The notes under the pieces were generated by a model that was not told the DNA's origin, searched no databases, and was given only the letters and a program-made list of their open reading frames with translations. Source: Megalonaias nervosa (Eukaryota > Mollusca > Bivalvia > Unionida > Unionidae). Taken from it: a stretch of DNA of 64,000 nt. The stretch covers positions 1 through 64,000 of the forward strand of contig JAECUM010003252.1 in assembly GCA_016617855.1 (NCBI GenBank), read 5' to 3'. Within the stretch, counting starts at the first letter, position 1. Every line of letters starts with the position of its first letter. Made by a program: the position numbers and the translations under genes. Below are positions 1 through 64,000 of the stretch, piece by piece.

Positions 1-3
1 TTG

Positions 4-8
<5 letters not shown>

Positions 9-88
<80 letters not shown>
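9..88. repeat. (TA)n microsatellite
   Basis: About 40 uninterrupted TA units. The 700 bases that follow, up to the LTR-like repeat, are AT-rich with no open frame or recognisable repeat that I can support. Confidence 0.95.
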
Positions 89-90
<2 letters not shown>

Positions 91-803
91 GGACACCACA
101 TATTCAGCAGAACTTACTCCAACATAAGAAATGTATTCATTAGATTAAGTGTGCTCCAGTTTCTCTAAGTATCACAATACAATATTACAGTATTGCTGTC
201 CAACGAAATCGGACACGAACTAAGTTAGATTACACACATGACCTTTGACCTTTCAATATCTTAAAACTGACATTAACATATCAACACGCCGTGATTCGGT
301 TTATCAATGTTTTCGTCGGAAACAATAGCCGCCCTTGACAATGTAATTAGTTATTGTGCTGGCACATGAAACTGAAAAAAACGGATCACCTGTCTAATCA
401 ATTTCATTTGACCATTTCAATATTTGACCGCCAATATTTAGCTTGTGTGTTGAATAAAACGGATTCATGAAGGTATTCGCTTTTCTTCAAAGGCTTGTAT
501 TCTTTTAACTGAACCTAATGGGAGATTGAAAACCCATTTTTAAGTAAGTTAATACCCATATGGTTCCTGAAGACGATTTATAGAAACTCTGTATAGTTTT
601 AAAGCTTTGTATAAATGGCAGATATCCGCACTTTTACTATGTTAAAGGAGACCAGAAATAAAACTTTTCCATTTATGTATGTAATTCTCTACAAATTTTA
701 ATTCGATTGTAATGTTTATAAATTAAATATCGTAGGCGGGTAGTGATTATATTGCGCGAAAGATACCACGATTAAGTAAATTGCCGAGTTTTTCCGAGTT
801 TTA

Positions 804-1730
804 TGTTACGTTTAGGCTCGTACAAAAATAACAAAAGAAAAGAGTGAAGTCAACAAGCTTTGTAAATTTCACAAAATAATTTATTTCCCTAGAAAACAAA
901 GTAAAAATATGAAATAGGACTTACGGTTTGTGAATATAATCCAAAAATTAATCCTAGAATTGAAAAATATAAGTCCTATCACTAAACAGTTCTAATTGAA
1001 TCCAAGTTCGAATCTCGATGAAGTTCCAATATGGAAGGCGATGACGTCCTCTATAACCAGTTTGTGTTGATGTGTCAACAGTTCCTTATTGAGTCACCAA
1101 GAATATAATTCCGGCTTTTGAATTTCGAATAATTTAGTGAATGTCTTTGTTCAAGAATTTCTTTGAAGAAGAGTATTTTCCTGGGTGAATAATTTATTTT
1201 AAACACGAAATTCAACTCAAATGACAACAACAAGAATACCTTTCAGCCTGAAGGTATCTTTTACGACTGATCAAATCCACTAGAAAATGTCTATTTTAAC
1301 CCGCGATTTTAGATAACATGATGGCCCACGTAGTCACCCAGTTGGAACAACGCAGTATAACCACACAGCCAATAGGCACATACGCCATGGAAAAACTTAA
1401 CAAATCTTACTACAAGATTCAATAAAAAAAAAAAAAAAGTTGTTTACAAAATAGAGCTATCACGCAAGCAGAACATGACCTTGATAATGACCAATCATTT
1501 TCACTCAATGTTTACAAAATCGGAACCAAGGTCAAGAACTAAGTTAGCTAAAAATAAAAATATAGCAATGAACTGCGTTTATCAGGTCAAAACAGAAAAC
1601 TGAATTTTCCCTAAAAAATCTCAAATCCAGTGAATAAAATCATCATTAAAATAATATGTAATGAAATAAAAATAAAATAAAAGAGAATTTAAAACTAACA
1701 CACAAATGATTTAATTATATATACGTAACA
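804..1730 (+). mobile_element. Solo-LTR-like repeat, copy 1
   Basis: Starts TGTTACG and ends CGTAACA, the TG...CA palindromic ends expected of a long terminal repeat. The next bases on both sides repeat TTTA, compatible with a 4-5 bp target duplication. The same ~930-bp sequence recurs at 60290-61223 (same orientation), 26166-27088 (reverse) and, more diverged, near 41760-42150. A shared internal stretch reads AACAAGCTTTGTAAAT. No coding capacity and no adjacent retrotransposon interior, so these look like solo LTRs of one family. The family itself I cannot name. Confidence 0.7.
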
Positions 1731-2171
1731 TTTAATAAGACGACAGATCACGTGGTCATGTGACGCAATACTAGTCAGTCCTCGAATACAAACAGAAACA
1801 TGGCGAGCGCGAGAGACAGGAGACCAAATTTGGGTTGCACATTCAAAAAGTTGAATCTGCTTCCGAGATATCCGAGATATGCTCATAACAATAGCTGTTG
1901 AACTGTGTGTTAACAATGTGTTTAAGACCTTAAAGCAGAAAAGTAGAACAGTTAGAAGGTGCACATATTTCATATTTTGGAATTTTGAAAAAGCAATGTA
2001 ATTTTAAAATAAATACTTATACATTGTTTGTTGCAGTGCAAAAATGTGATAAGGATTAAGTGATGGTGCCCAATGTAAAAATTAGAAATTTACCACAATG
2101 CAATAAATTCATTGAAGAAGGATGCGGTTTAATCGTACTATATGTAAATGACATATTCATTACCTACCCCC

Positions 2172-2213
<42 letters not shown>

Positions 2214-2911
2214 AAAGACTAATATCTTGAAAATACACATCAAACACTGAAACAAAGAGATAATACTTAATTCTTGGCGAAGAGACTAGAACGGGAACCG
2301 ACTTGTGTGTGAAACAATATCCATCACCGGGGAAGTGTAAAAGGCATTGAGAACGGTTTTCATCGGTCGTAACTTAACCATTAACTTTTGAAAAATAAAA
2401 AGACCCACAAATAAATCTGCAAGTAGAAATCATAAGTAATTAATTTAAACATTAAGAAGCTTCCTTCTTATGATTCAAGCAGTGTATTTTATATGCAGGC
2501 TACAGTTAGCGTATTGACAAATCTGATAATATATATATGTCTGGTATAATAGTTAATGTACTGTACTGGTCAGTGCTCAAAGAAATTTTTTTTAGGCACA
2601 GGCCCCGGGATAGTGACTTAAATAAACTGACAAGACCTGAATGAAATTCCACAAGCACGGACAGTTCATACCTGTCAACTCTCAAGCCAGGAGAAAAACC
2701 TCCCGATTTGGGGGGTATTTCCACACCTACCTCCCGATCTCGTAATATCTCCCGATTTTTCGCAGAGAACTCCCGATTATTACATTATGTCTGTCAATTT
2801 TCATTTCTCAGAAAAAAATATACTCCAAACCATACATAAATAGATATAACGCATGCAATCCACAGATGCCATATTCTATTTTATCACTTGTGAATATTGT
2901 AGTGATGAAAT
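1731..2911. other. AT-rich non-coding flank with (CA)n
   Basis: Contains a (CA)n run at about 2169-2210. Around 2665-2790 there are three copies of the short phrase CTCCCGATTT and neighbours, which resembles the end of a DNA transposon common in invertebrate genomes, but I cannot define its limits. No gene supported. Confidence 0.5.
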
Positions 2912-3068
2912 CAGTGCCGGATTTAGGCATAAACTAAACAAGCTACAGCTTAGGGTCTCACAGTCTGAACTCACAGTCTGAAGTGGTCTCTCAAATTTAT
3001 TTTGTACCAGATAGGGCCTCTACAGCTTCCCATAGCTTAGGGCCTTGCTATGTCTAAATCTGGCACTG
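2912..3068. mobile_element. Non-autonomous hAT-type MITE with 8-bp TSD
   Basis: The 157-bp unit begins CAGTGCCGGATTTAGGCATA and ends with the near-perfect reverse complement (TATGTCTAAATCTGGCACTG). It is flanked by GATGAAAT on the left and GACGAAAT on the right, an 8-bp target duplication with one mismatch. Both the CAGTG ends and the 8-bp duplication are hAT characteristics. It has no coding capacity. Confidence 0.8.
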
Positions 3069-3076
3069 GACGAAAT

Positions 3077-4401
3077 AATTAATATCACACGACAATTTTG
3101 TTTTCTTCAGTAAATAGAATGTTAAGATTAAACATTATTCACGTAAATGTCAGATTTTTATTTTAAACCACTACAACCGTACTATAGTAAAAAAAAAATA
3201 AAAGAATAAAACTCTCACCAATTAGCTTAAATCCCATGAATGATCACTTGTGAATGCTGCGTAATTTTCTCTGCAAACAAAATCGCATCTTCATTTCCGC
3301 CAAACAAACTTCGCCAGTTAACACCTGACATTTCTCTACCGTATATGTAAAGTTTAATTACCATGATTAAATTAAAAGAAGGAATAAAACAAAAATATAC
3401 TATCCATTATATGTGCCCCCAAAGAACTCATTCAGAATAGATATTGTATTCAGTAAACAGTGTTACATGCCTTAACACTTAAACCTAAGGAAATAAGGTG
3501 GGATATAAAACGTGGGAAAAACAGTTGCCACATGTAAGGTAACTTGTAACTGCAGATTGAACTGTTAAAATGAAGTCCTATGCACCCTAAGTTACAACAA
3601 AATAAGGCATCGTTTATTTGCCAATCAATTGCTGGTACTTACATACACACACACTGTAGAACATGGTTTCTTTGAAGTATGTCCGAAGGACAGTCCTTTT
3701 CACAAGATAAATGCAAGGATAAGGATTACTGTTAATTAGTCACACTGGCTTTATTGCTTGTGTACCTAAGTCAAAACTTTAGCTATTTTGCAGTTTAGCC
3801 ACAGCTGACCAGAATATAAAAAAGGGGCCTGTCTTGGGGGATAATAAGGCGTATCACAGGGAGACATGGCGCGTCCCATGGGCACTCGCACATTGGGACA
3901 CGGGGACGGGGTCAATGTGAAACTTTGATTTTATACCTGACCTCTTTTCTTTTAATCGCTGCTATTTAAACTGCCCAAGGGATAGATTTATATCAGTCAA
4001 ATCATTACATATTACCGTTTATACATACTGCATATGTAACAATCCGAGACTGAAGGGGTTGCTGTTGTTGTTGTTTTCTTAATTTTTTTCAAAATTTGTT
4101 TAAGATTACTGAAAATTGTGTTTTCTCGAAACACGACCGTCTCTGGGGTTCAGAATCTTATTTTTAGCAAAGCTCCATTTTATTAAAATCAGATCTCAAT
4201 TTCACCTAGGACAGTGGTGATCTGATTTAGATTGTGCCGTGTTAAGGCATGTATGTCAACGTTTTGAAATACATTTACTCACTTCATCAGCGCAATCCAA
4301 GTTTCCTCAGGCAAACAAGTTTTTTCGACAAGCCCGACGGGCACCTAACTTTGAATACAGGATGGTCCCGAACTAAAATTAGAGGGGCCCCGGGTGCCGG
4401 G
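3077..4401. other. AT-rich non-coding stretch
   Basis: No open frame longer than chance, no clear tandem repeat. Low-complexity T runs and one (TTG)n run near 4060-4075. I see nothing else in it. Confidence 0.4.
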
Positions 4402-4767
4402 CTATCGGATTTTGTTTAGCACTGCTGGTGTAGATAAAAGATCTGTGAATTGATTGTTGCATTTTGTGGTCACTTTCTCGGCCTTCTGCCTATTTTCGTA
4501 ACTCACACGTTTAACACTTTTCCCAGGATTTAAAATATCCAACGGTATATATGGAACAGCGCCAACTTTTAGTCTAGGCCTAGCATTTACGTATCCTAGA
4601 GCTGCCATTTTTTCAGGATCCCTCTCGTAACATTCCTTTGAGAAATGTAATGACCACAGAGTGCTGTATGGTGTTGCTTTGAAATCGACTCGCTTGCAAT
4701 AATGTATCCATACTTTCTTTACGTCTTTATCTTTAGGAAAAGAAAAAAAAAATTGTTGTCCACAGCC
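4402..4767 (-). pseudogene. THAP-domain exon or relic
   Basis: The open frame on the minus strand (121 codons, no start ATG at its left edge) reads like the C-terminal two thirds of a THAP zinc finger. It has FPKD followed by KKVWIHYC, then FKATPYS, a position matching the family's C-x-x-H-F element, and LKVGAVPY where the family has an AVPT(I) box. THAP domains are C2CH zinc fingers that bind DNA, often in transposase-derived proteins. The Cys normally before the HF is Trp here (TLWSLHF), so a zinc ligand is missing. The frame is closed upstream by a TAA right before the first Cys-containing segment. It may be an exon of a larger gene or a decayed one; the missing ligand favours decay. Confidence 0.6.
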
Positions 4768-5323
4768 TTATTTTAATGTGCTATTACACCCGTAAGCAAA
4801 GCAAAACGGCATTGTCTTTTACTCTGGCAACTGCCAGTCGGGATGCTGGAGTCGCTACTATGACGTCACATCACGAAAGTAGCCGAATAGGCGCGGAAAT
4901 TTTGCATACGAGGTCACGGAAATTCATCTCCTTGAAAACATGCCAATTTAAATATTGGCATTACGGTCGCAGATGATACTTCAGAATAAGGTTTTCTTCT
5001 ATAGTGCCTTATTATTATTCTATATTTTCATTGATTTCTGGTCTCCTTTTAGATTTACTTAAAGGACAGTCTCTTGGAGGGCAGTGACAGTTCCTCCAGC
5101 ATGCATTTTCAAATGTTAAACCGGACACTAAAAGATCATTTAAAAGAAGATAAAAGATATTCAATACAAAGTCTACGAATGAGGGAGCAGACTGCGCGCG
5201 AGCAATGAATCACGAGGACACTGAAAGGCTTGGTTTCTAATATTGTCTGCCATACTGACAACATTAAACAGGGCAAAATCAATTACAACCTATTATATCT
5301 ATGAGTGGGTATACCATAGTATT
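4768..5323. other. Non-coding stretch
   Basis: No supported gene. A short plus-strand open frame at 4776-4976 has no recognisable domain and I do not consider it coding. Confidence 0.4.
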
Positions 5324-6049
5324 TCATTCTACAACGTAAAATGTATCACATGTTATTTATGTTTTGGTGCTGCATCTGACCAAATAACGACTATGTGTAG
5401 CATTTTCCGATGTTGACTGACATCGGAACGAAGGTCCAAATTTTCAAGAATATCTCACACTTGGCAGCACATGTTGAAGCTTTTCCATAAATTAAGGTCA
5501 TGTTGATTGAGGCGGACTTTACTTACTCTGATGTCGTTTTTCGAATAAATTCAAATTCTCAGACAAGCAGGTGGTCCGTTGACCTACATTTCAGTTGGAT
5601 GGAATGTGATGGAAGCCAGGAAGGCCGATATTGGTTAAAAGGACGATGAATATATTGAACGAAACGAAGCTATTTAAACATTTTCGTCGCTATTATTATA
5701 TCTTTTTCGTTTCGTTAAGGCAACATTCTTCAACCTAATTCGACTTTGGCATTCAGTACTTCCATCACATTCCAACCAGCTGAACGGAACATGAAAATGC
5801 GTCCACTTGCTATTGTCAGATTTTCATTCCATCAGGATCAAAACAGCTAAGTAAGTATAATCAGTTAGATTTATATTTGAGAAAGAGTGTCGATATGGGC
5901 TGCCAATTGTAAAAGATGTTCCTCAGAATGTTACATCTCGTTCTCCTGTTTGTCAACTTGGGAACACGTTACATAAGGCCGTTATTTAGGCAACAAGACG
6001 TAACACCAAAACAAACATATCATGTGATACGTCTTACGTTGTAGGACTA
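5324..6049. mobile_element. Foldback (inverted-repeat) element, about 720 bp
   Basis: The left arm (from TCTACAACGTAAAATG) and the right arm (ending CTTACGTTGTAGGA) are diverged reverse complements over roughly 330 bp each, meeting near 5685. Clear matched blocks are GTATCACATG...TTTTGGTG at the outer ends, TTGGCAGCMCAT in the middle, TTGGAATGTGATGGAAG near 5595/5765 and CGAAACG near the axis. Both flanks contain TAGTATT, possibly the target duplication. No coding capacity. The structure suggests a large MITE or foldback transposon; the superfamily is not identified. Confidence 0.65.
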
Positions 6050-7042
6050 CTTAGTATTCAGACGGTGCCGCTGCTTGAAAATTATTTTTGGTAGACAGGA
6101 AACAATTACAACAAAGCAAACCCACAAACAAATTCTTAATCATGCTGGCTTACAACACTATTCAACCTGAGAGATGTGTAGAAACAAATCTGGCATTGCA
6201 TAGCAAACTCTCAGATCGGGTTCTTTGTTAGCAATTTTCAGACAACAGGGGAGACCCAGAGCTGCTGGTGCACTACATACCTTTCCATCATATTATGGGT
6301 CTATGATGCACTATCCGCGAACAGAAATGGGTGTCTACTGTTCGTAGTTGGATGAATCTTATTCAAGGGTAGATACAGTAGCTCATGAAAACTCTCTAAC
6401 CATTAGAGTAGAAATAGAGGACAATGGTCCTGTTTAGCTGTGATGTGAGGTGTGAAATATAAAGCAATTATTTTTCGATTTCTGAAGTTCTATATAAAAT
6501 ATCCTCCAACTTCAAAGTGTTCTAATTTGTATCGCATTCATTCATGCATGAAGTCTTCAGGCGAAAGTTGGTTTTCACCATTTGAAATACAAAAGAAAGA
6601 TGCTAATAGCTTGCAAGATTTCGAACTGGGATTGCTTGAAAAAGATGACGTACGATACAAAATACTCACGAGTTCATAGTATACATTTAACAGCAGATCT
6701 TACGAATACAACAGAAGAATATACACTATGCATTGTGTGTAATTCCTAAATTTACCACATGTATACAAATGTACAAAAAAGCACTGACGTAGCCTTACAT
6801 CTCTTCCTTTTTATTATTAAAGTATGGTAACTGATGTTAACATATTAATCTTGTTTCTTTTTCCTTTCACAAGTTTCAGTGTATGGCAAACTGAAGACTA
6901 CAAGGCAAGTTAGGGTCATATGAATAGTATCTGTCGTCTGGGAGTTTAATACTTAAAATGTACGTCTTTAATAGGAGTTCAATACTTAAATGTATATCTT
7001 TCGTGTGAGTTCAATACTTAAATACGTTCAATACGTAAAGAC
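6050..7042. other. Non-coding flank with a short tandem repeat
   Basis: AT-rich. From about 6939 to 7030 a ~33-bp phrase (GAGTTCAATACTTAAAT) recurs three times just before the gene-dense element starts. A 75-codon plus-strand frame at 6452-6679 has no recognisable feature. Confidence 0.4.
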
Positions 7043-7135
7043 CTCTTTGGTGTCCGCACGGCAGTCGACAAAACCTCTGTCTGGTTCTTGCTGCTGCTGC
7101 TGTTGTTGTTGCTGTTCTCTCTGCTTCTGAAGTCT

Positions 7136-7546
7136 TTACTTCTCTGTCCATTCTTCTTGTTCTGTCTTGATTTCCTCTCTGAAGACCTCTTCTATCAGGT
7201 CTTGGGCTATGGATAACATCCTGACATTCTCTATCTCTTCAGGCTTAGGTATCTGCTTTAGCCTGACACGATGTAAATTGACGTAAGCTTCGTTCAGCTT
7301 GCCTAGTCTGGAAGGCATCTTCATCGGTTGACGAGTCAACAGTAGATGGCCAGACTGACTGACTGACTGATGGATTATAGTCGCATATGCACTCTGTGCT
7401 TTCGCGACTGGTTATAGCCCTAGGCTGGGCCCTCGGAGGTGTGGGTATGGTGCCACCACTGCCTCTCAGAGCCCTAGGCTGTGCCCTTCGAGGTGTGAGT
7501 ATTGTGCCCTCACGTCCTTCTGGGGGTATGAGTATGGTGCCATCAT
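7136..7546 (-). pseudogene. Decayed leftmost gene of the Polinton, unknown function
   Basis: One reading frame runs from a double ATG (7546/7543) to a TAA at 7136, broken by a TGA near 7467 and a TAA near 7412. The first part contains two related blocks ending in SLGL, encoded by a ~54-bp imperfect DNA duplication (AGCCCTAGGCTG at about 7416 and 7470). The second part is charged and probably helical (IPKPEEIENVRM, then LIEEVFREEIKTEQEEW). Beyond the TAA the frame stays open through a Gln run (CAG/CAA codons) to about 7043. A TATA box at 7811-7816 lies some 265 nt upstream. I do not recognise the family. It is the last minus-strand frame before the AT-rich flank. Confidence 0.4.
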
Positions 7547-8039
7547 AACCCCCTAGTTTGCATTCAGTTCACAGCACCTAGCAGCGAGCAGACATGTCCG
7601 TAGAGAGGCAGAGGCGGAAAGAGACCCGGAAAGGAGGCAGCGCAGAAACGGCACGAAAGGGCCCACGGGACAGCCATCCAAGGCACAACCACCACCAGCA
7701 ACAAGGCGCCCCGGCCCAACGGCAAGGCCGGTTTCAGTGTCAAATCTAGTCCAGTTGTACTAATGGACTGCCCTATGCCAATATTGTGTAAATCACTGAG
7801 ACCAACCCGCTTTATATGGTTCAAACGTGGACGCGATAGAAAACATCCTTACTTGGTTTTTGTTGAGTTGGAACGTTATGATAGCGAATGTCATGGTGAG
7901 GGATAGAAAGTCAAAGAGCATATATTCACAGTCTTTTTTTGAAAACAAACGACAGACACATTTTTCAAAACACAAAATTTTTTATTCAAACAAACAATCA
8001 ACCACTAACCATTAACAAGTAACAATAACATCAAACAAA
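7547..8039. other. GC-rich spacer between protease and leftmost gene
   Basis: Positions 7580-7740 are distinctly GC-rich compared with the rest of the window. A 51-codon plus-strand frame starts at the ATG near 7593 (basic, with an HNHHQQQ stretch) and overlaps an 86-codon hydrophobic minus-strand frame. Neither resembles anything I know. The rest is the 3' side of the protease gene plus the promoter of the leftmost gene. Confidence 0.35.
7811..7816 (-). promoter_or_regulatory. TATA box (TATAAA), leftmost gene
   Basis: Reads CATATAAAGCGG on the minus strand, in the spacer after the protease stop. It is consistent with the own-TATA organisation seen at other genes of the element. Confidence 0.4.
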
Positions 8040-8576
8040 TTATTTTTGACAAGGTTGACAACGTTGTGAAATCATGTGAGATTTCCATTGATGGAAGTCA
8101 TGAGGCCATTGATGTACACTACGTTTCCTAGCTAAAGACAAAAGATAGCCATAATGGTCACAAAACCATCGATCTACTTTCTCATAATTTCTAGAAGAAT
8201 TACGATCAAAATAAGTCACTAAATGTTCTAAAGGATATCCAAGACTGTATTGATGAAGAAATTACACACAATATTGTCCACACACCATGGAATCTGTGCC
8301 TTGTAATTCCACGTTATTGTATCGTGTCATCTGGGCATTTCTTCTCAAAAAGTCGATGATATTGTCTTCCAAAGGAGGTAATCCATACGAATCAAAATAT
8401 TCCACACATTCCTCCTGAGGGAAGTAGATGGCAACCCAGTGAGTTCATGGGAGATGACTGTCGTCCGTGTTGATGACATAAGCTTGATGGTCTTGAGGTT
8501 TGCGATGAGGTAGTTCATTCCTAGAAGCAGTATACGAACTATTGTTCAAAAGGTAATAAAGTTCCCAGGTATCCAT
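8040..8576 (-). pseudogene. Polinton adenain-like cysteine protease (two nonsense codons)
   Basis: This frame of 178 codons is the maturation protease of Polintons, related to adenovirus adenain and Ulp1, which cleaves capsid precursors during assembly. The catalytic layout is visible: YVINTDDS, then HWVAIYF with the catalytic His, YFDSYG with the Asp, a Gln in VELQG, and VCGQYC with the nucleophile Cys. The gene is broken by an in-frame TGA at 8445-8447, just before the His motif, and a TAA at 8262-8264, two codons after the nucleophile Cys. The rest of the frame is intact to the TAA at 8040. Its start ATG overlaps the 3' end of the preceding Cys-rich gene by 37 nt. Position after capsid genes fits a morphogenesis block. 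Confidence 0.9.
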
Positions 8577-9070
8577 TTTTTGTTTTGTTGGGTTTTTTCC
8601 ACAGGTAATGATAAGTCATCAATTCAATTCTGACTTTTTGTTTGAAACGCTCTGTCAAGTAGCCGTTTCTTCGCCTTGTCTCCGCACCCTGGGCTAAGAG
8701 AGCTTCGATGCGATAGATCTCCAGAGTAGTCAATGGAGGGCAACACTGCTTCTTCCGAGATGAGACTCCAAGCGTCGTCCAGATACTCGTCCAACTTTTC
8801 TTCTTGACTCATCCTCAAACATTTACCGTGTTGAATTTGACTGGGATGATCGTTTTGACATCCATAACAATCTTTCCTACTCAGTTCCGTAATTTTATCC
8901 GCCAGGTGTTTGGCAAAACAGGACACTAAATGTTGTTCTTGTTCTGGCCATCTGGACTTGACTACTACCTCGTCCTCTTTGTCTTGGTCTTGGGGTTCTG
9001 TTTTCATGCCATCCTTCCATTCCATTCCCAACGATTCTCTACCATTCAGTGAGGGATAGGAGTCTTCCAT
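8539..9070 (-). pseudogene. Conserved Polinton Cys-rich protein (frameshifted)
   Basis: ATG at 9070 lies 5 nt after the capsid-gene stop. The first ~110 codons are acidic, then contain the hallmark CYGCQNDHPSQIQHGKC followed by a helical acidic segment. I recall this CxGC...HPSQ..H..C module from Polinton and adintovirus genomes as a conserved protein of unknown function, possibly zinc-binding. Near 8735 the frame shifts: the continuation (EIYRIEALLAQGAE, then NGYLTERFKQKV) is in another frame and ends at the TAG at 8539. One frameshift therefore breaks it, unless two separate products are made. Without the shift the original frame ends at 8624. Confidence 0.6.
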
Positions 9071-9075
9071 TGTTT

Positions 9076-10395
9076 CTAATAGTCTAGAATGACTTCTCTC
9101 AAACTGTTGATTTCTATGATATTGTCGCATTCGGCATACAAGATGACGTTGACCGTCTCGGTGAGAGCTTCTGCAAACTGAAGTTCCACACGCAGTTGAC
9201 CGGATTTTATAGGGTGGAAATGTCCCTCATCGCTGCCTTGGTCTGGAGTGAAATCAAAGGCCCACAAAGTGTAACCTCCGACATAATCTTCGTACGAAAT
9301 GCTGTGACTGGTGATGGTTCCTAACTGTCCGGTAGCTTCGTACAGGGACAAGTACGATCTCAAGTAATTCTTCTGGGCAAAGTTAGGTTCGAAGGGTCTG
9401 GTACACAAGGTCTTGCCATCGCGACTGACTTCGATCTTGGACACTCTATAGTGCTTAAACTGGAAAGGATTTTGATCGTGGGCTCCGTTGAGGGCTGCAT
9501 TACTGACAATGCCAACGATTAAACGTTTGGGTAACTGTCCTTGGAACAGATGATCTTCGATCTTGGATTGGAGTCAAGCAGCAATGGTGAACGTTTTCAC
9601 TTCTACACGTCGTATCGGATACTTGGCGGTCAATCTGCTCAATGTTTGACTGATGTCGTTTCCCGCTTTAGGTAACACTTCTACGCGGCGCACGTAAAGT
9701 CTGGCTTCTTGAATGATGGTTTTGTATTCATTGGCATGAGCCATCAAATGGAAAGCGACACTGCTGCGATTGAGTCTCAGGCGAATATCCACTCCCTTCA
9801 GCAAATACTTGTCTTGCAACCACATGTCCAAATGCAAGCGATCCATCAGTTCTAAACTACGACCTTGCAGGATTTTCTTTCGACGGTTGTTAAAACCCAC
9901 ATTGTGAGGATTGTCATCGGCTGTCAGGGCTGTGTCGTTAAAGGTGTCCTCACCTGCTACGTCAGGTTTCCATACCACGCAAGCATCCAGATGAGTGTTC
10001 TTGGCCTCTTTTCCAAACGTCAAGAGATTTTCTAGGTACGCTCGGTAAGGGTAAGTATCCATGCTACTGCTCACCAGTTTGTTCTTCAAGTACAAATCCA
10101 CTTCGCTGAACAAGGAATGCATGAAATTGTTGACGGGAGCTACTCTGGTATCGACTCCCGGATTGGTGTTGTCGGTTTTGATCACTTTCAGTTTCAGATA
10201 CAAGTAACTGCTATTCAGATCGATGTAACCTTCAGGTTGTCATTTGATTTCAAACTCGATGGGAGCTGAATCCGTCAAAGAGGAGACGGGATGAAATTCG
10301 ACCCATTGGGATTCTTGCATCGTCATCATGGTGGGTGGCATGGCAAACAGATCCAGTTCCGACTTGGAACAAGCACAAGACTCTCGGTGCATCAT
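9076..10395 (-). pseudogene. Polinton major capsid protein (double jelly-roll), two nonsense codons
   Basis: A single frame of 439 codons with the layout of Polinton major capsid proteins. It starts with a double ATG and a Cys/Ser-rich leader, then LDLFAMPPT, QWVEFHP and IEFEI; further on GYIDL followed by YLKLKV, later LFQGQLPKR and NAALNGAHDQNPFQF, and it ends NSLREVILDY. These proteins form the pseudo-hexameric capsomers of an icosahedral virion. In-frame TGA codons occur at 10240-10242 and 9574-9576; the frame is otherwise continuous. Both stops could come from CGA by C-to-T change. It lies between the pX-like gene and the Cys-rich gene in the same orientation. Confidence 0.93.
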
Positions 10396-10461
10396 TTTCT
10401 TTTTTAATAATCAAAAACGTCTAGCTCTCGGACAGTTTTTCTTTTCTTAGTCTTTCTAGCT

Positions 10462-10830
10462 CTAGGGGCGTAAAGTCCTCTGAAGGGGTGTTTTCCTCGT
10501 CTTTTTTCTGCCTTGTCCTTGCTGTGGCATCAGGGAAGCAGGAATGCCAGACTCGGCATCGCCCAGGACATTTATAGGAGTTTCTCGTTGGCCCAAAATG
10601 TCTTTGCCCGTTTGAAGCAAGACATTTTTGGCTGCTCTCAAGAAAACTTCTTTTGGGATTTGTTTGTCAATGATGACATTTTGGAGAAATTCTTTGCCGT
10701 GCGTCAACGCGGCATATTTCAAGGCGTGCAATCCCCGTGTCACCATCGGTTTCAAAACGGGAGCTGATTTTAGCATATCTCCTAAACCATGACCTCGCTG
10801 TCGAGCGACTCCTTGGTGCACAGGATACAT
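10462..10830 (-). CDS. Small basic pX-like virion protein of the Polinton
   Basis: Intact frame of 122 codons. It begins with a YPVHQG segment followed by RQRGHGLGD, has a central helical, partly hydrophobic part (LKPMVTRGLHALKYAAL) and ends in a strongly basic tail (GRKKTRK...RTLRP). A short protein of this composition sits between penton and major capsid genes in many Polinton/adintovirus genomes and has been compared with adenovirus core protein X or the membrane-active protein VI. I rely on position and composition, not on a catalytic motif. The ATG at 10830 follows the penton stop by 13 nt; the next gene starts 66 nt after its TAG. No lesion is seen. Confidence 0.6.
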   Translation of the reverse strand: MYPVHQGVARQRGHGLGDMLKSAPVLKPMVTRGLHALKYAALTHGKEFLQNVIIDKQIPKEVFLRAAKNVLLQTGKDILGQRETPINVLGDAESGIPASLMPQQGQGRKKTRKTPLQRTLRP

Positions 10831-10843
10831 GACTGACAAAGGG

Positions 10844-11754
10844 TTAGAGTAATCGTTTGCGAAAATGGAGTTTCACTGTGACTTTCCATTTGGTGAATGG
10901 AATATTTTGTCCCAGATCTCCTTTTATAGTAATGTTGACAGTGTCGAAATACAACTTACTGACGGGCAAATAGTGAGGATGTACAAATTCGCGGTGAACA
11001 TGATAGGTGTTTCCACCTTCCTCGTCAGCAGCCGTGGCAGAATCCACTTTGAAAGGAATGACACGCAGTAACGGTACGGAGGTGTGTCCCACCACGTTGT
11101 ACTCCACCACATCGGAGTACACAAACATCAAATTCAGTCCTTGGTTCATTTCTACAGGGAATCGAAAATAGTTCGCAAAATCCAAGTTGCCACTAACGGC
11201 TGGCATTTCGTTTCTAATCTTGATCATCTTGGGGTCTCCACCCAAAATGTCATACAATTCAGGACAAAATGTAATGGCCAATACTTTGTCCTCTGAAAAT
11301 TTGATCAGTAGGCGACGAGATATGTTGTGGTACTCGATCGTGACACTTGTTCTTGCTTTCTCCAAGCTTTTACCAAACATGAAATTGAACATGTCAGCAA
11401 TGTCGTTCACCAAATGTTGACCACTAAAATAATAGCCCGCAGAAATTTTCAACAGATAAGTGGAGCGATTAGTTTTGGGTTTTGTGTTTTCATAAAGTCA
11501 GCTATAGTGGCACGTTCATCCATGGCTTGTTGCACTTGCGGGTCATGAACTTTCACCGTAAAAGTGTTTTGATTTTCGACGATGTTTTTGATTTGTGTAG
11601 GGTGAATCATTTCCACCAAAGCCACTTCCCAATGGGCTTCGTGATCCAATTGGATGACTTGAGGCAATCTGGCCGAGAAACAGCACAAAGTGTTATTGGG
11701 AAACACCTCCATGGAACTGTCACTGGGCAACGTTAAATAAAATTGGTTATTCAT
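10844..11754 (-). pseudogene. Polinton penton / minor capsid protein (frameshifted)
   Basis: The first frame (from ATG 11754) begins NNQFYLTLPSDSS, then WEVALVEMIHP, the typical N-terminus of Polinton minor capsid (penton) proteins, single jelly-roll proteins placed at the vertices. At about 11450-11480 the coding frame changes: the downstream part (AGYYFSGQHLVNDI ... KVTVKLHFRKRLL) continues in another frame to the TAA at 10844. The two parts together have the family's usual ~300-codon length, so one indel broke the gene. Its start overlaps the stop of the upstream membrane-protein gene (ATGA-type overlap), as in compact viral genomes. Confidence 0.85.
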
Positions 11755-12155
11755 AATTCCAAATTTCTAGTGTCCGAAGGATCACTGGAGGTTAGAGGAG
11801 TGTCTAAAAGAGGATGGTTAGGGTGACTGTTGGAAGGGGGACTGACGTTGTACGCAAGGTTCCCGTTGTTGTTCCCGTTAGAAGAGTATTTCAGGGACGG
11901 ATTGGGAAGAAGGTAACCGATGCAACTGCTGAGTAAAATGGTCCACAATTGTTTGTCTCCTTGTTGCAAACTCAAATTGGCAATGGCAGCACCGATGACA
12001 CAATACACCACAAAGATCTGGCAGAAAAAGACGATTTGCGTTTTAGGCACACGTTCTCCACACCATACCCACAAGGTTTGCTTTTGTAGATCTTGCAGAG
12101 AAGAACTGGGGGAAGGAGTGGTCACTGCAGTAGCTGAGGCTGTGTTGAAGGGCAT
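11751..12155 (-). CDS. Two-TM membrane protein of the Polinton
   Basis: Intact frame of 134 codons from the ATG at 12155, 5 nt after the integrase stop. Residues about 41-61 (IVFFCQIFVVYCVIGAAIAN) are a clear membrane segment and 70-84 (LWTILLSSCIGYLLP) a second one, preceded by the ERVPKTQ turn. The C-terminal half is Asn/Ser/Pro-rich. A membrane protein with this ERVPK...LLSS.LGYLLPNP signature is a recurring uncharacterised Polinton gene in my memory. Its role is unknown; a virion or host membrane component is possible. Its TGA overlaps the penton ATG by 2 nt. Confidence 0.7.
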   Translation of the reverse strand: MPFNTASATAVTTPSPSSSLQDLQKQTLWVWCGERVPKTQIVFFCQIFVVYCVIGAAIANLSLQQGDKQLWTILLSSCIGYLLPNPSLKYSSNGNNNGNLAYNVSPPSNSHPNHPLLDTPLTSSDPSDTRNLEL

Positions 12156-12160
12156 GATGA

Positions 12161-13279
12161 TCACTTCTTTTTATAGTCGACTATGTGCGAAGCGTCGATC
12201 CAAGAGTCAAAACTCGACGGATATCCTTTCCAATGTACTTTGACTTCTTTGACACGCCGTTTTCCCACTTTACGAGTTCTTCGATCGAGAATGCATTCTA
12301 TCTCGTAAACGTCGTATTCTTTTTTGGTCACACGTTGTAGCTCGGGCAAGTAAAACGTTCCTTTTAACACTTCCCCGTTCATGTCTTCCAATTTATAGAC
12401 AGGAGGATAACGGCCACGCACTCGTTCAGTGACAACAAACAATTCGGTGGTCTAGTTAGGTAAGTAACCTTTGTCGAAAGTGCGTTTGGTTTTGCCAATA
12501 TGCACCCAATGTCCTGATGCCAACACTCCACCTTTCTTGGGGACAGTCACTGTTGGGGACGTACCAAACAGGCGCTCAAAGAGACGGTCACTTCGTTGTC
12601 AGGATTCACTTATTGGGGGGGGGGGGGCACGCCCGATGCTCCGATGGTAAGATTGGTTGTACGATTGAACGAGGTGTGGCAAGACGTCAATGTACTTGAG
12701 AGTGTATTGATGCGTAAAATATTTCAACATGCGTTCTCTCAAGGTGCGTTGAAAACGTTCCACGATGCTGGCTTTGGTTTCGGGATTCTCGGTGGTGAAA
12801 AAATGAATGTCACGTTTCTTCAATTCTTTTTGGAAAGCTTGCTTCAGAAATTCGGTACCTTTGTCAGTTTCCCATCGAAGAGGGTGACGACCGCTTTGTT
12901 TCAACACCAGTCTGAGGGCTCGCACTAACTCACTGCTCGATCTGGAAGTCAATGGCACGACCCAGGCAAATTTGGAAAAGACGTCGATGACGCAAAACAA
13001 ATATTTGTAGCCACGATTGTAGGAGGCCAAATGAGAGACATCGGCTAAATCGGCTTGTCATTGATGATCGATACCCTCCACTCGGGTGAGACTTCTGGAA
13101 AATTTTCGTCGAATGGGTTTGTGTAAGGTGTACGTGGCTTGTTCTTGTAGCCATCGTTGCACTTGAGGTAAACGGATACTTTTCAGCCGAGTTTTGGCAG
13201 CACGATACAATTTCTGAACTCCTCCGTAACCTGCAGGATGGGATGGATCATAGTAAATGCTGGCTAACACCTTCTCCAT
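12161..13279 (-). pseudogene. Polinton retroviral-type integrase with chromodomain (several lesions)
   Basis: A DDE-type integrase that would insert the element and create its target duplication. Visible parts in order: an N-terminal segment with YDPSHPAGYGG and VQRWLQEQATYTLHKP; the catalytic core with VIDVFSKFAWVVPL (first Asp), ETDKGTEF (second Asp) and KASIVERFQRTL (Glu); SYHRSIGRAP; an SH3-like part (FDKGYLPN, TTELFVV); and a C-terminal chromodomain (YEIECILDRR...VKEVKVHWKGYPSSFDSW). Lesions: TGA at 13058-13060 at a position where the family has Trp, a 13-G run at 12615-12627 that changes the frame, a second shift near 12575-12600, and a TAG at 12452-12454. The start at ATG 13279 is the first Met before the conserved part, but the open frame continues upstream. 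Confidence 0.94.
12615..12627. repeat. G13 homopolymer inside the integrase
   Basis: Thirteen consecutive G (C on the coding strand) directly after the SYHRSIGRAP block. It alters the integrase reading frame and could be a slippage expansion or an assembly artefact. Confidence 0.9.
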
Positions 13280-13915
13280 TTTTTTAATAAGTGATCCACT
13301 CTTCACTGATGCTACTCTTGTCTTTCTGTGGTATTTTCTTGGTTTGTAATGCTTTGCGTGTCCGACGGGCAATAGGTGTTGAGGACGACGGTGTTTGAAC
13401 AGGGTAATCAGTTCTTGTTTCACTTCTGTCTTGGCTATCGTTTTCTGTTCTGAGGAAGAAGGAGTAGCCATCATCTTTTTAATCCAACCAATTCTGGATG
13501 TAGGTGGTGTTGTTAACTTGTGTACTTTTTCTGGTGGAGTGTGAAGCTCCTCTTCTTTTTCTGTCTTGATCACTGGGACTAGTTGTGGTGGACTTTCTGT
13601 CTAGTCCACTGGAGGTGGCAGTGGTTGTGATGGACTTTTCATCAAGGCCTTAAAATCTTTCAGAGTGGGTAGAGCTGTTTCGTGTAAAGCTTTTTGGTGA
13701 AAGAGTTTCAGTCGTTGTAACAACTGACCATACCTTTGCGATTTTTCCGTTTCTGACAAATCGCTGCGATCCATCAACGATTGCAATTCATGTTGTAACT
13801 GGGACATTTCCGTCAAATGAGGATTGGGAGGTAAATGCGGGGTTCGTTGTTCTTGCCAACGATGGTATTCCATCCATCGTTTGTAAGGGAGTAAAGTCAG
13901 TTTTCGTCCTTCCAT
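13280..13915 (-). pseudogene. Polinton conserved ORF upstream of, and in frame with, the integrase
   Basis: From ATG 13915 the frame reads EGRKLTLLPYKRWMEY, then a helical segment with SDLSETEKSQRYGQLLQRL. A short protein with a KxxLxPYxxY start and an ls..eK..rY..lLqr segment is a recurring uncharacterised Polinton gene. A TAG at 13601-13603 interrupts it; the same frame then continues through a basic, Pro/Thr-rich region (IGWIKKMM, HYKPRKYHRKTR) directly into the integrase without another stop. So either the TAG is the true end of a 104-codon protein, or it is a CAG-to-TAG change and the real end lies downstream. Confidence 0.5.
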
Positions 13916-13987
13916 CGGATGTCAAGGATCACGTCTGAGATCTTTTGACTCCAAAAGTCCCTTTTATCTTCCTGGACCATTTTATCT

Positions 13988-14325
13988 TCATCCTCCCATG
14001 ATCTTTCCCAATACTCCTTTCAGCAAGGGTCCTCCTATTGTTCCCATTACTCCTTACAGCAACATGGTCAAAAAGGATAAAATTCCTCCACGTTGCACCA
14101 ACATCTTTTTCTTTTGACCAATGGGTATTTTCTTTTGAACCATTTGGCGAAAAACGTGTCGATGTTTGGCTAAGCATTCTTTCTGGTGGTTAAACAAAGG
14201 TATTGTGCCTTTGAAGACATTCAGACAACATTCGCACACGGTATCGATGACATTTTTGGAGACAGTTTGAATGAGTTTTTTTTTGCATGGGTGGAGGAGC
14301 TTTGGACAGGACGGACAACATGTCT
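13988..14325 (-). pseudogene. Cys-rich protein with RGG-hydrophobic tail (decayed)
   Basis: The frame contains CCPSCPKLLHPCKKK, then VCECCLNVFKG, a basic block IPIGQKKKMLVQRGG and a hydrophobic Gly-rich tail ending in IMGG before the TGA at 13988. An in-frame TAA at 14054-14056 interrupts the tail, and near 14325 the frame shifts relative to an upstream LPSRLAKH segment. The K(K)xxLxQRGG-hydrophobic arrangement recurs in Polinton/adintovirus genomes as a small protein of unknown role. A related block is found in the gene at 14647-15273. Confidence 0.5.
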
Positions 14326-14646
14326 CAATGTTTGGCTAAACGAGAAGGCAGTCCTATCCTTTTCTTTCCTTTTGGGGGTAGAAGAGGAATGTCTTTTTTG
14401 GGGTGACATCTGTAACGCTAAGCGCTTTTTAGGATGCCGTGACTGTCTTTTTCGTTTTCCTTTTCCTTTTTGGACCGAAGAAGAAACACGATAGTAACGG
14501 TGTGCACTTCTTGGAGGGGACATCTTTGGGCGTGCAGCAGCACGAAAACACTGATCCGTATTGTTTGCCTAAGGTCTTTTCGTATCAACTTGATGACAGG
14601 CAACACACGTCGTGGAGGAGTTCGCAACGGACTAAATCAAGACAGT
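14326..14646 (-). other. Basic, frame-scrambled coding remnant
   Basis: All three minus-strand frames contain Lys/Arg-rich pieces (for example SVQKGKGKRKRQSRHPKKR), and none is open across the whole stretch. It probably belongs to the 5' part of the Cys-rich gene or to a separate basic DNA-binding protein, now frameshifted. I cannot assign a start. Confidence 0.35.
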
Positions 14647-15273
14647 TCATTGCTTGGACAAATCCAGTAAACTCTGTAACACACCAGTTCTCTCTTGGAC
14701 TTTGATTTTGGGGGCAGGTACTTTGTGAGCAGCGGCCACTGTCGCTAAAGAGGAAGAGGGTGTCACCGCTGGAGGAGAAGTTTTTGGATACGCTCTCTTG
14801 CGGGTAGAAGCTGTTTTCTGTGGACTTTTCTTTTTCTTTTTCTGAGGCTGTGACCTGGTCTTGACACCGTTGCTCTTTTTCTGTTTCTTCTGGGTACGTT
14901 TGGGCGTGGATTTTTTCTTGGGGACGACTTTGGGAGCATTAGAATCCCATTTTAAGAGGGATCGAATGATGACACCTCCTAGAGAACCGCTACCTCCAGG
15001 TTTCAAAATGATTTGCTTTTTGGTTTTAGCGTCAATGCGAGAATCGGCTAGCTGCGTCAAGGCGCCTTTGTTTCTCTCAAACAAACGTTTGGTTTGATGT
15101 GGAATCTGAATGATGCCTTGCAGTAATTGACGTGCTGTCACCGTAAACCATCGTAAGACTTCTTTGAGACTAGCTTCTAAGACACGAGCAAGTATTTGTG
15201 GATTTATTTCGCGACTTATACCGTACAAGGCACGAATCAATTTGACGGGAAGATGAGCCTGAAGGGACGTCAT
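14647..15273 (-). CDS. Lys-rich Polinton protein, conserved but of unknown function
   Basis: Intact frame of 208 codons. Residues about 20-75 form a helical region (LKEVLRWFTVTARQLLQGI). This is followed by LFERNKGALTQLADSRI and the block TKKQIILKPGGSGSLGG, which matches the K-x-x-L-x-x-GG element seen in the smaller gene at 13988. The second half is extremely Lys/Arg/Pro/Ser-rich (KKKSTPKRTQKKQKKS) and would bind nucleic acid or act as a nuclear signal. The Met at 15273 is chosen because a TATA box at 15311-15318 puts the likely transcript start between them. It may be a core or scaffold protein; that is inference. Confidence 0.6.
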   Translation of the reverse strand: MTSLQAHLPVKLIRALYGISREINPQILARVLEASLKEVLRWFTVTARQLLQGIIQIPHQTKRLFERNKGALTQLADSRIDAKTKKQIILKPGGSGSLGGVIIRSLLKWDSNAPKVVPKKKSTPKRTQKKQKKSNGVKTRSQPQKKKKKSPQKTASTRKRAYPKTSPPAVTPSSSLATVAAAHKVPAPKIKVQERTGVLQSLLDLSKQ

Positions 15274-15310
15274 GTTGACGCTGTGTGAGAGAGACCCCAA
15301 GTGACCGAGG

Positions 15311-15318
15311 TTTTTATA
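15311..15318 (-). promoter_or_regulatory. TATA box (TATAAAAA) of the Lys-rich gene
   Basis: Located 38 nt upstream of the chosen ATG (15273) and 28 nt past the ATPase stop. The spacing places the transcript start about 10-15 nt before the ATG. Confidence 0.6.
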
Positions 15319-15345
15319 GACATTTTTTGGCGATTGTGGTTGTTG

Positions 15346-16074
15346 TTAAATCGACAAAGGGGACGTGTACACGACAGGTACTCCGTCTTGGCACCAGTGG
15401 TGAAACAGATGGGTACGAAATTGCAAATAATCGGGGGTAGTGGGTTTTAAATCCACGAGTAAATAAGCGTGTGGGGTTTGAGTGGCATAGTCGTACGCAT
15501 TTGTCAGCCAAGGCGTTCCTAACTGTTTGGCTAAGACTTGCACTTGCGATTTATCTCTAGGGCTTTTAAACAAGACCGCGTAATGAGCATTGAGACTGAT
15601 GGTGCGATGGGCTTTACTTTGTTGAAACAAATTTTGGGTAATGTAAATGACACTGGCTTTACAATGATGCGCTTTGCGCGTAAACCAGAGTTTAATTTCT
15701 CCTTCGTCTTCTCCTAACATGTCGTCAAAAATAACCAAATGGGTTTGACTAGGATCAGACACGATCCCGTCGTCCTCGCCAGGAATGCCTTCCACAAAGA
15801 CAATGGAATCGCCTTGACTTTCTCGCAGAAGGCTTTACGCCGATTGCCACTCCTTGTGACACCACACGATGCGTTCAGGTGGACGATCGATCAAATAATG
15901 TTTATATTCGATCAAACGTTTGACAAAATCGGTTTTTCCGGAACAGCTAGGTCCGGCAATGAGCATGTTAAAGGGATGGCGAAGATACAAGGCCTCCCAA
16001 CCAGCACGATCTAACTTCTCGTCGATGACTTTGACAGTGGAGGAAGAGGGAGCAGAGACAGTAGAGTTAGCCAT
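15346..16074 (-). pseudogene. FtsK/HerA-type packaging ATPase (one nonsense codon)
   Basis: The frame of 242 codons has the Walker A loop GPSCSGKT after the strand FNMLIA, a Walker B strand THLVIFDDM, and an SVIYITQNLF segment typical of the sensor region of A32/FtsK-like packaging ATPases, which pump the genome into the procapsid. An in-frame TAA at 15835-15837 lies between Walker A and Walker B, right after IVWCHKEWQSA. The frame is otherwise continuous to the TAA at 15346. Length fits the Polinton family. A TATA box lies 50 nt upstream of the ATG. Confidence 0.92.
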
Positions 16075-16123
16075 AGTAGTGTAATGAATGTCACTTTTGA
16101 CACGAAGACAAACATGACAAGAG

Positions 16124-16131
16124 CTTTTATA
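16124..16131 (-). promoter_or_regulatory. TATA box (TATAAAAG) of the ATPase gene
   Basis: Lies 50 nt before ATG 16074, leaving a leader of about 20-25 nt. Confidence 0.6.
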
Positions 16132-16161
16132 CTTTTTTTCAGGACACGTTTATTGTCATCT

Positions 16162-16470
16162 TTAATTGTGAACAACACGAAAGACAAAAATACATACAAG
16201 CCAAATGGTTAAGTACATGAATAAAAGACACATCAAAACGATCATAGTGGAATATAAACAAGTCTCTGTACAACATTTGTGGTGACCAAGAGGTGAAATT
16301 GTAGGGGTAGTGTGTAATGTTCTTAGAGTCTCTACACTACTTGGCACATTCACACAAGAGTCCTCCCGGAATAGCCTTTCGGGGATGTTAATGACGGTCC
16401 TGTCCTGTTCGAAAGGGAGTGGTTCTTCTTCTGGTACTGTCACTAGCACAGGTTTAAAAGTTACTTTTTA
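16162..16470 (-). other. Open frame with one TM segment, no ATG
   Basis: The frame is open from a TAA near 16471 to the stop at 16162. The first 60 codons are polar, with an acidic VPEEEPLPFEQD block; the end is a strong membrane segment (STMIVLMCLLFMYLTIWLVC). No ATG precedes the polar part, so the start is lost, spliced or non-AUG. A tail-anchored membrane protein is possible. Unknown family. Confidence 0.35.
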
Positions 16471-16492
16471 AACTGAACGTTTGAATTTAGGA

Positions 16493-16800
16493 TTACAAAT
16501 CTTTTGCATGGTGTGCCACTTCCTTTGTCCAATCCTCAAATCCCCAACTTTTCCAGTCACGTACATCTTTCCAGTGAGGGTGTAAGTCACAAGCTACACA
16601 CACATCATCGTACACATCTTCAGTGCCTAAAAGTTGACGAATCTTGTTTTCCCGTAAAGGTTGAGAAGTATCAAGATGAAAGCGCAAAGCTTTGAGTAGA
16701 AGAATCTCTCGTGTACATTTAAAGGGACCACGTTCATGTTTTGGGTGGTATGTACTGTTTTTAAAGAGCTCACAAGGAATCGGCTGGTAAACGAAATCCT
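16493..16800 (-). other. Open frame, unknown, Trp/His-rich C-terminus
   Basis: The frame is open from a TAG near 16803 to the TAA at 16493. It reads coherently (YHPKHERGPFKCTREILLL, later VCVACDLHPHWKD and DWKSWGFEDW) with a C-x-x-C and several His, suggesting a small metal-binding protein. No ATG lies at its beginning; the first internal Met is at 16687. It directly follows the third member of the paralogous family and might be its displaced C-terminal half or a separate gene. Confidence 0.35.
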
Positions 16801-16960
16801 AGAAAACAAGTCACTAAGACACACACTACACGGCGACCCCAATTCAATGGACACAGTTCTCGTAATAGGCGATCGTAATTCTCCACTGTTTGAATAGTGT
16901 CATTGATTTCCTTCCACGGAATCTGTTGTATCACGAATGATAAAGGTCGTGGCGTGGTAG
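16801..16960 (-). pseudogene. Third, truncated copy of the tandem accessory family
   Basis: One minus-strand frame reads IPWKEINDTIQTVENYDRLL and then RRVVCVLVTCFLGFR, which lines up with IPTDELEDYNKSLQEQ... and RRVVCELVTKLFWYG in the gene at 16968-17423. The N-terminal half is missing and the frame ends in TGA near 16785. It is a degenerate paralog next to two intact relatives. Confidence 0.5.
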
Positions 16961-16964
16961 TCCG

Positions 16965-16972
16965 TTTTTATA
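16965..16972 (-). promoter_or_regulatory. TATA box (TATAAAAA) overlapping the stop of the 17-kb gene
   Basis: Placed to drive the truncated third family member. It overlaps the TAA of the upstream frame, showing how compact the block is. Confidence 0.45.
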
Positions 16973-17423
16973 CCCTCTTTGGTGTCAGGTAATAAGTGTA
17001 CGTTTTGAACAACCTCGATTTTATTTTAGTACCGTACCAAAAAAGTTTAGTCACTAATTCACACACCACACGTCGCACAGAAGTTTCCTCTTGAATTAGA
17101 AAGAATTGTTCTTGTAAAGATTTGTTGTAATCCTCTAACTCGTCCGTTGGAATTCGGTGTATTAGGATCACCTTGTAAGTTGAATAAGTGGCATCCAAAA
17201 ATTTATGAATTTCACGCGATTCATCAATGTCTGACCAATGGAACACTTTCATCAGAATCAGTCCTCTTACAGCATTCAGGTACCAGTGGTTCAAACATCG
17301 GTGACGTAACGGATGCAATGGTTCTTTGCGTTTCACTTGTATTTTGACGACCTCGCGGTAAATGCGTTCTCTCAACTCCACAGGCAAAGCACGAATGTTC
17401 TCTTGTAAAGTATCCATGACCAT
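16968..17423 (-). CDS. Tandem accessory family member 2, unknown function
   Basis: Intact frame of 151 codons starting at ATG 17423. It begins with an F-box-like element (IRALPVELRERIYREVV), followed by basic and aromatic-rich helical segments (LRHRCLNHWYLNAVRGLILMKV) and ends RLFKTYTYYLTPKRV. The neighbouring gene at 17429-17818 has the same plan (LQTLPNELQEKICKDIW at the same relative position), so the two are paralogs. An F-box would recruit a substrate to an SCF ubiquitin ligase, but the match is short and I treat it only as a hint. Only 5 nt separate it from the upstream stop. Confidence 0.55.
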   Translation of the reverse strand: MVMDTLQENIRALPVELRERIYREVVKIQVKRKEPLHPLRHRCLNHWYLNAVRGLILMKVFHWSDIDESREIHKFLDATYSTYKVILIHRIPTDELEDYNKSLQEQFFLIQEETSVRRVVCELVTKLFWYGTKIKSRLFKTYTYYLTPKRV

Positions 17424-17428
17424 GTCAG

Positions 17429-17818
17429 TCAAACACTTCTCCTAGAGCGAAAGTAACGAACAAAGTGAGTAACTTCTTGCCACTGCCATTCCAGGAAACG
17501 GTCAAGAATGTCAATAAAATCTTCAAATGTAAATGGTCTAAAGCGGAACATTAGGAAGAACGCACCCTTGATCCAGAGAAATCTGATTTGTTTCCTGACT
17601 TTTGTCAATTTTCTCTTGTGAATTTCTCGATACAAAAGTTCTACAGTCATCCATTGAGATTTGGCTCTGGCAAGTCCCAGCCAAATGTCCTTGCAGATCT
17701 TCTCTTGCAGTTCGTTTGGTAATGTTTGAAGATTAGTTTTTAGATGGGGTTTAAATACTTGTCTAGGTGTTGTCCAACGTTTGACTTTTAGCCAAGCAGC
17801 TGGTTTCTTAAACGACAT
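17429..17818 (-). CDS. Tandem accessory family member 1, unknown function
   Basis: Intact frame of 129 codons. ATG 17818 is preferred over the upstream TTG. A basic N-terminus (SFKKPAAWLKVKRW) is followed by the short F-box-like element LQTLPNELQEKICKDIW. Then come a basic helix (REIHKRKLTKVRKQIRFLW) and an aromatic C-terminal part (FRPFTFEDFIDILDRFLEWQ) ending in RYFRSRRS. It is paralogous to the next gene downstream. It sits directly after the BIR frame, so BIR and this family form an accessory block between polymerase and ATPase, a likely place for host-interaction genes. Confidence 0.55.
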   Translation of the reverse strand: MSFKKPAAWLKVKRWTTPRQVFKPHLKTNLQTLPNELQEKICKDIWLGLARAKSQWMTVELLYREIHKRKLTKVRKQIRFLWIKGAFFLMFRFRPFTFEDFIDILDRFLEWQWQEVTHFVRYFRSRRSV

Positions 17819-17829
17819 GGTATGCCACT

Positions 17830-18111
17830 TCAATTACGAGGTCCCACTAAAGGTAGGTAGTGACAATCTGGAGACCATCGAGCATGTTCCAGGTAAGCGC
17901 AATCTTTCTTCCCCCACTCGTGAAGTGACACACCGCAACTGAAGCACTTGACTTTATCCCCTTCGTCCAAGCAGATAAATCCAGCTCTAGCTAATTCTTC
18001 GGGGGTAGGTCCTCCCAGATATTTTGGCCATTTTCCTCGGAAGGTTTGGATCCGACTTTCAAAGTCGCAGTATTCAGGCAAACGCACAGGGAACGAATAT
18101 TCGTCTTTCAC
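17830..18111 (-). CDS. BIR-domain (IAP-like) protein
   Basis: Single BIR domain. Counting from the GTG at 18111, the SRIQTF...WP element lies at 19-29, ELARAGF at 39-45, and zinc ligands at C56, C59, H76 and C83 (CFSC ... EHARWSPDC), giving the canonical C-x2-C-x16-H-x6-C spacing. BIR proteins bind caspases or IAP antagonists and block apoptosis, a plausible role for a virus-like element. No RING follows. No ATG opens the frame: it is open back to a TAA near 18175, so the start is lost, non-AUG or spliced. A TATATATT sequence near 18140-18150 could be its promoter. All zinc ligands are intact. Confidence 0.85.
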   Translation of the reverse strand: MKDEYSFPVRLPEYCDFESRIQTFRGKWPKYLGGPTPEELARAGFICLDEGDKVKCFSCGVSLHEWGKKDCAYLEHARWSPDCHYLPLVGPRN

Positions 18112-18161
18112 AGGTTCATTTCGATGAGGGTACGGTGAAATATATATTAGTATGCTCAGTT

Positions 18162-18441
18162 TTACATGACATCCTTAGGGTGGTAGCCGCATGGTTTCAT
18201 AATGATGACATCCACCATGAAAACCAGTAAAGTGAAAAGGTGTACGATAACGAGTGGCATCGCTTTCGCATCCGTCATTTTTGACACGCTCAGCATCACT
18301 TTCCATGGTAGGTATAGAAAAGTTTCCATGATGTGGTACTGAATCGCTGAGGTCACAGCGTACGGCATCCCTGCCATCGCAAGGCACAGCATCGTACTCG
18401 AGTTTGCTCCTCCTTAAAACTTGCTGTTTGAAAGGATTCAT
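18162..18441 (-). other. Overlapping short frames after the polymerase gene
   Basis: Two overlapping minus-strand frames occur. ATG 18441 to 18175 (88 codons) is polar with Cys/His (DAVPCDGRDAVRCDLSD). ATG 18392 to 18162 (76 codons) contains a membrane segment (MPLVIVHLFTLLVFMVDVII). They cannot both be main products; I cannot decide between them and recognise neither. Confidence 0.3.
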
Positions 18442-18473
18442 CTTTCTCAATTGGTGTTGGTAGTGACAATAAA

Positions 18474-21400
18474 CTATCGGTCTTGGATGTTGTCCTTTTT
18501 TATATGCTGACCAATATCAGTGTGACCGTACGGTAAAGTGAAGTGGTTGGGAAGCCGTACTCGCTTCTGGTACACGATTTGATAGACTTTTTCCAAGGGT
18601 AGGCTGATGATTTGGTGTGTGGGTAAACGTACAATCTTGTGCGGTTCGTGGGTGGTCACTTTAAAATTTCCATCCTCTCCAGGCTGCAAGGCTTCTTTCA
18701 AGACGCCAAAGTTCAACAGTCGACTGGTGCGATAATTGAGAGTCAATCCTTTCACTTTACACTCCGTGTGTACTTCTCCTTCAGGGTTACGGTATTCGTA
18801 GCCGTAATGTTTGGGACCGCCACTTGCAAAACTTAGAATCTTGTTGTCGGGAAGCTCGTCCGTCCAGGCTCCTTAACGGTCTCCTTCGATGACAGGGTGA
18901 GGTTGACCTAGGTGATCGATGTAGATGCAACTGTCCGTGTCAAAATACAAAACACGATCTCCTAACAGCTCTAAAGCTTCGTACAGTTTAAGCGAGCATG
19001 GGCTGTCACGTAAGCCGCAATGATGACATTTCCAAATTCGTCGGCTTCTACAAAGTCCAGTTCTTCTTCGTAATTGACTAAGATCAAGTCCTCACGAACG
19101 ACGTCCACGTGTTTCATGTATTTGGTTTTGTCCTGAATCATCAGGAAGTAGCGAGAAGGTTCTGTGAAATTCTCCGTCTTCGGTAAACACGTTGTGCTAT
19201 TTTACCCCACAAGCAATTTAACAGCACTTTGGCAAACGATCGCCTTCCTTCGTTTTTCTCGATGTAGTCTAAAGTGATGCCTTCCTGCTCCCGGTATTTC
19301 TCTTTGAATTTCTTTTTGTCTTCGGGAGTGTTGCACCAGGAAGGATAGCCACTGGCTTCTTGTTTCAGTTTCAAAAAGGCATTCACGTAGTCTGCGAAAA
19401 TGCCTTTTTGAGTCTCGTTGCCTTTGTGGTATTTTTCTCTCTTGGGAAAGTGGTAAATTTCGTACACTTCTAACAGTTGGTATCCCAGGTCCAGAGCTTT
19501 AAACAATTCCACGCTGACCCAAGTTCCCTTCAAGGAGCGTTCTTCGTGGGTGTGCTGACAAGGTTCGTCTTCGTTGCACGTTTCGGCACAAGTACGGCAC
19601 AAGGGAAACATCAGTTTTCCTTGGCAATGGTGAGGTAAAACGGGATGATACAAGTACGTGGGAGGCAAGACTTTACACTTGATCAATCCCTCGTATTAGC
19701 GAATGTTGTCCAGGTCGATGTCTTCCGTCAGCAATTGCAGGTGCCCTGCGGGAAAGTGACAATATTTGCACACGTATGGATACAGCGAACACACGTCCAA
19801 GTATTTGATTTCCTCTCCTTTCTCTTCGTAGGCTTGGTACAGCAAACAGGTGGTATTCGTCCGTCCTCCGTACAAACTGTCCCGTGGGTTCAGTGGGTCC
19901 ACCAGCTTGTAACTTTCCACGATGCGTTTAAACTCGGGATCCGTTTTCAATCGCTGATCGTACTCGTGTTCCCACATTTCTACCACTTGGTGTCCTTGTT
20001 CTTCTAACTTCAAGCATCGCTGACAAGTGGCCTGGTACAAGTCTTCCATGGTCCGTTGTAAAAACTGATTTGTCGTGTTACGTTGACGGTAGCAGATGGA
20101 ACATCCGTGAAATAAGCACCCATTAAACTCGTACACGACCTTGGGGTTTTCTAAGTCCCACCCATCTAGCGAATACCTGCCAATGGTCTTTTCGCCTCCT
20201 CCGTTACGGGCATGTTGGATCCATTTGTCTTCCTTCTCACAAAAGTAATGTAACCAGCGTAGGACTTTGACCGAGTATTGACGTTTGACAAAGTTTGTCG
20301 TTTGCGGACTTATGACAGCCAAGGTGTTTTCGGGCATGAATCGTTGGCGGTACACTAAGGAACACGCTTTGGCAATGGTGCAGGCTTCTTTCAAAGGATC
20401 GATCCCTCCGTGCTCCATGAACAGTTCTCGAAATTTTCCACGGCAACGCCGTAAAATGTCCACGTCGGAACGACAATATTTCAACATTTCTTCCTGAAAG
20501 TCGAAAGGGTCCGAGGCGTGAGTTTGGTACCAAGCGTAGAAAGCTCCTCGTTGTTCGGTACACATGTTGTCGGGGTCGTAGTAGTGAGCCTCAGGCAAAT
20601 GGGGTAGAACGGCATGTTGATTGGCTTCGGTATTGAGAAAGTGTGGAAAATAGCCATTGGCCATTTCTGTCATTCCAAACGTTTTAGGCATTCGGCTCAA
20701 AGGCATGGCCAAGTAACTCATCGAATCTTTAAACTGCACTTGTCCCACTTGCATGGAAATGATTTTGACTCCGTTCAAAGTCACTTTAGGACGTTCGGTA
20801 CTTTGTTCCGTATAGTATCTCAAAAGAAACTGTCCATCGTATCCCGAGAAATTCTGAGCCATCATCGTGGCATAGCGATGATAATCTCTGTACCGTTCGA
20901 TGTCTTCTTGGCTCCACGTCTCGACGATGGGGTCTAAGATCCACTGGGCAAAATCGGCTAGCGTGTTCGGTCCTTGAAAGATTTTTTCACGTCATCCAGG
21001 AATCTTGATACAGTGAGGGCAATGACTACATATAGGCTCTTGGATACACTTCTCACACGCTCGGTGAGCCACGCAGAAATTAGGAATGTGAATGCCAGTC
21101 TCTTGCATGCATTTGAAATCGAGAAAGATGAAATTGCCTTTCTTCTGGTCATTATCTTCTTCTTCATGTTGGGATTGGTATTTTTGAATGTAGCAATGGT
21201 GTTCCAAGTCCACGATTTTGCGAAAAATGTGACATCGCTTCTTTCCTGAACATACGTGTGCCTTGGCACTGTTAGTACGTATGCCTTGTCCACAAGTAGG
21301 GCACAGTCTCAGGAGTTGACAAGCACGTTTCTGCTGTGAACCTTGCGTCTTTAGATATTGTTGGTAACAGGTTGAACTGACAAACGTGCGCTGACAAGCA

Positions 21401-22328
21401 GAGCAATGCACTCGTTCTTGTCCTTGGTCCAGACAGGGCTTAGAGGTTAAACGTCCCTCACATTTCGATCCACAATGCTTGTATTGCTCTCGATTGTTAT
21501 AGCCATAGTCACATTTCTCACAGTAATAACCGTATCCCACGAAACCGGTGATACTTGGTAATGGCATCAAAATGTTCATCGTGATGATAGACGTGAATGT
21601 ATTTTCCGTCTTTGAAATTTTTGCCTTGAAACAACAGAGGTCAGCGCACTTCTTGAGGGTGTACTTTCAAGGTGTAACGTGGAGCCAAGACGTCTTGCAA
21701 CTTTTGCATTTCAGGAATGTCACAGGGTGTGTCTTTGGAAAGGCCAGCTAGCTGTAACAGGAGTTCTGTTTCTCTTCGTTGTTTGGCTCGGCTAGATTTT
21801 TGAATAGTTTGCCAGGTCCTTTCCATTCTGCCGTGTCGTTCTTGTCGGCATACGTTCATCCCACCACGATGGCACGGGCTAAACACATCTTGTCTTGAGG
21901 GTTGTTAATTCGGACGAGGCTCGTTTTTGTGCTGCGAAGGTCGCCCACTATTAACACCTTTTTGCGTCCGATCCCTTGAGGAGAGAAATGTGGGTCATGA
22001 ACAGTGTCGCTTTTCCATCGGTGATGTGAAACTTTTCGTTGGATTGCTGCACGTGTTGAATCTTGTCGATGTAGGCTGTGGTTCTAAATTTTCTAGAGGA
22101 GCGTTTGTCCGTCTCTCGAATGTGGTAGTACTTTTCAGGGTTTACTCGTGGTGATGGAATTTGACTTGGTGCAGACTCTCTGGGTCTGGATTCTGGCTCA
22201 CTCACCTCATCTTCAAAATCGCTGGCATGAATTTGAGCCAAGACTTCAGCTACTGTGCGAGGCGATACATCACGTTTCTGCCTCTTACTTTCTTCTCCTT
22301 TCTTTACGAAATGATGCGATCGTTTCAT
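18474..22328 (-). pseudogene. Protein-primed family B DNA polymerase (Polinton PolB), heavily decayed
   Basis: About 1,280 codons. From the N-terminus: a basic start (KRSHHFVKKG); an INNPQDKMCLARAIVVG block; a Cys-rich zinc region (YYCEKCDYGY ... LLRLCPTCGQG); the 3'-5' exonuclease (Exo I region FLDFKCMQETG, Exo II MAQNFSGYDGQF, Exo III YCRSDVDIL); and the polymerase with motif A LDVCSLYPY, motif B AKVLLNCLWGKIAQR and motif C YFDTDS. It would replicate the element from a terminal protein. The usual Exo I Glu is Lys. Lesions: frameshifts near 21955, 21800, 21558, 19160 and 18988; stops at 21856-21858, 21641-21643, 20992-20994 and 19696-19698 (same frame on both sides where checked) and 18873-18875. 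True end TAG at 18474. Confidence 0.95.
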
Positions 22329-22463
22329 CTTGACTGCAAAAAGTCAAATGACTACATTTGAAACGCCATGGACCCCTATATATCCATGTCAGACTCAGTG
22401 TATATATAAAGGGTTGGTACCTTCCCTCTCAGTATTCATTTCGCTCTCAAGGCGACCAGCACG
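22329..22463. promoter_or_regulatory. Divergent promoter: PolB (minus) and zinc-knuckle gene (plus)
   Basis: The 135-nt gap holds two TATA boxes back to back. TATATA at 22377-22382, read on the minus strand, lies 50 nt before the PolB ATG. TATATATAAA at 22401-22410, plus strand, lies 54 nt before the zinc-knuckle ATG. A TCAGT initiator-like motif lies near 22430 on the plus side. Confidence 0.65.
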
Positions 22464-22970
22464 ATGGAAGAAGCCACACAGATCGAACTTCTGATTAGAG
22501 CTTTGCGAGGTGTCATACGAAAGTTTTCTTCAGACAAGCCGACGGACTACTCCCCCTCCTTTCGAGATAAAAGTCAAGATACTTGCTATATCTGTCAGAA
22601 GAAAGGGCATTGGGCTACAGAATGTCCAGATCGTCAAAAAAGCAAGACCAGTGTCAAAAGAGACAAAAGTCAAGATATCTGTTATCATTGTCAAGAGAAA
22701 GGACATTGGTCTTCAGAGTTCCCTAAGAAACAAAAGGAGCAGGAGGTGGGGGAAGAAAAGGTACCCTCGGCAAAAGAAGAACCCCGACACGTTCAGAAAG
22801 AGAAGACAGAAAAGAACAGAAGACGAGAAAGTAGTCAGGAAGAAGAGGAGGAAAAAACTGTGAAAGTGAAGAAATTTTTAAAAAAAAAAACAGAGAGAGA
22901 GAGTGAAAGAAGAAAAAAGAGACAGAAGAAGTCTATGAACTTTTTAAAAAAGTGTGGTGTTATGTTGTGA
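22464..22970 (+). CDS. Zinc-knuckle (CCHC) protein of the Polinton
   Basis: Intact 168-codon frame on the plus strand, opposite to most of the element. A short N-terminal helix (LLIRALRGVIRKF) is followed by two tandem zinc-knuckle units of 32 residues. The first, CYICQKKGHWATEC, is a perfect C-x2-C-x4-H-x4-C; the second, CYHCQEKGHWSSEF, has Phe for the last Cys and may not bind zinc. The units begin with the same DKSQD phrase and arose by a 96-bp duplication. The rest is very charged (Lys/Glu/Arg). Such knuckles bind single-stranded nucleic acid, as in retroviral nucleocapsid. Role in the element is unknown; a packaging or RNA-binding accessory is possible. A TATA box lies 54 nt upstream. 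Confidence 0.75.
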   Translation: MEEATQIELLIRALRGVIRKFSSDKPTDYSPSFRDKSQDTCYICQKKGHWATECPDRQKSKTSVKRDKSQDICYHCQEKGHWSSEFPKKQKEQEVGEEKVPSAKEEPRHVQKEKTEKNRRRESSQEEEEEKTVKVKKFLKKKTERESERRKKRQKKSMNFLKKCGVML

Positions 22971-23150
22971 CATTGGATTGTAAAAATTTTTACCAAAATA
23001 GACCAGACTGAAAAAACGTAAGTGTCTCTTGGATTTGATTGTTTAGAATAATAAGGATCTACACTCATGCACTCACCCACATACATCATTCAGCAAACAA
23101 GGGATTTTGAGTTTTAATTGATTTTGGCAAAATGAATACTATCTCTTTTC
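22971..23150. other. 3' region between convergent genes
   Basis: No gene. It separates the plus-strand zinc-knuckle gene from the histone-type 3' end of the minus-strand coiled-coil gene. No AATAAA was recognised for the zinc-knuckle gene; AATAATAAGG near 23047 is the closest. Confidence 0.4.
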
Positions 23151-23154
23151 GAAA
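23138..23154 (-). promoter_or_regulatory. Histone-downstream-element-like purine block (minus)
   Basis: Minus strand reads TTTCGAAAAGAGATAG, its TCGAAAAGA core starting about 12 nt after the stem-loop. In replication-dependent histone pre-mRNAs a purine-rich element here pairs with U7 snRNA. The same TCGAAAAGA core occurs at the same distance after the second stem-loop at 24335-24350. Confidence 0.6.
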
Positions 23155-23163
23155 GAAGTGAGT

Positions 23164-23179
23164 GGCCCTGAAAAGGGCC
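23164..23179 (-). terminator. Histone-type 3' stem-loop of the coiled-coil gene
   Basis: Minus strand: GGCCCT-TTTC-AGGGCC, a 6-bp perfect stem with the UUUC loop of metazoan replication-dependent histone mRNAs. It is preceded by CCAAA and followed by ACTCA, where histone mRNAs have CCAAA and ACCCA. It lies 30 nt after the TGA of the coiled-coil gene, the usual spacing for histone mRNAs. By family knowledge, SLBP would bind this hairpin and cleavage would follow a few nucleotides downstream, giving a non-polyadenylated end. Confidence 0.75.
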
Positions 23180-23209
23180 TTTGGGTGTTTGTTTTTTCAA
23201 AAAACAAAC

Positions 23210-23842
23210 TCAGGAACGAGAAGCAATCCGCTTTAACTGCCTTAAGCCTTTGCCACGGCCAAGGCCTACTTCTAGACTTGCTCCTGTCAATGATTTGGCA
23301 GAAATCACTAGGGGTGGTATCTGAGGTGTAGTAACCGGATTAGACTGTTTGGCTCGGGAAGGTCTTTTTCTCTTGGGTCGTAATAAAGAAGTCTGATACA
23401 TTTGTTTCAGACTTCTTAACTCTGACAAAATGTCCAAGAGTACCGTTACCGTTTGAGGTTCACTGTTCTCCTTCTCTCCTAGACCTTGTTGCTTCTCTGC
23501 TTCTACTTCTTCCTGTCGTTTCCTTCTTGCCTCTTCTTCTTCTCGCTGTTGCTGTTCAAGGAGAAATGCTTGTTTTGCCTTTTTCTGCTGTTGTAAAAAT
23601 TTCTCCAATTCTTCTTTCTGTCTCTGTTTAAAATCCTCGATGTGTGGTAAAGAAGGAGAAGGTGGCGAAGGTACTGGTACCGGAACAAATTCTTGCGAAG
23701 AGAGAAGATCTACTAAATCCCAGTTGAAATCGGTCTCTTCTGGAAGTAGCGCTGTGTTAACTTTGGTAGCCACTGCTATGCCATCGCTTTTCGTCTCCAA
23801 AGCCGGTGCACCCCAATTCATCATCTTCTTAGTTTCAGTCAT
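23210..23842 (-). CDS. Coiled-coil accessory protein with histone-type mRNA end
   Basis: Intact frame of 210 codons from ATG 23842 (the GTG upstream is not needed). It starts TETKKMMNWGAPALE, has a Pro-rich linker (VPVPVPSPPSPSLP), a long Gln/Glu/Lys-rich coiled coil (about residues 75-125) and a hydrophobic heptad-like helix (VTVLLDILSELRSLKQMY). The basic tail (LLRPKRKRPSRAKQ ... GLGRGKGLRQLKRI) could be a nuclear or DNA-binding signal. I do not recognise the family and it is not a histone. A TATA box (23893-23900) lies ~50 nt upstream, and a histone-type stem-loop lies 30 nt after the stop. It is divergently paired with the small gene at 24075. Confidence 0.6.
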   Translation of the reverse strand: MTETKKMMNWGAPALETKSDGIAVATKVNTALLPEETDFNWDLVDLLSSQEFVPVPVPSPPSPSLPHIEDFKQRQKEELEKFLQQQKKAKQAFLLEQQQREEEEARRKRQEEVEAEKQQGLGEKENSEPQTVTVLLDILSELRSLKQMYQTSLLRPKRKRPSRAKQSNPVTTPQIPPLVISAKSLTGASLEVGLGRGKGLRQLKRIASRS

Positions 23843-23872
23843 GTTTAACAAAACAATGTCGCATCGATTCAC

Positions 23873-24074
23873 TGCGCACAGACGCTAGCGCACCTATATA
23901 GGGAATGTGACGTCACAGGTAGCTCACTTCGGATTGGAAGACAGACTCCGCGAAGTGACTGAATTTTGAAACGCGTATTGGGATTGGTGAACAATTTCAA
24001 TCCATTTCGATCCGGTCTTCCACTATAAATAAACGCGGTTCATTTCATTCCCTTCACCTGTTCCTCGTCACAAG
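23873..24074. promoter_or_regulatory. Bidirectional histone-like promoter
   Basis: Minus-directed TATA (CCTATATAGG, 23893-23902) and plus-directed TATA (TATAAATAA, 24024-24032) flank a ~120-nt centre. The centre holds a palindromic CRE, TGACGTCA (23908-23915), and two GGATTGG motifs (near 23931 and 23977), i.e. CCAAT boxes on the minus strand. Short 5' leaders on both sides (about 25 nt) follow. Divergent promoters with TATA and CCAAT boxes are typical of paired core histone genes; here they drive two non-histone frames. Confidence 0.65.
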
Positions 24075-24308
24075 ATGTGGACCAACGTAGAATCGTCTAC
24101 TTTTGCATCGTCGTTGTTTTTCCGTACGGACTTACCCATGTATGTTAAATCATCATGGACCATCATCTGGATTACAGATACGACTGTTTGGAAAACAAGG
24201 ACCTATGTGGAAAGACAAGGCTGTCTGAAGCGAGTTCTGATTTATGGACCAGAAGTTAGACGAAGTTTGAGAAAGAGAAGAAGACCGATGCGATGCCCTC
24301 TATTTTAA
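24075..24308 (+). CDS. Small plus-strand gene with histone-type mRNA end
   Basis: ATG 24075 opens a 77-codon frame ending in TAA. The C-terminal third is basic (VRRSLRKRRRPMR); nothing else is recognisable. A second frame, from ATG 24154, looks equally protein-like (DHHLDYRYDCLENKD) but is stopped by TAG after 34 codons, so a frameshift inside the gene is possible. The reason to call a gene here is context: a TATA box 43 nt before the ATG and a histone-type 3' stem-loop 27 nt after the TAA. It is not a histone. Confidence 0.45.
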   Translation: MWTNVESSTFASSLFFRTDLPMYVKSSWTIIWITDTTVWKTRTYVERQGCLKRVLIYGPEVRRSLRKRRRPMRCPLF

Positions 24309-24334
24309 CGAAATGGTGTTAACATAAAAACAAC

Positions 24335-24350
24335 GGTCCTTTTCAGGGCC
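24335..24350 (+). terminator. Histone-type 3' stem-loop of the small plus-strand gene
   Basis: Plus strand: GGTCCT-TTTC-AGGGCC, a 6-bp stem with one G-U pair and the UUUC loop. It is preceded by CAAC and followed by ACTTCC. The purine-rich block CTCGAAAAGATA begins 12-13 nt later (24362-24373), mirroring the arrangement at 23138-23179 in the opposite direction. Confidence 0.72.
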
Positions 24351-24371
24351 ACTTCCTATACCTCGAAAAGA

Positions 24372-25070
24372 TATTTATTATCACTTTGCCTAAAAAAATT
24401 TTTATTCGATTGTATAACTCATGTTTAACTCACAAAAACATTATTCTCTTACCTAAATATTTTTTTTTCAGTCGGTTGTATAATTTGGGTAAGATAGATT
24501 GATGTTCATCAATCTATGGAAACGAACGTGAAGGCATAAAACATACTATACTATCCACTGACACGAACGCGAATGCATAAAACTTTGTATAGAAATGAAA
24601 CAGTTGCAAGTGTCCAGTACCGTGACGTCCTACTAACCCATGGTGTGCTAGTCGCTATACAAAATTCCCATTGTCCGTAGAGTGTCCTAGGGTGATATTT
24701 TGTCCGTAGAAATCTTGTCCGTAGGGTACAAAACAGGGTCCCGTAATGCTAATTCCCATTGTCCGCAGGGTATCCCCATATACTACGTATGTGCAGATTT
24801 AGATGTCAGGTTCTACCATGTCTCTAACTTTCTGGCATGCTTTATACTTTCCAAGGAATGAACAAATGATAAACATTCTGCGTTTTAATGCATTGTTCAT
24901 TTTCCATAAGGAGATTTTGTCTCACAAAATGTTATTAGAAATGGGATGAGAGAGAAAGAGCATATTATGTAGTAAAACCTAATGGGTATTTAGTTTTCCT
25001 TCAAAAATGTTTTCCTAGCATTTTTCTTTGCACATCCAACAAAAACCCTCTTACTGGCCTCACTGTTTAC
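24372..25070. other. Right edge of the element: short hairpin and subrepeats
   Basis: AT-rich. A perfect 11-bp-arm hairpin lies at about 24491-24514 (ATAGATTGATG / CATCAATCTAT). A ~33-bp direct repeat with CGAACGYGAAKGCATAAAAC lies at about 24524 and 24563. TGTCCGYAG occurs four times in 24670-24770, twice within AATTCCCATTGTCCG. This is where a terminal repeat of the Polinton would be expected, but I found no inverted copy on the left side. Confidence 0.4.
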
Positions 25071-25479
25071 CTTAACATAGACTGATACACCTAACTTAAC
25101 ATAGACTGATACACCTAACTTAACATAGACTGATACACCTAACTTAACACAGACTGATACACCTAACTTAACATAGACTGATACACCTAACTTAACATAG
25201 ACTGATACACCTAACTTAACACAGACTGATACACCTAACTTAACATAGACTGATACACCTAACTTAACATAGACTGATACACCTAACTTAACATAGACTG
25301 ATACACCTAACTTAACACAGACTGATACACCTAACTTAACACAGACTGATACACCTAACTTAACATAGACTGATACACCTAACTTAACATAGACTGATAC
25401 ACCTAACTTAACACAGACTGATACACCTAACTTAACATAGACTGATACACCTAACTTAACATAGACTGATACACCTAAC
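25071..25479. repeat. 24-bp minisatellite, about 17 copies
   Basis: The unit is CTTAACATAGACTGATACAC plus CTAA, with the only common variant ATAG/ACAG. Because the period is divisible by three, the minus strand is open for 163 codons (LGVSVYVK repeated); I consider that frame a by-product. Confidence 0.95.
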
Positions 25480-26165
25480 ACATTTTACGTTGGAAAATTT
25501 TATCTTTTTCATGTTTTAAATGATGCTTTTTCTTCTACTATATATTTACCATAATAAAACTGTATTCTCTTTGATGGATCTTTTGCACTATCTTTGCAAT
25601 AAATATTATTAAAATATGTTGAATTTATATCGATAATAGTCCTGAATCCATCTTCAACATGAAATAAATATAAGCAAGGCTCTTTCTTTGCTTGTTGCAT
25701 GAGAAAGAAAGATATTATAATGTACATTTTCACTCGTAAATAATTTGAGATGACTTACAAAACAAATAGCTTGCTTTAAATATTGCTCTAAAATTGATTC
25801 GAAAAACCGCTTTATTTCTTTGAGAATACATTAATATGTATTAAAACTATATCATCCTACCGGTTACACCAGTAGCTAGTCCTTTATTATCACAGAAATT
25901 AACGTATTAGCCTACACTTTCACGAGACCTATTTGTGCCTTAGATCGCCACTTTTGATTCGTCACGTGACCATATTACCAGCAGTCAGTATCTATTTCTA
26001 CATCAGGAAACCCCTATGTACGTCCAAGTGTGACCTTCATTATATATAACTGAATTCACGGCCTTTATTTTGAATCAAACAAAAATGGCAAAGTTATGAA
26101 AATATATTTAGTATTGGGGGGGGGGTAAATATAGCAAGACGTGTCTTAGGATAGATCTAGATATG
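25480..26165. other. AT-rich non-coding stretch
   Basis: No gene or repeat that I can support. A G9 run lies near 26117. Confidence 0.4.
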
Positions 26166-27088
26166 TGTTATGTATATTTAATTTAATTGTTTGTTTGTTA
26201 GTTTTAAACTTTTTGTTTCATTTTATGCTATTGTAATGTAACATTGTATGGTGTACTTGACCTTGTCCAAAACTGAGTTCATTTCTGCTTAACCTGATTG
26301 ACTTTTTTTAATTTCATTTATGTAAACAATTAATAATAGCTTCATTATTCTCCATGTGTATGAGCTTATTAACAGAATTATTATTCAGGAATACAAGAAG
26401 GAGTAAATATGTTGATTTGGGTCAGGGTTTTGGAGATTCCTAAGTGAATTTTATAGGCTATTGTGTTGTAAATAAACAAGGCTCATTAGATCATTCTAGA
26501 AGGTTATTTTCCATTAGGTAATGGTTATGTTTAGAAAATGATAATTGTGACCTGAGGTCAAGCAGAGAACTATATGATCTTGTGACTGTGAGGATTTTAC
26601 CAGTCGTGCCGTAACATCTAGCACTTTAAGTTGTATTGTGTTGTGACCAGTTTGGGCTGAATTTTATTTTCTTCAAATTATTGAATTCAAGTGATTATTT
26701 TATCTGGAAATACAAAGGTGCTCGGATAAAATTCTTGGATAAAGACATTCATTGGAATCTATACTGCATTCAAACCTGGAATAACATTTCTGTGATTCAA
26801 CAAGAGACTGTTGACACATCAGTACTTCGTAGGCTATAACAGACACGTCATCGCCTTTAATTTTGGATCTCTTCGGGACTTGAACTGAGTTTTATTCAGG
26901 ACTTTTTATTACTAGGACTTGTGTCTTTAATTCTTGGATTATTTTTGGATTTAATACGCAATGCCGTAAGTTCTTTTTTCTCATTTTTCACATTGTTTTC
27001 TAGGCAAATAAATTATTTGTTAAATTTTACAAAGCTTGTTGTCTTTGCTCTTTTCTTTTACTTATTTTAAGAGCACAGACTCGTAACA
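26166..27088 (-). mobile_element. Solo-LTR-like repeat, copy 2 (reverse)
   Basis: Begins TGTTATG and ends CGTAACA, i.e. the reverse complement of the ends of the copies at 804-1730 and 60290-61223. Shares their internal sequence (ACAAAGCTTGTTGTCTTTG near 27030). Confidence 0.65.
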
Positions 27089-27119
27089 TACGTCTTAATG
27101 ACTGAAAAATTGTTAAAGC

Positions 27120-28040
27120 TACGTTTAAAATTCCAAAATCACACGTCTTAAAACAGGGAATGGCGGGTCTTGAGTTAGACGTGTCTAATAGGGTTGAGAT
27201 GGACGTGTTTCGAGATAGAGTATAGAGTTAGGTGTGCCTTAGGATAGAACTGGATGGTGCTAGATATATCTAAGATAGAGCTCGATATAGTTAAATGTGT
27301 CACAAGATAGAACAAGATAGCGCTAGACGTGTCTTAAGACAGAGCTAGATATGTTGTATGCTAGAGCCCGACATGCCGTAAAATAGACCTAGATGTGCTT
27401 TAGGATAGAGTTATACAGATCTTAACTTGGACTTGACGTGTCGTAAAACTGAGCTAGACGTGCCTTACGAATGAACTAGATAGAATTCAACGTCTCGTAA
27501 GATAGAGTTGTACATGTTAAGACAGAGCTAGAAGTATCTTAAGATAGAGCTATATGTATTGTATTTTAGAGCTCGACGTGTCTTAAGAGAGGACAAGATG
27601 TGTCTTAAGATAGAACCTGACGTGTCTTAAGAGAGGACAAGATGTGTCTTAAGATAGAACCTGACGTGTCTTAAGAGAGGACAAGATGTGTCTTAAGATA
27701 GAACCTGACGTGTCTTAAGAGAGGACAAGATGTGTCTTAAGATAGAACCTGACGTATCTTAAGATAGAACTAGACGTATCTAAAGAGGGAGAAAGATTTG
27801 TCTTAAGACACAGCTCGACGTGTTTTAAGATAGACCTAGAAATATCTTAGGTAGGAGCTTGACGTGTCTTATAAAAGAGCTAGACATGTCTTAAGCTAAA
27901 TCACGACGTGTCTTATGACAGAAGAAGATAAATTATAAGATTGAGTGGGACTTGTCTTCTAATAGAGCAAGACATATCTTCTAATAGAGCTAGACATGTA
28001 TTCTAATAGAGCTAGACATGTCTTACGAAACCGCTCGATC
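27120..28040. repeat. Degenerate ~22-bp repeat with a 44-bp higher-order core
   Basis: Built from CTTAAGATAGARCTAGACGTGT-like units. In 27574-27755 a homogenised 44-bp double unit (GACGTGTCTTAAGAGAGGAC ... GATAGAACCT) is repeated four times almost exactly, a recent local amplification inside an old array. Confidence 0.8.
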
Positions 28041-29040
28041 TGTAAGCACTTAATGCATATCCTATGATATCTAGCAAAATGTACGTTTGAGCGAGCACGA
28101 CGACTAACGGTTTAGTAATAATAACAAGCGGTATTCAGTGACGTGTCAACCACCCAAGCAACCCGGAAAGGGTTGGGAAGGCAGGCCCAGTGGGAGTCAA
28201 AATTCCCATCAAACAACATTTTGTCTCTTGGGAGGGGAACCCAGAATTAAGTTTAGCGGGCGGGATAGGGGTGGTGGGTATAATTTGTTGCTTCGCCACT
28301 GGACGGCTATGACCGATCACAAAATATTCACAATAGTACGGATATAATTGGTACTGTGATGCAACGAAATTTCGTGCTTTTTAACGATGGATTATTAAAT
28401 ACCTTCGTTTTACTTTAAATCTATCTCCGAAAATGTATCTTTGATTTAGAAAGGGACAGCCATTTCAACAAACAAATCAGTATTTCATTTGTAAAAACCT
28501 ATAATACCCATGTTTGTGTGTATGTTTGAAAATTTTTAATTTAAAAAGAAATGAAAAATGTCGCAATTCTGGGCTTAAATCTACTCCCCGTTTGTTACTT
28601 TGGAAGTAAAATGATATTTCTAGTCTCTGAATAAATGGATCTGAAGAAAATATATCACTTGTATGCACTTAAAGAAAGTATGACAAGTTTTTAGATCCAT
28701 AGACCATTTCTCGAAATAAGGTACACAGGCATTGACATCACAGATTTTGGAATCAAAAAGAGTGTCATCAACTCATTTTTATATCTATTTCCAATTGCCA
28801 GAAACTATTTCAGCTGTTGTGAATGGTACAGTTTAGACTTTCATGCATTCAGAGCCAAACCTTTGTCTATTCCTTGTAGTGTACCAAACCAAAAGCCCCA
28901 CTAGATCCCGTGTTATGGCTCTGTGTATCATCTTGAATAGACAAAGCGACCTCGCTTCTATAGAAAATTTTCATTAAATATCTGATTTTATAATTCACGT
29001 TAAGACAGATGAACTTTACGTTTTATATGGTGCAAATGTC
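28041..29040. other. Non-coding stretch
   Basis: No gene supported. Overlapping frames at 28135-28347 on both strands have no recognisable domain. Confidence 0.35.
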
Positions 29041-30010
29041 TGTAAATAATAACCATGGTCCCATCAAACTTTAAGACCTTCATGTGCCAGTATCCTTTAA
29101 TATTTACCATGGTCCCATCAAATGGAACCGCCTGCATGTGCCTTATACACATTTATGTAAATAATTACCATGGTCCCATCAACTTGAACCACCTGCATGT
29201 GTCGTATTCACATTTATGTGAATAATTACCATTGTCACATCCAAATGAAAGGCCTTCATGTGTCAGTATCCTTTCATATTTACCATGGTCCCATCAAACT
29301 GAACATCTTGCATATGTCTTGTACACATTTATGTAAATAATCACCATGGTCACATCAAACTAAACAACCTGCACGTGCCATAGCATGTGAATAATTACCA
29401 CGGTCAAATCAATGTGAACCACTTACACGTGCCAGTTTCCGTAAATATTTACCATGTTCCCATCAAACTGAAGCACATCCACGTGCCAGTGTCTTTAAAC
29501 GAAAACACCATAGTCCCATCAAAATGGACCATCTGCGTGTGCCTTATTCACGCTATAGTGTCAGTATGTATACATCAGGGGTGCACAACCCGTGGCTCGA
29601 ACGTGTTCTGTCCGGCCCTCAGGGCAAATTAAAACAACACAGAAATCTGGCCCGTAAACAGTAATTATATTAAAGAAATTAGTGTTTGCAGCCCTCGAGT
29701 GGTCTTAGAAAATGTAATCTGGCCCTTGGCCGAAAGAGGTTGTGCTATACATGATTACCATGGTAGCATAAAAGTGAACCACCTATATGTGCCTGTGTCT
29801 GTAAATAATTATCATGGTCAACTGAACGACCTGCATTTGCCCTATCCATACAGTGACAAATATTTTCCACGGTCCCATCAGATTGCAGCACCATAACGCG
29901 TCAGTGTCGGCAAATATATACTATGGTCAAATCAAATTGAATCATTTGTGCATGCCTGTGTCTATCAATAATTACCATGTCTCACCATATTAAACCACCT
30001 GAATGTGCTC
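29041..30010. repeat. Degenerate ~60-bp tandem repeat
   Basis: Unit around TAATTACCATGGTCCCATCA followed by AACTGAACCACCTGCATGTGCC, about 14 diverged copies, interrupted at 29576-29745 by a hAT-like insertion. Confidence 0.75.
29576..29745. mobile_element. hAT-like non-autonomous insertion in the 60-bp array
   Basis: Begins CAGGGGTGCACAACCCGTGG, a typical hAT terminus, and its right end shows GGTTGTG, the inner part of the inverted terminus. The flanks share TATACAT (GTATACAT left, CTATACAT right). The outermost ~8 bp of the right terminus are missing. Confidence 0.5.
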
Positions 30011-30169
30011 TATTCACGTTATAGAAGTACTCTAGGGGTGAAGAAAATACATGGAAAAAACAATTATGCAATCAAGTTTTGCTTGCATCCAAAGTAACTT
30101 TAAATTCAAAGATATACAAACTTGTGACATAGCGATATGTATAATACGCGTAGTGTAATGAAAGAATTC

Positions 30170-30615
30170 TAGACTAAGTCTGATGTCTCCCAGTCTAAGT
30201 CTGACATATCCCAGTCTTAGTCTGATTTCTCCCAGTCTAAGACTAATGTATCCCAGTCCAAGTATGGTGTCTCCCAGTCTAAGTCTGATGTCTAACAGTC
30301 TAATAATGGTGTCTCCCAGTCTAAGTCTGTTATGTCCCAGTCTAAGTCTGATGTCTCTCAGTCTAAGTATGGTGTCTCCCAGTCTTAATCTGATATCTCC
30401 CAGTCTAAGGATGCTGTATCCCAGTATACGTCTGATGTCACACAGTCTAATTCTGATGTCTCCCAGTTCTAGTCTGATATCTCCCAATCTAAGTCTGATA
30501 TCTCTCAGTCTAAGTATGGTGTATACCAGTTTTAGTCTGATGTCTCCCAGTCTAAGACTGATGTCTCCCAGTCTAAGTATGGTGTATTCCAGTTTAAGTG
30601 TGATTTCTCACACCT
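30170..30615. repeat. 21-bp minisatellite
   Basis: Unit CCCAGTCTAAGTCTGATGTCT with substitutions, about 20 copies. The period divisible by three keeps both strands open (151 and 162 codons); these frames are not considered genes. Confidence 0.9.
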
Positions 30616-31089
30616 TTAATGAGAAACACATTGTATTTCACAGCCTTGATTTGCTTGAAAAGTACACATAATAATTAATTTGTTTACATATTCATTGACA
30701 TGCTTTCAAAAATAATTAATATAAAGCATTTAGGATGCTTATTTACGAGAACAACGTGTTCATTATGGAATTTTCCCTTTTATTCTATCCAGGGCAGTTT
30801 ATTTATCCTAATACATGCATTCCAACAAAAACCTTCAAGTTAAGGTCACTCTCAAGTGTCTCATATCGTTTTAATTTACAACATACTGGTTATACCACTG
30901 AAAGTAATGATCTGCACGCGTCATGGAATAATAATCCTTGAATTTGCGGGAGGCAGTTGCCTACACTTTTGTCTTCCTAACTTGTCAGTGATCTGTTAAT
31001 GTTAACTGTGTTAGTTACTTCTAATGGCCTAAAACACAAAACTAGATGCTAAAACAATATTGTACGTGAATATATTCTTGGCAACAAGA

Positions 31090-31360
31090 TTCATGATGTT
31101 AATATGTTATCTAGGTAATGCAATCTAATATATCTACAAGGACGTGGAAATGTTATCTAGGTAATGCAATTCTACAAGGACGTGGAAATGTTATTAGGTA
31201 ATGCAATATAATATATCTACTGTGACGTAGAAATGCGATCTAGGTAATGGAATATAATATATCTGCTGTGACGTGGAAATGTTATTTAGGTAATGTAATC
31301 TAATATATCATCTATGACGTGGAAATGTTATCTAGGTAACGCAGTCTAATATATCTACGA
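31090..31360. repeat. ~46-58 bp tandem repeat, about 5-6 copies
   Basis: Unit GACGTGGAAATGTTATCTAGG followed by TAATGCAATCTAATATATCTAC; the copies differ by small deletions. Confidence 0.8.
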
Positions 31361-31446
31361 AATTTTCTACAGTATCACTATGTATCAAAGTATATTGTTT
31401 AGAAGCAATATTTCGAACTGATTTTATCAAAAGTGCAATTCAACGG

Positions 31447-31512
31447 ACTGGCCAAGGCTCAAAGGCGTTGCATCTCAGAGGATCAATGTTCGATTCCATT
31501 TAGAGCCAATGT
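31447..31512 (+). mobile_element. tRNA-like SINE head
   Basis: Contains TGGCCAAGGCTCAAAGGCG (A-box-like) and GTTCGATTCC (B box) with a spacing like tRNA, but no closed cloverleaf. Confidence 0.4.
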
Positions 31513-31683
31513 TAAGAAACACATATTGCCTACTAAAGTGTGCTAGTATTTCAAAGGTCAGAAGAAGAAAAAAAGAACTTTCGGTCAAATTTTGTTAGAA
31601 ATGTGCACACACACAAATCAACCTTAAGGTTATAAAAGCAAATAGAATCCCTCAATTTACGGAAGAATTCGCATGAACGTAAA

Positions 31684-31742
<59 letters not shown>
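31684..31742. repeat. (TA)n microsatellite
   Basis: About 29 TA units. Confidence 0.95.
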
Positions 31743-31749
<7 letters not shown>

Positions 31750-33770
31750 TTGAGTGTTACTGCGTATTAATCGTCATATAGCTCCCACACTGTATGTACC
31801 ATCACAGAGCTCATACACTTAAGTATCACCATAGAGCTCCCACACTTTATGTACCATCATATAGCTCCCACACTGTATGTACCAGCTCACACACTTAAGT
31901 ATCACCACAGAGCTCCCACACTTTATGTACCATCATATAGCTCCCACACTGTATGTATCATCACAGAGTTTACACAGTAAAGTATCGCCATAGAGCTCCA
32001 ACACTGTATGTACAATCATAGAGCTCACACACTTAAGTATTGCCATAGAGCTCTCACACTTTATGTACCATCATATAGCTCACACTGTATGTACCATCAC
32101 AGAGCTCACACACTTAAGTATCACCATAGAGCTCCCACACTTTATGTATCATCATATAGCTCCCACACTTAAGTATCACCATAGAGCTCCCACACTTTAT
32201 ATACCATCATATAGCTCCCACACTGTACGTACCATCACAGAGCTCACACACTTAAGTATCACTATAGAGCTCCCACATTTTATGTACCGTCATATAGCTC
32301 CCACACTGTACGTACCATCACAGAGCTCCCAAACTTACGTATCACCATATAGCTCCCACACTGTATGTACCACATGTAGCTCCCACATTTTATGTACCAT
32401 CCTACAACTCCCACACTTTATGTAACATCATATAATTTTGACACTTTATGTACCATCAAATACCTCCCACGCTTTACGCACCATGATAGAGCTCCCACAC
32501 ATTTTGTACCGTCATATAGCTCCTAGACTTGATGTACCATCCGATAGCTCGCACACGTTATGTACCATCACATAACTTTGACACTTTATGTAGCATCATA
32601 TAGCTCCAACATTGTATGTACAGGTTTGACACTTTGTGTACCATCATATAGCCCCTCTCACGTTATGTACCATCATATAGTTTTGACAATTTATGTACCA
32701 TCAAATAGCTCCCAAGCTTTATGTACCATCATAGAGCTCTCACACTTTATGTACCATTATACAGCTCCCAGACTTGATGTACCATGATATAGTTTTGACA
32801 CTTTAAGTGCCATCATATATCTTTGACATGTTATGTATCATCATATAGTTCCGACACTTTATCTACCATCATATTGTTTCTTCACATTGTGTACTATCAT
32901 CATATAGCTCCCACGCCTTATGTCCCACCATATAGCTTCCATAATTTATGTACCATCATATACCTCCCACATTTTATGTATCATCACACAACTTCCACAC
33001 TTTACCATCAAATAGCTCGCACACTTTATGTGCCATCATATATCTTTGCCGCTTTATGTACCATCATACAGCTCCCACATTTTAATGTACCGTCAGATAG
33101 CTTTGACACTTTGTTTACCATCATATAGCCCCAACGCTTTATGTACCATGATATAGTTTTGAAACTTTTTGTACCATCATAGAGTTCCCACATTTTATGT
33201 ACCGTCATATAGCTCCTACACTTTATGTACCATCATATAGCTCCCACACTTTATGTACCATCATATAGCTTTGATATCTCAAGTACCATCTTATAGCACC
33301 CAAACTGAATGTACCATCATATAGCTCCAACGCTTTATGTACCATCATATAGCTCCCAAATTTTAAGCACCATCATATAGGTTTGACACTTTTTGTGTAC
33401 CATCATATAGCCACCACACCACTTGTTCCATCATATAGTATTGACACTTAAATGTACCATCATATAGCTCCCAAACTTGATGTACCGTCATATACCACCC
33501 ATACTTTATGTACCATCATAGATCTATCTCATTTTAAGTATCATCATATAGCTCCCACATCTTACGTACCATCATGTAGAACACACGTTTTATGTATCAT
33601 CATATAGCTTTGACACGCAATGTACCATCATATAGCTTTGACACTGTGTAAGATCATATAGCTCTCACACTTTGTTGACACTCTATGTACCATCACATAG
33701 CTTTGACATGTATGTACCATCATACAACTCACGCTTTATATACTACCATGTAACCTGATACACTGCGTAC
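31750..33770. repeat. 28-bp minisatellite, about 2 kb
   Basis: Unit ATAGCTCCCACACTTTATGT followed by ACCATCAT, roughly 70 diverged copies. A subset carries TTTGACACTTT in place of CTCCCACACTTT, giving two intermixed unit types. Confidence 0.92.
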
Positions 33771-35246
<1,476 letters not shown>

Positions 35247-36011
35247 CAGACGGAGAGACAAAGAGAGAGTAGTATATGTTATTTGACAATACAAATGTAA
35301 GACGAGATTGGTAAAAATCAAAAGTGTTCAATACCCTTAGCGGAGCATTGCAATATAATGTATTGATAACAAACGTAGTTTATTCTTGAGTCTATCTGAT
35401 GTTTCCATATGCTGTAAATAAATACACAGGCACAATATATTTCATTTCGATGTTAGCAATCAAACTGAAAAACGTATAACAAGTGCCAACGATAATGAGG
35501 TCGCAGGTGAGTTACGTGGTAATGTTCAATACATTTGTGCAAATAGTACTCTGCTGTTATCTTAATACAATATATATATAAGTAAATATAAAAAATGAAT
35601 AAAGGCTATTTCGAAATTAAAGGACCATAAATAGCATGATTACCTGTATTGCTTAAATTTGTTTAGTACAAATGATGTATTAAATGCTTACATTAAAAAT
35701 AAATGTGACTTAATTAATGAACCATGACCAAAAAGTGGTGTGTCCTTATGAATACCATAATTTACGTCATTGTAATAATTATCAAAGCTAGATATAGAGG
35801 TAACAATGTTATTAAACATTTATGATAAATCTGGAACGTACAATATAAACTATCAATGTTTCTTCTTTCCAAACAACCATGGAAAGTAATAAAGAGCGAA
35901 GAGAAAAAATCAGTAAAAAAGAAATACGTTGTTACATAAATGAAAAAGAAGTAAAGGATGATAATATAGGAGATCACTGCCATGCAGTCTGGGAAATATC
36001 GTGGAGCAGCA

Positions 36012-36175
36012 CACAGTAAATGCTGTTGATGTTGTTGTTGTTTGGAGTTTAACGCTATTTTTCAGCACATGATAGGCTATTCATGGCGGCCAATATAACT
36101 AGTGGAGGAAGAACTAGGGAACACCTCTGTTAGAACCACCGACCGACGGGAAGCTACTGGCAAGCTTTTTCAAAT
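36012..36175 (-). mobile_element. SINE, 3' part
   Basis: On the minus strand it contains TTCTTCCTCCACTAGTTATA, then CCGCCATGAATAGCCTATCA and ends in AAACTCCAAACAACAAC. The same tail occurs in the SINE at 51701-51895 and in those near 48540 and 48970. Confidence 0.55.
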
Positions 36176-36186
36176 ATAGACTTTTA

Positions 36187-36618
36187 TTACCTGTATTGAA
36201 TCGCTCTGGTATACTTACACCTGTATTGAATCACTCTGATATACTTATACCTGTATTGAATCAGTCTGGTATACTTATACCTGTATTGAATCACTCTGAT
36301 ATACTTATACCTGTATTGAATCACCTTGTTATACTTATACCTGATATACTTATACCTGTATTGAATCAGTCTGATATACTTATGCCTGTATTGAATCACT
36401 CTGATATACTTATACCTGTATTGAATCACTCTGGTATACTTATACCTATATTGAATCACTCTGGTATTTTTATACCTGTGTTGCATCACTCTGATATACT
36501 TATACCTGTATTGAATCACCTTGTTATACTTATACCTGTATTGCATCACTTTGAAATACTTATACCTGTATTTAATCACCTTGTTATACTTATACCTGTA
36601 TTGAATCACTATGGTGTA
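36187..36618. repeat. 30-bp minisatellite, about 14 copies
   Basis: Unit ATACTTATACCTGTATTGAA followed by TCACTCTGAT, with one internal deletion near 36340. Both strands stay open because of the period; the frames are not genes. Confidence 0.92.
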
Positions 36619-37650
36619 TAGTCAAACTTCATTGAGCGTTCTTTTTTTAAATAGACTAAAAAGGAACCAGTTAATCATTTGTTCAAGAAACACGAGTTAA
36701 CTGGAGGATAACCTTAAGTCAGCTAAAGTGTTCATTCAACAATACTGGCTTGAGCAAAATTGATTTGTTTATGTACAAGTGTTACTATATGGTCTACAGT
36801 AATCTGAGTGTGCCAATGATCTGTGTTTAAAATGGATGTTTTATCAAAGCATTACTGTCAATCAGAATTGGAAGGATGGTTGGAAATTGGAGTGTAGGGA
36901 CTCATGACTATAGCATTCTACATATCTTTGCAAAACCATTGATAATACCAAAAATACTGTATACAAATATTAGGGTTTTTTTAAAAAAATATTTTGCTTA
37001 TTTGTTGTTATTGAAACAGAGCTCATAATTAATCATAACACCTAATTAATATATATCGTGTTCTTTGAAACAGCCAGTATAGGCATGAAGGCTGATGGAA
37101 TATTTAAACGTGATTTTATACGAATCACATAAAACCTTTCTATCTATCGACGTGGAGTGGGGTGAGGGCATTAACTGTCATTAATCTTCCTCCCCGTTAG
37201 GGGCGCTCCACAGATATCACTTACTCTGACAGAGTGAAAAGTGTAAAGTGAAATTGTTTGCATTTGCAACATGCACAAGGAAGGAAATGTTGGCATACGT
37301 CGATACTTTCATGTTCTCTGGCTGAAATGTATTTTCATGCTGTAGTTGTGAAAATTGTGCATGATCTAAGCACGCGTCTGGATCAAAATGGCTGCCCTCC
37401 CCCCCAACCACCACCACCTGTCCTCAATAGATCAGCCTGAACTACATACTAACTTTAGCACGTATTACGCAATACCAAAACCTGAAAGTACAATGAACGA
37501 ATTAGAAAATATAGTTTTAAAAAAGTGTTTTTTTAAGAAATGGTATCGGCTCGTTTTCTTATTTACAATTCACTTCTGAAGTCAGGAAGTGATAATGACC
37601 AAGCGGAGTTGGAGATTTAAAAAAAAAAAAAAGCATATCTGAAGTATGGT
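36619..37650. other. Non-coding stretch
   Basis: No gene or repeat supported. Short overlapping frames at 37217-37440 on both strands have no recognisable domain. Confidence 0.35.
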
Positions 37651-37654
37651 CAAG

Positions 37655-38220
37655 CTTTGAGAACAAAATTAAACCCCTCAATCATACATCAAAATAAATG
37701 GAATTAACGTTAATGAATTAATGAGAACTAAATTAAACCCCTCAATCATACACCAAAATAAATGGAATTAATGTTAATGAATTAATGAGAACTAAATTAA
37801 ACCCCTCAATCATACACCAAAATAAATGGAATTAATGTTAATGAATTAATGAGAACTAAATTAAACCCCTCAATCATACACCAAAATAAATGAAATTAAT
37901 GTTAATGAAAAAATGAGAACTAAATTAAACCCCTCAATCATACACCAAAATAAATGGAATTAATGTTAATGAATTAATGAGAACTAAATTAAACCCCTCA
38001 ATCATACACCAAAATAAATGGAATTAATGTTAATGAATTAATGAGAACTAAATTAAACCCCTCAATCGTACACCAAAATAAATGGAATTAATGTTAATGA
38101 ATTAATGAGAACTAAATTAAACCCCTCAATCATACACCAAAATAAATGGAATTAATGTTAATGAATTAATGAGAACTAAATTAAACCCCTCAATCATACA
38201 CCAAAATAAATGGAATTAAT
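37655..38220. repeat. 64-bp minisatellite, about 9 near-identical copies
   Basis: Unit GAGAACTAAATTAAACCCCT, then CAATCATACACCAAAATAAATGG and AATTAATGTTAATGAATTAAT. The copies differ at very few positions, so the array is young. Confidence 0.95.
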
Positions 38221-38357
38221 GTTCTTTCAACAGTACCTAAAATATATAGCCAGGGCATACCAGTGTAGAAAACGTGGGAAATAAATGGAATTAATGTTCT
38301 TTCAACAGTACCTAAAATATATAGCCAGGGCATACCAGTGTAGAAAACGTGGGAAAT
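38206..38357. repeat. 75-bp exact tandem duplication
   Basis: Segment GTTCTTTCAACAGTACCTAA ... GTAGAAAACGTGGGAAATAAA occurs twice in succession directly after the 64-bp array and shares its ATAAATGGAATTAATG end, so array and flank were duplicated together. Confidence 0.85.
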
Positions 38358-38461
38358 TCATTTTCTTTAAAAGTTAAGCCCAAAGGAAATTATGAAACTC
38401 TTGAGAGTCACCTTGAAACAAATATGAAAATGTGTGCAATCGCGTTTTCTTTTTATATGGC

Positions 38462-38800
38462 AAATTAGCATTAATGTTATGGTAAAATGGTACATTATCA
38501 TTGATGTTATGGTAAAATAGAACATTAGCATTGACGTTATGATAGAATGATACATTAGCATTGGTGTTATGGTAAAATGGTACATTAGCATTAATGTTAT
38601 GATAGAATGGTACATTAGCATTGATGTTAGGGTAAAATGGTGCATAAACATCGATGTTATGATAGAATGGTACATTAACATTGATGTTATGGCAAAATGG
38701 TACATTAGCATTGAAGTTATGGTAAAATGGTACATTAGCATTAATGTTATGGTATAGAATGGTAAAATGGTACATTGGCATTGATGTTATGGTAGAATTT
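38462..38800. repeat. 30-bp minisatellite, about 11 copies
   Basis: Unit GGTAAAATGGTACATTAGCA followed by TTGATGTTAT. Open on both strands because of the period. Confidence 0.9.
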
Positions 38801-39931
38801 TACATGAGATTTGATGCTATGAGAATGATACATTATGCCTATGTTGTTCCTGATTGCGCAAAATGCCTTGTGGATGTATTGTGTGTGCAATGACCTTAAT
38901 TAAGGTGAAACTATAAGTCTTAGAAAAGTAAAGACAACTAAAACTGTTGCATTAAGTGAAACAAAACTATAACACAAATATTTCTTTTCATTTATTTGTA
39001 ACAAAAATAAGGAAAAAATGATGACAAATCAGATTTACCATCTTCTTGATATTAGTGCTAGAAGAATTAGCAGATATTTTACCCTTTGAACTTTGACCTC
39101 CATAAACCTGATTTGTTCAATCCCTGTTCAAACTGTACATTGTGTTAGTGACATCTCAAGGATAAGTGTGGCGAGTTTCAGGTTCCTGTCTATTAGCATA
39201 ATACTGGTTGCTAAGTTTATAAATTGTGATGTACATTGTAAAAATAACTTACTTTGCACCATGGGAGTTCGAACTGGGCTTGTGTGGGACTTTGCTATAA
39301 ATGAATAATGTTTTGTGAAAGAAATACATGAGTATTACTCAAAAGAATGGTGTTAAGATGCTTTGAACGTAAATATTTCAGCTATACAATCAAAATTAGA
39401 TCATACCATATTAATACCTGTGTGGTCTTAATATAAGGGGACCCATCCATATATATTACGTACTTCTTTCAGAGTGACAGGTTTAATGCGAAGTTGTCTG
39501 CATTAACAACACGCACAGTGGAGAGAATGTTGGTATACCTCTATACTACTTACATGTACTGTGGCTGAAATTTCTTGACATGTTATGAAAGTTTTGCATG
39601 ATGTAAGTTTGTGTTTGCATAGACTTTGAGACACAAATAGGAACCCACATGGTTTCCTTTAATTGGTTAATTTTAGTTGACACATACACAGTATGTGACA
39701 AATGTGCCATTGAATGGCGAAAAGTGTCTATACAGTTATTTAAAGATTTTTAAATAAGGCTTTCCTGCATTTTTTATGATCTAAAGAAAGAATAATAGAA
39801 ACGTGTCATTTGTATTGTGTCGAGTTTCAAAGGCAACTGATAAAATTCGGAATGACCATTAAGATAATGACAAAAGAATATAAAATTATACATTCTTTCA
39901 TTAATATGGATACATTCAACCAGTTACTATA

Positions 39932-39996
<65 letters not shown>

Positions 39997-41755
39997 CAGT
40001 ATAAATACTTAATGACTACTTTAAAAAAAAACTGTATCCCCGTTGGGGGAGGTCCCTCAAAAAACCTGCCTACTTTGGCAATTCATCTTCCAATTTTAAA
40101 TATAATGAAAGGTCATATGTATATGATTGTGTATTTATTACATATCCCATTTTCATACGTGCAATTTTTTAAATGTTTGTTTTTTTGTTTTTTTTTTTTA
40201 TGCATACTTTAAAAGAAATGAATTAAGGTAATTGGCGTTTGGTGAAAGATATTTTACAACGCTCTGAAAAAACCTAATGTACGCAACCAGGGCTAGGCCT
40301 AAATATAAACTGGGCAGTTGAGTCAACGGTCTGTCTGCAATGCAGATAAGGTGATATACTCTTTAGCTTTGAACTTTTCAAAATCTTGTATGGGACATCT
40401 AAATGGATTTAAACTGCAGTCACAAGCAAGTGAATTTTTTCCTTCCTTCTCAAATGGAACATAGGTTTTGGATCAGTAAGTAATGCTTTTCCTGACACCC
40501 TACATGCTGAATACTCACACTTTATTTCTAAATATATTTCATGTTAAATTATACAGACTAATAATAGTTAAATAGATTCAGCCTTATAGAGAAAGCTCAT
40601 TGATTTGTAGTACTTTGAAACCTTCTAATTTTGATTTCATTTAATACAAGAAATTATTGATGTGTGTAAGGTGATAATTGAAGTACATGATTTTTTTTTT
40701 TTTTTTCAGAAAACGAAGATTCGATCTCTTTTTAACATATGGACTAGATTTTTAGTATTCATTTTAATATTTTAACAAGAAAATTCCAAACAATATTTAT
40801 AGGTAACTGCATTTGTATGGAAAAATATGAACGTTTTTTTTCTGAACAATGCTGCACGACGTTAGGAGCACAGTATTACTCAGAAAAATGAATTCATATA
40901 TTTTCCATTCAGATGTAGTAGCTGGATAATAAAAAGAACACACTACAAGAAACAAAATAATTAAATTTATGCTGGATTCCAAAGGCAATGCACAGCTGTA
41001 GTTTCAATAATACACAGTAACAGTATTCATGCGCACATAAAACAGACCAGCGACCTTTGAACTTGGTTCAGTCATTCGTTTAAGGAAGAAATATCCTTTT
41101 GGTCTACTTAAAACTGAAATTTGGTGTCATAGTATAAATTAATGCGCCTTGAAACAACATTTCCAGTTGGTCTGGAATAGATCGATTTGTTTCTCTGTCG
41201 ATCCAGCTATATAATGCTTTTCTATTTGTGACGACTGGATTTATTAACTGGGTCAATTACGTACAATGTACATATTACTGGGAGACTGACCTTGTTGCAG
41301 CTGCACAACTGTTTCTGTTCTGTCATTGATTGCTTGGAATAATTGGGTAGGAAATTTGAATTCTTTTAATTGAAATTCTCAGAAAGACGCAGGATTAAAT
41401 ATTATTTGCAATGGAATAACACACTTATTTCGTTTTTGAGAGCAGTAAGGAAAACTGCGATTTCTGTTGGAAATGTAGTCGAAATTACAGTACAATTTCG
41501 CGGTTTGGATCAATGTTTGGAACCCAAGTAATTCTGATTGGCAGAAATAATTAACAAAGTTCATTTTGGGGAAATGCAAGACGCATAAAAGTAAGTATAT
41601 TTATTGCCATTGATATTACCTGCTAAAGACGACATATGTTTATGCCCAGTTACTTGCATACCCTTTATTGGAGGGACAACAGCTATTTACTTGACATTTA
41701 TAACTTGTATCCCTACTATACATCCAAATATTTTTTCTCTATTATGACTCTATCG
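38801..41755. other. AT-rich non-coding stretch
   Basis: Trinucleotide runs (TTA)n(GTA)n lie at about 39928-39996. No gene supported. Confidence 0.4.
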
Positions 41756-42150
41756 TATTAAAGTAAATAATAGAAAAAAGTGAGAAGCAACAAGCTTTGT
41801 GAAATTCAGCAAATAATTAATTTCCCTTGAATATAAAATGAAATATAAAGATAACTGATGGTATTGCTTAATAAATCCCAAATAATCATAGAATTTCTAA
41901 CACAAGTGTTAATGATTAAAGTTCTGAATAAACATTAGAGGTATTCCGAAGTAAATTATCCAACGCTGGAAGTGTTGATATTACTGTGGTGTCCTGTATC
42001 GTAGTGATGTGCTAACAGTCTTTTGTTAGATCACAATAATAAAATCCAAGAACATATCTTTATTTGAAATTTTACTATTAATCTAAGTCTATTTCCAAGA
42101 ATGTTATTTATTACAAATCTAATAAATCTAAGCTCCTGCGCCTGCTACAT
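41756..42150 (+). mobile_element. Diverged fragment of the LTR-like family
   Basis: Shares AGCAACAAGCTTTGTGAAAT, then AATAATTAATTTCCCT and the downstream order of motifs with the copies at 804 and 60290. Its ends cannot be fixed. Confidence 0.5.
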
Positions 42151-44905
42151 GAACGTTATTGTTTACAATCAGAAGCAGTTCCTAACACACGATACTATTT
42201 TTAGTCATACATGTCGTACAGTATGAAGCGTGCTGTATGGAAAAATATTGCACAATTCAGACAATGTAAAGTTAATGGGGGAAAAATGAACATATAATAA
42301 TGTGCTGTTTTCTTCTCTTTATTTTCCGCTTCAACATTAGCAAGAATTTAAAATGTAAACAAACATACACTTCCCTGCATGTGCCAAAGTGATGAGAAAG
42401 TCTCAACATCATTGTAACCAGATATAATTCTTCTAAATCTTGCATCACTCTCAAAACAGCTGCTACTCTCTGTGATACGTCTACCTTTATGTTGCAAACG
42501 TTTGTCAGTTTTATCTTCAGATTTAATAAACAAATTCCATTCCTCAGTAATATTAACAGACAAAATTAAATGTTCCTCCACGTAAACTTGCTCCAAAAAA
42601 AATCTTAAAAACAAAAATTTCGCAGATCATATTTTTGAAACTCTTTAAATCAAATTCATACTTTAACTCAAAACTGCCACTGCTGATTACATAATTCAGA
42701 TATATATGCATATAACCCAGGAAATACAAGTTCAACGTGTTATTGATTTATAAAAGTATGAAATTATCTGGAGAGGGTGTAATTTATTTATAAATGTCTG
42801 CAGCTGTAACCGCAAACACATGATAAGGGAATTCATACATTTTCAAATTTGTTCAAGACGAATGCCGCGGACAAAAAAGCCTATATGCTTCAATAAGATT
42901 GAGATTATTGCATACAAAGTCGATTGCATACATGTATGACAAAAACTAATCATTAAAATGCACATAGAAACTCAAGTTTGCATGTTATATTACGCCTAAA
43001 TTCTCTCTTGTTCGACTGGTTTCCTTCATTCTAGTCTTTGTTTCATTCATATATAATAGAACAACAAGCGCCCCGGTATGCAGAATATAACAATTTAACC
43101 ACTTATATAAACGAAAGTGAAATTGATCATAACATTTAAATGATACACTTTCTTAGAAATAGCTATCAAGTTTATTTTAAAAAATGCAATTAGCCGCGTG
43201 AAATCGAGTGAATGATCTAACTCCATTTTCCAGCTTTTCTGAATAACCTGGTTGCTTGGCGGTCCTTCCGAATTCAACGTTGGTGACAAGTTAGAGTCGA
43301 CGTCTTCCTCTCTCTCTCTCTCCTTCCGGGTCATTAACCGTAATTTGCTTGTCTCCTCCCTTTGTCCACTCTTTGGGTGTATATATGGAGCTATTTATCT
43401 TTTAAAATAAACAATAGACAACTAAATATTTGTCATATTTGTTTTACTGGGGTCGAACACGATCTCCTCCCTCGTTCCGTCAGATATCGTCATAACGTAA
43501 TTCAACAGAAAGTAAGGCTATGATGTTTCATTTGGCAGCCTGACAGCTGATACACAAACCTAGTACAAGATTAATGCCTCTCCCTACATGAACTAACATA
43601 ATCTAGACACAATAAACCGTACGCCCTGCTGTGAACTCCCATGACTGGCTTAATTTGTTGGCCGGCAGGCTCTCGATTTCTCGGCTAAAAGAATTCAAAT
43701 CTTTTTAAACAAATGAATCGATGAGAGATTAACTTCATGTCCTAACTACAATATTTGCTAACTAACAATCCGTCACGTGAGCATTCTACAACATAGGACT
43801 AAATATTCATTTCTTAGTAAACAGGATTCATAAAATTTAAGACAAGTGAATTCACCCAATTATCTCAAGAAATTCTTAGCTAAGAAATAATGTATGAAAT
43901 TCTTAGACTAAACGAGTTAGATAAAATTGAAGACGAATGAATGCAAACAATATCTTCTGAACTCGATGAAAATCGATGTATGAATTTAAAACAAATTCAA
44001 ACAAATAATTGCAAACTCATATCACGAAAATTGCACGAGACTGAGACACATACCTTGTGCTTTTCGAGACTCGCCTGTTTATAAATAACTGAATCACCAC
44101 TGTACCTTTTTGGTTCCGGTCTCTCAAATACGTCCAGAGCCGCAGTCCTCTGACAATTTATATAACGAGAGAATATGTGCTACTCTCCCGGAGCTCAAAA
44201 CTTCCCTTCCGCAGAAACTTAGCTAATTTTGCGATTTATTGTAGTAAATCTAAGGTATCCTCCATTAGTATACAAGTCTCCATTTTATAGATTTACTATA
44301 GTTTTGTGATTAGTTGTTTGACTATGGGAAGTCGGTGTTGGGTAAATATTTCTCAGAACGAGTAATTAGCCAATTTCTACGGCAGTCGTCGTAGAGTGCA
44401 GTGTTGATGAGATTTTATGATGGTACGGTTTAGTTTCGTAGTGAGTTCGGGTCAGAGCCGTATAAGTGGGCACGAGCCAAGTAGTTTCTATGTCAGTCTA
44501 AAGGTGTTGATTCTGTATCTCCAAGTGAAATATTTGTGATATGACTGATAATCTGTACAATGGAATAATGTAGAAGTGATTATTTCATTTTCTGGAGACG
44601 TCTTTTATTGTTGCTATGATAGTAAATATGGTAAAGTCAGATTTATAATCTTGATTCGACTGACCCAGGGATAGAATAGGAAAATAGTTCCCTGTATTTG
44701 GTGTCTGAGAGGTGGTTTGTATTTTATGTTATTTACGTACTGACGCTACGTTAAGGAAATCTAACAAGAAACCATGCAAATGTGAAGTTGGGATATTTTG
44801 TGGTCATTCATTGATTAGAGGAAAAGTATTTATGGTCTTGGCGTGTTATTAGAACTTCCAGTAGGCAACGATGGTTGTCGAGAAGTCCTTGGAAATAAGG
44901 AGAAA
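42151..44905. other. AT-rich non-coding stretch
   Basis: No gene supported; short frames only. A (CT)n stretch lies near 43305. Confidence 0.35.
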
Positions 44906-44910
44906 ACAAG

Positions 44911-45065
44911 CACAGGAGTCGGACGTTTTATCAATAAAGTACGACGAAATCTCTGACATGAAATCACCTTATCGGTACTAAGTGTTAATTTACAGTACCT
45001 ATAAGGTGATTTCATGTTGTCAGAAATTTTGTAGTGCTTTATTGATAATACGTCAGACTCCTGTG
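44911..45065. mobile_element. 155-bp hairpin (MITE-like)
   Basis: Left arm CACAGGAGTCGGACGTTTTA ... AATCACCTTAT and right arm ATAAGGTGATTTCATG ... AGACTCCTGTG are reverse complements over about 62 bp with few mismatches. The complementarity continues inward (GGTACT / AGTACC) to a loop of about 14 nt. Confidence 0.75.
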
Positions 45066-46000
45066 AAACAGTGACTTCTAGCAGAATTCATGCGAGTATT
45101 AGATTCGCTCGGTTAGGAGCCCCCTTTGCATATTACAGTATAATACTTACAACATGGAATTTCGTCTTGGAAACTCTCACCTCATTTTTAGCTTAGTCAA
45201 TCAGGATAAAAATTTATCTGACCGCCGTTATTGATACACACCCATCGAAGTTAGAATAATTCTCTAGTCCGCCCTAATTTATGGTGATTTCTGGAAAATT
45301 TAATTTTGACACTCATTTCAAATAGCACAAAATTGTCTCTGCATCGTCTCAACGTAGGCGTTTTCCGATACTTTGACCCCAAATTCACATTGCCTCGTCC
45401 ATGTGTCTAACCGTTATCAGAATGGATTCTAATTAAAAATCAATCATGCCTCAAATAGGAGCATTAAACGCACCTCAGGCAAGCAACTGAATACGGTGCC
45501 GAGCCCATTCGTCAATTTTAATCGTTACGTGTCTCTCACACCTTGGATAATTTAAATGACATTTAAAGAAATGTGCACTATTACCTTACATTCGTGGATA
45601 ATGAAAGCAATGGGTATCAGGTGTCAATAAAATACCGTACATTCCCAAATAAATAAAATGAAAACTAACACATATATTCAAATTCTCCGCTGAAATGAAT
45701 CGCAGCCTATACATGCAAGTCGCACCAATCTCTAGAGTGCACTTTTATATTATGAAATTAAAAAATGTTTTTGGTTGAATTTTCTCTGATTGGGAGTTTT
45801 CAAGGGTAAGGAAGGAAGAAAAAATGGATGTATGCAAAGAAGGGAGAGGAAAGAATTGGGTATATGAACGCGAGAGCTGCATCATGTTTAGTGCCCATTA
45901 CGTCTACTTTGAGACCTAATTACCAAATACGCAGGGATCTATTTAACGAGTCCATATATATTCACATATATCCACGACTTGAAACAATTACCATTTTTAA

Positions 46001-46165
46001 TGGCGGGTCCCGCGTGACCGATTGGTCTAAAGTGCCAGCCTTTACCGATTACTGCCATCTCAACCCTGTCCGTGTCGGTTCGGCCAAGGTAAAAGCTCGA
46101 CTTCTTCCTCCACCAGCTATACTGGACGCCATGTATAGGCTTATCCTGCGTTGAGAAATGGCGTC
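46001..46165 (+). mobile_element. SINE with tRNA-related head
   Basis: GACCGATTGGTCTAAAGTGC, then CTTCTTCCTCCACCAGCTATACTGG and CCATGTATAGGCTTATC match the SINE at 51701-51895. The B box is degraded (GTGTCGGTTCGG). Confidence 0.55.
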
Positions 46166-46465
46166 AAAGCCAAAACAACGAAACAAATATATTTAATGGT
46201 GAAAAAGAATCTCCAAAGTGGTTCCGAGGTTTTAAACAATATTACGGTTATCCAGCTGATTCTACGAATGAAAGGTATCAAAATGATCTTCTTCAAAGGT
46301 TGTTTTGTTGCATAGTGCAGACTCCTCTATCTCAGCCATGTATTATCCATCTGAGAATATATCCATTGTCTTTGGAAGTATTTGCTTTTTTTTAAAACTG
46401 ATGCATGTTTAACGGCACATGATCACATTAAAGGTTATATCTTGTAGAGGTAATTGAAGTAAAAT

Positions 46466-46580
46466 GGATTGCCCAGAGTCATGGAGGAGGCCGATCTAGA
46501 CTGGTCCCGTTATAATTCGAACCTGATCCCTTTTGGTCGCGAGACTGGCACACTAACCACTGAGCCACCCCAGAAAGTCA
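46466..46580 (-). mobile_element. tRNA-like SINE head
   Basis: Minus strand: GGGGTGGCTCAGTGGTTAGT (A box) and CAGGTTCGAATTATAA (B box). Confidence 0.5.
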
Positions 46581-46959
46581 ACGACTGATTCATCTGTTTA
46601 TTTTAAAGCAAATGTCTGCATAGCTTATTAATATAACAAGAATAACATCACTATTAATAATTATTAGTGGTGGTGGTATTGTGCTGTTGTTGATGTCGAG
46701 ACGACAAGAATTTTGCAGAATACTATTTTGCTATCTATGAAGTGACATAACCTAAGTACCTTGCAATGTATTTAGGTTAAGAAAAGTAGGCAGCAGTGAC
46801 CTACTTTTGTCCATGGTGAGCAGTACCCTCCAAGATGAATACACCCATCAAGTTTCATGACTGTAGAGACAACAGTTCGAGTGAAACTAGGCTAAATGCA
46901 AAACATTATTGTCATCACCGAGGCGTGAAAAGTCAGTCACTAAGACTAATGTTTACCTT

Positions 46960-47210
46960 TAATGAACAGTACCATCAAGTTTCATATGAACAGTACCCTA
47001 CAGGATGAATACATCATCCATCAAGTTTCATATAAACAGTGCCCTACAGGATGAATAATACATCATCCATCAAGTTTACCCTACATGATGAATACATCAT
47101 CCATCAAGTTTCATATGAACAGTACCCTACATGATGAATACATCATCCATCAAGTTTCATATGAACAGTACCCTACATGATGAATGCATCATCCATCAAG
47201 TTTCATAACC
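46960..47210. repeat. ~46-bp tandem repeat, about 5 copies
   Basis: Unit ATGAACAGTACCCTACATGA followed by TGAATACATCATCCATCAAG and TTTCAT, with indels. Confidence 0.8.
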
Positions 47211-48535
47211 AAGCATTTAAATGTCAAAGGTAAAAGCTTGATGATGAAGCCAACACAAACAACAATTATTACAAGTGATGCCTATCTTTTGCAGACAAGA
47301 CAAAAATGTCAACAATGATGATGATTACAACAATTATGATAATGTTGTGCAATACACCAACATTGAGAAGTTTTGATGATTCCAGTCCGATTCTAAGTGA
47401 TGTCATTGAACAACATACAGCTAAAACCTTGTGTACTGAAAGTTTTTTTACCCATGGTCTTGAAAAAGGAAATAAAATTAAATATAGGAAACCTGCGGTT
47501 GGGCAATCACTACTCAAATGTAACTTTTGATAGAGATCCACATTTTGAAATGTTTGCCAAATAAATCCGACCACCCAAATTCAAATTCAGAAAATGTAAT
47601 TTAAAAATGCTGCAAGATTTTCACTTCAGTTAAGAAATGAAGTAATCCTTAGTTAAATCCTTCTTTTATCTCCCTGCCAATCACTCTTGGTTCTTTCATC
47701 AGATCTATAAAACTTTGCAGAGAATTCAGCTCAACAGAGGTATCTCCCCCACCACAAACCTATTATTAAAGTCTGAAAAACTGTCCAGCCACTTTACTTT
47801 TATATTATCATGTGTGGCCATACTGGACATCAGATTGATACCATTTTCATTTTGGATGAACTATACACTGTCAAAAGTCTTCTGGTGAAAACCCCATGGT
47901 AACATGACTTTCTATTCAGAGGGAGTTGCGATAACAAGAGTTTCAAGATGTCCACTGTGACCGCTATAATAGACATCAGATCGACCTCAACTAAATATCA
48001 TTAAGTAGTCTTTAACTGAAAGAAAAAAAACCATGTTGATATGACCATCTATTCTGGAGGAGTAGCAATAACAAGATCTTCAAGATCCTCTAGTGAAAAC
48101 CCCATGGCAATATAGCTTTCCATTCATCAGGTGTAGCAGTAACAAGATTTTCAAGATGGCCACTGTGGTATTGTGCTGTTGTTGATTGCTGACACCAGAT
48201 CAGCACCATTGTTCTTTGGGACCAATTAAACCATAGGATGAATGTGCGTGTAAACATTTCATGGCAATCCTACAAGTCAGAGGAGAAGCGATAAGAAACT
48301 TACGCTAATGGACAGACGACATGTGACAAGAGACCATCCCATAAACTCTTAAGATCCATGAACAGTAGAACTAATATTCGTAAGATATTATTGTTCAATC
48401 CAAGAAGCCCGACTTAACTGGCTGAAAGTCCATGGTTTTAAGTAAAGACGGAATGATGGCCAGTACAACCACTAACAGAAACATAGTTTATGCATCTGTA
48501 ATTATCTTGATTGACCACTACAGCTTAGGTTTAAT

Positions 48536-48745
48536 ATGAAATGTTGTTGTTGGGCTTAACACCATTTTTCAGCAGATAATGGGCTAGAATATTTCGTAAA
48601 GGAAGAACTCTGGAAGACCCAGAGAAAAGCTGTTGACCCATGGAAAACTTTATTCCATACCATCGTCGGTTCAGCCATGACTTGAACTCTTGTGGAAGTA
48701 GACAAGAGTTCCTTAGACCACTCAGACAGCTGGGGCACCTTGTGA
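48536..48745 (-). mobile_element. SINE with tRNA-like head
   Basis: Minus strand: GGTGCCCCAGCTGTCTGAGT then GGTCTAAGGAACTC (A box) and AGAGTTCAAGTCATGG (B box), tail TTAAGCCCAACAACAAC. Confidence 0.65.
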
Positions 48746-48967
48746 ACAGCATGTAGTTCACTTAATTCTGATACTCGATCACCTGTATAATACAGTCAAC
48801 CTGCAGAGGGTTAACTATCACAATATACAATTTGTCATAAGATTTTCAAGATGACTTGACATGGTGGCCATTTAAATGTTACATCGGCATCTATTTTTTT
48901 ATATTCAGAACCAACAAACATAAGAATTTTATTGGGTAAAAAGCTTATGTCATTATGATCATCCATC

Positions 48968-49215
48968 AAGGATTGGTTTATTGGTTTCAGTTTTAATGCC
49001 CTTCTTCAGCACATGATAGGCTATATATATATATATAGAGAACAGTATATATGGGGTGGTGTAAAAACCCGAGAGAACCCTGGGAAGAACAACCAAACCA
49101 TAGGAAGCTACTGACAAACTTTCTCACCTATCCACGTTGGATGAAACCACTCAGAAAGAGGTTAGATGCCAGTGATCTGTAAAGGCAAGTGCCCACTCTA
49201 CCATCCAGTACCCCT
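48968..49215 (-). mobile_element. SINE, truncated head
   Basis: Minus-strand tail TAGCCTATCATGTGCTGAAG and body TAGCTTCCTATGGTTTGG shared with the other copies; a TA run is inserted near 49025. Confidence 0.5.
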
Positions 49216-51700
49216 GCCAACATCTAGGAGGCTAGAAGGAGTAGCAATAAACAAAAAATTTTCAAATTGGCTAACAGCAGCTATACTGCTATAGTGTATG
49301 TCAGATCTGCACCATTATCATTTCGAACCAACCAGATGTCACAAGAAATCTTTTGCACAAACTTAAGTAGATATTACCAACCATTCAGGATGAGTAGCAG
49401 TAAGAGTTTCACAGGGTTAGTAGCATATTTCTTTCGAAATTTTCAAGGTTTTGTCAAGGCTTTTTAAATTTCAAAATCATGTTTTCAAGGTGCATTATTA
49501 CATTAATTTTAAATACATAAATGAAACTGTATGTAAACACAAGTTAATACTTTCTATTGCTTCATACGAGGAACATTTCTTGCAAATTTGTTTTAAAAAA
49601 AACCCAAAAAACATGAGTATGATCATTGATACCCTTCCCATCAATACCAAACATCCTACATCTGGGCATTTGAATAATGTACAGTAACTGAAAAATTTTC
49701 ATTTTACTTTGAATACACTACATTACTTACAAAGTCCAAATTATTTTTGAGTGAATTTTTCAGTTCTTATAGCTTGTCATCAAGCTGCGTTTCAAGAGTT
49801 CCAAATTCAGCTATTTTGTCCATGACAACTTTCCTCCAACTATTTGATGTCGTGATAAAGGAAATTTTCCTATGGGTGTCTGCTTTCAATACAGTCGTCA
49901 GCAGCAGCTGTCACTCTATCAATGTCTTTTTCAGTACCTGCCTTTCTTCTTCACCCACCACCATAAAATAAAAAAATTTAACAAAGATATTTGTTTTTTT
50001 TATATTATTGCTTATTTAAAAACAGTATGGATATTTTAAACTATTTCATATTTGATATATTAATATTTCTCTCAGCTGTATTCTATATTTTTAGATTTAT
50101 CATGTTCATTGCAATTATTGTCTGTCCTATTTCCACTCAATCCAAAAATAGAACCAGATCAACTAATTTCATAATTAAGACTATATACAGTTTCTATCTT
50201 AAAACATGAATCTCTGTGTTCACCGACATACCTCTTTCGTCAAAAATGATTTCATGCTGAAGGATTCTTGTTTTGCCATATTAGCTGCTAATGGCAGCGC
50301 CATTACAAGAGCTTTTTGTTTTCTTTCCATCTGCATTTGACAGCTGAGCACTCTCTCCCACTGCACACAAATCAATATCCTTCTGACAAAGATCTCATTT
50401 TCCAAACTTTACATTTTTCTTTGTCTAGCCACCGAAGTTGGAATTGGCAGCCAGCCATTTCAAAGCATACAAATGATTCAAATTTAAACCGCAGCTACAT
50501 CCGGGCTCGAACAACTGAAGTTCACAATGTATGACTGTGCAGTGGCCAGTTGTGGAAATTTCCATTCCGGCACAAACTTAGTGAGATATCGTTTTGGGGT
50601 TTTTCCCCCCCCCTTTTCCTTTTTATATACATCTGTAAAATGAAAACAATTCATCAATTCCTTTCGGTTTCAAGAAAATCAAGGCTTTTCAAGGTACCCA
50701 GACAATATTCTGAATTTTCAAGGGGTTTTCAAGGTCTTGAGGGACAAATTCATTTTTCAAGGTTTCTCAAGGTCCCCTACGGACCCTGGTTTCAAGATGG
50801 CTGATACAGTGTCCATACTGGATGTCAGATCAGCACCATTTCATTTCGTGCCAACTAGACATGATAAGAAGTCTTGTAGTGAAAACCCCATGTTGCTATG
50901 TACATCCATTCAGTAGTATTTTTAATATTTTGATACTTGCCATTGTGGTGGCCATGCTGAATGTCCAAACAGCACCCTTTTTATTTCAGTCTAACTAGAC
51001 CATGGGATGAATGTTTCTGTAAAGTTCATGGCAATCCTCCAAGTAGTTTAGGAAGGTATGCAATAAAAACCTTGAGCATTATAATGGATGGATGGATGGA
51101 CGATAGATTATCCCAGATGTTCTTCAGGTCTATGACCAATTAAGCTAAAAAGCCTCTGTGCTGGCCATATTTAATATCCAAAAGGAACCATTTTCATTTA
51201 GGAAGCAGAACATGTTGACAGTGACCTTTGGTTGTTAAGATGTAGTCCAAACAGGGATGCATCCAATTATCAAGTTTCATGATTTGAACATAATAGCCCC
51301 CTATAAAAGACATTTAAACAAAGTTAACGAAACATGGAATGTAGGTCAGGAAGGCTGCCATTTGCAATAAGGATGTTGTATTAAGATGCATCCCCTCACC
51401 TAGTTTCAAGATTCTAAGAATAGCATGCACAGGCTGCAACATGCAAAATATTTGTGTATCCAAGAGATAACACACACACACACACACACAAAAAAAAATT
51501 ACCAAAGCCAGTAAAAGACAATCAGCTTTTTAGGATGAACAGTGCCTGAGAAAAGAACATGAAATATTAAATTTAACTGATGTCAGTGGAACATTAAAAA
51601 TGGCCTACTTCTGCTTTGATGGAGTAGTACCCATCAACACACATCCCTTCACCAAGCTAGTTGTATGCAAAAACCTATGTTATTATGAACTAAATGCAAA

Positions 51701-51895
51701 GGGGGCCCCAGGTGGCTGAGTGGTCTAAAGTGCCTGCCTTTAACAATCACTGCCATCTCCACTGTCTGCATGGGTTTGAGTATCAGGCTACGGGTATAAG
51801 AAAACTTGCCAGTACCTTTCCCATGGGTCTGTGATTCTTCCTCCACCAACTATACTGGCTGCCATGTACAGCCTATCATGTACTGAATAATAGCA
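51701..51895 (+). mobile_element. SINE, best-preserved copy
   Basis: Head GGGGGCCCCAGGTGGCTGAG then TGGTCTAAAGTGCC (A box) and GGGTTTGAGTATC (B box). Body ends TTCTTCCTCCACCAACTATA, CTGGCTGCCATGTACAGCC and AATAATAGCAGTAAGTCC. A tRNA(Leu/Ser)-type head is suggested by GAGTGGTCTAA. Confidence 0.7.
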
Positions 51896-52953
51896 GTAAG
51901 TCCACAACAGCAACTAAATGGAAAATCTTTACTTATGCCAGTAACCTGAAATGAGGACCAATGCTATACTGGGCATGCAAAAAAAATATCAAGAAATTCA
52001 ATTTAAGACTAGTGCATCCTTTCAACTGTCAAGTACTGAAACCATCTCAGATATTTTTTTTTTGCAATAACAAGATTTTCAAATTAGCTGCTATGGTACA
52101 CATGCTGGATGTCAGTTTGGCACCATTTACCTTTACGGCAAAGTTGACATCATTAGAAGTATTTTGGCGAAAACCCCCATGTCATAATAAGCATCCATTC
52201 AGGAGGAATAGTGACAACAAGAATTTAAGACAGTCATAGTGGTCATATGACTGAATCCATTTTCATTTAAGACCAATTAGGTATCATAATAAGTCTGTTG
52301 ATGGAAACCCCATGTTTATATTGCCACAGACTGAAGACAAGTAGAGATAATATTTTCATGATGCAACTTTCCGAATGGAGTTGAGGTGGCCATATTGGAT
52401 GTAAAATCAGCACCATTATCATTTAAGACCAGCCTGAGATTGTAAGAAGTCTTCTGGTGAAAATTACAGATCATTTTCTGTTCAAGTACAGCTGGGATAA
52501 GATTTTTATGATGGCTTCAATAATGGCCATATTGGATGTCACATTGGCACCATTTTTATTTCCGACCAGCTAGACTTCATAAAACAACTTTGGAGAAAAT
52601 AATGTTGATACAACCACATATTCAAGAGGAGTAGCTATAAGATTTTGAAAATGGATGCCATGGTGATTATTTTGGGCATCAGATCACCAATATTTTCATT
52701 TAGGACAAACTAGGTATCATGACAAGTCTTTTAGTGAAAATCCCATACTGATAAGACCATCCAATTGTCAATAACAAGATTTTAAAGTACTGGATATCAA
52801 ACTAGTACCAATTTCAATCAAGTCCAAACAGATATCACAAGAAATCTTTCAGATAAGACTCCATGTAGTAACCATCCATTTAGGAGGAGTAGCGATAACA
52901 TGATTCTAATGATGGCCATATTGCATGTCCAATTTTATTTAGGACTAATTAGA

Positions 52954-53079
52954 TTAGGTGTCTGAAACATATGGCCTGCCAGACCAGGTCTCTTGTTAGT
53001 GTCAAATTTGTATGCTCATGAAGTGATGTACATTTATATCAAATCTGTCCTGCCATTGCAAATGAGTTTGACACCCCTG
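52954..53079. mobile_element. hAT-like non-autonomous element
   Basis: The right end GAGTTTGACACCCCTG is a classical hAT terminus; the left end AGGTGTCTGAAACATATGGC is its degraded inverted counterpart. Confidence 0.5.
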
Positions 53080-53300
53080 AACTAGAACATTGGATGAATG
53101 TAAAGTTTCAAGGCAATCATCCAAGATGTTGAGAAAATGTAGCAATAAAAATCTTGTGCTAATGGACTGGGAGTGGACAACAGACCATCCCATAAGCTCT
53201 TCTGGTCTATGACCAGTAGAGCTAAAAACATAACCTAAGCCAGCAAATGTGAAATACAGGTCATAGCTTTTGTTGTAATAGCTTTTGTTGTAAAGGTGTC

Positions 53301-55250
53301 AATAAAGCATGAAACTGCATCACAATGACCTAAATTTGTGACGTGAGTGTAGTCCTCATTATGAATTTAGGTATAAAATTAATAAAGGGTGCAATAAACC
53401 AATATACTCACAAGCTAAATGCAAAAACTTAACCCAAGTCAGTAAAATGTGAAATATAGGTCACAGTTAACTATTGATGCATGGCTGGTACTAATAGAGA
53501 TGCATACACTCTTCTAGTCAGACAACTCTATCGTAAACAGAGCTTGAGAAATAAACTTTACAAAGAAATGTAACCAAATCACAGAAATGTGAAATGCGGC
53601 TTACAACTTATTTTTGTGATAAGAGTGTGGTACTCATGAATATGCACCCACTTACCAAGTTTCATCATTCCAACAACATGTATACAACGTACAAAAATTT
53701 GAGCTTAAAACAAAAACTTCACCAAGAACATAGAAATAATGATACAGGAACATAGTTAGCCCTTTCCCAGTGGGTAGACATTATAAAACCCATCCAGACT
53801 GATGCCAAGTATCTATGAAAAAAGAACAAGATGTAGTGAGGCTGTTCATCTGTATAGACTTTGATATGTGCTGATGCTGACACCACACAGCAGTTAACAC
53901 AACTGATTCATTTACTTCTTTGAAATGATAATAAAACATAGATCGACCTTTAAGCTGAACACATAATAAAGCCTGCATAACACACAGGCCATTTTCTCTG
54001 CATAACATCAGTCCCAGTTCCAATCCATAGCACTAGTATGCACTAAGGTTTAGTGGTTTCCAATCTATGAGTAATGGAAAGTTAAATTTCCACCAAATCA
54101 TGGAAAATAAAACAAGTGGCATGATATATGTACACCCCATGTTTAACACTCTATTGAGAGTGCTGAAACTTTTGTGCAAAAACAACTTTTTCATTAAGTG
54201 ACAAGGACCCTGACTTGTCTTTTTGACCCCCAAAACCAACAGACTTCCATACTTCAAGTACACGCATGCCACAATGTTTGGACCAGGTCTATGATGGAGA
54301 ACCAATGTTATTGTGTAGAACCCATTTTTCTGTTTTCAGTCAGTCACCTTGGCCTTTCAAATTTCACCCCAGAATTTAGAGCATTCAAACAGGTGCAAGT
54401 CATCTGCAAAATCTGGTCCAGATCTGAAGTGTAGAACTAATGTTACTGTGTGAAAACCAATATTATTCTTTCAATCAGTCACATTGGCATCTGACCCCCA
54501 AACCAATTGTCCTTCCTTCATTCCCCCCACACCCCCAGTACAAGCCATCTACAATGTTAACTGTAGATGATGGAGAACTCAAGTTATGGTGCAGAAACCA
54601 TTCTTCTTTCAGTGACCCTGACCATTTGATTCTGAAATCAAAAGGGTTCTTCCTTATCCCATTAACAAAGTTTGTTAAGTGTAGGTGGTGGAGAACTTGA
54701 GTTCTGTGAAGACCATTTTTCTTCTACAGTCACAGTGACCTAAATCTCGGAAATTTTTATCCCAAAACTGACAGGGTCCTTTAAGCCAAGAACAAGCCAT
54801 CAATAGCACTTGGCAACTGTAAATGGTAGACAAATTCAGCTTTTGTCTGGAGACAAAATTTATAAGACACACGTGTAATATAACATGTTCGGCTTTACAA
54901 GAGCAATTAAAACACATTAAGTACAAAGAATATTTAGAAATTATTTCTATTTTCATGCTTTCTTATTCATACTGCTTAGTGCTACTTGACTTTGACAATG
55001 AATAATAACTGTACTTTCTCTTTCTATCTCTCCCCTTCTCTATGTCATTTAAACACTTCTGACAATAAGAACTGTTTTCCTTAACATAAAAGTATAAAAT
55101 GTACCATTAAATCTCTTAGAATAAATCTGAAAGACATACATGAATACATGTTACAACAATAGTCATGTACATTACAGACCATGTCAAAATCATGTGTTAG
55201 TTTATAATCGTCAGAACCATACATTTAATACCATTTCAATCTCAGGAAAT
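53301..55250. other. Non-coding, RSRC2 downstream region
   Basis: Repeat-derived; phrases of the ~150-bp family fade out around 54,700. No gene supported. Confidence 0.4.
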
Positions 55251-55256
55251 TTTATT
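55251..55256 (-). promoter_or_regulatory. RSRC2: Candidate RSRC2 poly(A) signal
   Basis: AATAAA on the minus strand, about 435 nt after the stop codon. Confidence 0.35.
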
Positions 55257-55690
55257 CAGTGCTTGAAATAACATTTACCATATATATATATATATACAAT
55301 ATGTATATTTAAAAAGCATCTGTACAAATCAAACCCAGTTCTATCAATTGGTCCTGCAATATGTGAACCACCAGGAATCGTATTACTTGTCAAGACCAAA
55401 TAGATCCATTCATAACAGGCATTTAACTTGAGAGTAAGCAATACTTTTCTATGATAAAACACACAATCATAAATATATTTCTGAATACAAAAGTTAAGCT
55501 ATGCCTTCTTCAGTATGTTTTATTAAGAGAATTTTCAAGGAGTCAGAAACTGGAGCATAACTGAAAAAGATACTCTTATTTAACAATAGCAGAGGGCAGT
55601 AGAAATTCAGAAACTGAAGAAAGGTTTCTAGTTCTTTAGCTAGAGCAGTTAAAAAAATCAAACAGCATAAAAATATAAATTATATGCATT

Positions 55691-55972
55691 TCACTTGATT
55701 GTGTTAGGTGGATAAGTTTGTGACTGTGACTGAAACCCAAGTCCAATGCCCCTGTGTGTATGTGTGGCCATTCGGGCAAACTCGTATTCTTTGTCCAGCC
55801 GTGAAAACAATTCATCCTGCTTTTTCTTCTGTTCATCAGTCAATTTCTCATCTTTCTCAGGAACCTTTCCTTCTTCGTTCTCTTTCATGCCCATCAACTT
55901 GCGAAATTTATTGGCCATTTTCCCATCATTGTCCAATGCAAAGGCTGTGGACTGCCACTGTGCCTCTTTTTC
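55691..55972 (-). CDS. RSRC2: RSRC2 last coding exon (SMAP domain)
   Basis: Acceptor TTCATTAG before GAAAAAGAGGCACAG; reads EKEAQWQSTAFALDN and ends PPNTIK-TGA. Phase 0 start. Confidence 0.92.
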   Translation of the reverse strand, partial: EKEAQWQSTAFALDNDGKMANKFRKLMGMKENEEGKVPEKDEKLTDEQKKKQDELFSRLDKEYEFARMATHTHRGIGLGFQSQSQTYPPNTIK

Positions 55973-56343
55973 CTAATGAAAGCATTGATTTTAATATGTA
56001 GAAGTTTACTGCAGAAGCAAGCCTATTACAACTTTTACAAGAAAACAGATCTAGTTAAATGACAAACCATTGAAAGTCCAACTTACTTAATTAAATACTA
56101 AATATCAAAGTTGTGCATTTGACATTTGGTATATTCTGGTAACCAAACATGTACTGACTTCATATACCTTACATAAACTTATCTGGGGACAGAACATAAC
56201 ACAAGAATTTCTCAGATGCTATTATTTTTGGCTATGCTGACAACTGTTTGCAAACAGTACGCTAGTTGTTGCAGTCACCTCCCTTGGGTAAAACCCCCCC
56301 CAAAACAACAGATTCCTATCTAAACAAATAAACCATACTGCAG

Positions 56344-56423
<80 letters not shown>

Positions 56424-59400
56424 ATTAAATGTGGTTATCTGCCATTTTCTTTTACTCAGTTGTGTATTGCCAGCCCATACGCGACTTGCTTACATGCTGC
56501 TTGAAATTCACATATCTAGCGTTAAGTTTGGAGTTCTTTCACCCCACCCCCCAAGAGTAATTTTTACCAAAAATAGCTGAATTTATATCTTCATAATTGA
56601 CATTTAATTATATTCCTAAAATATCATGTAAGAAGTAACAGGGCTATTCTATTTAAACATACACGGTATCCAGGGAAGGCACTTTAAAAAAAATATATGC
56701 CAGGGTACTCAGATTACCCAAGAAGTTGAATATGAAAACAATATACAATTCTAAATGCATCTATGGGTGACTACTCTATATTAACAGTGCCTTCCTTGGG
56801 TCCCATGTATATGTTACTGGAATAGCCCTAATGCGTACATGTATATAGAACAGGGTGTTATGATGTTAAATTTTAATCCAACATATCAACTGGAAGACAG
56901 CTATTAATTATTTATTTAACAATCATTACTTTAGCTGGATCTGGATAAAACACAAGATATTCTGAAACTTCCCAGCATGGATTAAAGAAAGCAGCTACAA
57001 ATGAATAATCTGGAGCAACCCCCCCCCCCCAAAACAGAATGTAAAAACAATTACAAAGCTCACCTCTGTGAAGCTTCTTGCAGTTTCTATGAGTCACTGT
57101 ATGCTTTATTTATTAAACCAAATAAATCACAACAGTGGAATGCTGACATAAAAGTTGTTGTTTTTTTTTACGCCTCTTTTTGATCTTTATTTACTAGAGC
57201 TTAAGTTTTAATTGGCACTATATAGACAGTATTGAATGAAAACCACATGTCAATGACTATCCTTTAAGGAAGAGCAGCAAAAAAGTTTTCAAGATGACTG
57301 CCATAGTGGCCATATTGGTTGTCAGATCAGCACCAATTTCAGTTGGGATTAGATATTACTTTTCACTAAGGAGGAATAGTAATAAGATTTTCAAGGTGAC
57401 TGCCATAGTGGTCATATTGGTTGTCTGATCTGCCACAATTTCAGTTGGTACCAACAACATCCTGTATGTAGTCTTTTGGTGAAAACTCCATTTTAATATA
57501 ATCATCCATTTAGATGGAGTAGTGCTGGTTCAAGATGGCTGCTGTCATGGTCATATCGGCTGTCTGAGTAATATTTCCATTTATGACCAACCAGACTTTG
57601 GGAAAAATATGTAAATAAGGTTTCATTGCAAATCTCCATGTAGTTCAGGAGGAATAGTGACAAGAAACTTGTGCAAAGAGATAGATGCCAGACAACAGGC
57701 GACACCATAAGCTCTTCTCGTCTATGAACAGTTGAGCTAAAAGCTTGTGCTAAATGCAAAAAAACTTAAGCCAGCAAGCAATGTATGCAGGTCAGAGACC
57801 TTTTCTTAATTTAAGAGCGTGACACTAACAGAGATGTATAAAATCATCTAGTTTAATAGTTCCAGACTAAACAGTGCTAGAGAAATCAACCTGAAACTAA
57901 ATTTTTAGTGAAGTTTAAAATACGGTCACAGTAACCTAATTTTGTGATGAGAGTTAAGTACTCATCAAGATGCATCTCCTCACAAAGTTTTATGATTCAA
58001 GATACAACAGCATGGATACATACAGGGGGTGCGTGTGTGTGTGTGTGATTTGGATTTTTTAAAATAGCTTTAAAAAAAATTTCAGTCATATTGCTACAAT
58101 GTCTGTGGTTTGTCAGTTTATGCAGAAGTCTAGCACTGAGGCATCATGCCGCAGACATGTAGCATCATGTCCCACCCAGTAACATTATCCTAACTCCAGG
58201 CCAACCAGTCCTAGCACTAGCCTCTTAACGCCAAGTGCCAAGTGAGGCAGCTGCTAGTACCACTTATAAAGTCTTTTTGTATGACTCAGCTGGGTTTGAA
58301 CCCATGACCTCCCACATCCAAGGCGGATGCTCTAACCACTTAAGCCACCAGAGCAGTGGATACATAGAGGGTGCAATCAACTTATTTGGTCACCATGTGG
58401 ACTCAAAACTTGACCAAAGCAATTTAATTGGTAAGATGTAGATCAGTGATCTTTTGTAGTAAATGTGTGGTATAATAGGAATACATTCAATCATTTCCAT
58501 ATTACAGCTTGAACAGTACTTGAGAAATAAACTTAAAAATGAACCCAGAATGTAAAGCATGAAATATGGGTCATAACAGCCTTGTGTTAGTTCTCATTAA
58601 AATTCATCTGCTCACCAATTTCATGATTATAAGCATAACAGTGTGCAAAGGACTGAAGCTAAATGCAACAGAATACAGTGAATGCACATTATGCATTATT
58701 TCAGTCAGTGACTTGAACCACAAAACTGATATTGTTCTATCTTACCTGTAACATCACAGAATGACCCATGTTACTCTCATCCCAGATATGTACCAATGGG
58801 TTTAGTAAACATATTGTATCAATAGGTTTCACTGGCATGTTAGCACAATTCCAGCTCTTGTGCTAGTAAAGAAAGATCAGTTCCAAAAAGTGAAATGGCT
58901 TATGAAATTTAAGCCAATGAAAAAATATTCTGTGATCTCAGCTCCGGTGTCATAGGGGTGAGCCAGCACATAAAGGAATCAACTGCCTACCATAATAACA
59001 AGTATGATAATAATCTACAGAGTAAATCAGAAAATAAAAGCAACTTAAAAAACTTAAACAAAACCTTCCTACATATTGGTCAATGACAGTGACTTTGATC
59101 CCAAGGTGAAACGGGAAACCAATCATGTCACAGAATGAATTGTCTTAGCTTCAAAATGATTCATCCCAAAAATAACGAGTATCCATTAAGCAGTTCATTA
59201 ATAATATGCAAATGAAAAACTAAGCACAGCAATCAACTGGCAATGTATGCCACTTCTGGCAGAAATGTGCTTTGTCTTGCAAACCACTAATGTAGGCTCA
59301 AGAACAAATTGCCAAGATTTACCTCCTTGTGATCCTTAGTTTTTGACCACAGCAGTTTCCTTTTCTGAACTTGTTCAGCATATTTCAATGGGTTAACAGC

Positions 59401-60228
59401 TGCAGGGTTATAGTATTTTGGGACTGCTATCCCGGTCATTTCTTGAGCCTGAAAGAAAGAATCAATTTTGTAACTGAATATCTCACAAGTACAGTCCAAC
59501 TCCAAATAGGTCTCTCACGTTAAACAACTATCTTGCATATCCAGTCAAAACTGTTCAATTGTGCTGAACTTCTTGCAGCAGGTATTTCTCATTAACAGCT
59601 CAAACTGTAATGTCAGTAAATGTGTGATAAAGCCTGCACTATGAAACTTTTCCAGATCATTTGAAGACATCTGCCCAAGATCACAGAACCCTCTCATACA
59701 TGAACTAAAACTTTATTCTAAATTCTGATCAGTTAATGTCAAATCAGGGACTAAAATGTCAGAATTTTAAGGCAAATATAAGCGAAAATCTATGTAGTAT
59801 TGGAATCCAAGTGGCCTACTTGGTGGCCATTGTCTGAAGTTTTTCTGTATTAACGAAAGAAATATCGAGTTATCCAAAGTCTGTTCTAGCAGAATGGTCA
59901 CTCTACTCTTCTATGGTGGTACCCACCCTATTTGGGAAATTCCGTGTCTTTAATCTCCAAGCCTTAATACAGTGTATATGATAATATTCTACATGTGTTG
60001 TTTGGGCATCAACTTGATATTGTTTAGTCCTTATTTTTAAACTGCAGTGCAAACATAATCTTAAATGCATCAATGAAGTTCATAAAAAGAGTGCCTGAAC
60101 ATTAATGTTCTTAAACTGTCTGGTAACCAGCACCCTCCACAGAACAAATGGCCTAAGGACAACACTGCTTAAGTAAATCTACTCCGTAACAGTCAATGCC
60201 CATCATAAAAAATAATGCATCTACAGCC

Positions 60229-60288
<60 letters not shown>

Positions 60289-63200
60289 TTGTTACGTGTA
60301 GGCTTGTACAAAAGTAACAAAAGAAAAGAGTGAAGCCAACAAGCTTTATAAATTTTAACAAAATAATTTATTTCCCTAGAAAACAATGTAAAAATAGGAA
60401 ACAGGACTTATGGTTTGTGAATATAATCCAAAAATTAATCCTAAAGTTGAAAAAATATAAGTCCTATCACTAAACAGTTCTAATTGAATCCAGGTTCGAA
60501 TCTTGATGAAATTCCAATATGGAAGGCGATGACATCAGATGAGGTCGTTGTACAAATGGCAACAATTCCTCATTGAATCACCATTTATAATGTTCTGTTT
60601 AGAATTCCAGAATAAATTTCCACTGAATGTCTTTGTCTAAGTGTTTTATAAAAAGAAGCAGCACTTGTATAGTTTTCTAGAGAATAAATTATTAAATCCC
60701 CCAAAATAGATGAACTTCAAAACGTACTAGCCTCAACAATAAAACACTTTGAGCTCTGACGTGTAAAAATTATGACTGATCAATCTACTAGCAAAATGGC
60801 TGTTTAAGCCTCGATTTTAGATCACATGGTGGCTCACGTGACAGGGTGACGTGATCATTAATTTGAACAGCGCAATAAAAAAAATGCCATTTAGCACGTA
60901 GCTAGAATAGCCCTATCTAAGAATCAGATTCTCACACTGGAAATGAATTTAAAAATAAAACTGTTTACAACAGAGCTAACACGTAGGCTGAAGATGACCT
61001 TGGTAATAGCCAATCGTTTTCACTCAATATTTACAAAAACTATGAACCAAGGTGAGCCAAAAATAGTGCTTAAATCATACCTTTGTGTCAAAACAAAAGA
61101 CTGAATTTATGGGGGGAAAATATCAAATCCAGTAAAAATAATCATTACAATAAAATATAATAAAACAAAAATAAAAAGAATTTAAAACTAACATACAAGC
61201 AATTTAATTACACATTCATAACAACACACACACACACACACACATGAAGGCCAATATTTAAACCAAGGACTATTTGAGCAAATTCTACTTCTTTCTTACT
61301 TTAATATGTTAGTGTTTGGTCTTGCTGACCTGGTGTCAGGATAATGTGACTGGATGGGACATCATTCTACATGTCTGTACACATCACTATAAACTGCCAC
61401 ACTGTGGACGTCATAGCGATATGACTGAAACATTGTTAAAAGCTACATTAAAAATCCAAATCACACACAATTTTCCCACTTGACAACTGTAATTTTTATT
61501 TCTAAAACTGACAAAACTGTAATACATAATCTCACTGACATAACAGAACCTAGCCTCTACATATGTCAAAATATGGTAATAAATGTCTGACCTGGTAATG
61601 AATTTGTCACATTCAAAGATGCTGATCAAAGTGAATTTTTATAGAATATTGTAATTATCTCCAATCTCAAGGTTGATATTTCCAATCTTTGAACATACTG
61701 GCATGGCACAGATGATGTGGTGAGAGTTGTCATGAACTGTGCAGATTTGTTCTTTCCACTTTGTAAAATATGGGCTTCATACATGGAAATTAACTTGCTC
61801 AACATGACTTTTGAGCTGTATGGGATAGCTGGGATGTGGAACTGTCATCCCCATAACTTGCACTGGGACAGGGATGCAACATAATCATGCTCTGAAATTC
61901 AATAAATCATTCCAAACAAAATTTCAGCATATGTCAATGCAAGGCTATATAAGTACCTTTTGATGCATAGCTGCCATGGTCTGCAACAGTGCCATCTGTG
62001 GCGTGACCCCTGTTGTCACAGAAGACTTGGCTGCCTCAAACAATGCCTTCGTATTCAAGGCCATAGCGCTGGGGGGTTCCTTCGTCTCTGTAACAGTAAA
62101 TACAGTTCACTATTGATAACAAAAATTTGATACGCTGTCCACTCATTATAAAGCTTCCTAAAATAACATGAACAAGGCTTGATGGTTTCACTGTGCTTTG
62201 AACAAATTAATGACTTTACTTTAGGAGGGAAATGGCAGCAAAGTGCATTTCCAAGGACACACAAAGGCAGCTGTTCAAGGTAGGTATTGAACCTGTGACA
62301 CTTGGGTTGTAAGAGTCTAATGCCCTACTAAGGCTCCCTAATTTTACAATGGAATGATCAAGGATACCATTAGAGGGCAACATTTATATCATAGATACTT
62401 AAGTGAACTCTATTAACATTAGTTGACTATTAAGAATCATTTCATTTTCACACAAGAATACATGATTAACAAAATAGTTTCATTTGTTACTTTACAGCAC
62501 AAGACAAGTGGGTTATAAAGTACCAATACTATCTGAGTAAAGTGCTTTGCTCAAGGACACACCATGACAGAAGTTTTAGGCTGATCCAGTTATAGGACCT
62601 GAACATACTTCCTTTGAACTGCAAGCCTGGCATGCTAACCAATGAGCTATTGTGGCCACTGCCACCATTAGTTGCCTTTCACAACATTCAGGAGGGCACA
62701 CCAGGCCTATTCTGTGGATATTTTTCGTAAGATATTCTGATTGTATAAAAAACACGTGTTTCACCTGTTTCACTGTTCTGATGTATTCCCATCTCCCATC
62801 CAACTTTCAAAAACTCAAAACAACTCTTTTACTTTTGTCTCGCCATGATTATAGGTGACAGTAAGTTTGCTTTTTAGCTGACAAACTATACCTGTTGTTG
62901 TGTTTTCTGTGCTGCTATCTCCCAACATCCTTCCAACTTTCAGCAACTGCTGTCTCATTTTCTCCTTGAAAGTCAAAGGTTTGTTTGGACTCCTGCTCCT
63001 ACTCCTGCTCCTACTTCGGGAACTTCTCTGTCTACCTCTGCTTCGGCTTCTACTACGTCTCTCTCGACTGTGACTTCTCCTTTCCTTACTCTGACTCCTC
63101 TGGCTTTTCCTCTCTCGACTTCTGCTGCGTTTGTGTTTTCGTTCGGGACTACGACTCTTTTTTCTTTCTTTACTGTGGCTTCTTTTCATGTCTTTGTTTC

Positions 63201-63459
63201 CAATCTGGCCTCTATCCTTACTGTCCCTTTCTTTGGAAAGTTTATTCAGACTGTGTTTTGGATCTTCACTGTGGCTACTCTTCCTTTCCGTACTCCGACT
63301 TCTATGAACTTTGCTACTACTACTGTCTTTTCTGTCACGACTTCTGGATCTTTTTCTCTCTCTGCTTCCTCTTCTATCTTTGTGTCGACTGTGTGATGAA
63401 TGTCGTTTTTTGTCACGTGATTGAGAATGACTCCTTTTGTGCTTCTTTGATGAGCGATG
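55691..63459 (-). CDS. RSRC2: RSRC2 (arginine/serine-rich coiled-coil protein 2), 3' part, four exons
   Basis: Host gene, minus strand, its 5' part outside the window. Coding exons are 63459-62892, 62087-61957, 59448-59323 and 55972-55691, all with AG/GT borders and matching phases (0-1, 1-0, 0-0, 0-stop). The protein starts here with a long RS domain (SRSRDRKD, KRSHSKERKKSRSP). It continues with MALNTKALFEAAKSSVTTG and TGIAVPKYYNPAAVNPLKYAE, and ends in the SMAP-type C-terminal domain (ANKFRKLMGMK ... THTHRGIGLGF). These blocks are characteristic of RSRC2, a nuclear RS protein linked to RNA processing. The introns hold an LTR copy (60290-61223), SINEs and microsatellites. No lesion is visible. 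Confidence 0.92.
55973..59322. other. RSRC2 intron, repeat-rich
   Basis: Contains (TA)n at 56347-56416, copies of the ~150-bp repeat at 57,290-57,600, a (GT)n run near 58030 and a SINE at 58120-58357. No further exon recognised. Confidence 0.5.
58120..58357 (-). mobile_element. tRNA-derived SINE, second family
   Basis: Minus strand head GGTGGCTTAAGTGGTTAGAG (A box) and GGTCATGGGTTCAAACCC (B box), tail with TGGGACATGATGCTACATGT. A tail fragment of the same family lies near 61316-61400. Confidence 0.65.
59323..59448 (-). CDS. RSRC2: RSRC2 internal exon
   Basis: 126 nt, acceptor TTTCTTTCAG, donor GTAAAT; encodes AQEMTGIAVPKYYNPAAV through WSKTKDHKE. Confidence 0.93.
60233..60289. repeat. (TA)n(CA)n microsatellite
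   Basis: About 22 TA units then CA units, immediately before the LTR copy. Confidence 0.9.
60290..61223 (+). mobile_element. Solo-LTR-like repeat, copy 3, in an RSRC2 intron
   Basis: Begins TGTTACGTGTAGG and ends ATTCATAACA; closely similar along its length to 804-1730. Inserted in the (TA)n(CA)n tract; CA repeats resume at its right end. Confidence 0.75.
61957..62087 (-). CDS. RSRC2: RSRC2 internal exon
   Basis: 131 nt, acceptor TTTACTGTTACAG, donor GTACTT; encodes MALNTKALFEAAKSSVTTG through AAMHQK. Confidence 0.88.
62088..62891. other. RSRC2 intron
   Basis: Two tRNA-like SINE remnants, near 62225-62335 and 62500-62660 (minus strand AATAGCTCATTGGTTAGCAT as A box). No exon. Confidence 0.45.
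62892..63459 (-). CDS. RSRC2: RSRC2 RS-domain exon
   Basis: 568 nt, acceptor TTTGATTACAG, donor GTATAG. Encodes an Arg/Ser-rich region (SRSRDRKDSSSSKVHRSRS, SRSRSRSRSPNKPLTFKEKM). Confidence 0.9.
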
Positions 63460-64000
63460 CTGTAATCAAAAGGTGTTTGAATTATGTTGTTTCTGATCCA
63501 ATATTTGTAAATGTTAACTACCATGACTGTGACAAGTCTTTCATGTACACTCATGCTGTTTTCAACACTGATTCTGCAAACGTTGTCTCTAGTTACTGTG
63601 AATCAAAATTTTCACAAGAATAAAGATTTGAAAATATTTAGAGAGATGAATTAGTTAAGAGAACCAAAACTGAACTGGAAAAGGGACCACCGTTATTTAT
63701 AATATGGAGAATCTTTCATATTTATTAGTGTGGAAAGGGCAAACTACATTTAAGGAGTCATTAATTTGTGGGCAGGAATGAAGTTTTGCAGAGATCCTGA
63801 CAATGAATTACGAGTGTGAGGGTGATGATGAAATTTTCATATCCGTCATATATACAGTTATTTTTCTCACATTCACAGAGACTGATGCTTTACTGGGTGA
63901 AAAGATTTTCCAGGAAATTAAGATAAGGCCATTTTGTACTTTTAACCAATCAGTGTTGAAGCCAACTCTGATATACTTCATCAACAGCATGAATTTAAAA
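63460..64000. other. RSRC2 intron to window end
   Basis: AT-rich. No further exon recognised before the window ends. Confidence 0.4.

Follow-up and report, generated by a model that had tools for sequence, protein, structure and literature searches.

To our knowledge, the only genes served by the SLBP/U7 pathway of animals are the replication-dependent histones. In the consulted parts of two papers, histone pre-mRNA is described as bound by SLBP at a stem-loop and by U7 at a downstream element, then cut 3–6 nt past the hairpin and staying without poly(A), with the active processing machinery present in S phase (PMC1924863; PMC9756948). Another source, likewise consulted in part, describes adintoviruses as having DNA polymerase B (PolB) and a chromodomain-bearing integrase, and reports histone-like 'Histoid' proteins of some animal DNA viruses (PMC11071296). 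A literature search covering titles and the openings of abstracts returned no earlier report of mobile elements, Polintons included, with histone-type 3′ ends, and no paper joining the histone stem-loop with a Polinton. Here we compare with these systems a 64,000-nt stretch of the genome of the bivalve Megalonaias nervosa (contig JAECUM010003252.1; hereafter the window), in which the sequence supports putative 3′ processing signals of histone type on Polinton genes that do not encode histones. The signal was studied at the DNA level in one host genome.

A Polinton copy with two histone-type 3′ ends

The element in the window is bounded by terminal inverted repeats at 802..1160 and 26729..27090 (76% identity), beside which the flanks shown hold no clear target duplication. 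It contains two minus-strand pieces of a viral-type DNA polymerase B (19699..20865, PF03175, E 1.6e-20; 19144..19611, PF03175, E 5e-8) and a chromodomain as in Polinton/adintovirus integrases (12164..12382, minus strand, PF00385, E 3.5e-10), the catalytic part of the integrase having no Pfam match in the tested window ORFs. ORFs at places fitting capsid proteins, packaging ATPase and protease had no Pfam match, and any naming of them is by eye. Two genes that other copies carry, D and E, were not found in this copy, and a third, F, ends early, its minus-strand remnant (7139..7324) lacking the gene end and the stem-loop by comparison with other copies. Because its polymerase is in pieces and its gene F is cut short, the window copy is a relic. 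Tandem repeats with units of 24, 22 and 21 nt were also seen, at 24972-25571, 27314-28044 and 30087-30653, the first of these within the element, on the stretch from the small gene to the right repeat; a weak tRNA match (32.8 bits, 58282-58354, minus strand) lies outside the element.

Both signals sit between the inverted repeats, behind two divergent genes. The coil gene (23210..23842, minus strand) encodes a 210-aa protein with 19 relatives, an acidic N-terminus, helices at residues 68-119 and 127-153 and a basic tail; its AlphaFold2 model has a mean pLDDT of 65.9 and is confident in the two helices only. The small gene (24075..24308, plus strand) encodes a 77-aa basic protein with two relatives. 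A plus-strand ORF of 168 aa (22464-22970), which has two CCHC zinc knuckles (PF00098), faces the coil gene.

The original prediction had placed a histone-like hairpin 3′ of each of these genes, in opposite orientations, and both are present, with the stems, loops, flanks and purine block that it described. It had put the hairpins 27–30 nt past the stops, which is right for the coil gene (30 nt) and wrong for the small gene (26 nt). On the minus strand the coil-gene hairpin reads CCAAA-GGCCCT-TTTC-AGGGCC-ACTCA, with the stem-loop at 23164..23179, and it matches the Rfam histone family RF00032 at 38.3 bits over 23139-23184 (E 1.2e-7 for the window), above the gathering cut-off of 34. The block TCGAAAAGA begins 11 nt beyond the stem (23144..23152), in the place of the histone downstream element as judged from sequence and alignment. 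The plus-strand hairpin of the small gene, GGTCCT-TTTC-AGGGCC (24335..24350), scores 29.6 bits over 24330-24376, which is below the gathering cut-off of 34 (E 8.7e-5 in the 26 kb searched); the same block begins 12 nt beyond its stem (24363..24371), likewise placed as a downstream element by sequence and alignment. With E up to 5, RF00032 matched nothing further in 8000-34000, and it had no match in 1-9000; over these two scanned ranges the signal is absent from the remaining genes of the window copy. AATAAA and ATTAAA within 250 nt of 13 window genes were rare with and without a stem-loop, and did not separate the two classes.

Spread of the signal and the genes that carry it

The 2.19 Gb host genome contains 6,529 exact matches to GGYCCTTTTCAGGGCCAC followed after 9–16 nt by AAAAGA, and 4,013 to AGCCCTTYTCAGGGCTAMC followed after 6–16 nt by AAAAGA; each pattern read backwards has none. 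Together these are 10,542 places, assigned to genes in samples only. A genome search with RF00032 gave at least 75 matches (75 of 423,121 candidates were scored, and the list does not include the hit in the window), 66 of the 75 lying above the gathering cut-off. With related copies, many of them relics, these counts are not numbers of independent events. The excess of stem-loops in related elements that the original prediction had put forward for testing is large.

All 75 of these loci were fetched and read. None has a match to H1, H2A, H2B, H3 or H4 at E 1e-4, and since no histone gene occurs at any of the 75, the signal there does not come from a host histone-gene fragment, an origin that the original prediction had named as its possible undoing and that is ruled out at these loci. 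In 46 loci a sense-oriented coil or small gene precedes the stem-loop by no more than 400 nt. Among the other 29, 21 match gene family C or D (two of these 75 loci supplied the queries, and no filter by place was applied to the matches) and eight match no query (L019, L021, L022, L032, L038, L061, L069 and L075), the C-terminus of D being visible by eye in L032. Six consecutive sites from the list of the G-C pattern (GGYCCTTTTCAGGGCCAC type) lie behind small (three), D (two) and coil (one). By their sequences the coil, small, C, D and E genes do not encode histones: their proteins match no histone family in Pfam, as had been claimed for coil and small. We infer the products of coil, small, D, E and F to be regulatory or DNA-associated accessory proteins. 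Those of D and C have basic, tryptophan-rich C-terminal tails.

The element family has at least five signal-bearing genes, with D, E and F at one end and coil and small at the other. The repeated order is D (minus), about 1.0 kb to E (minus), about 0.95 kb to F (minus), about 16 kb to coil (minus) and 1.19 kb to small (plus); the coil-to-small stem spacing in the window is 1,156 nt. Examples of pattern sites in the D-E-F-coil-small order are C16 (229575, 230657, 231591 and 248097 on the minus strand, 249282 on the plus strand) and C161 (252155, 253166, 254132 and 270242 on the minus strand, 271431 on the plus strand), D and E having been read in both (L090, L093) and F, coil and small assigned by stem type and spacing. 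Ten loci chosen by spacing, and so not random, hold D (seven) or small (three), and E, with an AGCCCT stem, accompanies D in six of the seven; F was read ahead of an AGCCCT stem in L016 and L088. Same-strand neighbours no more than 1.7 kb apart among 168 listed sites comprise 17 F-E and 14 E-to-next pairs, a count that leaves out 32 of the 100 listed A-T-pattern rows, which lie beyond the contig range of the G-C-pattern list. C1292, a D/E/F locus, adjoins DNA that is 86% identical over 974 nt to the element in the window.

Among the genes read, the signals lie 15–36 nt past the stop codons (D 15–17 nt, C 23–27, E 27–34, F about 30–36). The E reading frame of L088:4632-5216 (minus strand) enters its own stem-loop; in L001, L005 and L059 the stop of E is 27–30 nt ahead of it. 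The end pair of the stem is A-T in E and F and G-C elsewhere, with genome counts of 6,529 for G-C (in a pattern with slightly different flanks), 4,013 for A-T, 38 for A-C and 30 for G-T. In E and F the pair changed as a unit, a single paired change that many copies have inherited rather than thousands of separate ones.

Since choosing genes by their own stem-loop was to be avoided, the other gene of the divergent pair was examined in the 46 coil/small loci. The second gene was matched to its end in 33, and five of these had tails too short, leaving 28 evaluable genes, which are copies related to one another and not independent. At 15–80 nt, a stem-loop within one mismatch of GGCCCTTTTCAGGGCC was present in 19 of the 28, within two in 21 and within four in 26, and the downstream block is kept in 25. 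Seven of the genes fall short of a good stem-loop; two of these, L015 and L052, still have the block but little of the stem-loop. None of 5,000 control windows of 120 nt came within four mismatches of the stem-loop. These controls, together with the 10,542 forward matches against none backwards, rule out a chance hairpin and bear out the earlier claim that the arrangement was unlikely by chance. Identity by section is 0.95–0.97 in the stem-loop versus 0.51–0.63 in the stop-side spacer, values that are biased because most of the loci in that sample were chosen by their stem-loop.

Protein relatives beyond this host number 19 for coil (64–86% identity), seven for D and two for small, all on contigs shorter than 2.3 kb. 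Among relatives in environmental data, coil P0015 and small P0028 have frames that run past the usual stop into WPISGPPTSLEKR and KPFSGPLTLLEN, respectively; these extra peptides appear to fit a translated stem-loop and its surroundings, except that P0015 differs from the form here in one codon and P0028 in the block. IMG/VR, queried with an ATPase-like ORF, the coil alignment and a PolB piece, gave no relative. An exact stem-loop scan of IMG/VR had one match, on the strand opposite a 2,055-aa ORF in a phage-like contig, which was taken as chance.

Host histone genes, processing RNA and promoters

A search of the host genome with PF00125 gave at least 11 matches (28 of 28 candidates scored), and these histone loci were scanned by exact search for the 6-bp stem. 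A histone stem-loop was present in two of the 11, L076 (an H2B) and L079 (an H2A); it reads GGCCCT-TTTC-AGGGCC in each and is followed by GTAAAAGA and AGAAAAGA, respectively. This stem-loop is identical to that of the element, and AAAAGA follows at the same spacing. A third histone stem-loop, nearly intact, lies in the H2B-like stretch of L081. When one copy of each of six element gene types was aligned with host H2A and H2B, the stem cells were paired in 48 of 48 cases and AAAAGA was invariant in all eight rows; the covariation score of this alignment was reached by 15 of 500 shuffles. The genome search for host U7 with RF00066 had no match (scored: 65 of 657,865 candidates). A U7-like pattern occurred 23 times, against 34 backwards; 12 of the 23 were read, and none had a convincing 3′ hairpin.

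The divergent promoter region between coil and small (23843..24074) contains GATTGGTnnnnnATTTCAATCC at 23982-24003, GATCC at 24009-24013 and TATAAATA at 24024-24031. The first of these, in the small-gene promoter, is common to the host H2A promoter with a score of 29, where 2,000 Markov controls had a 99.9% point of 29 and a maximum of 30; host H2B upstream DNA had no such match. This likeness to H2A, in one promoter, is suggestive only. The likeness does not extend to D, E, F and C. Their start codons are preceded by a different block, which is GGGATGTTTnCnTTCACGTCCGTGCTT...TATATAAAGC or a near form in D, E and C and a looser version in F (read in L096, L091 and L099 for D, L088 for E and F, L016 for F, and L049 and L051 for C). 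We propose that this block, which differs from the coil/small promoter, may switch the left-end genes jointly.

The 3′ ends of D and small have about 70–90 nt in common, including DNA past the block. Outward of the stem-loop, the small-gene DNA of the window resembles the D-gene DNA of other copies, window 24326-24719 being similar to L088:2862-3189 and window 24331-24401 to L099:1369-1439, as if the terminal repeats had once extended to both the D and the small stem-loops.

Readings of the signal and known systems

Because five genes end in a histone-type stem-loop and AAAAGA block, we predict that the host SLBP/U7 machinery cuts their mRNAs. SLBP would bind the element stem-loop, U7 snRNA would pair with the AAAAGA-containing block, and the transcript would be cut between the two, giving element mRNAs that are predicted to lack poly(A) and to be stable, with most of their translation in S phase. 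A nuclear DNA element would probably gain by having its accessory proteins made at a time of ample replication proteins and nucleotides. We consider it quite probable, on the DNA comparisons above, that the Polinton routes this set of five accessory non-histone genes through the host SLBP/U7 histone pathway. We incline slightly towards the fuller account, in which the five genes would be made in S phase via that pathway and more than 10,000 seeded ends would perhaps compete with host histone supply.

The signals could instead be left over from captured host histone 3′ ends, perhaps with a promoter too, and carried unused. The GATTGGTnnnnnATTTCAATCC match shared with H2A, at the 99.9% point of its controls and one below their maximum, would fit such a capture, as would the long stretch common to the D and small 3′ ends; however, H2B upstream DNA offers no such match, at least five unlike genes carry the signal in differing surroundings, their end pair has been jointly changed, and the signal is retained in 21 of the 28 second genes of pairs, all of which makes an unused leftover rather improbable. 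We give still less weight to a hairpin that acts as DNA when the element replicates, is packaged or recombines, its resemblance to the histone signal being convergent. Its presence near both element ends and the similarity of the D and small 3′ ends would suit that role, but a DNA hairpin needs neither a position shortly past stop codons, nor histone flanks, loop and block, nor identity with the host histone signal, and the element's signal has them all. It is just as hard to credit that the copies are a decoy drawing SLBP or U7 from host histone mRNAs and not processing their own genes: exact signal copies exceed 10,000, against at least 11 PF00125 histone matches, yet the sites read stand singly behind coding genes, as expected of a 3′ end. 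Processing of the element's own mRNAs by the histone pathway is thus the reading we prefer. If true, it would mean a non-histone regulon of the SLBP/U7 pathway within a virus-like DNA element and a concrete route for Polintons to couple expression to host replication, and poly(A)-selected RNA-seq would miss such element transcripts.

The element's signal resembles the metazoan histone mRNA 3′ end (RF00032) in its 6-bp stem, 4-nt loop and CCAAA/ACC-type flanks, and in an AAAAGA block 11–13 nt past the stem, as in host H2A and H2B; unlike metazoan histone genes, the genes that bear it are non-histone and reside in a mobile element, and their processing is predicted only. With Polinton/Maverick elements and adintoviruses the window element shares PolB, a chromodomain and terminal inverted repeats, and it differs from the known ones in an accessory-gene set with histone-type 3′ ends. 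The 'Histoid' viruses, as the consulted part of their description presents them, are a further case of animal DNA viruses borrowing from histone biology; in those it is a protein that is histone-like, whereas in this element it is only the mRNA end signal.
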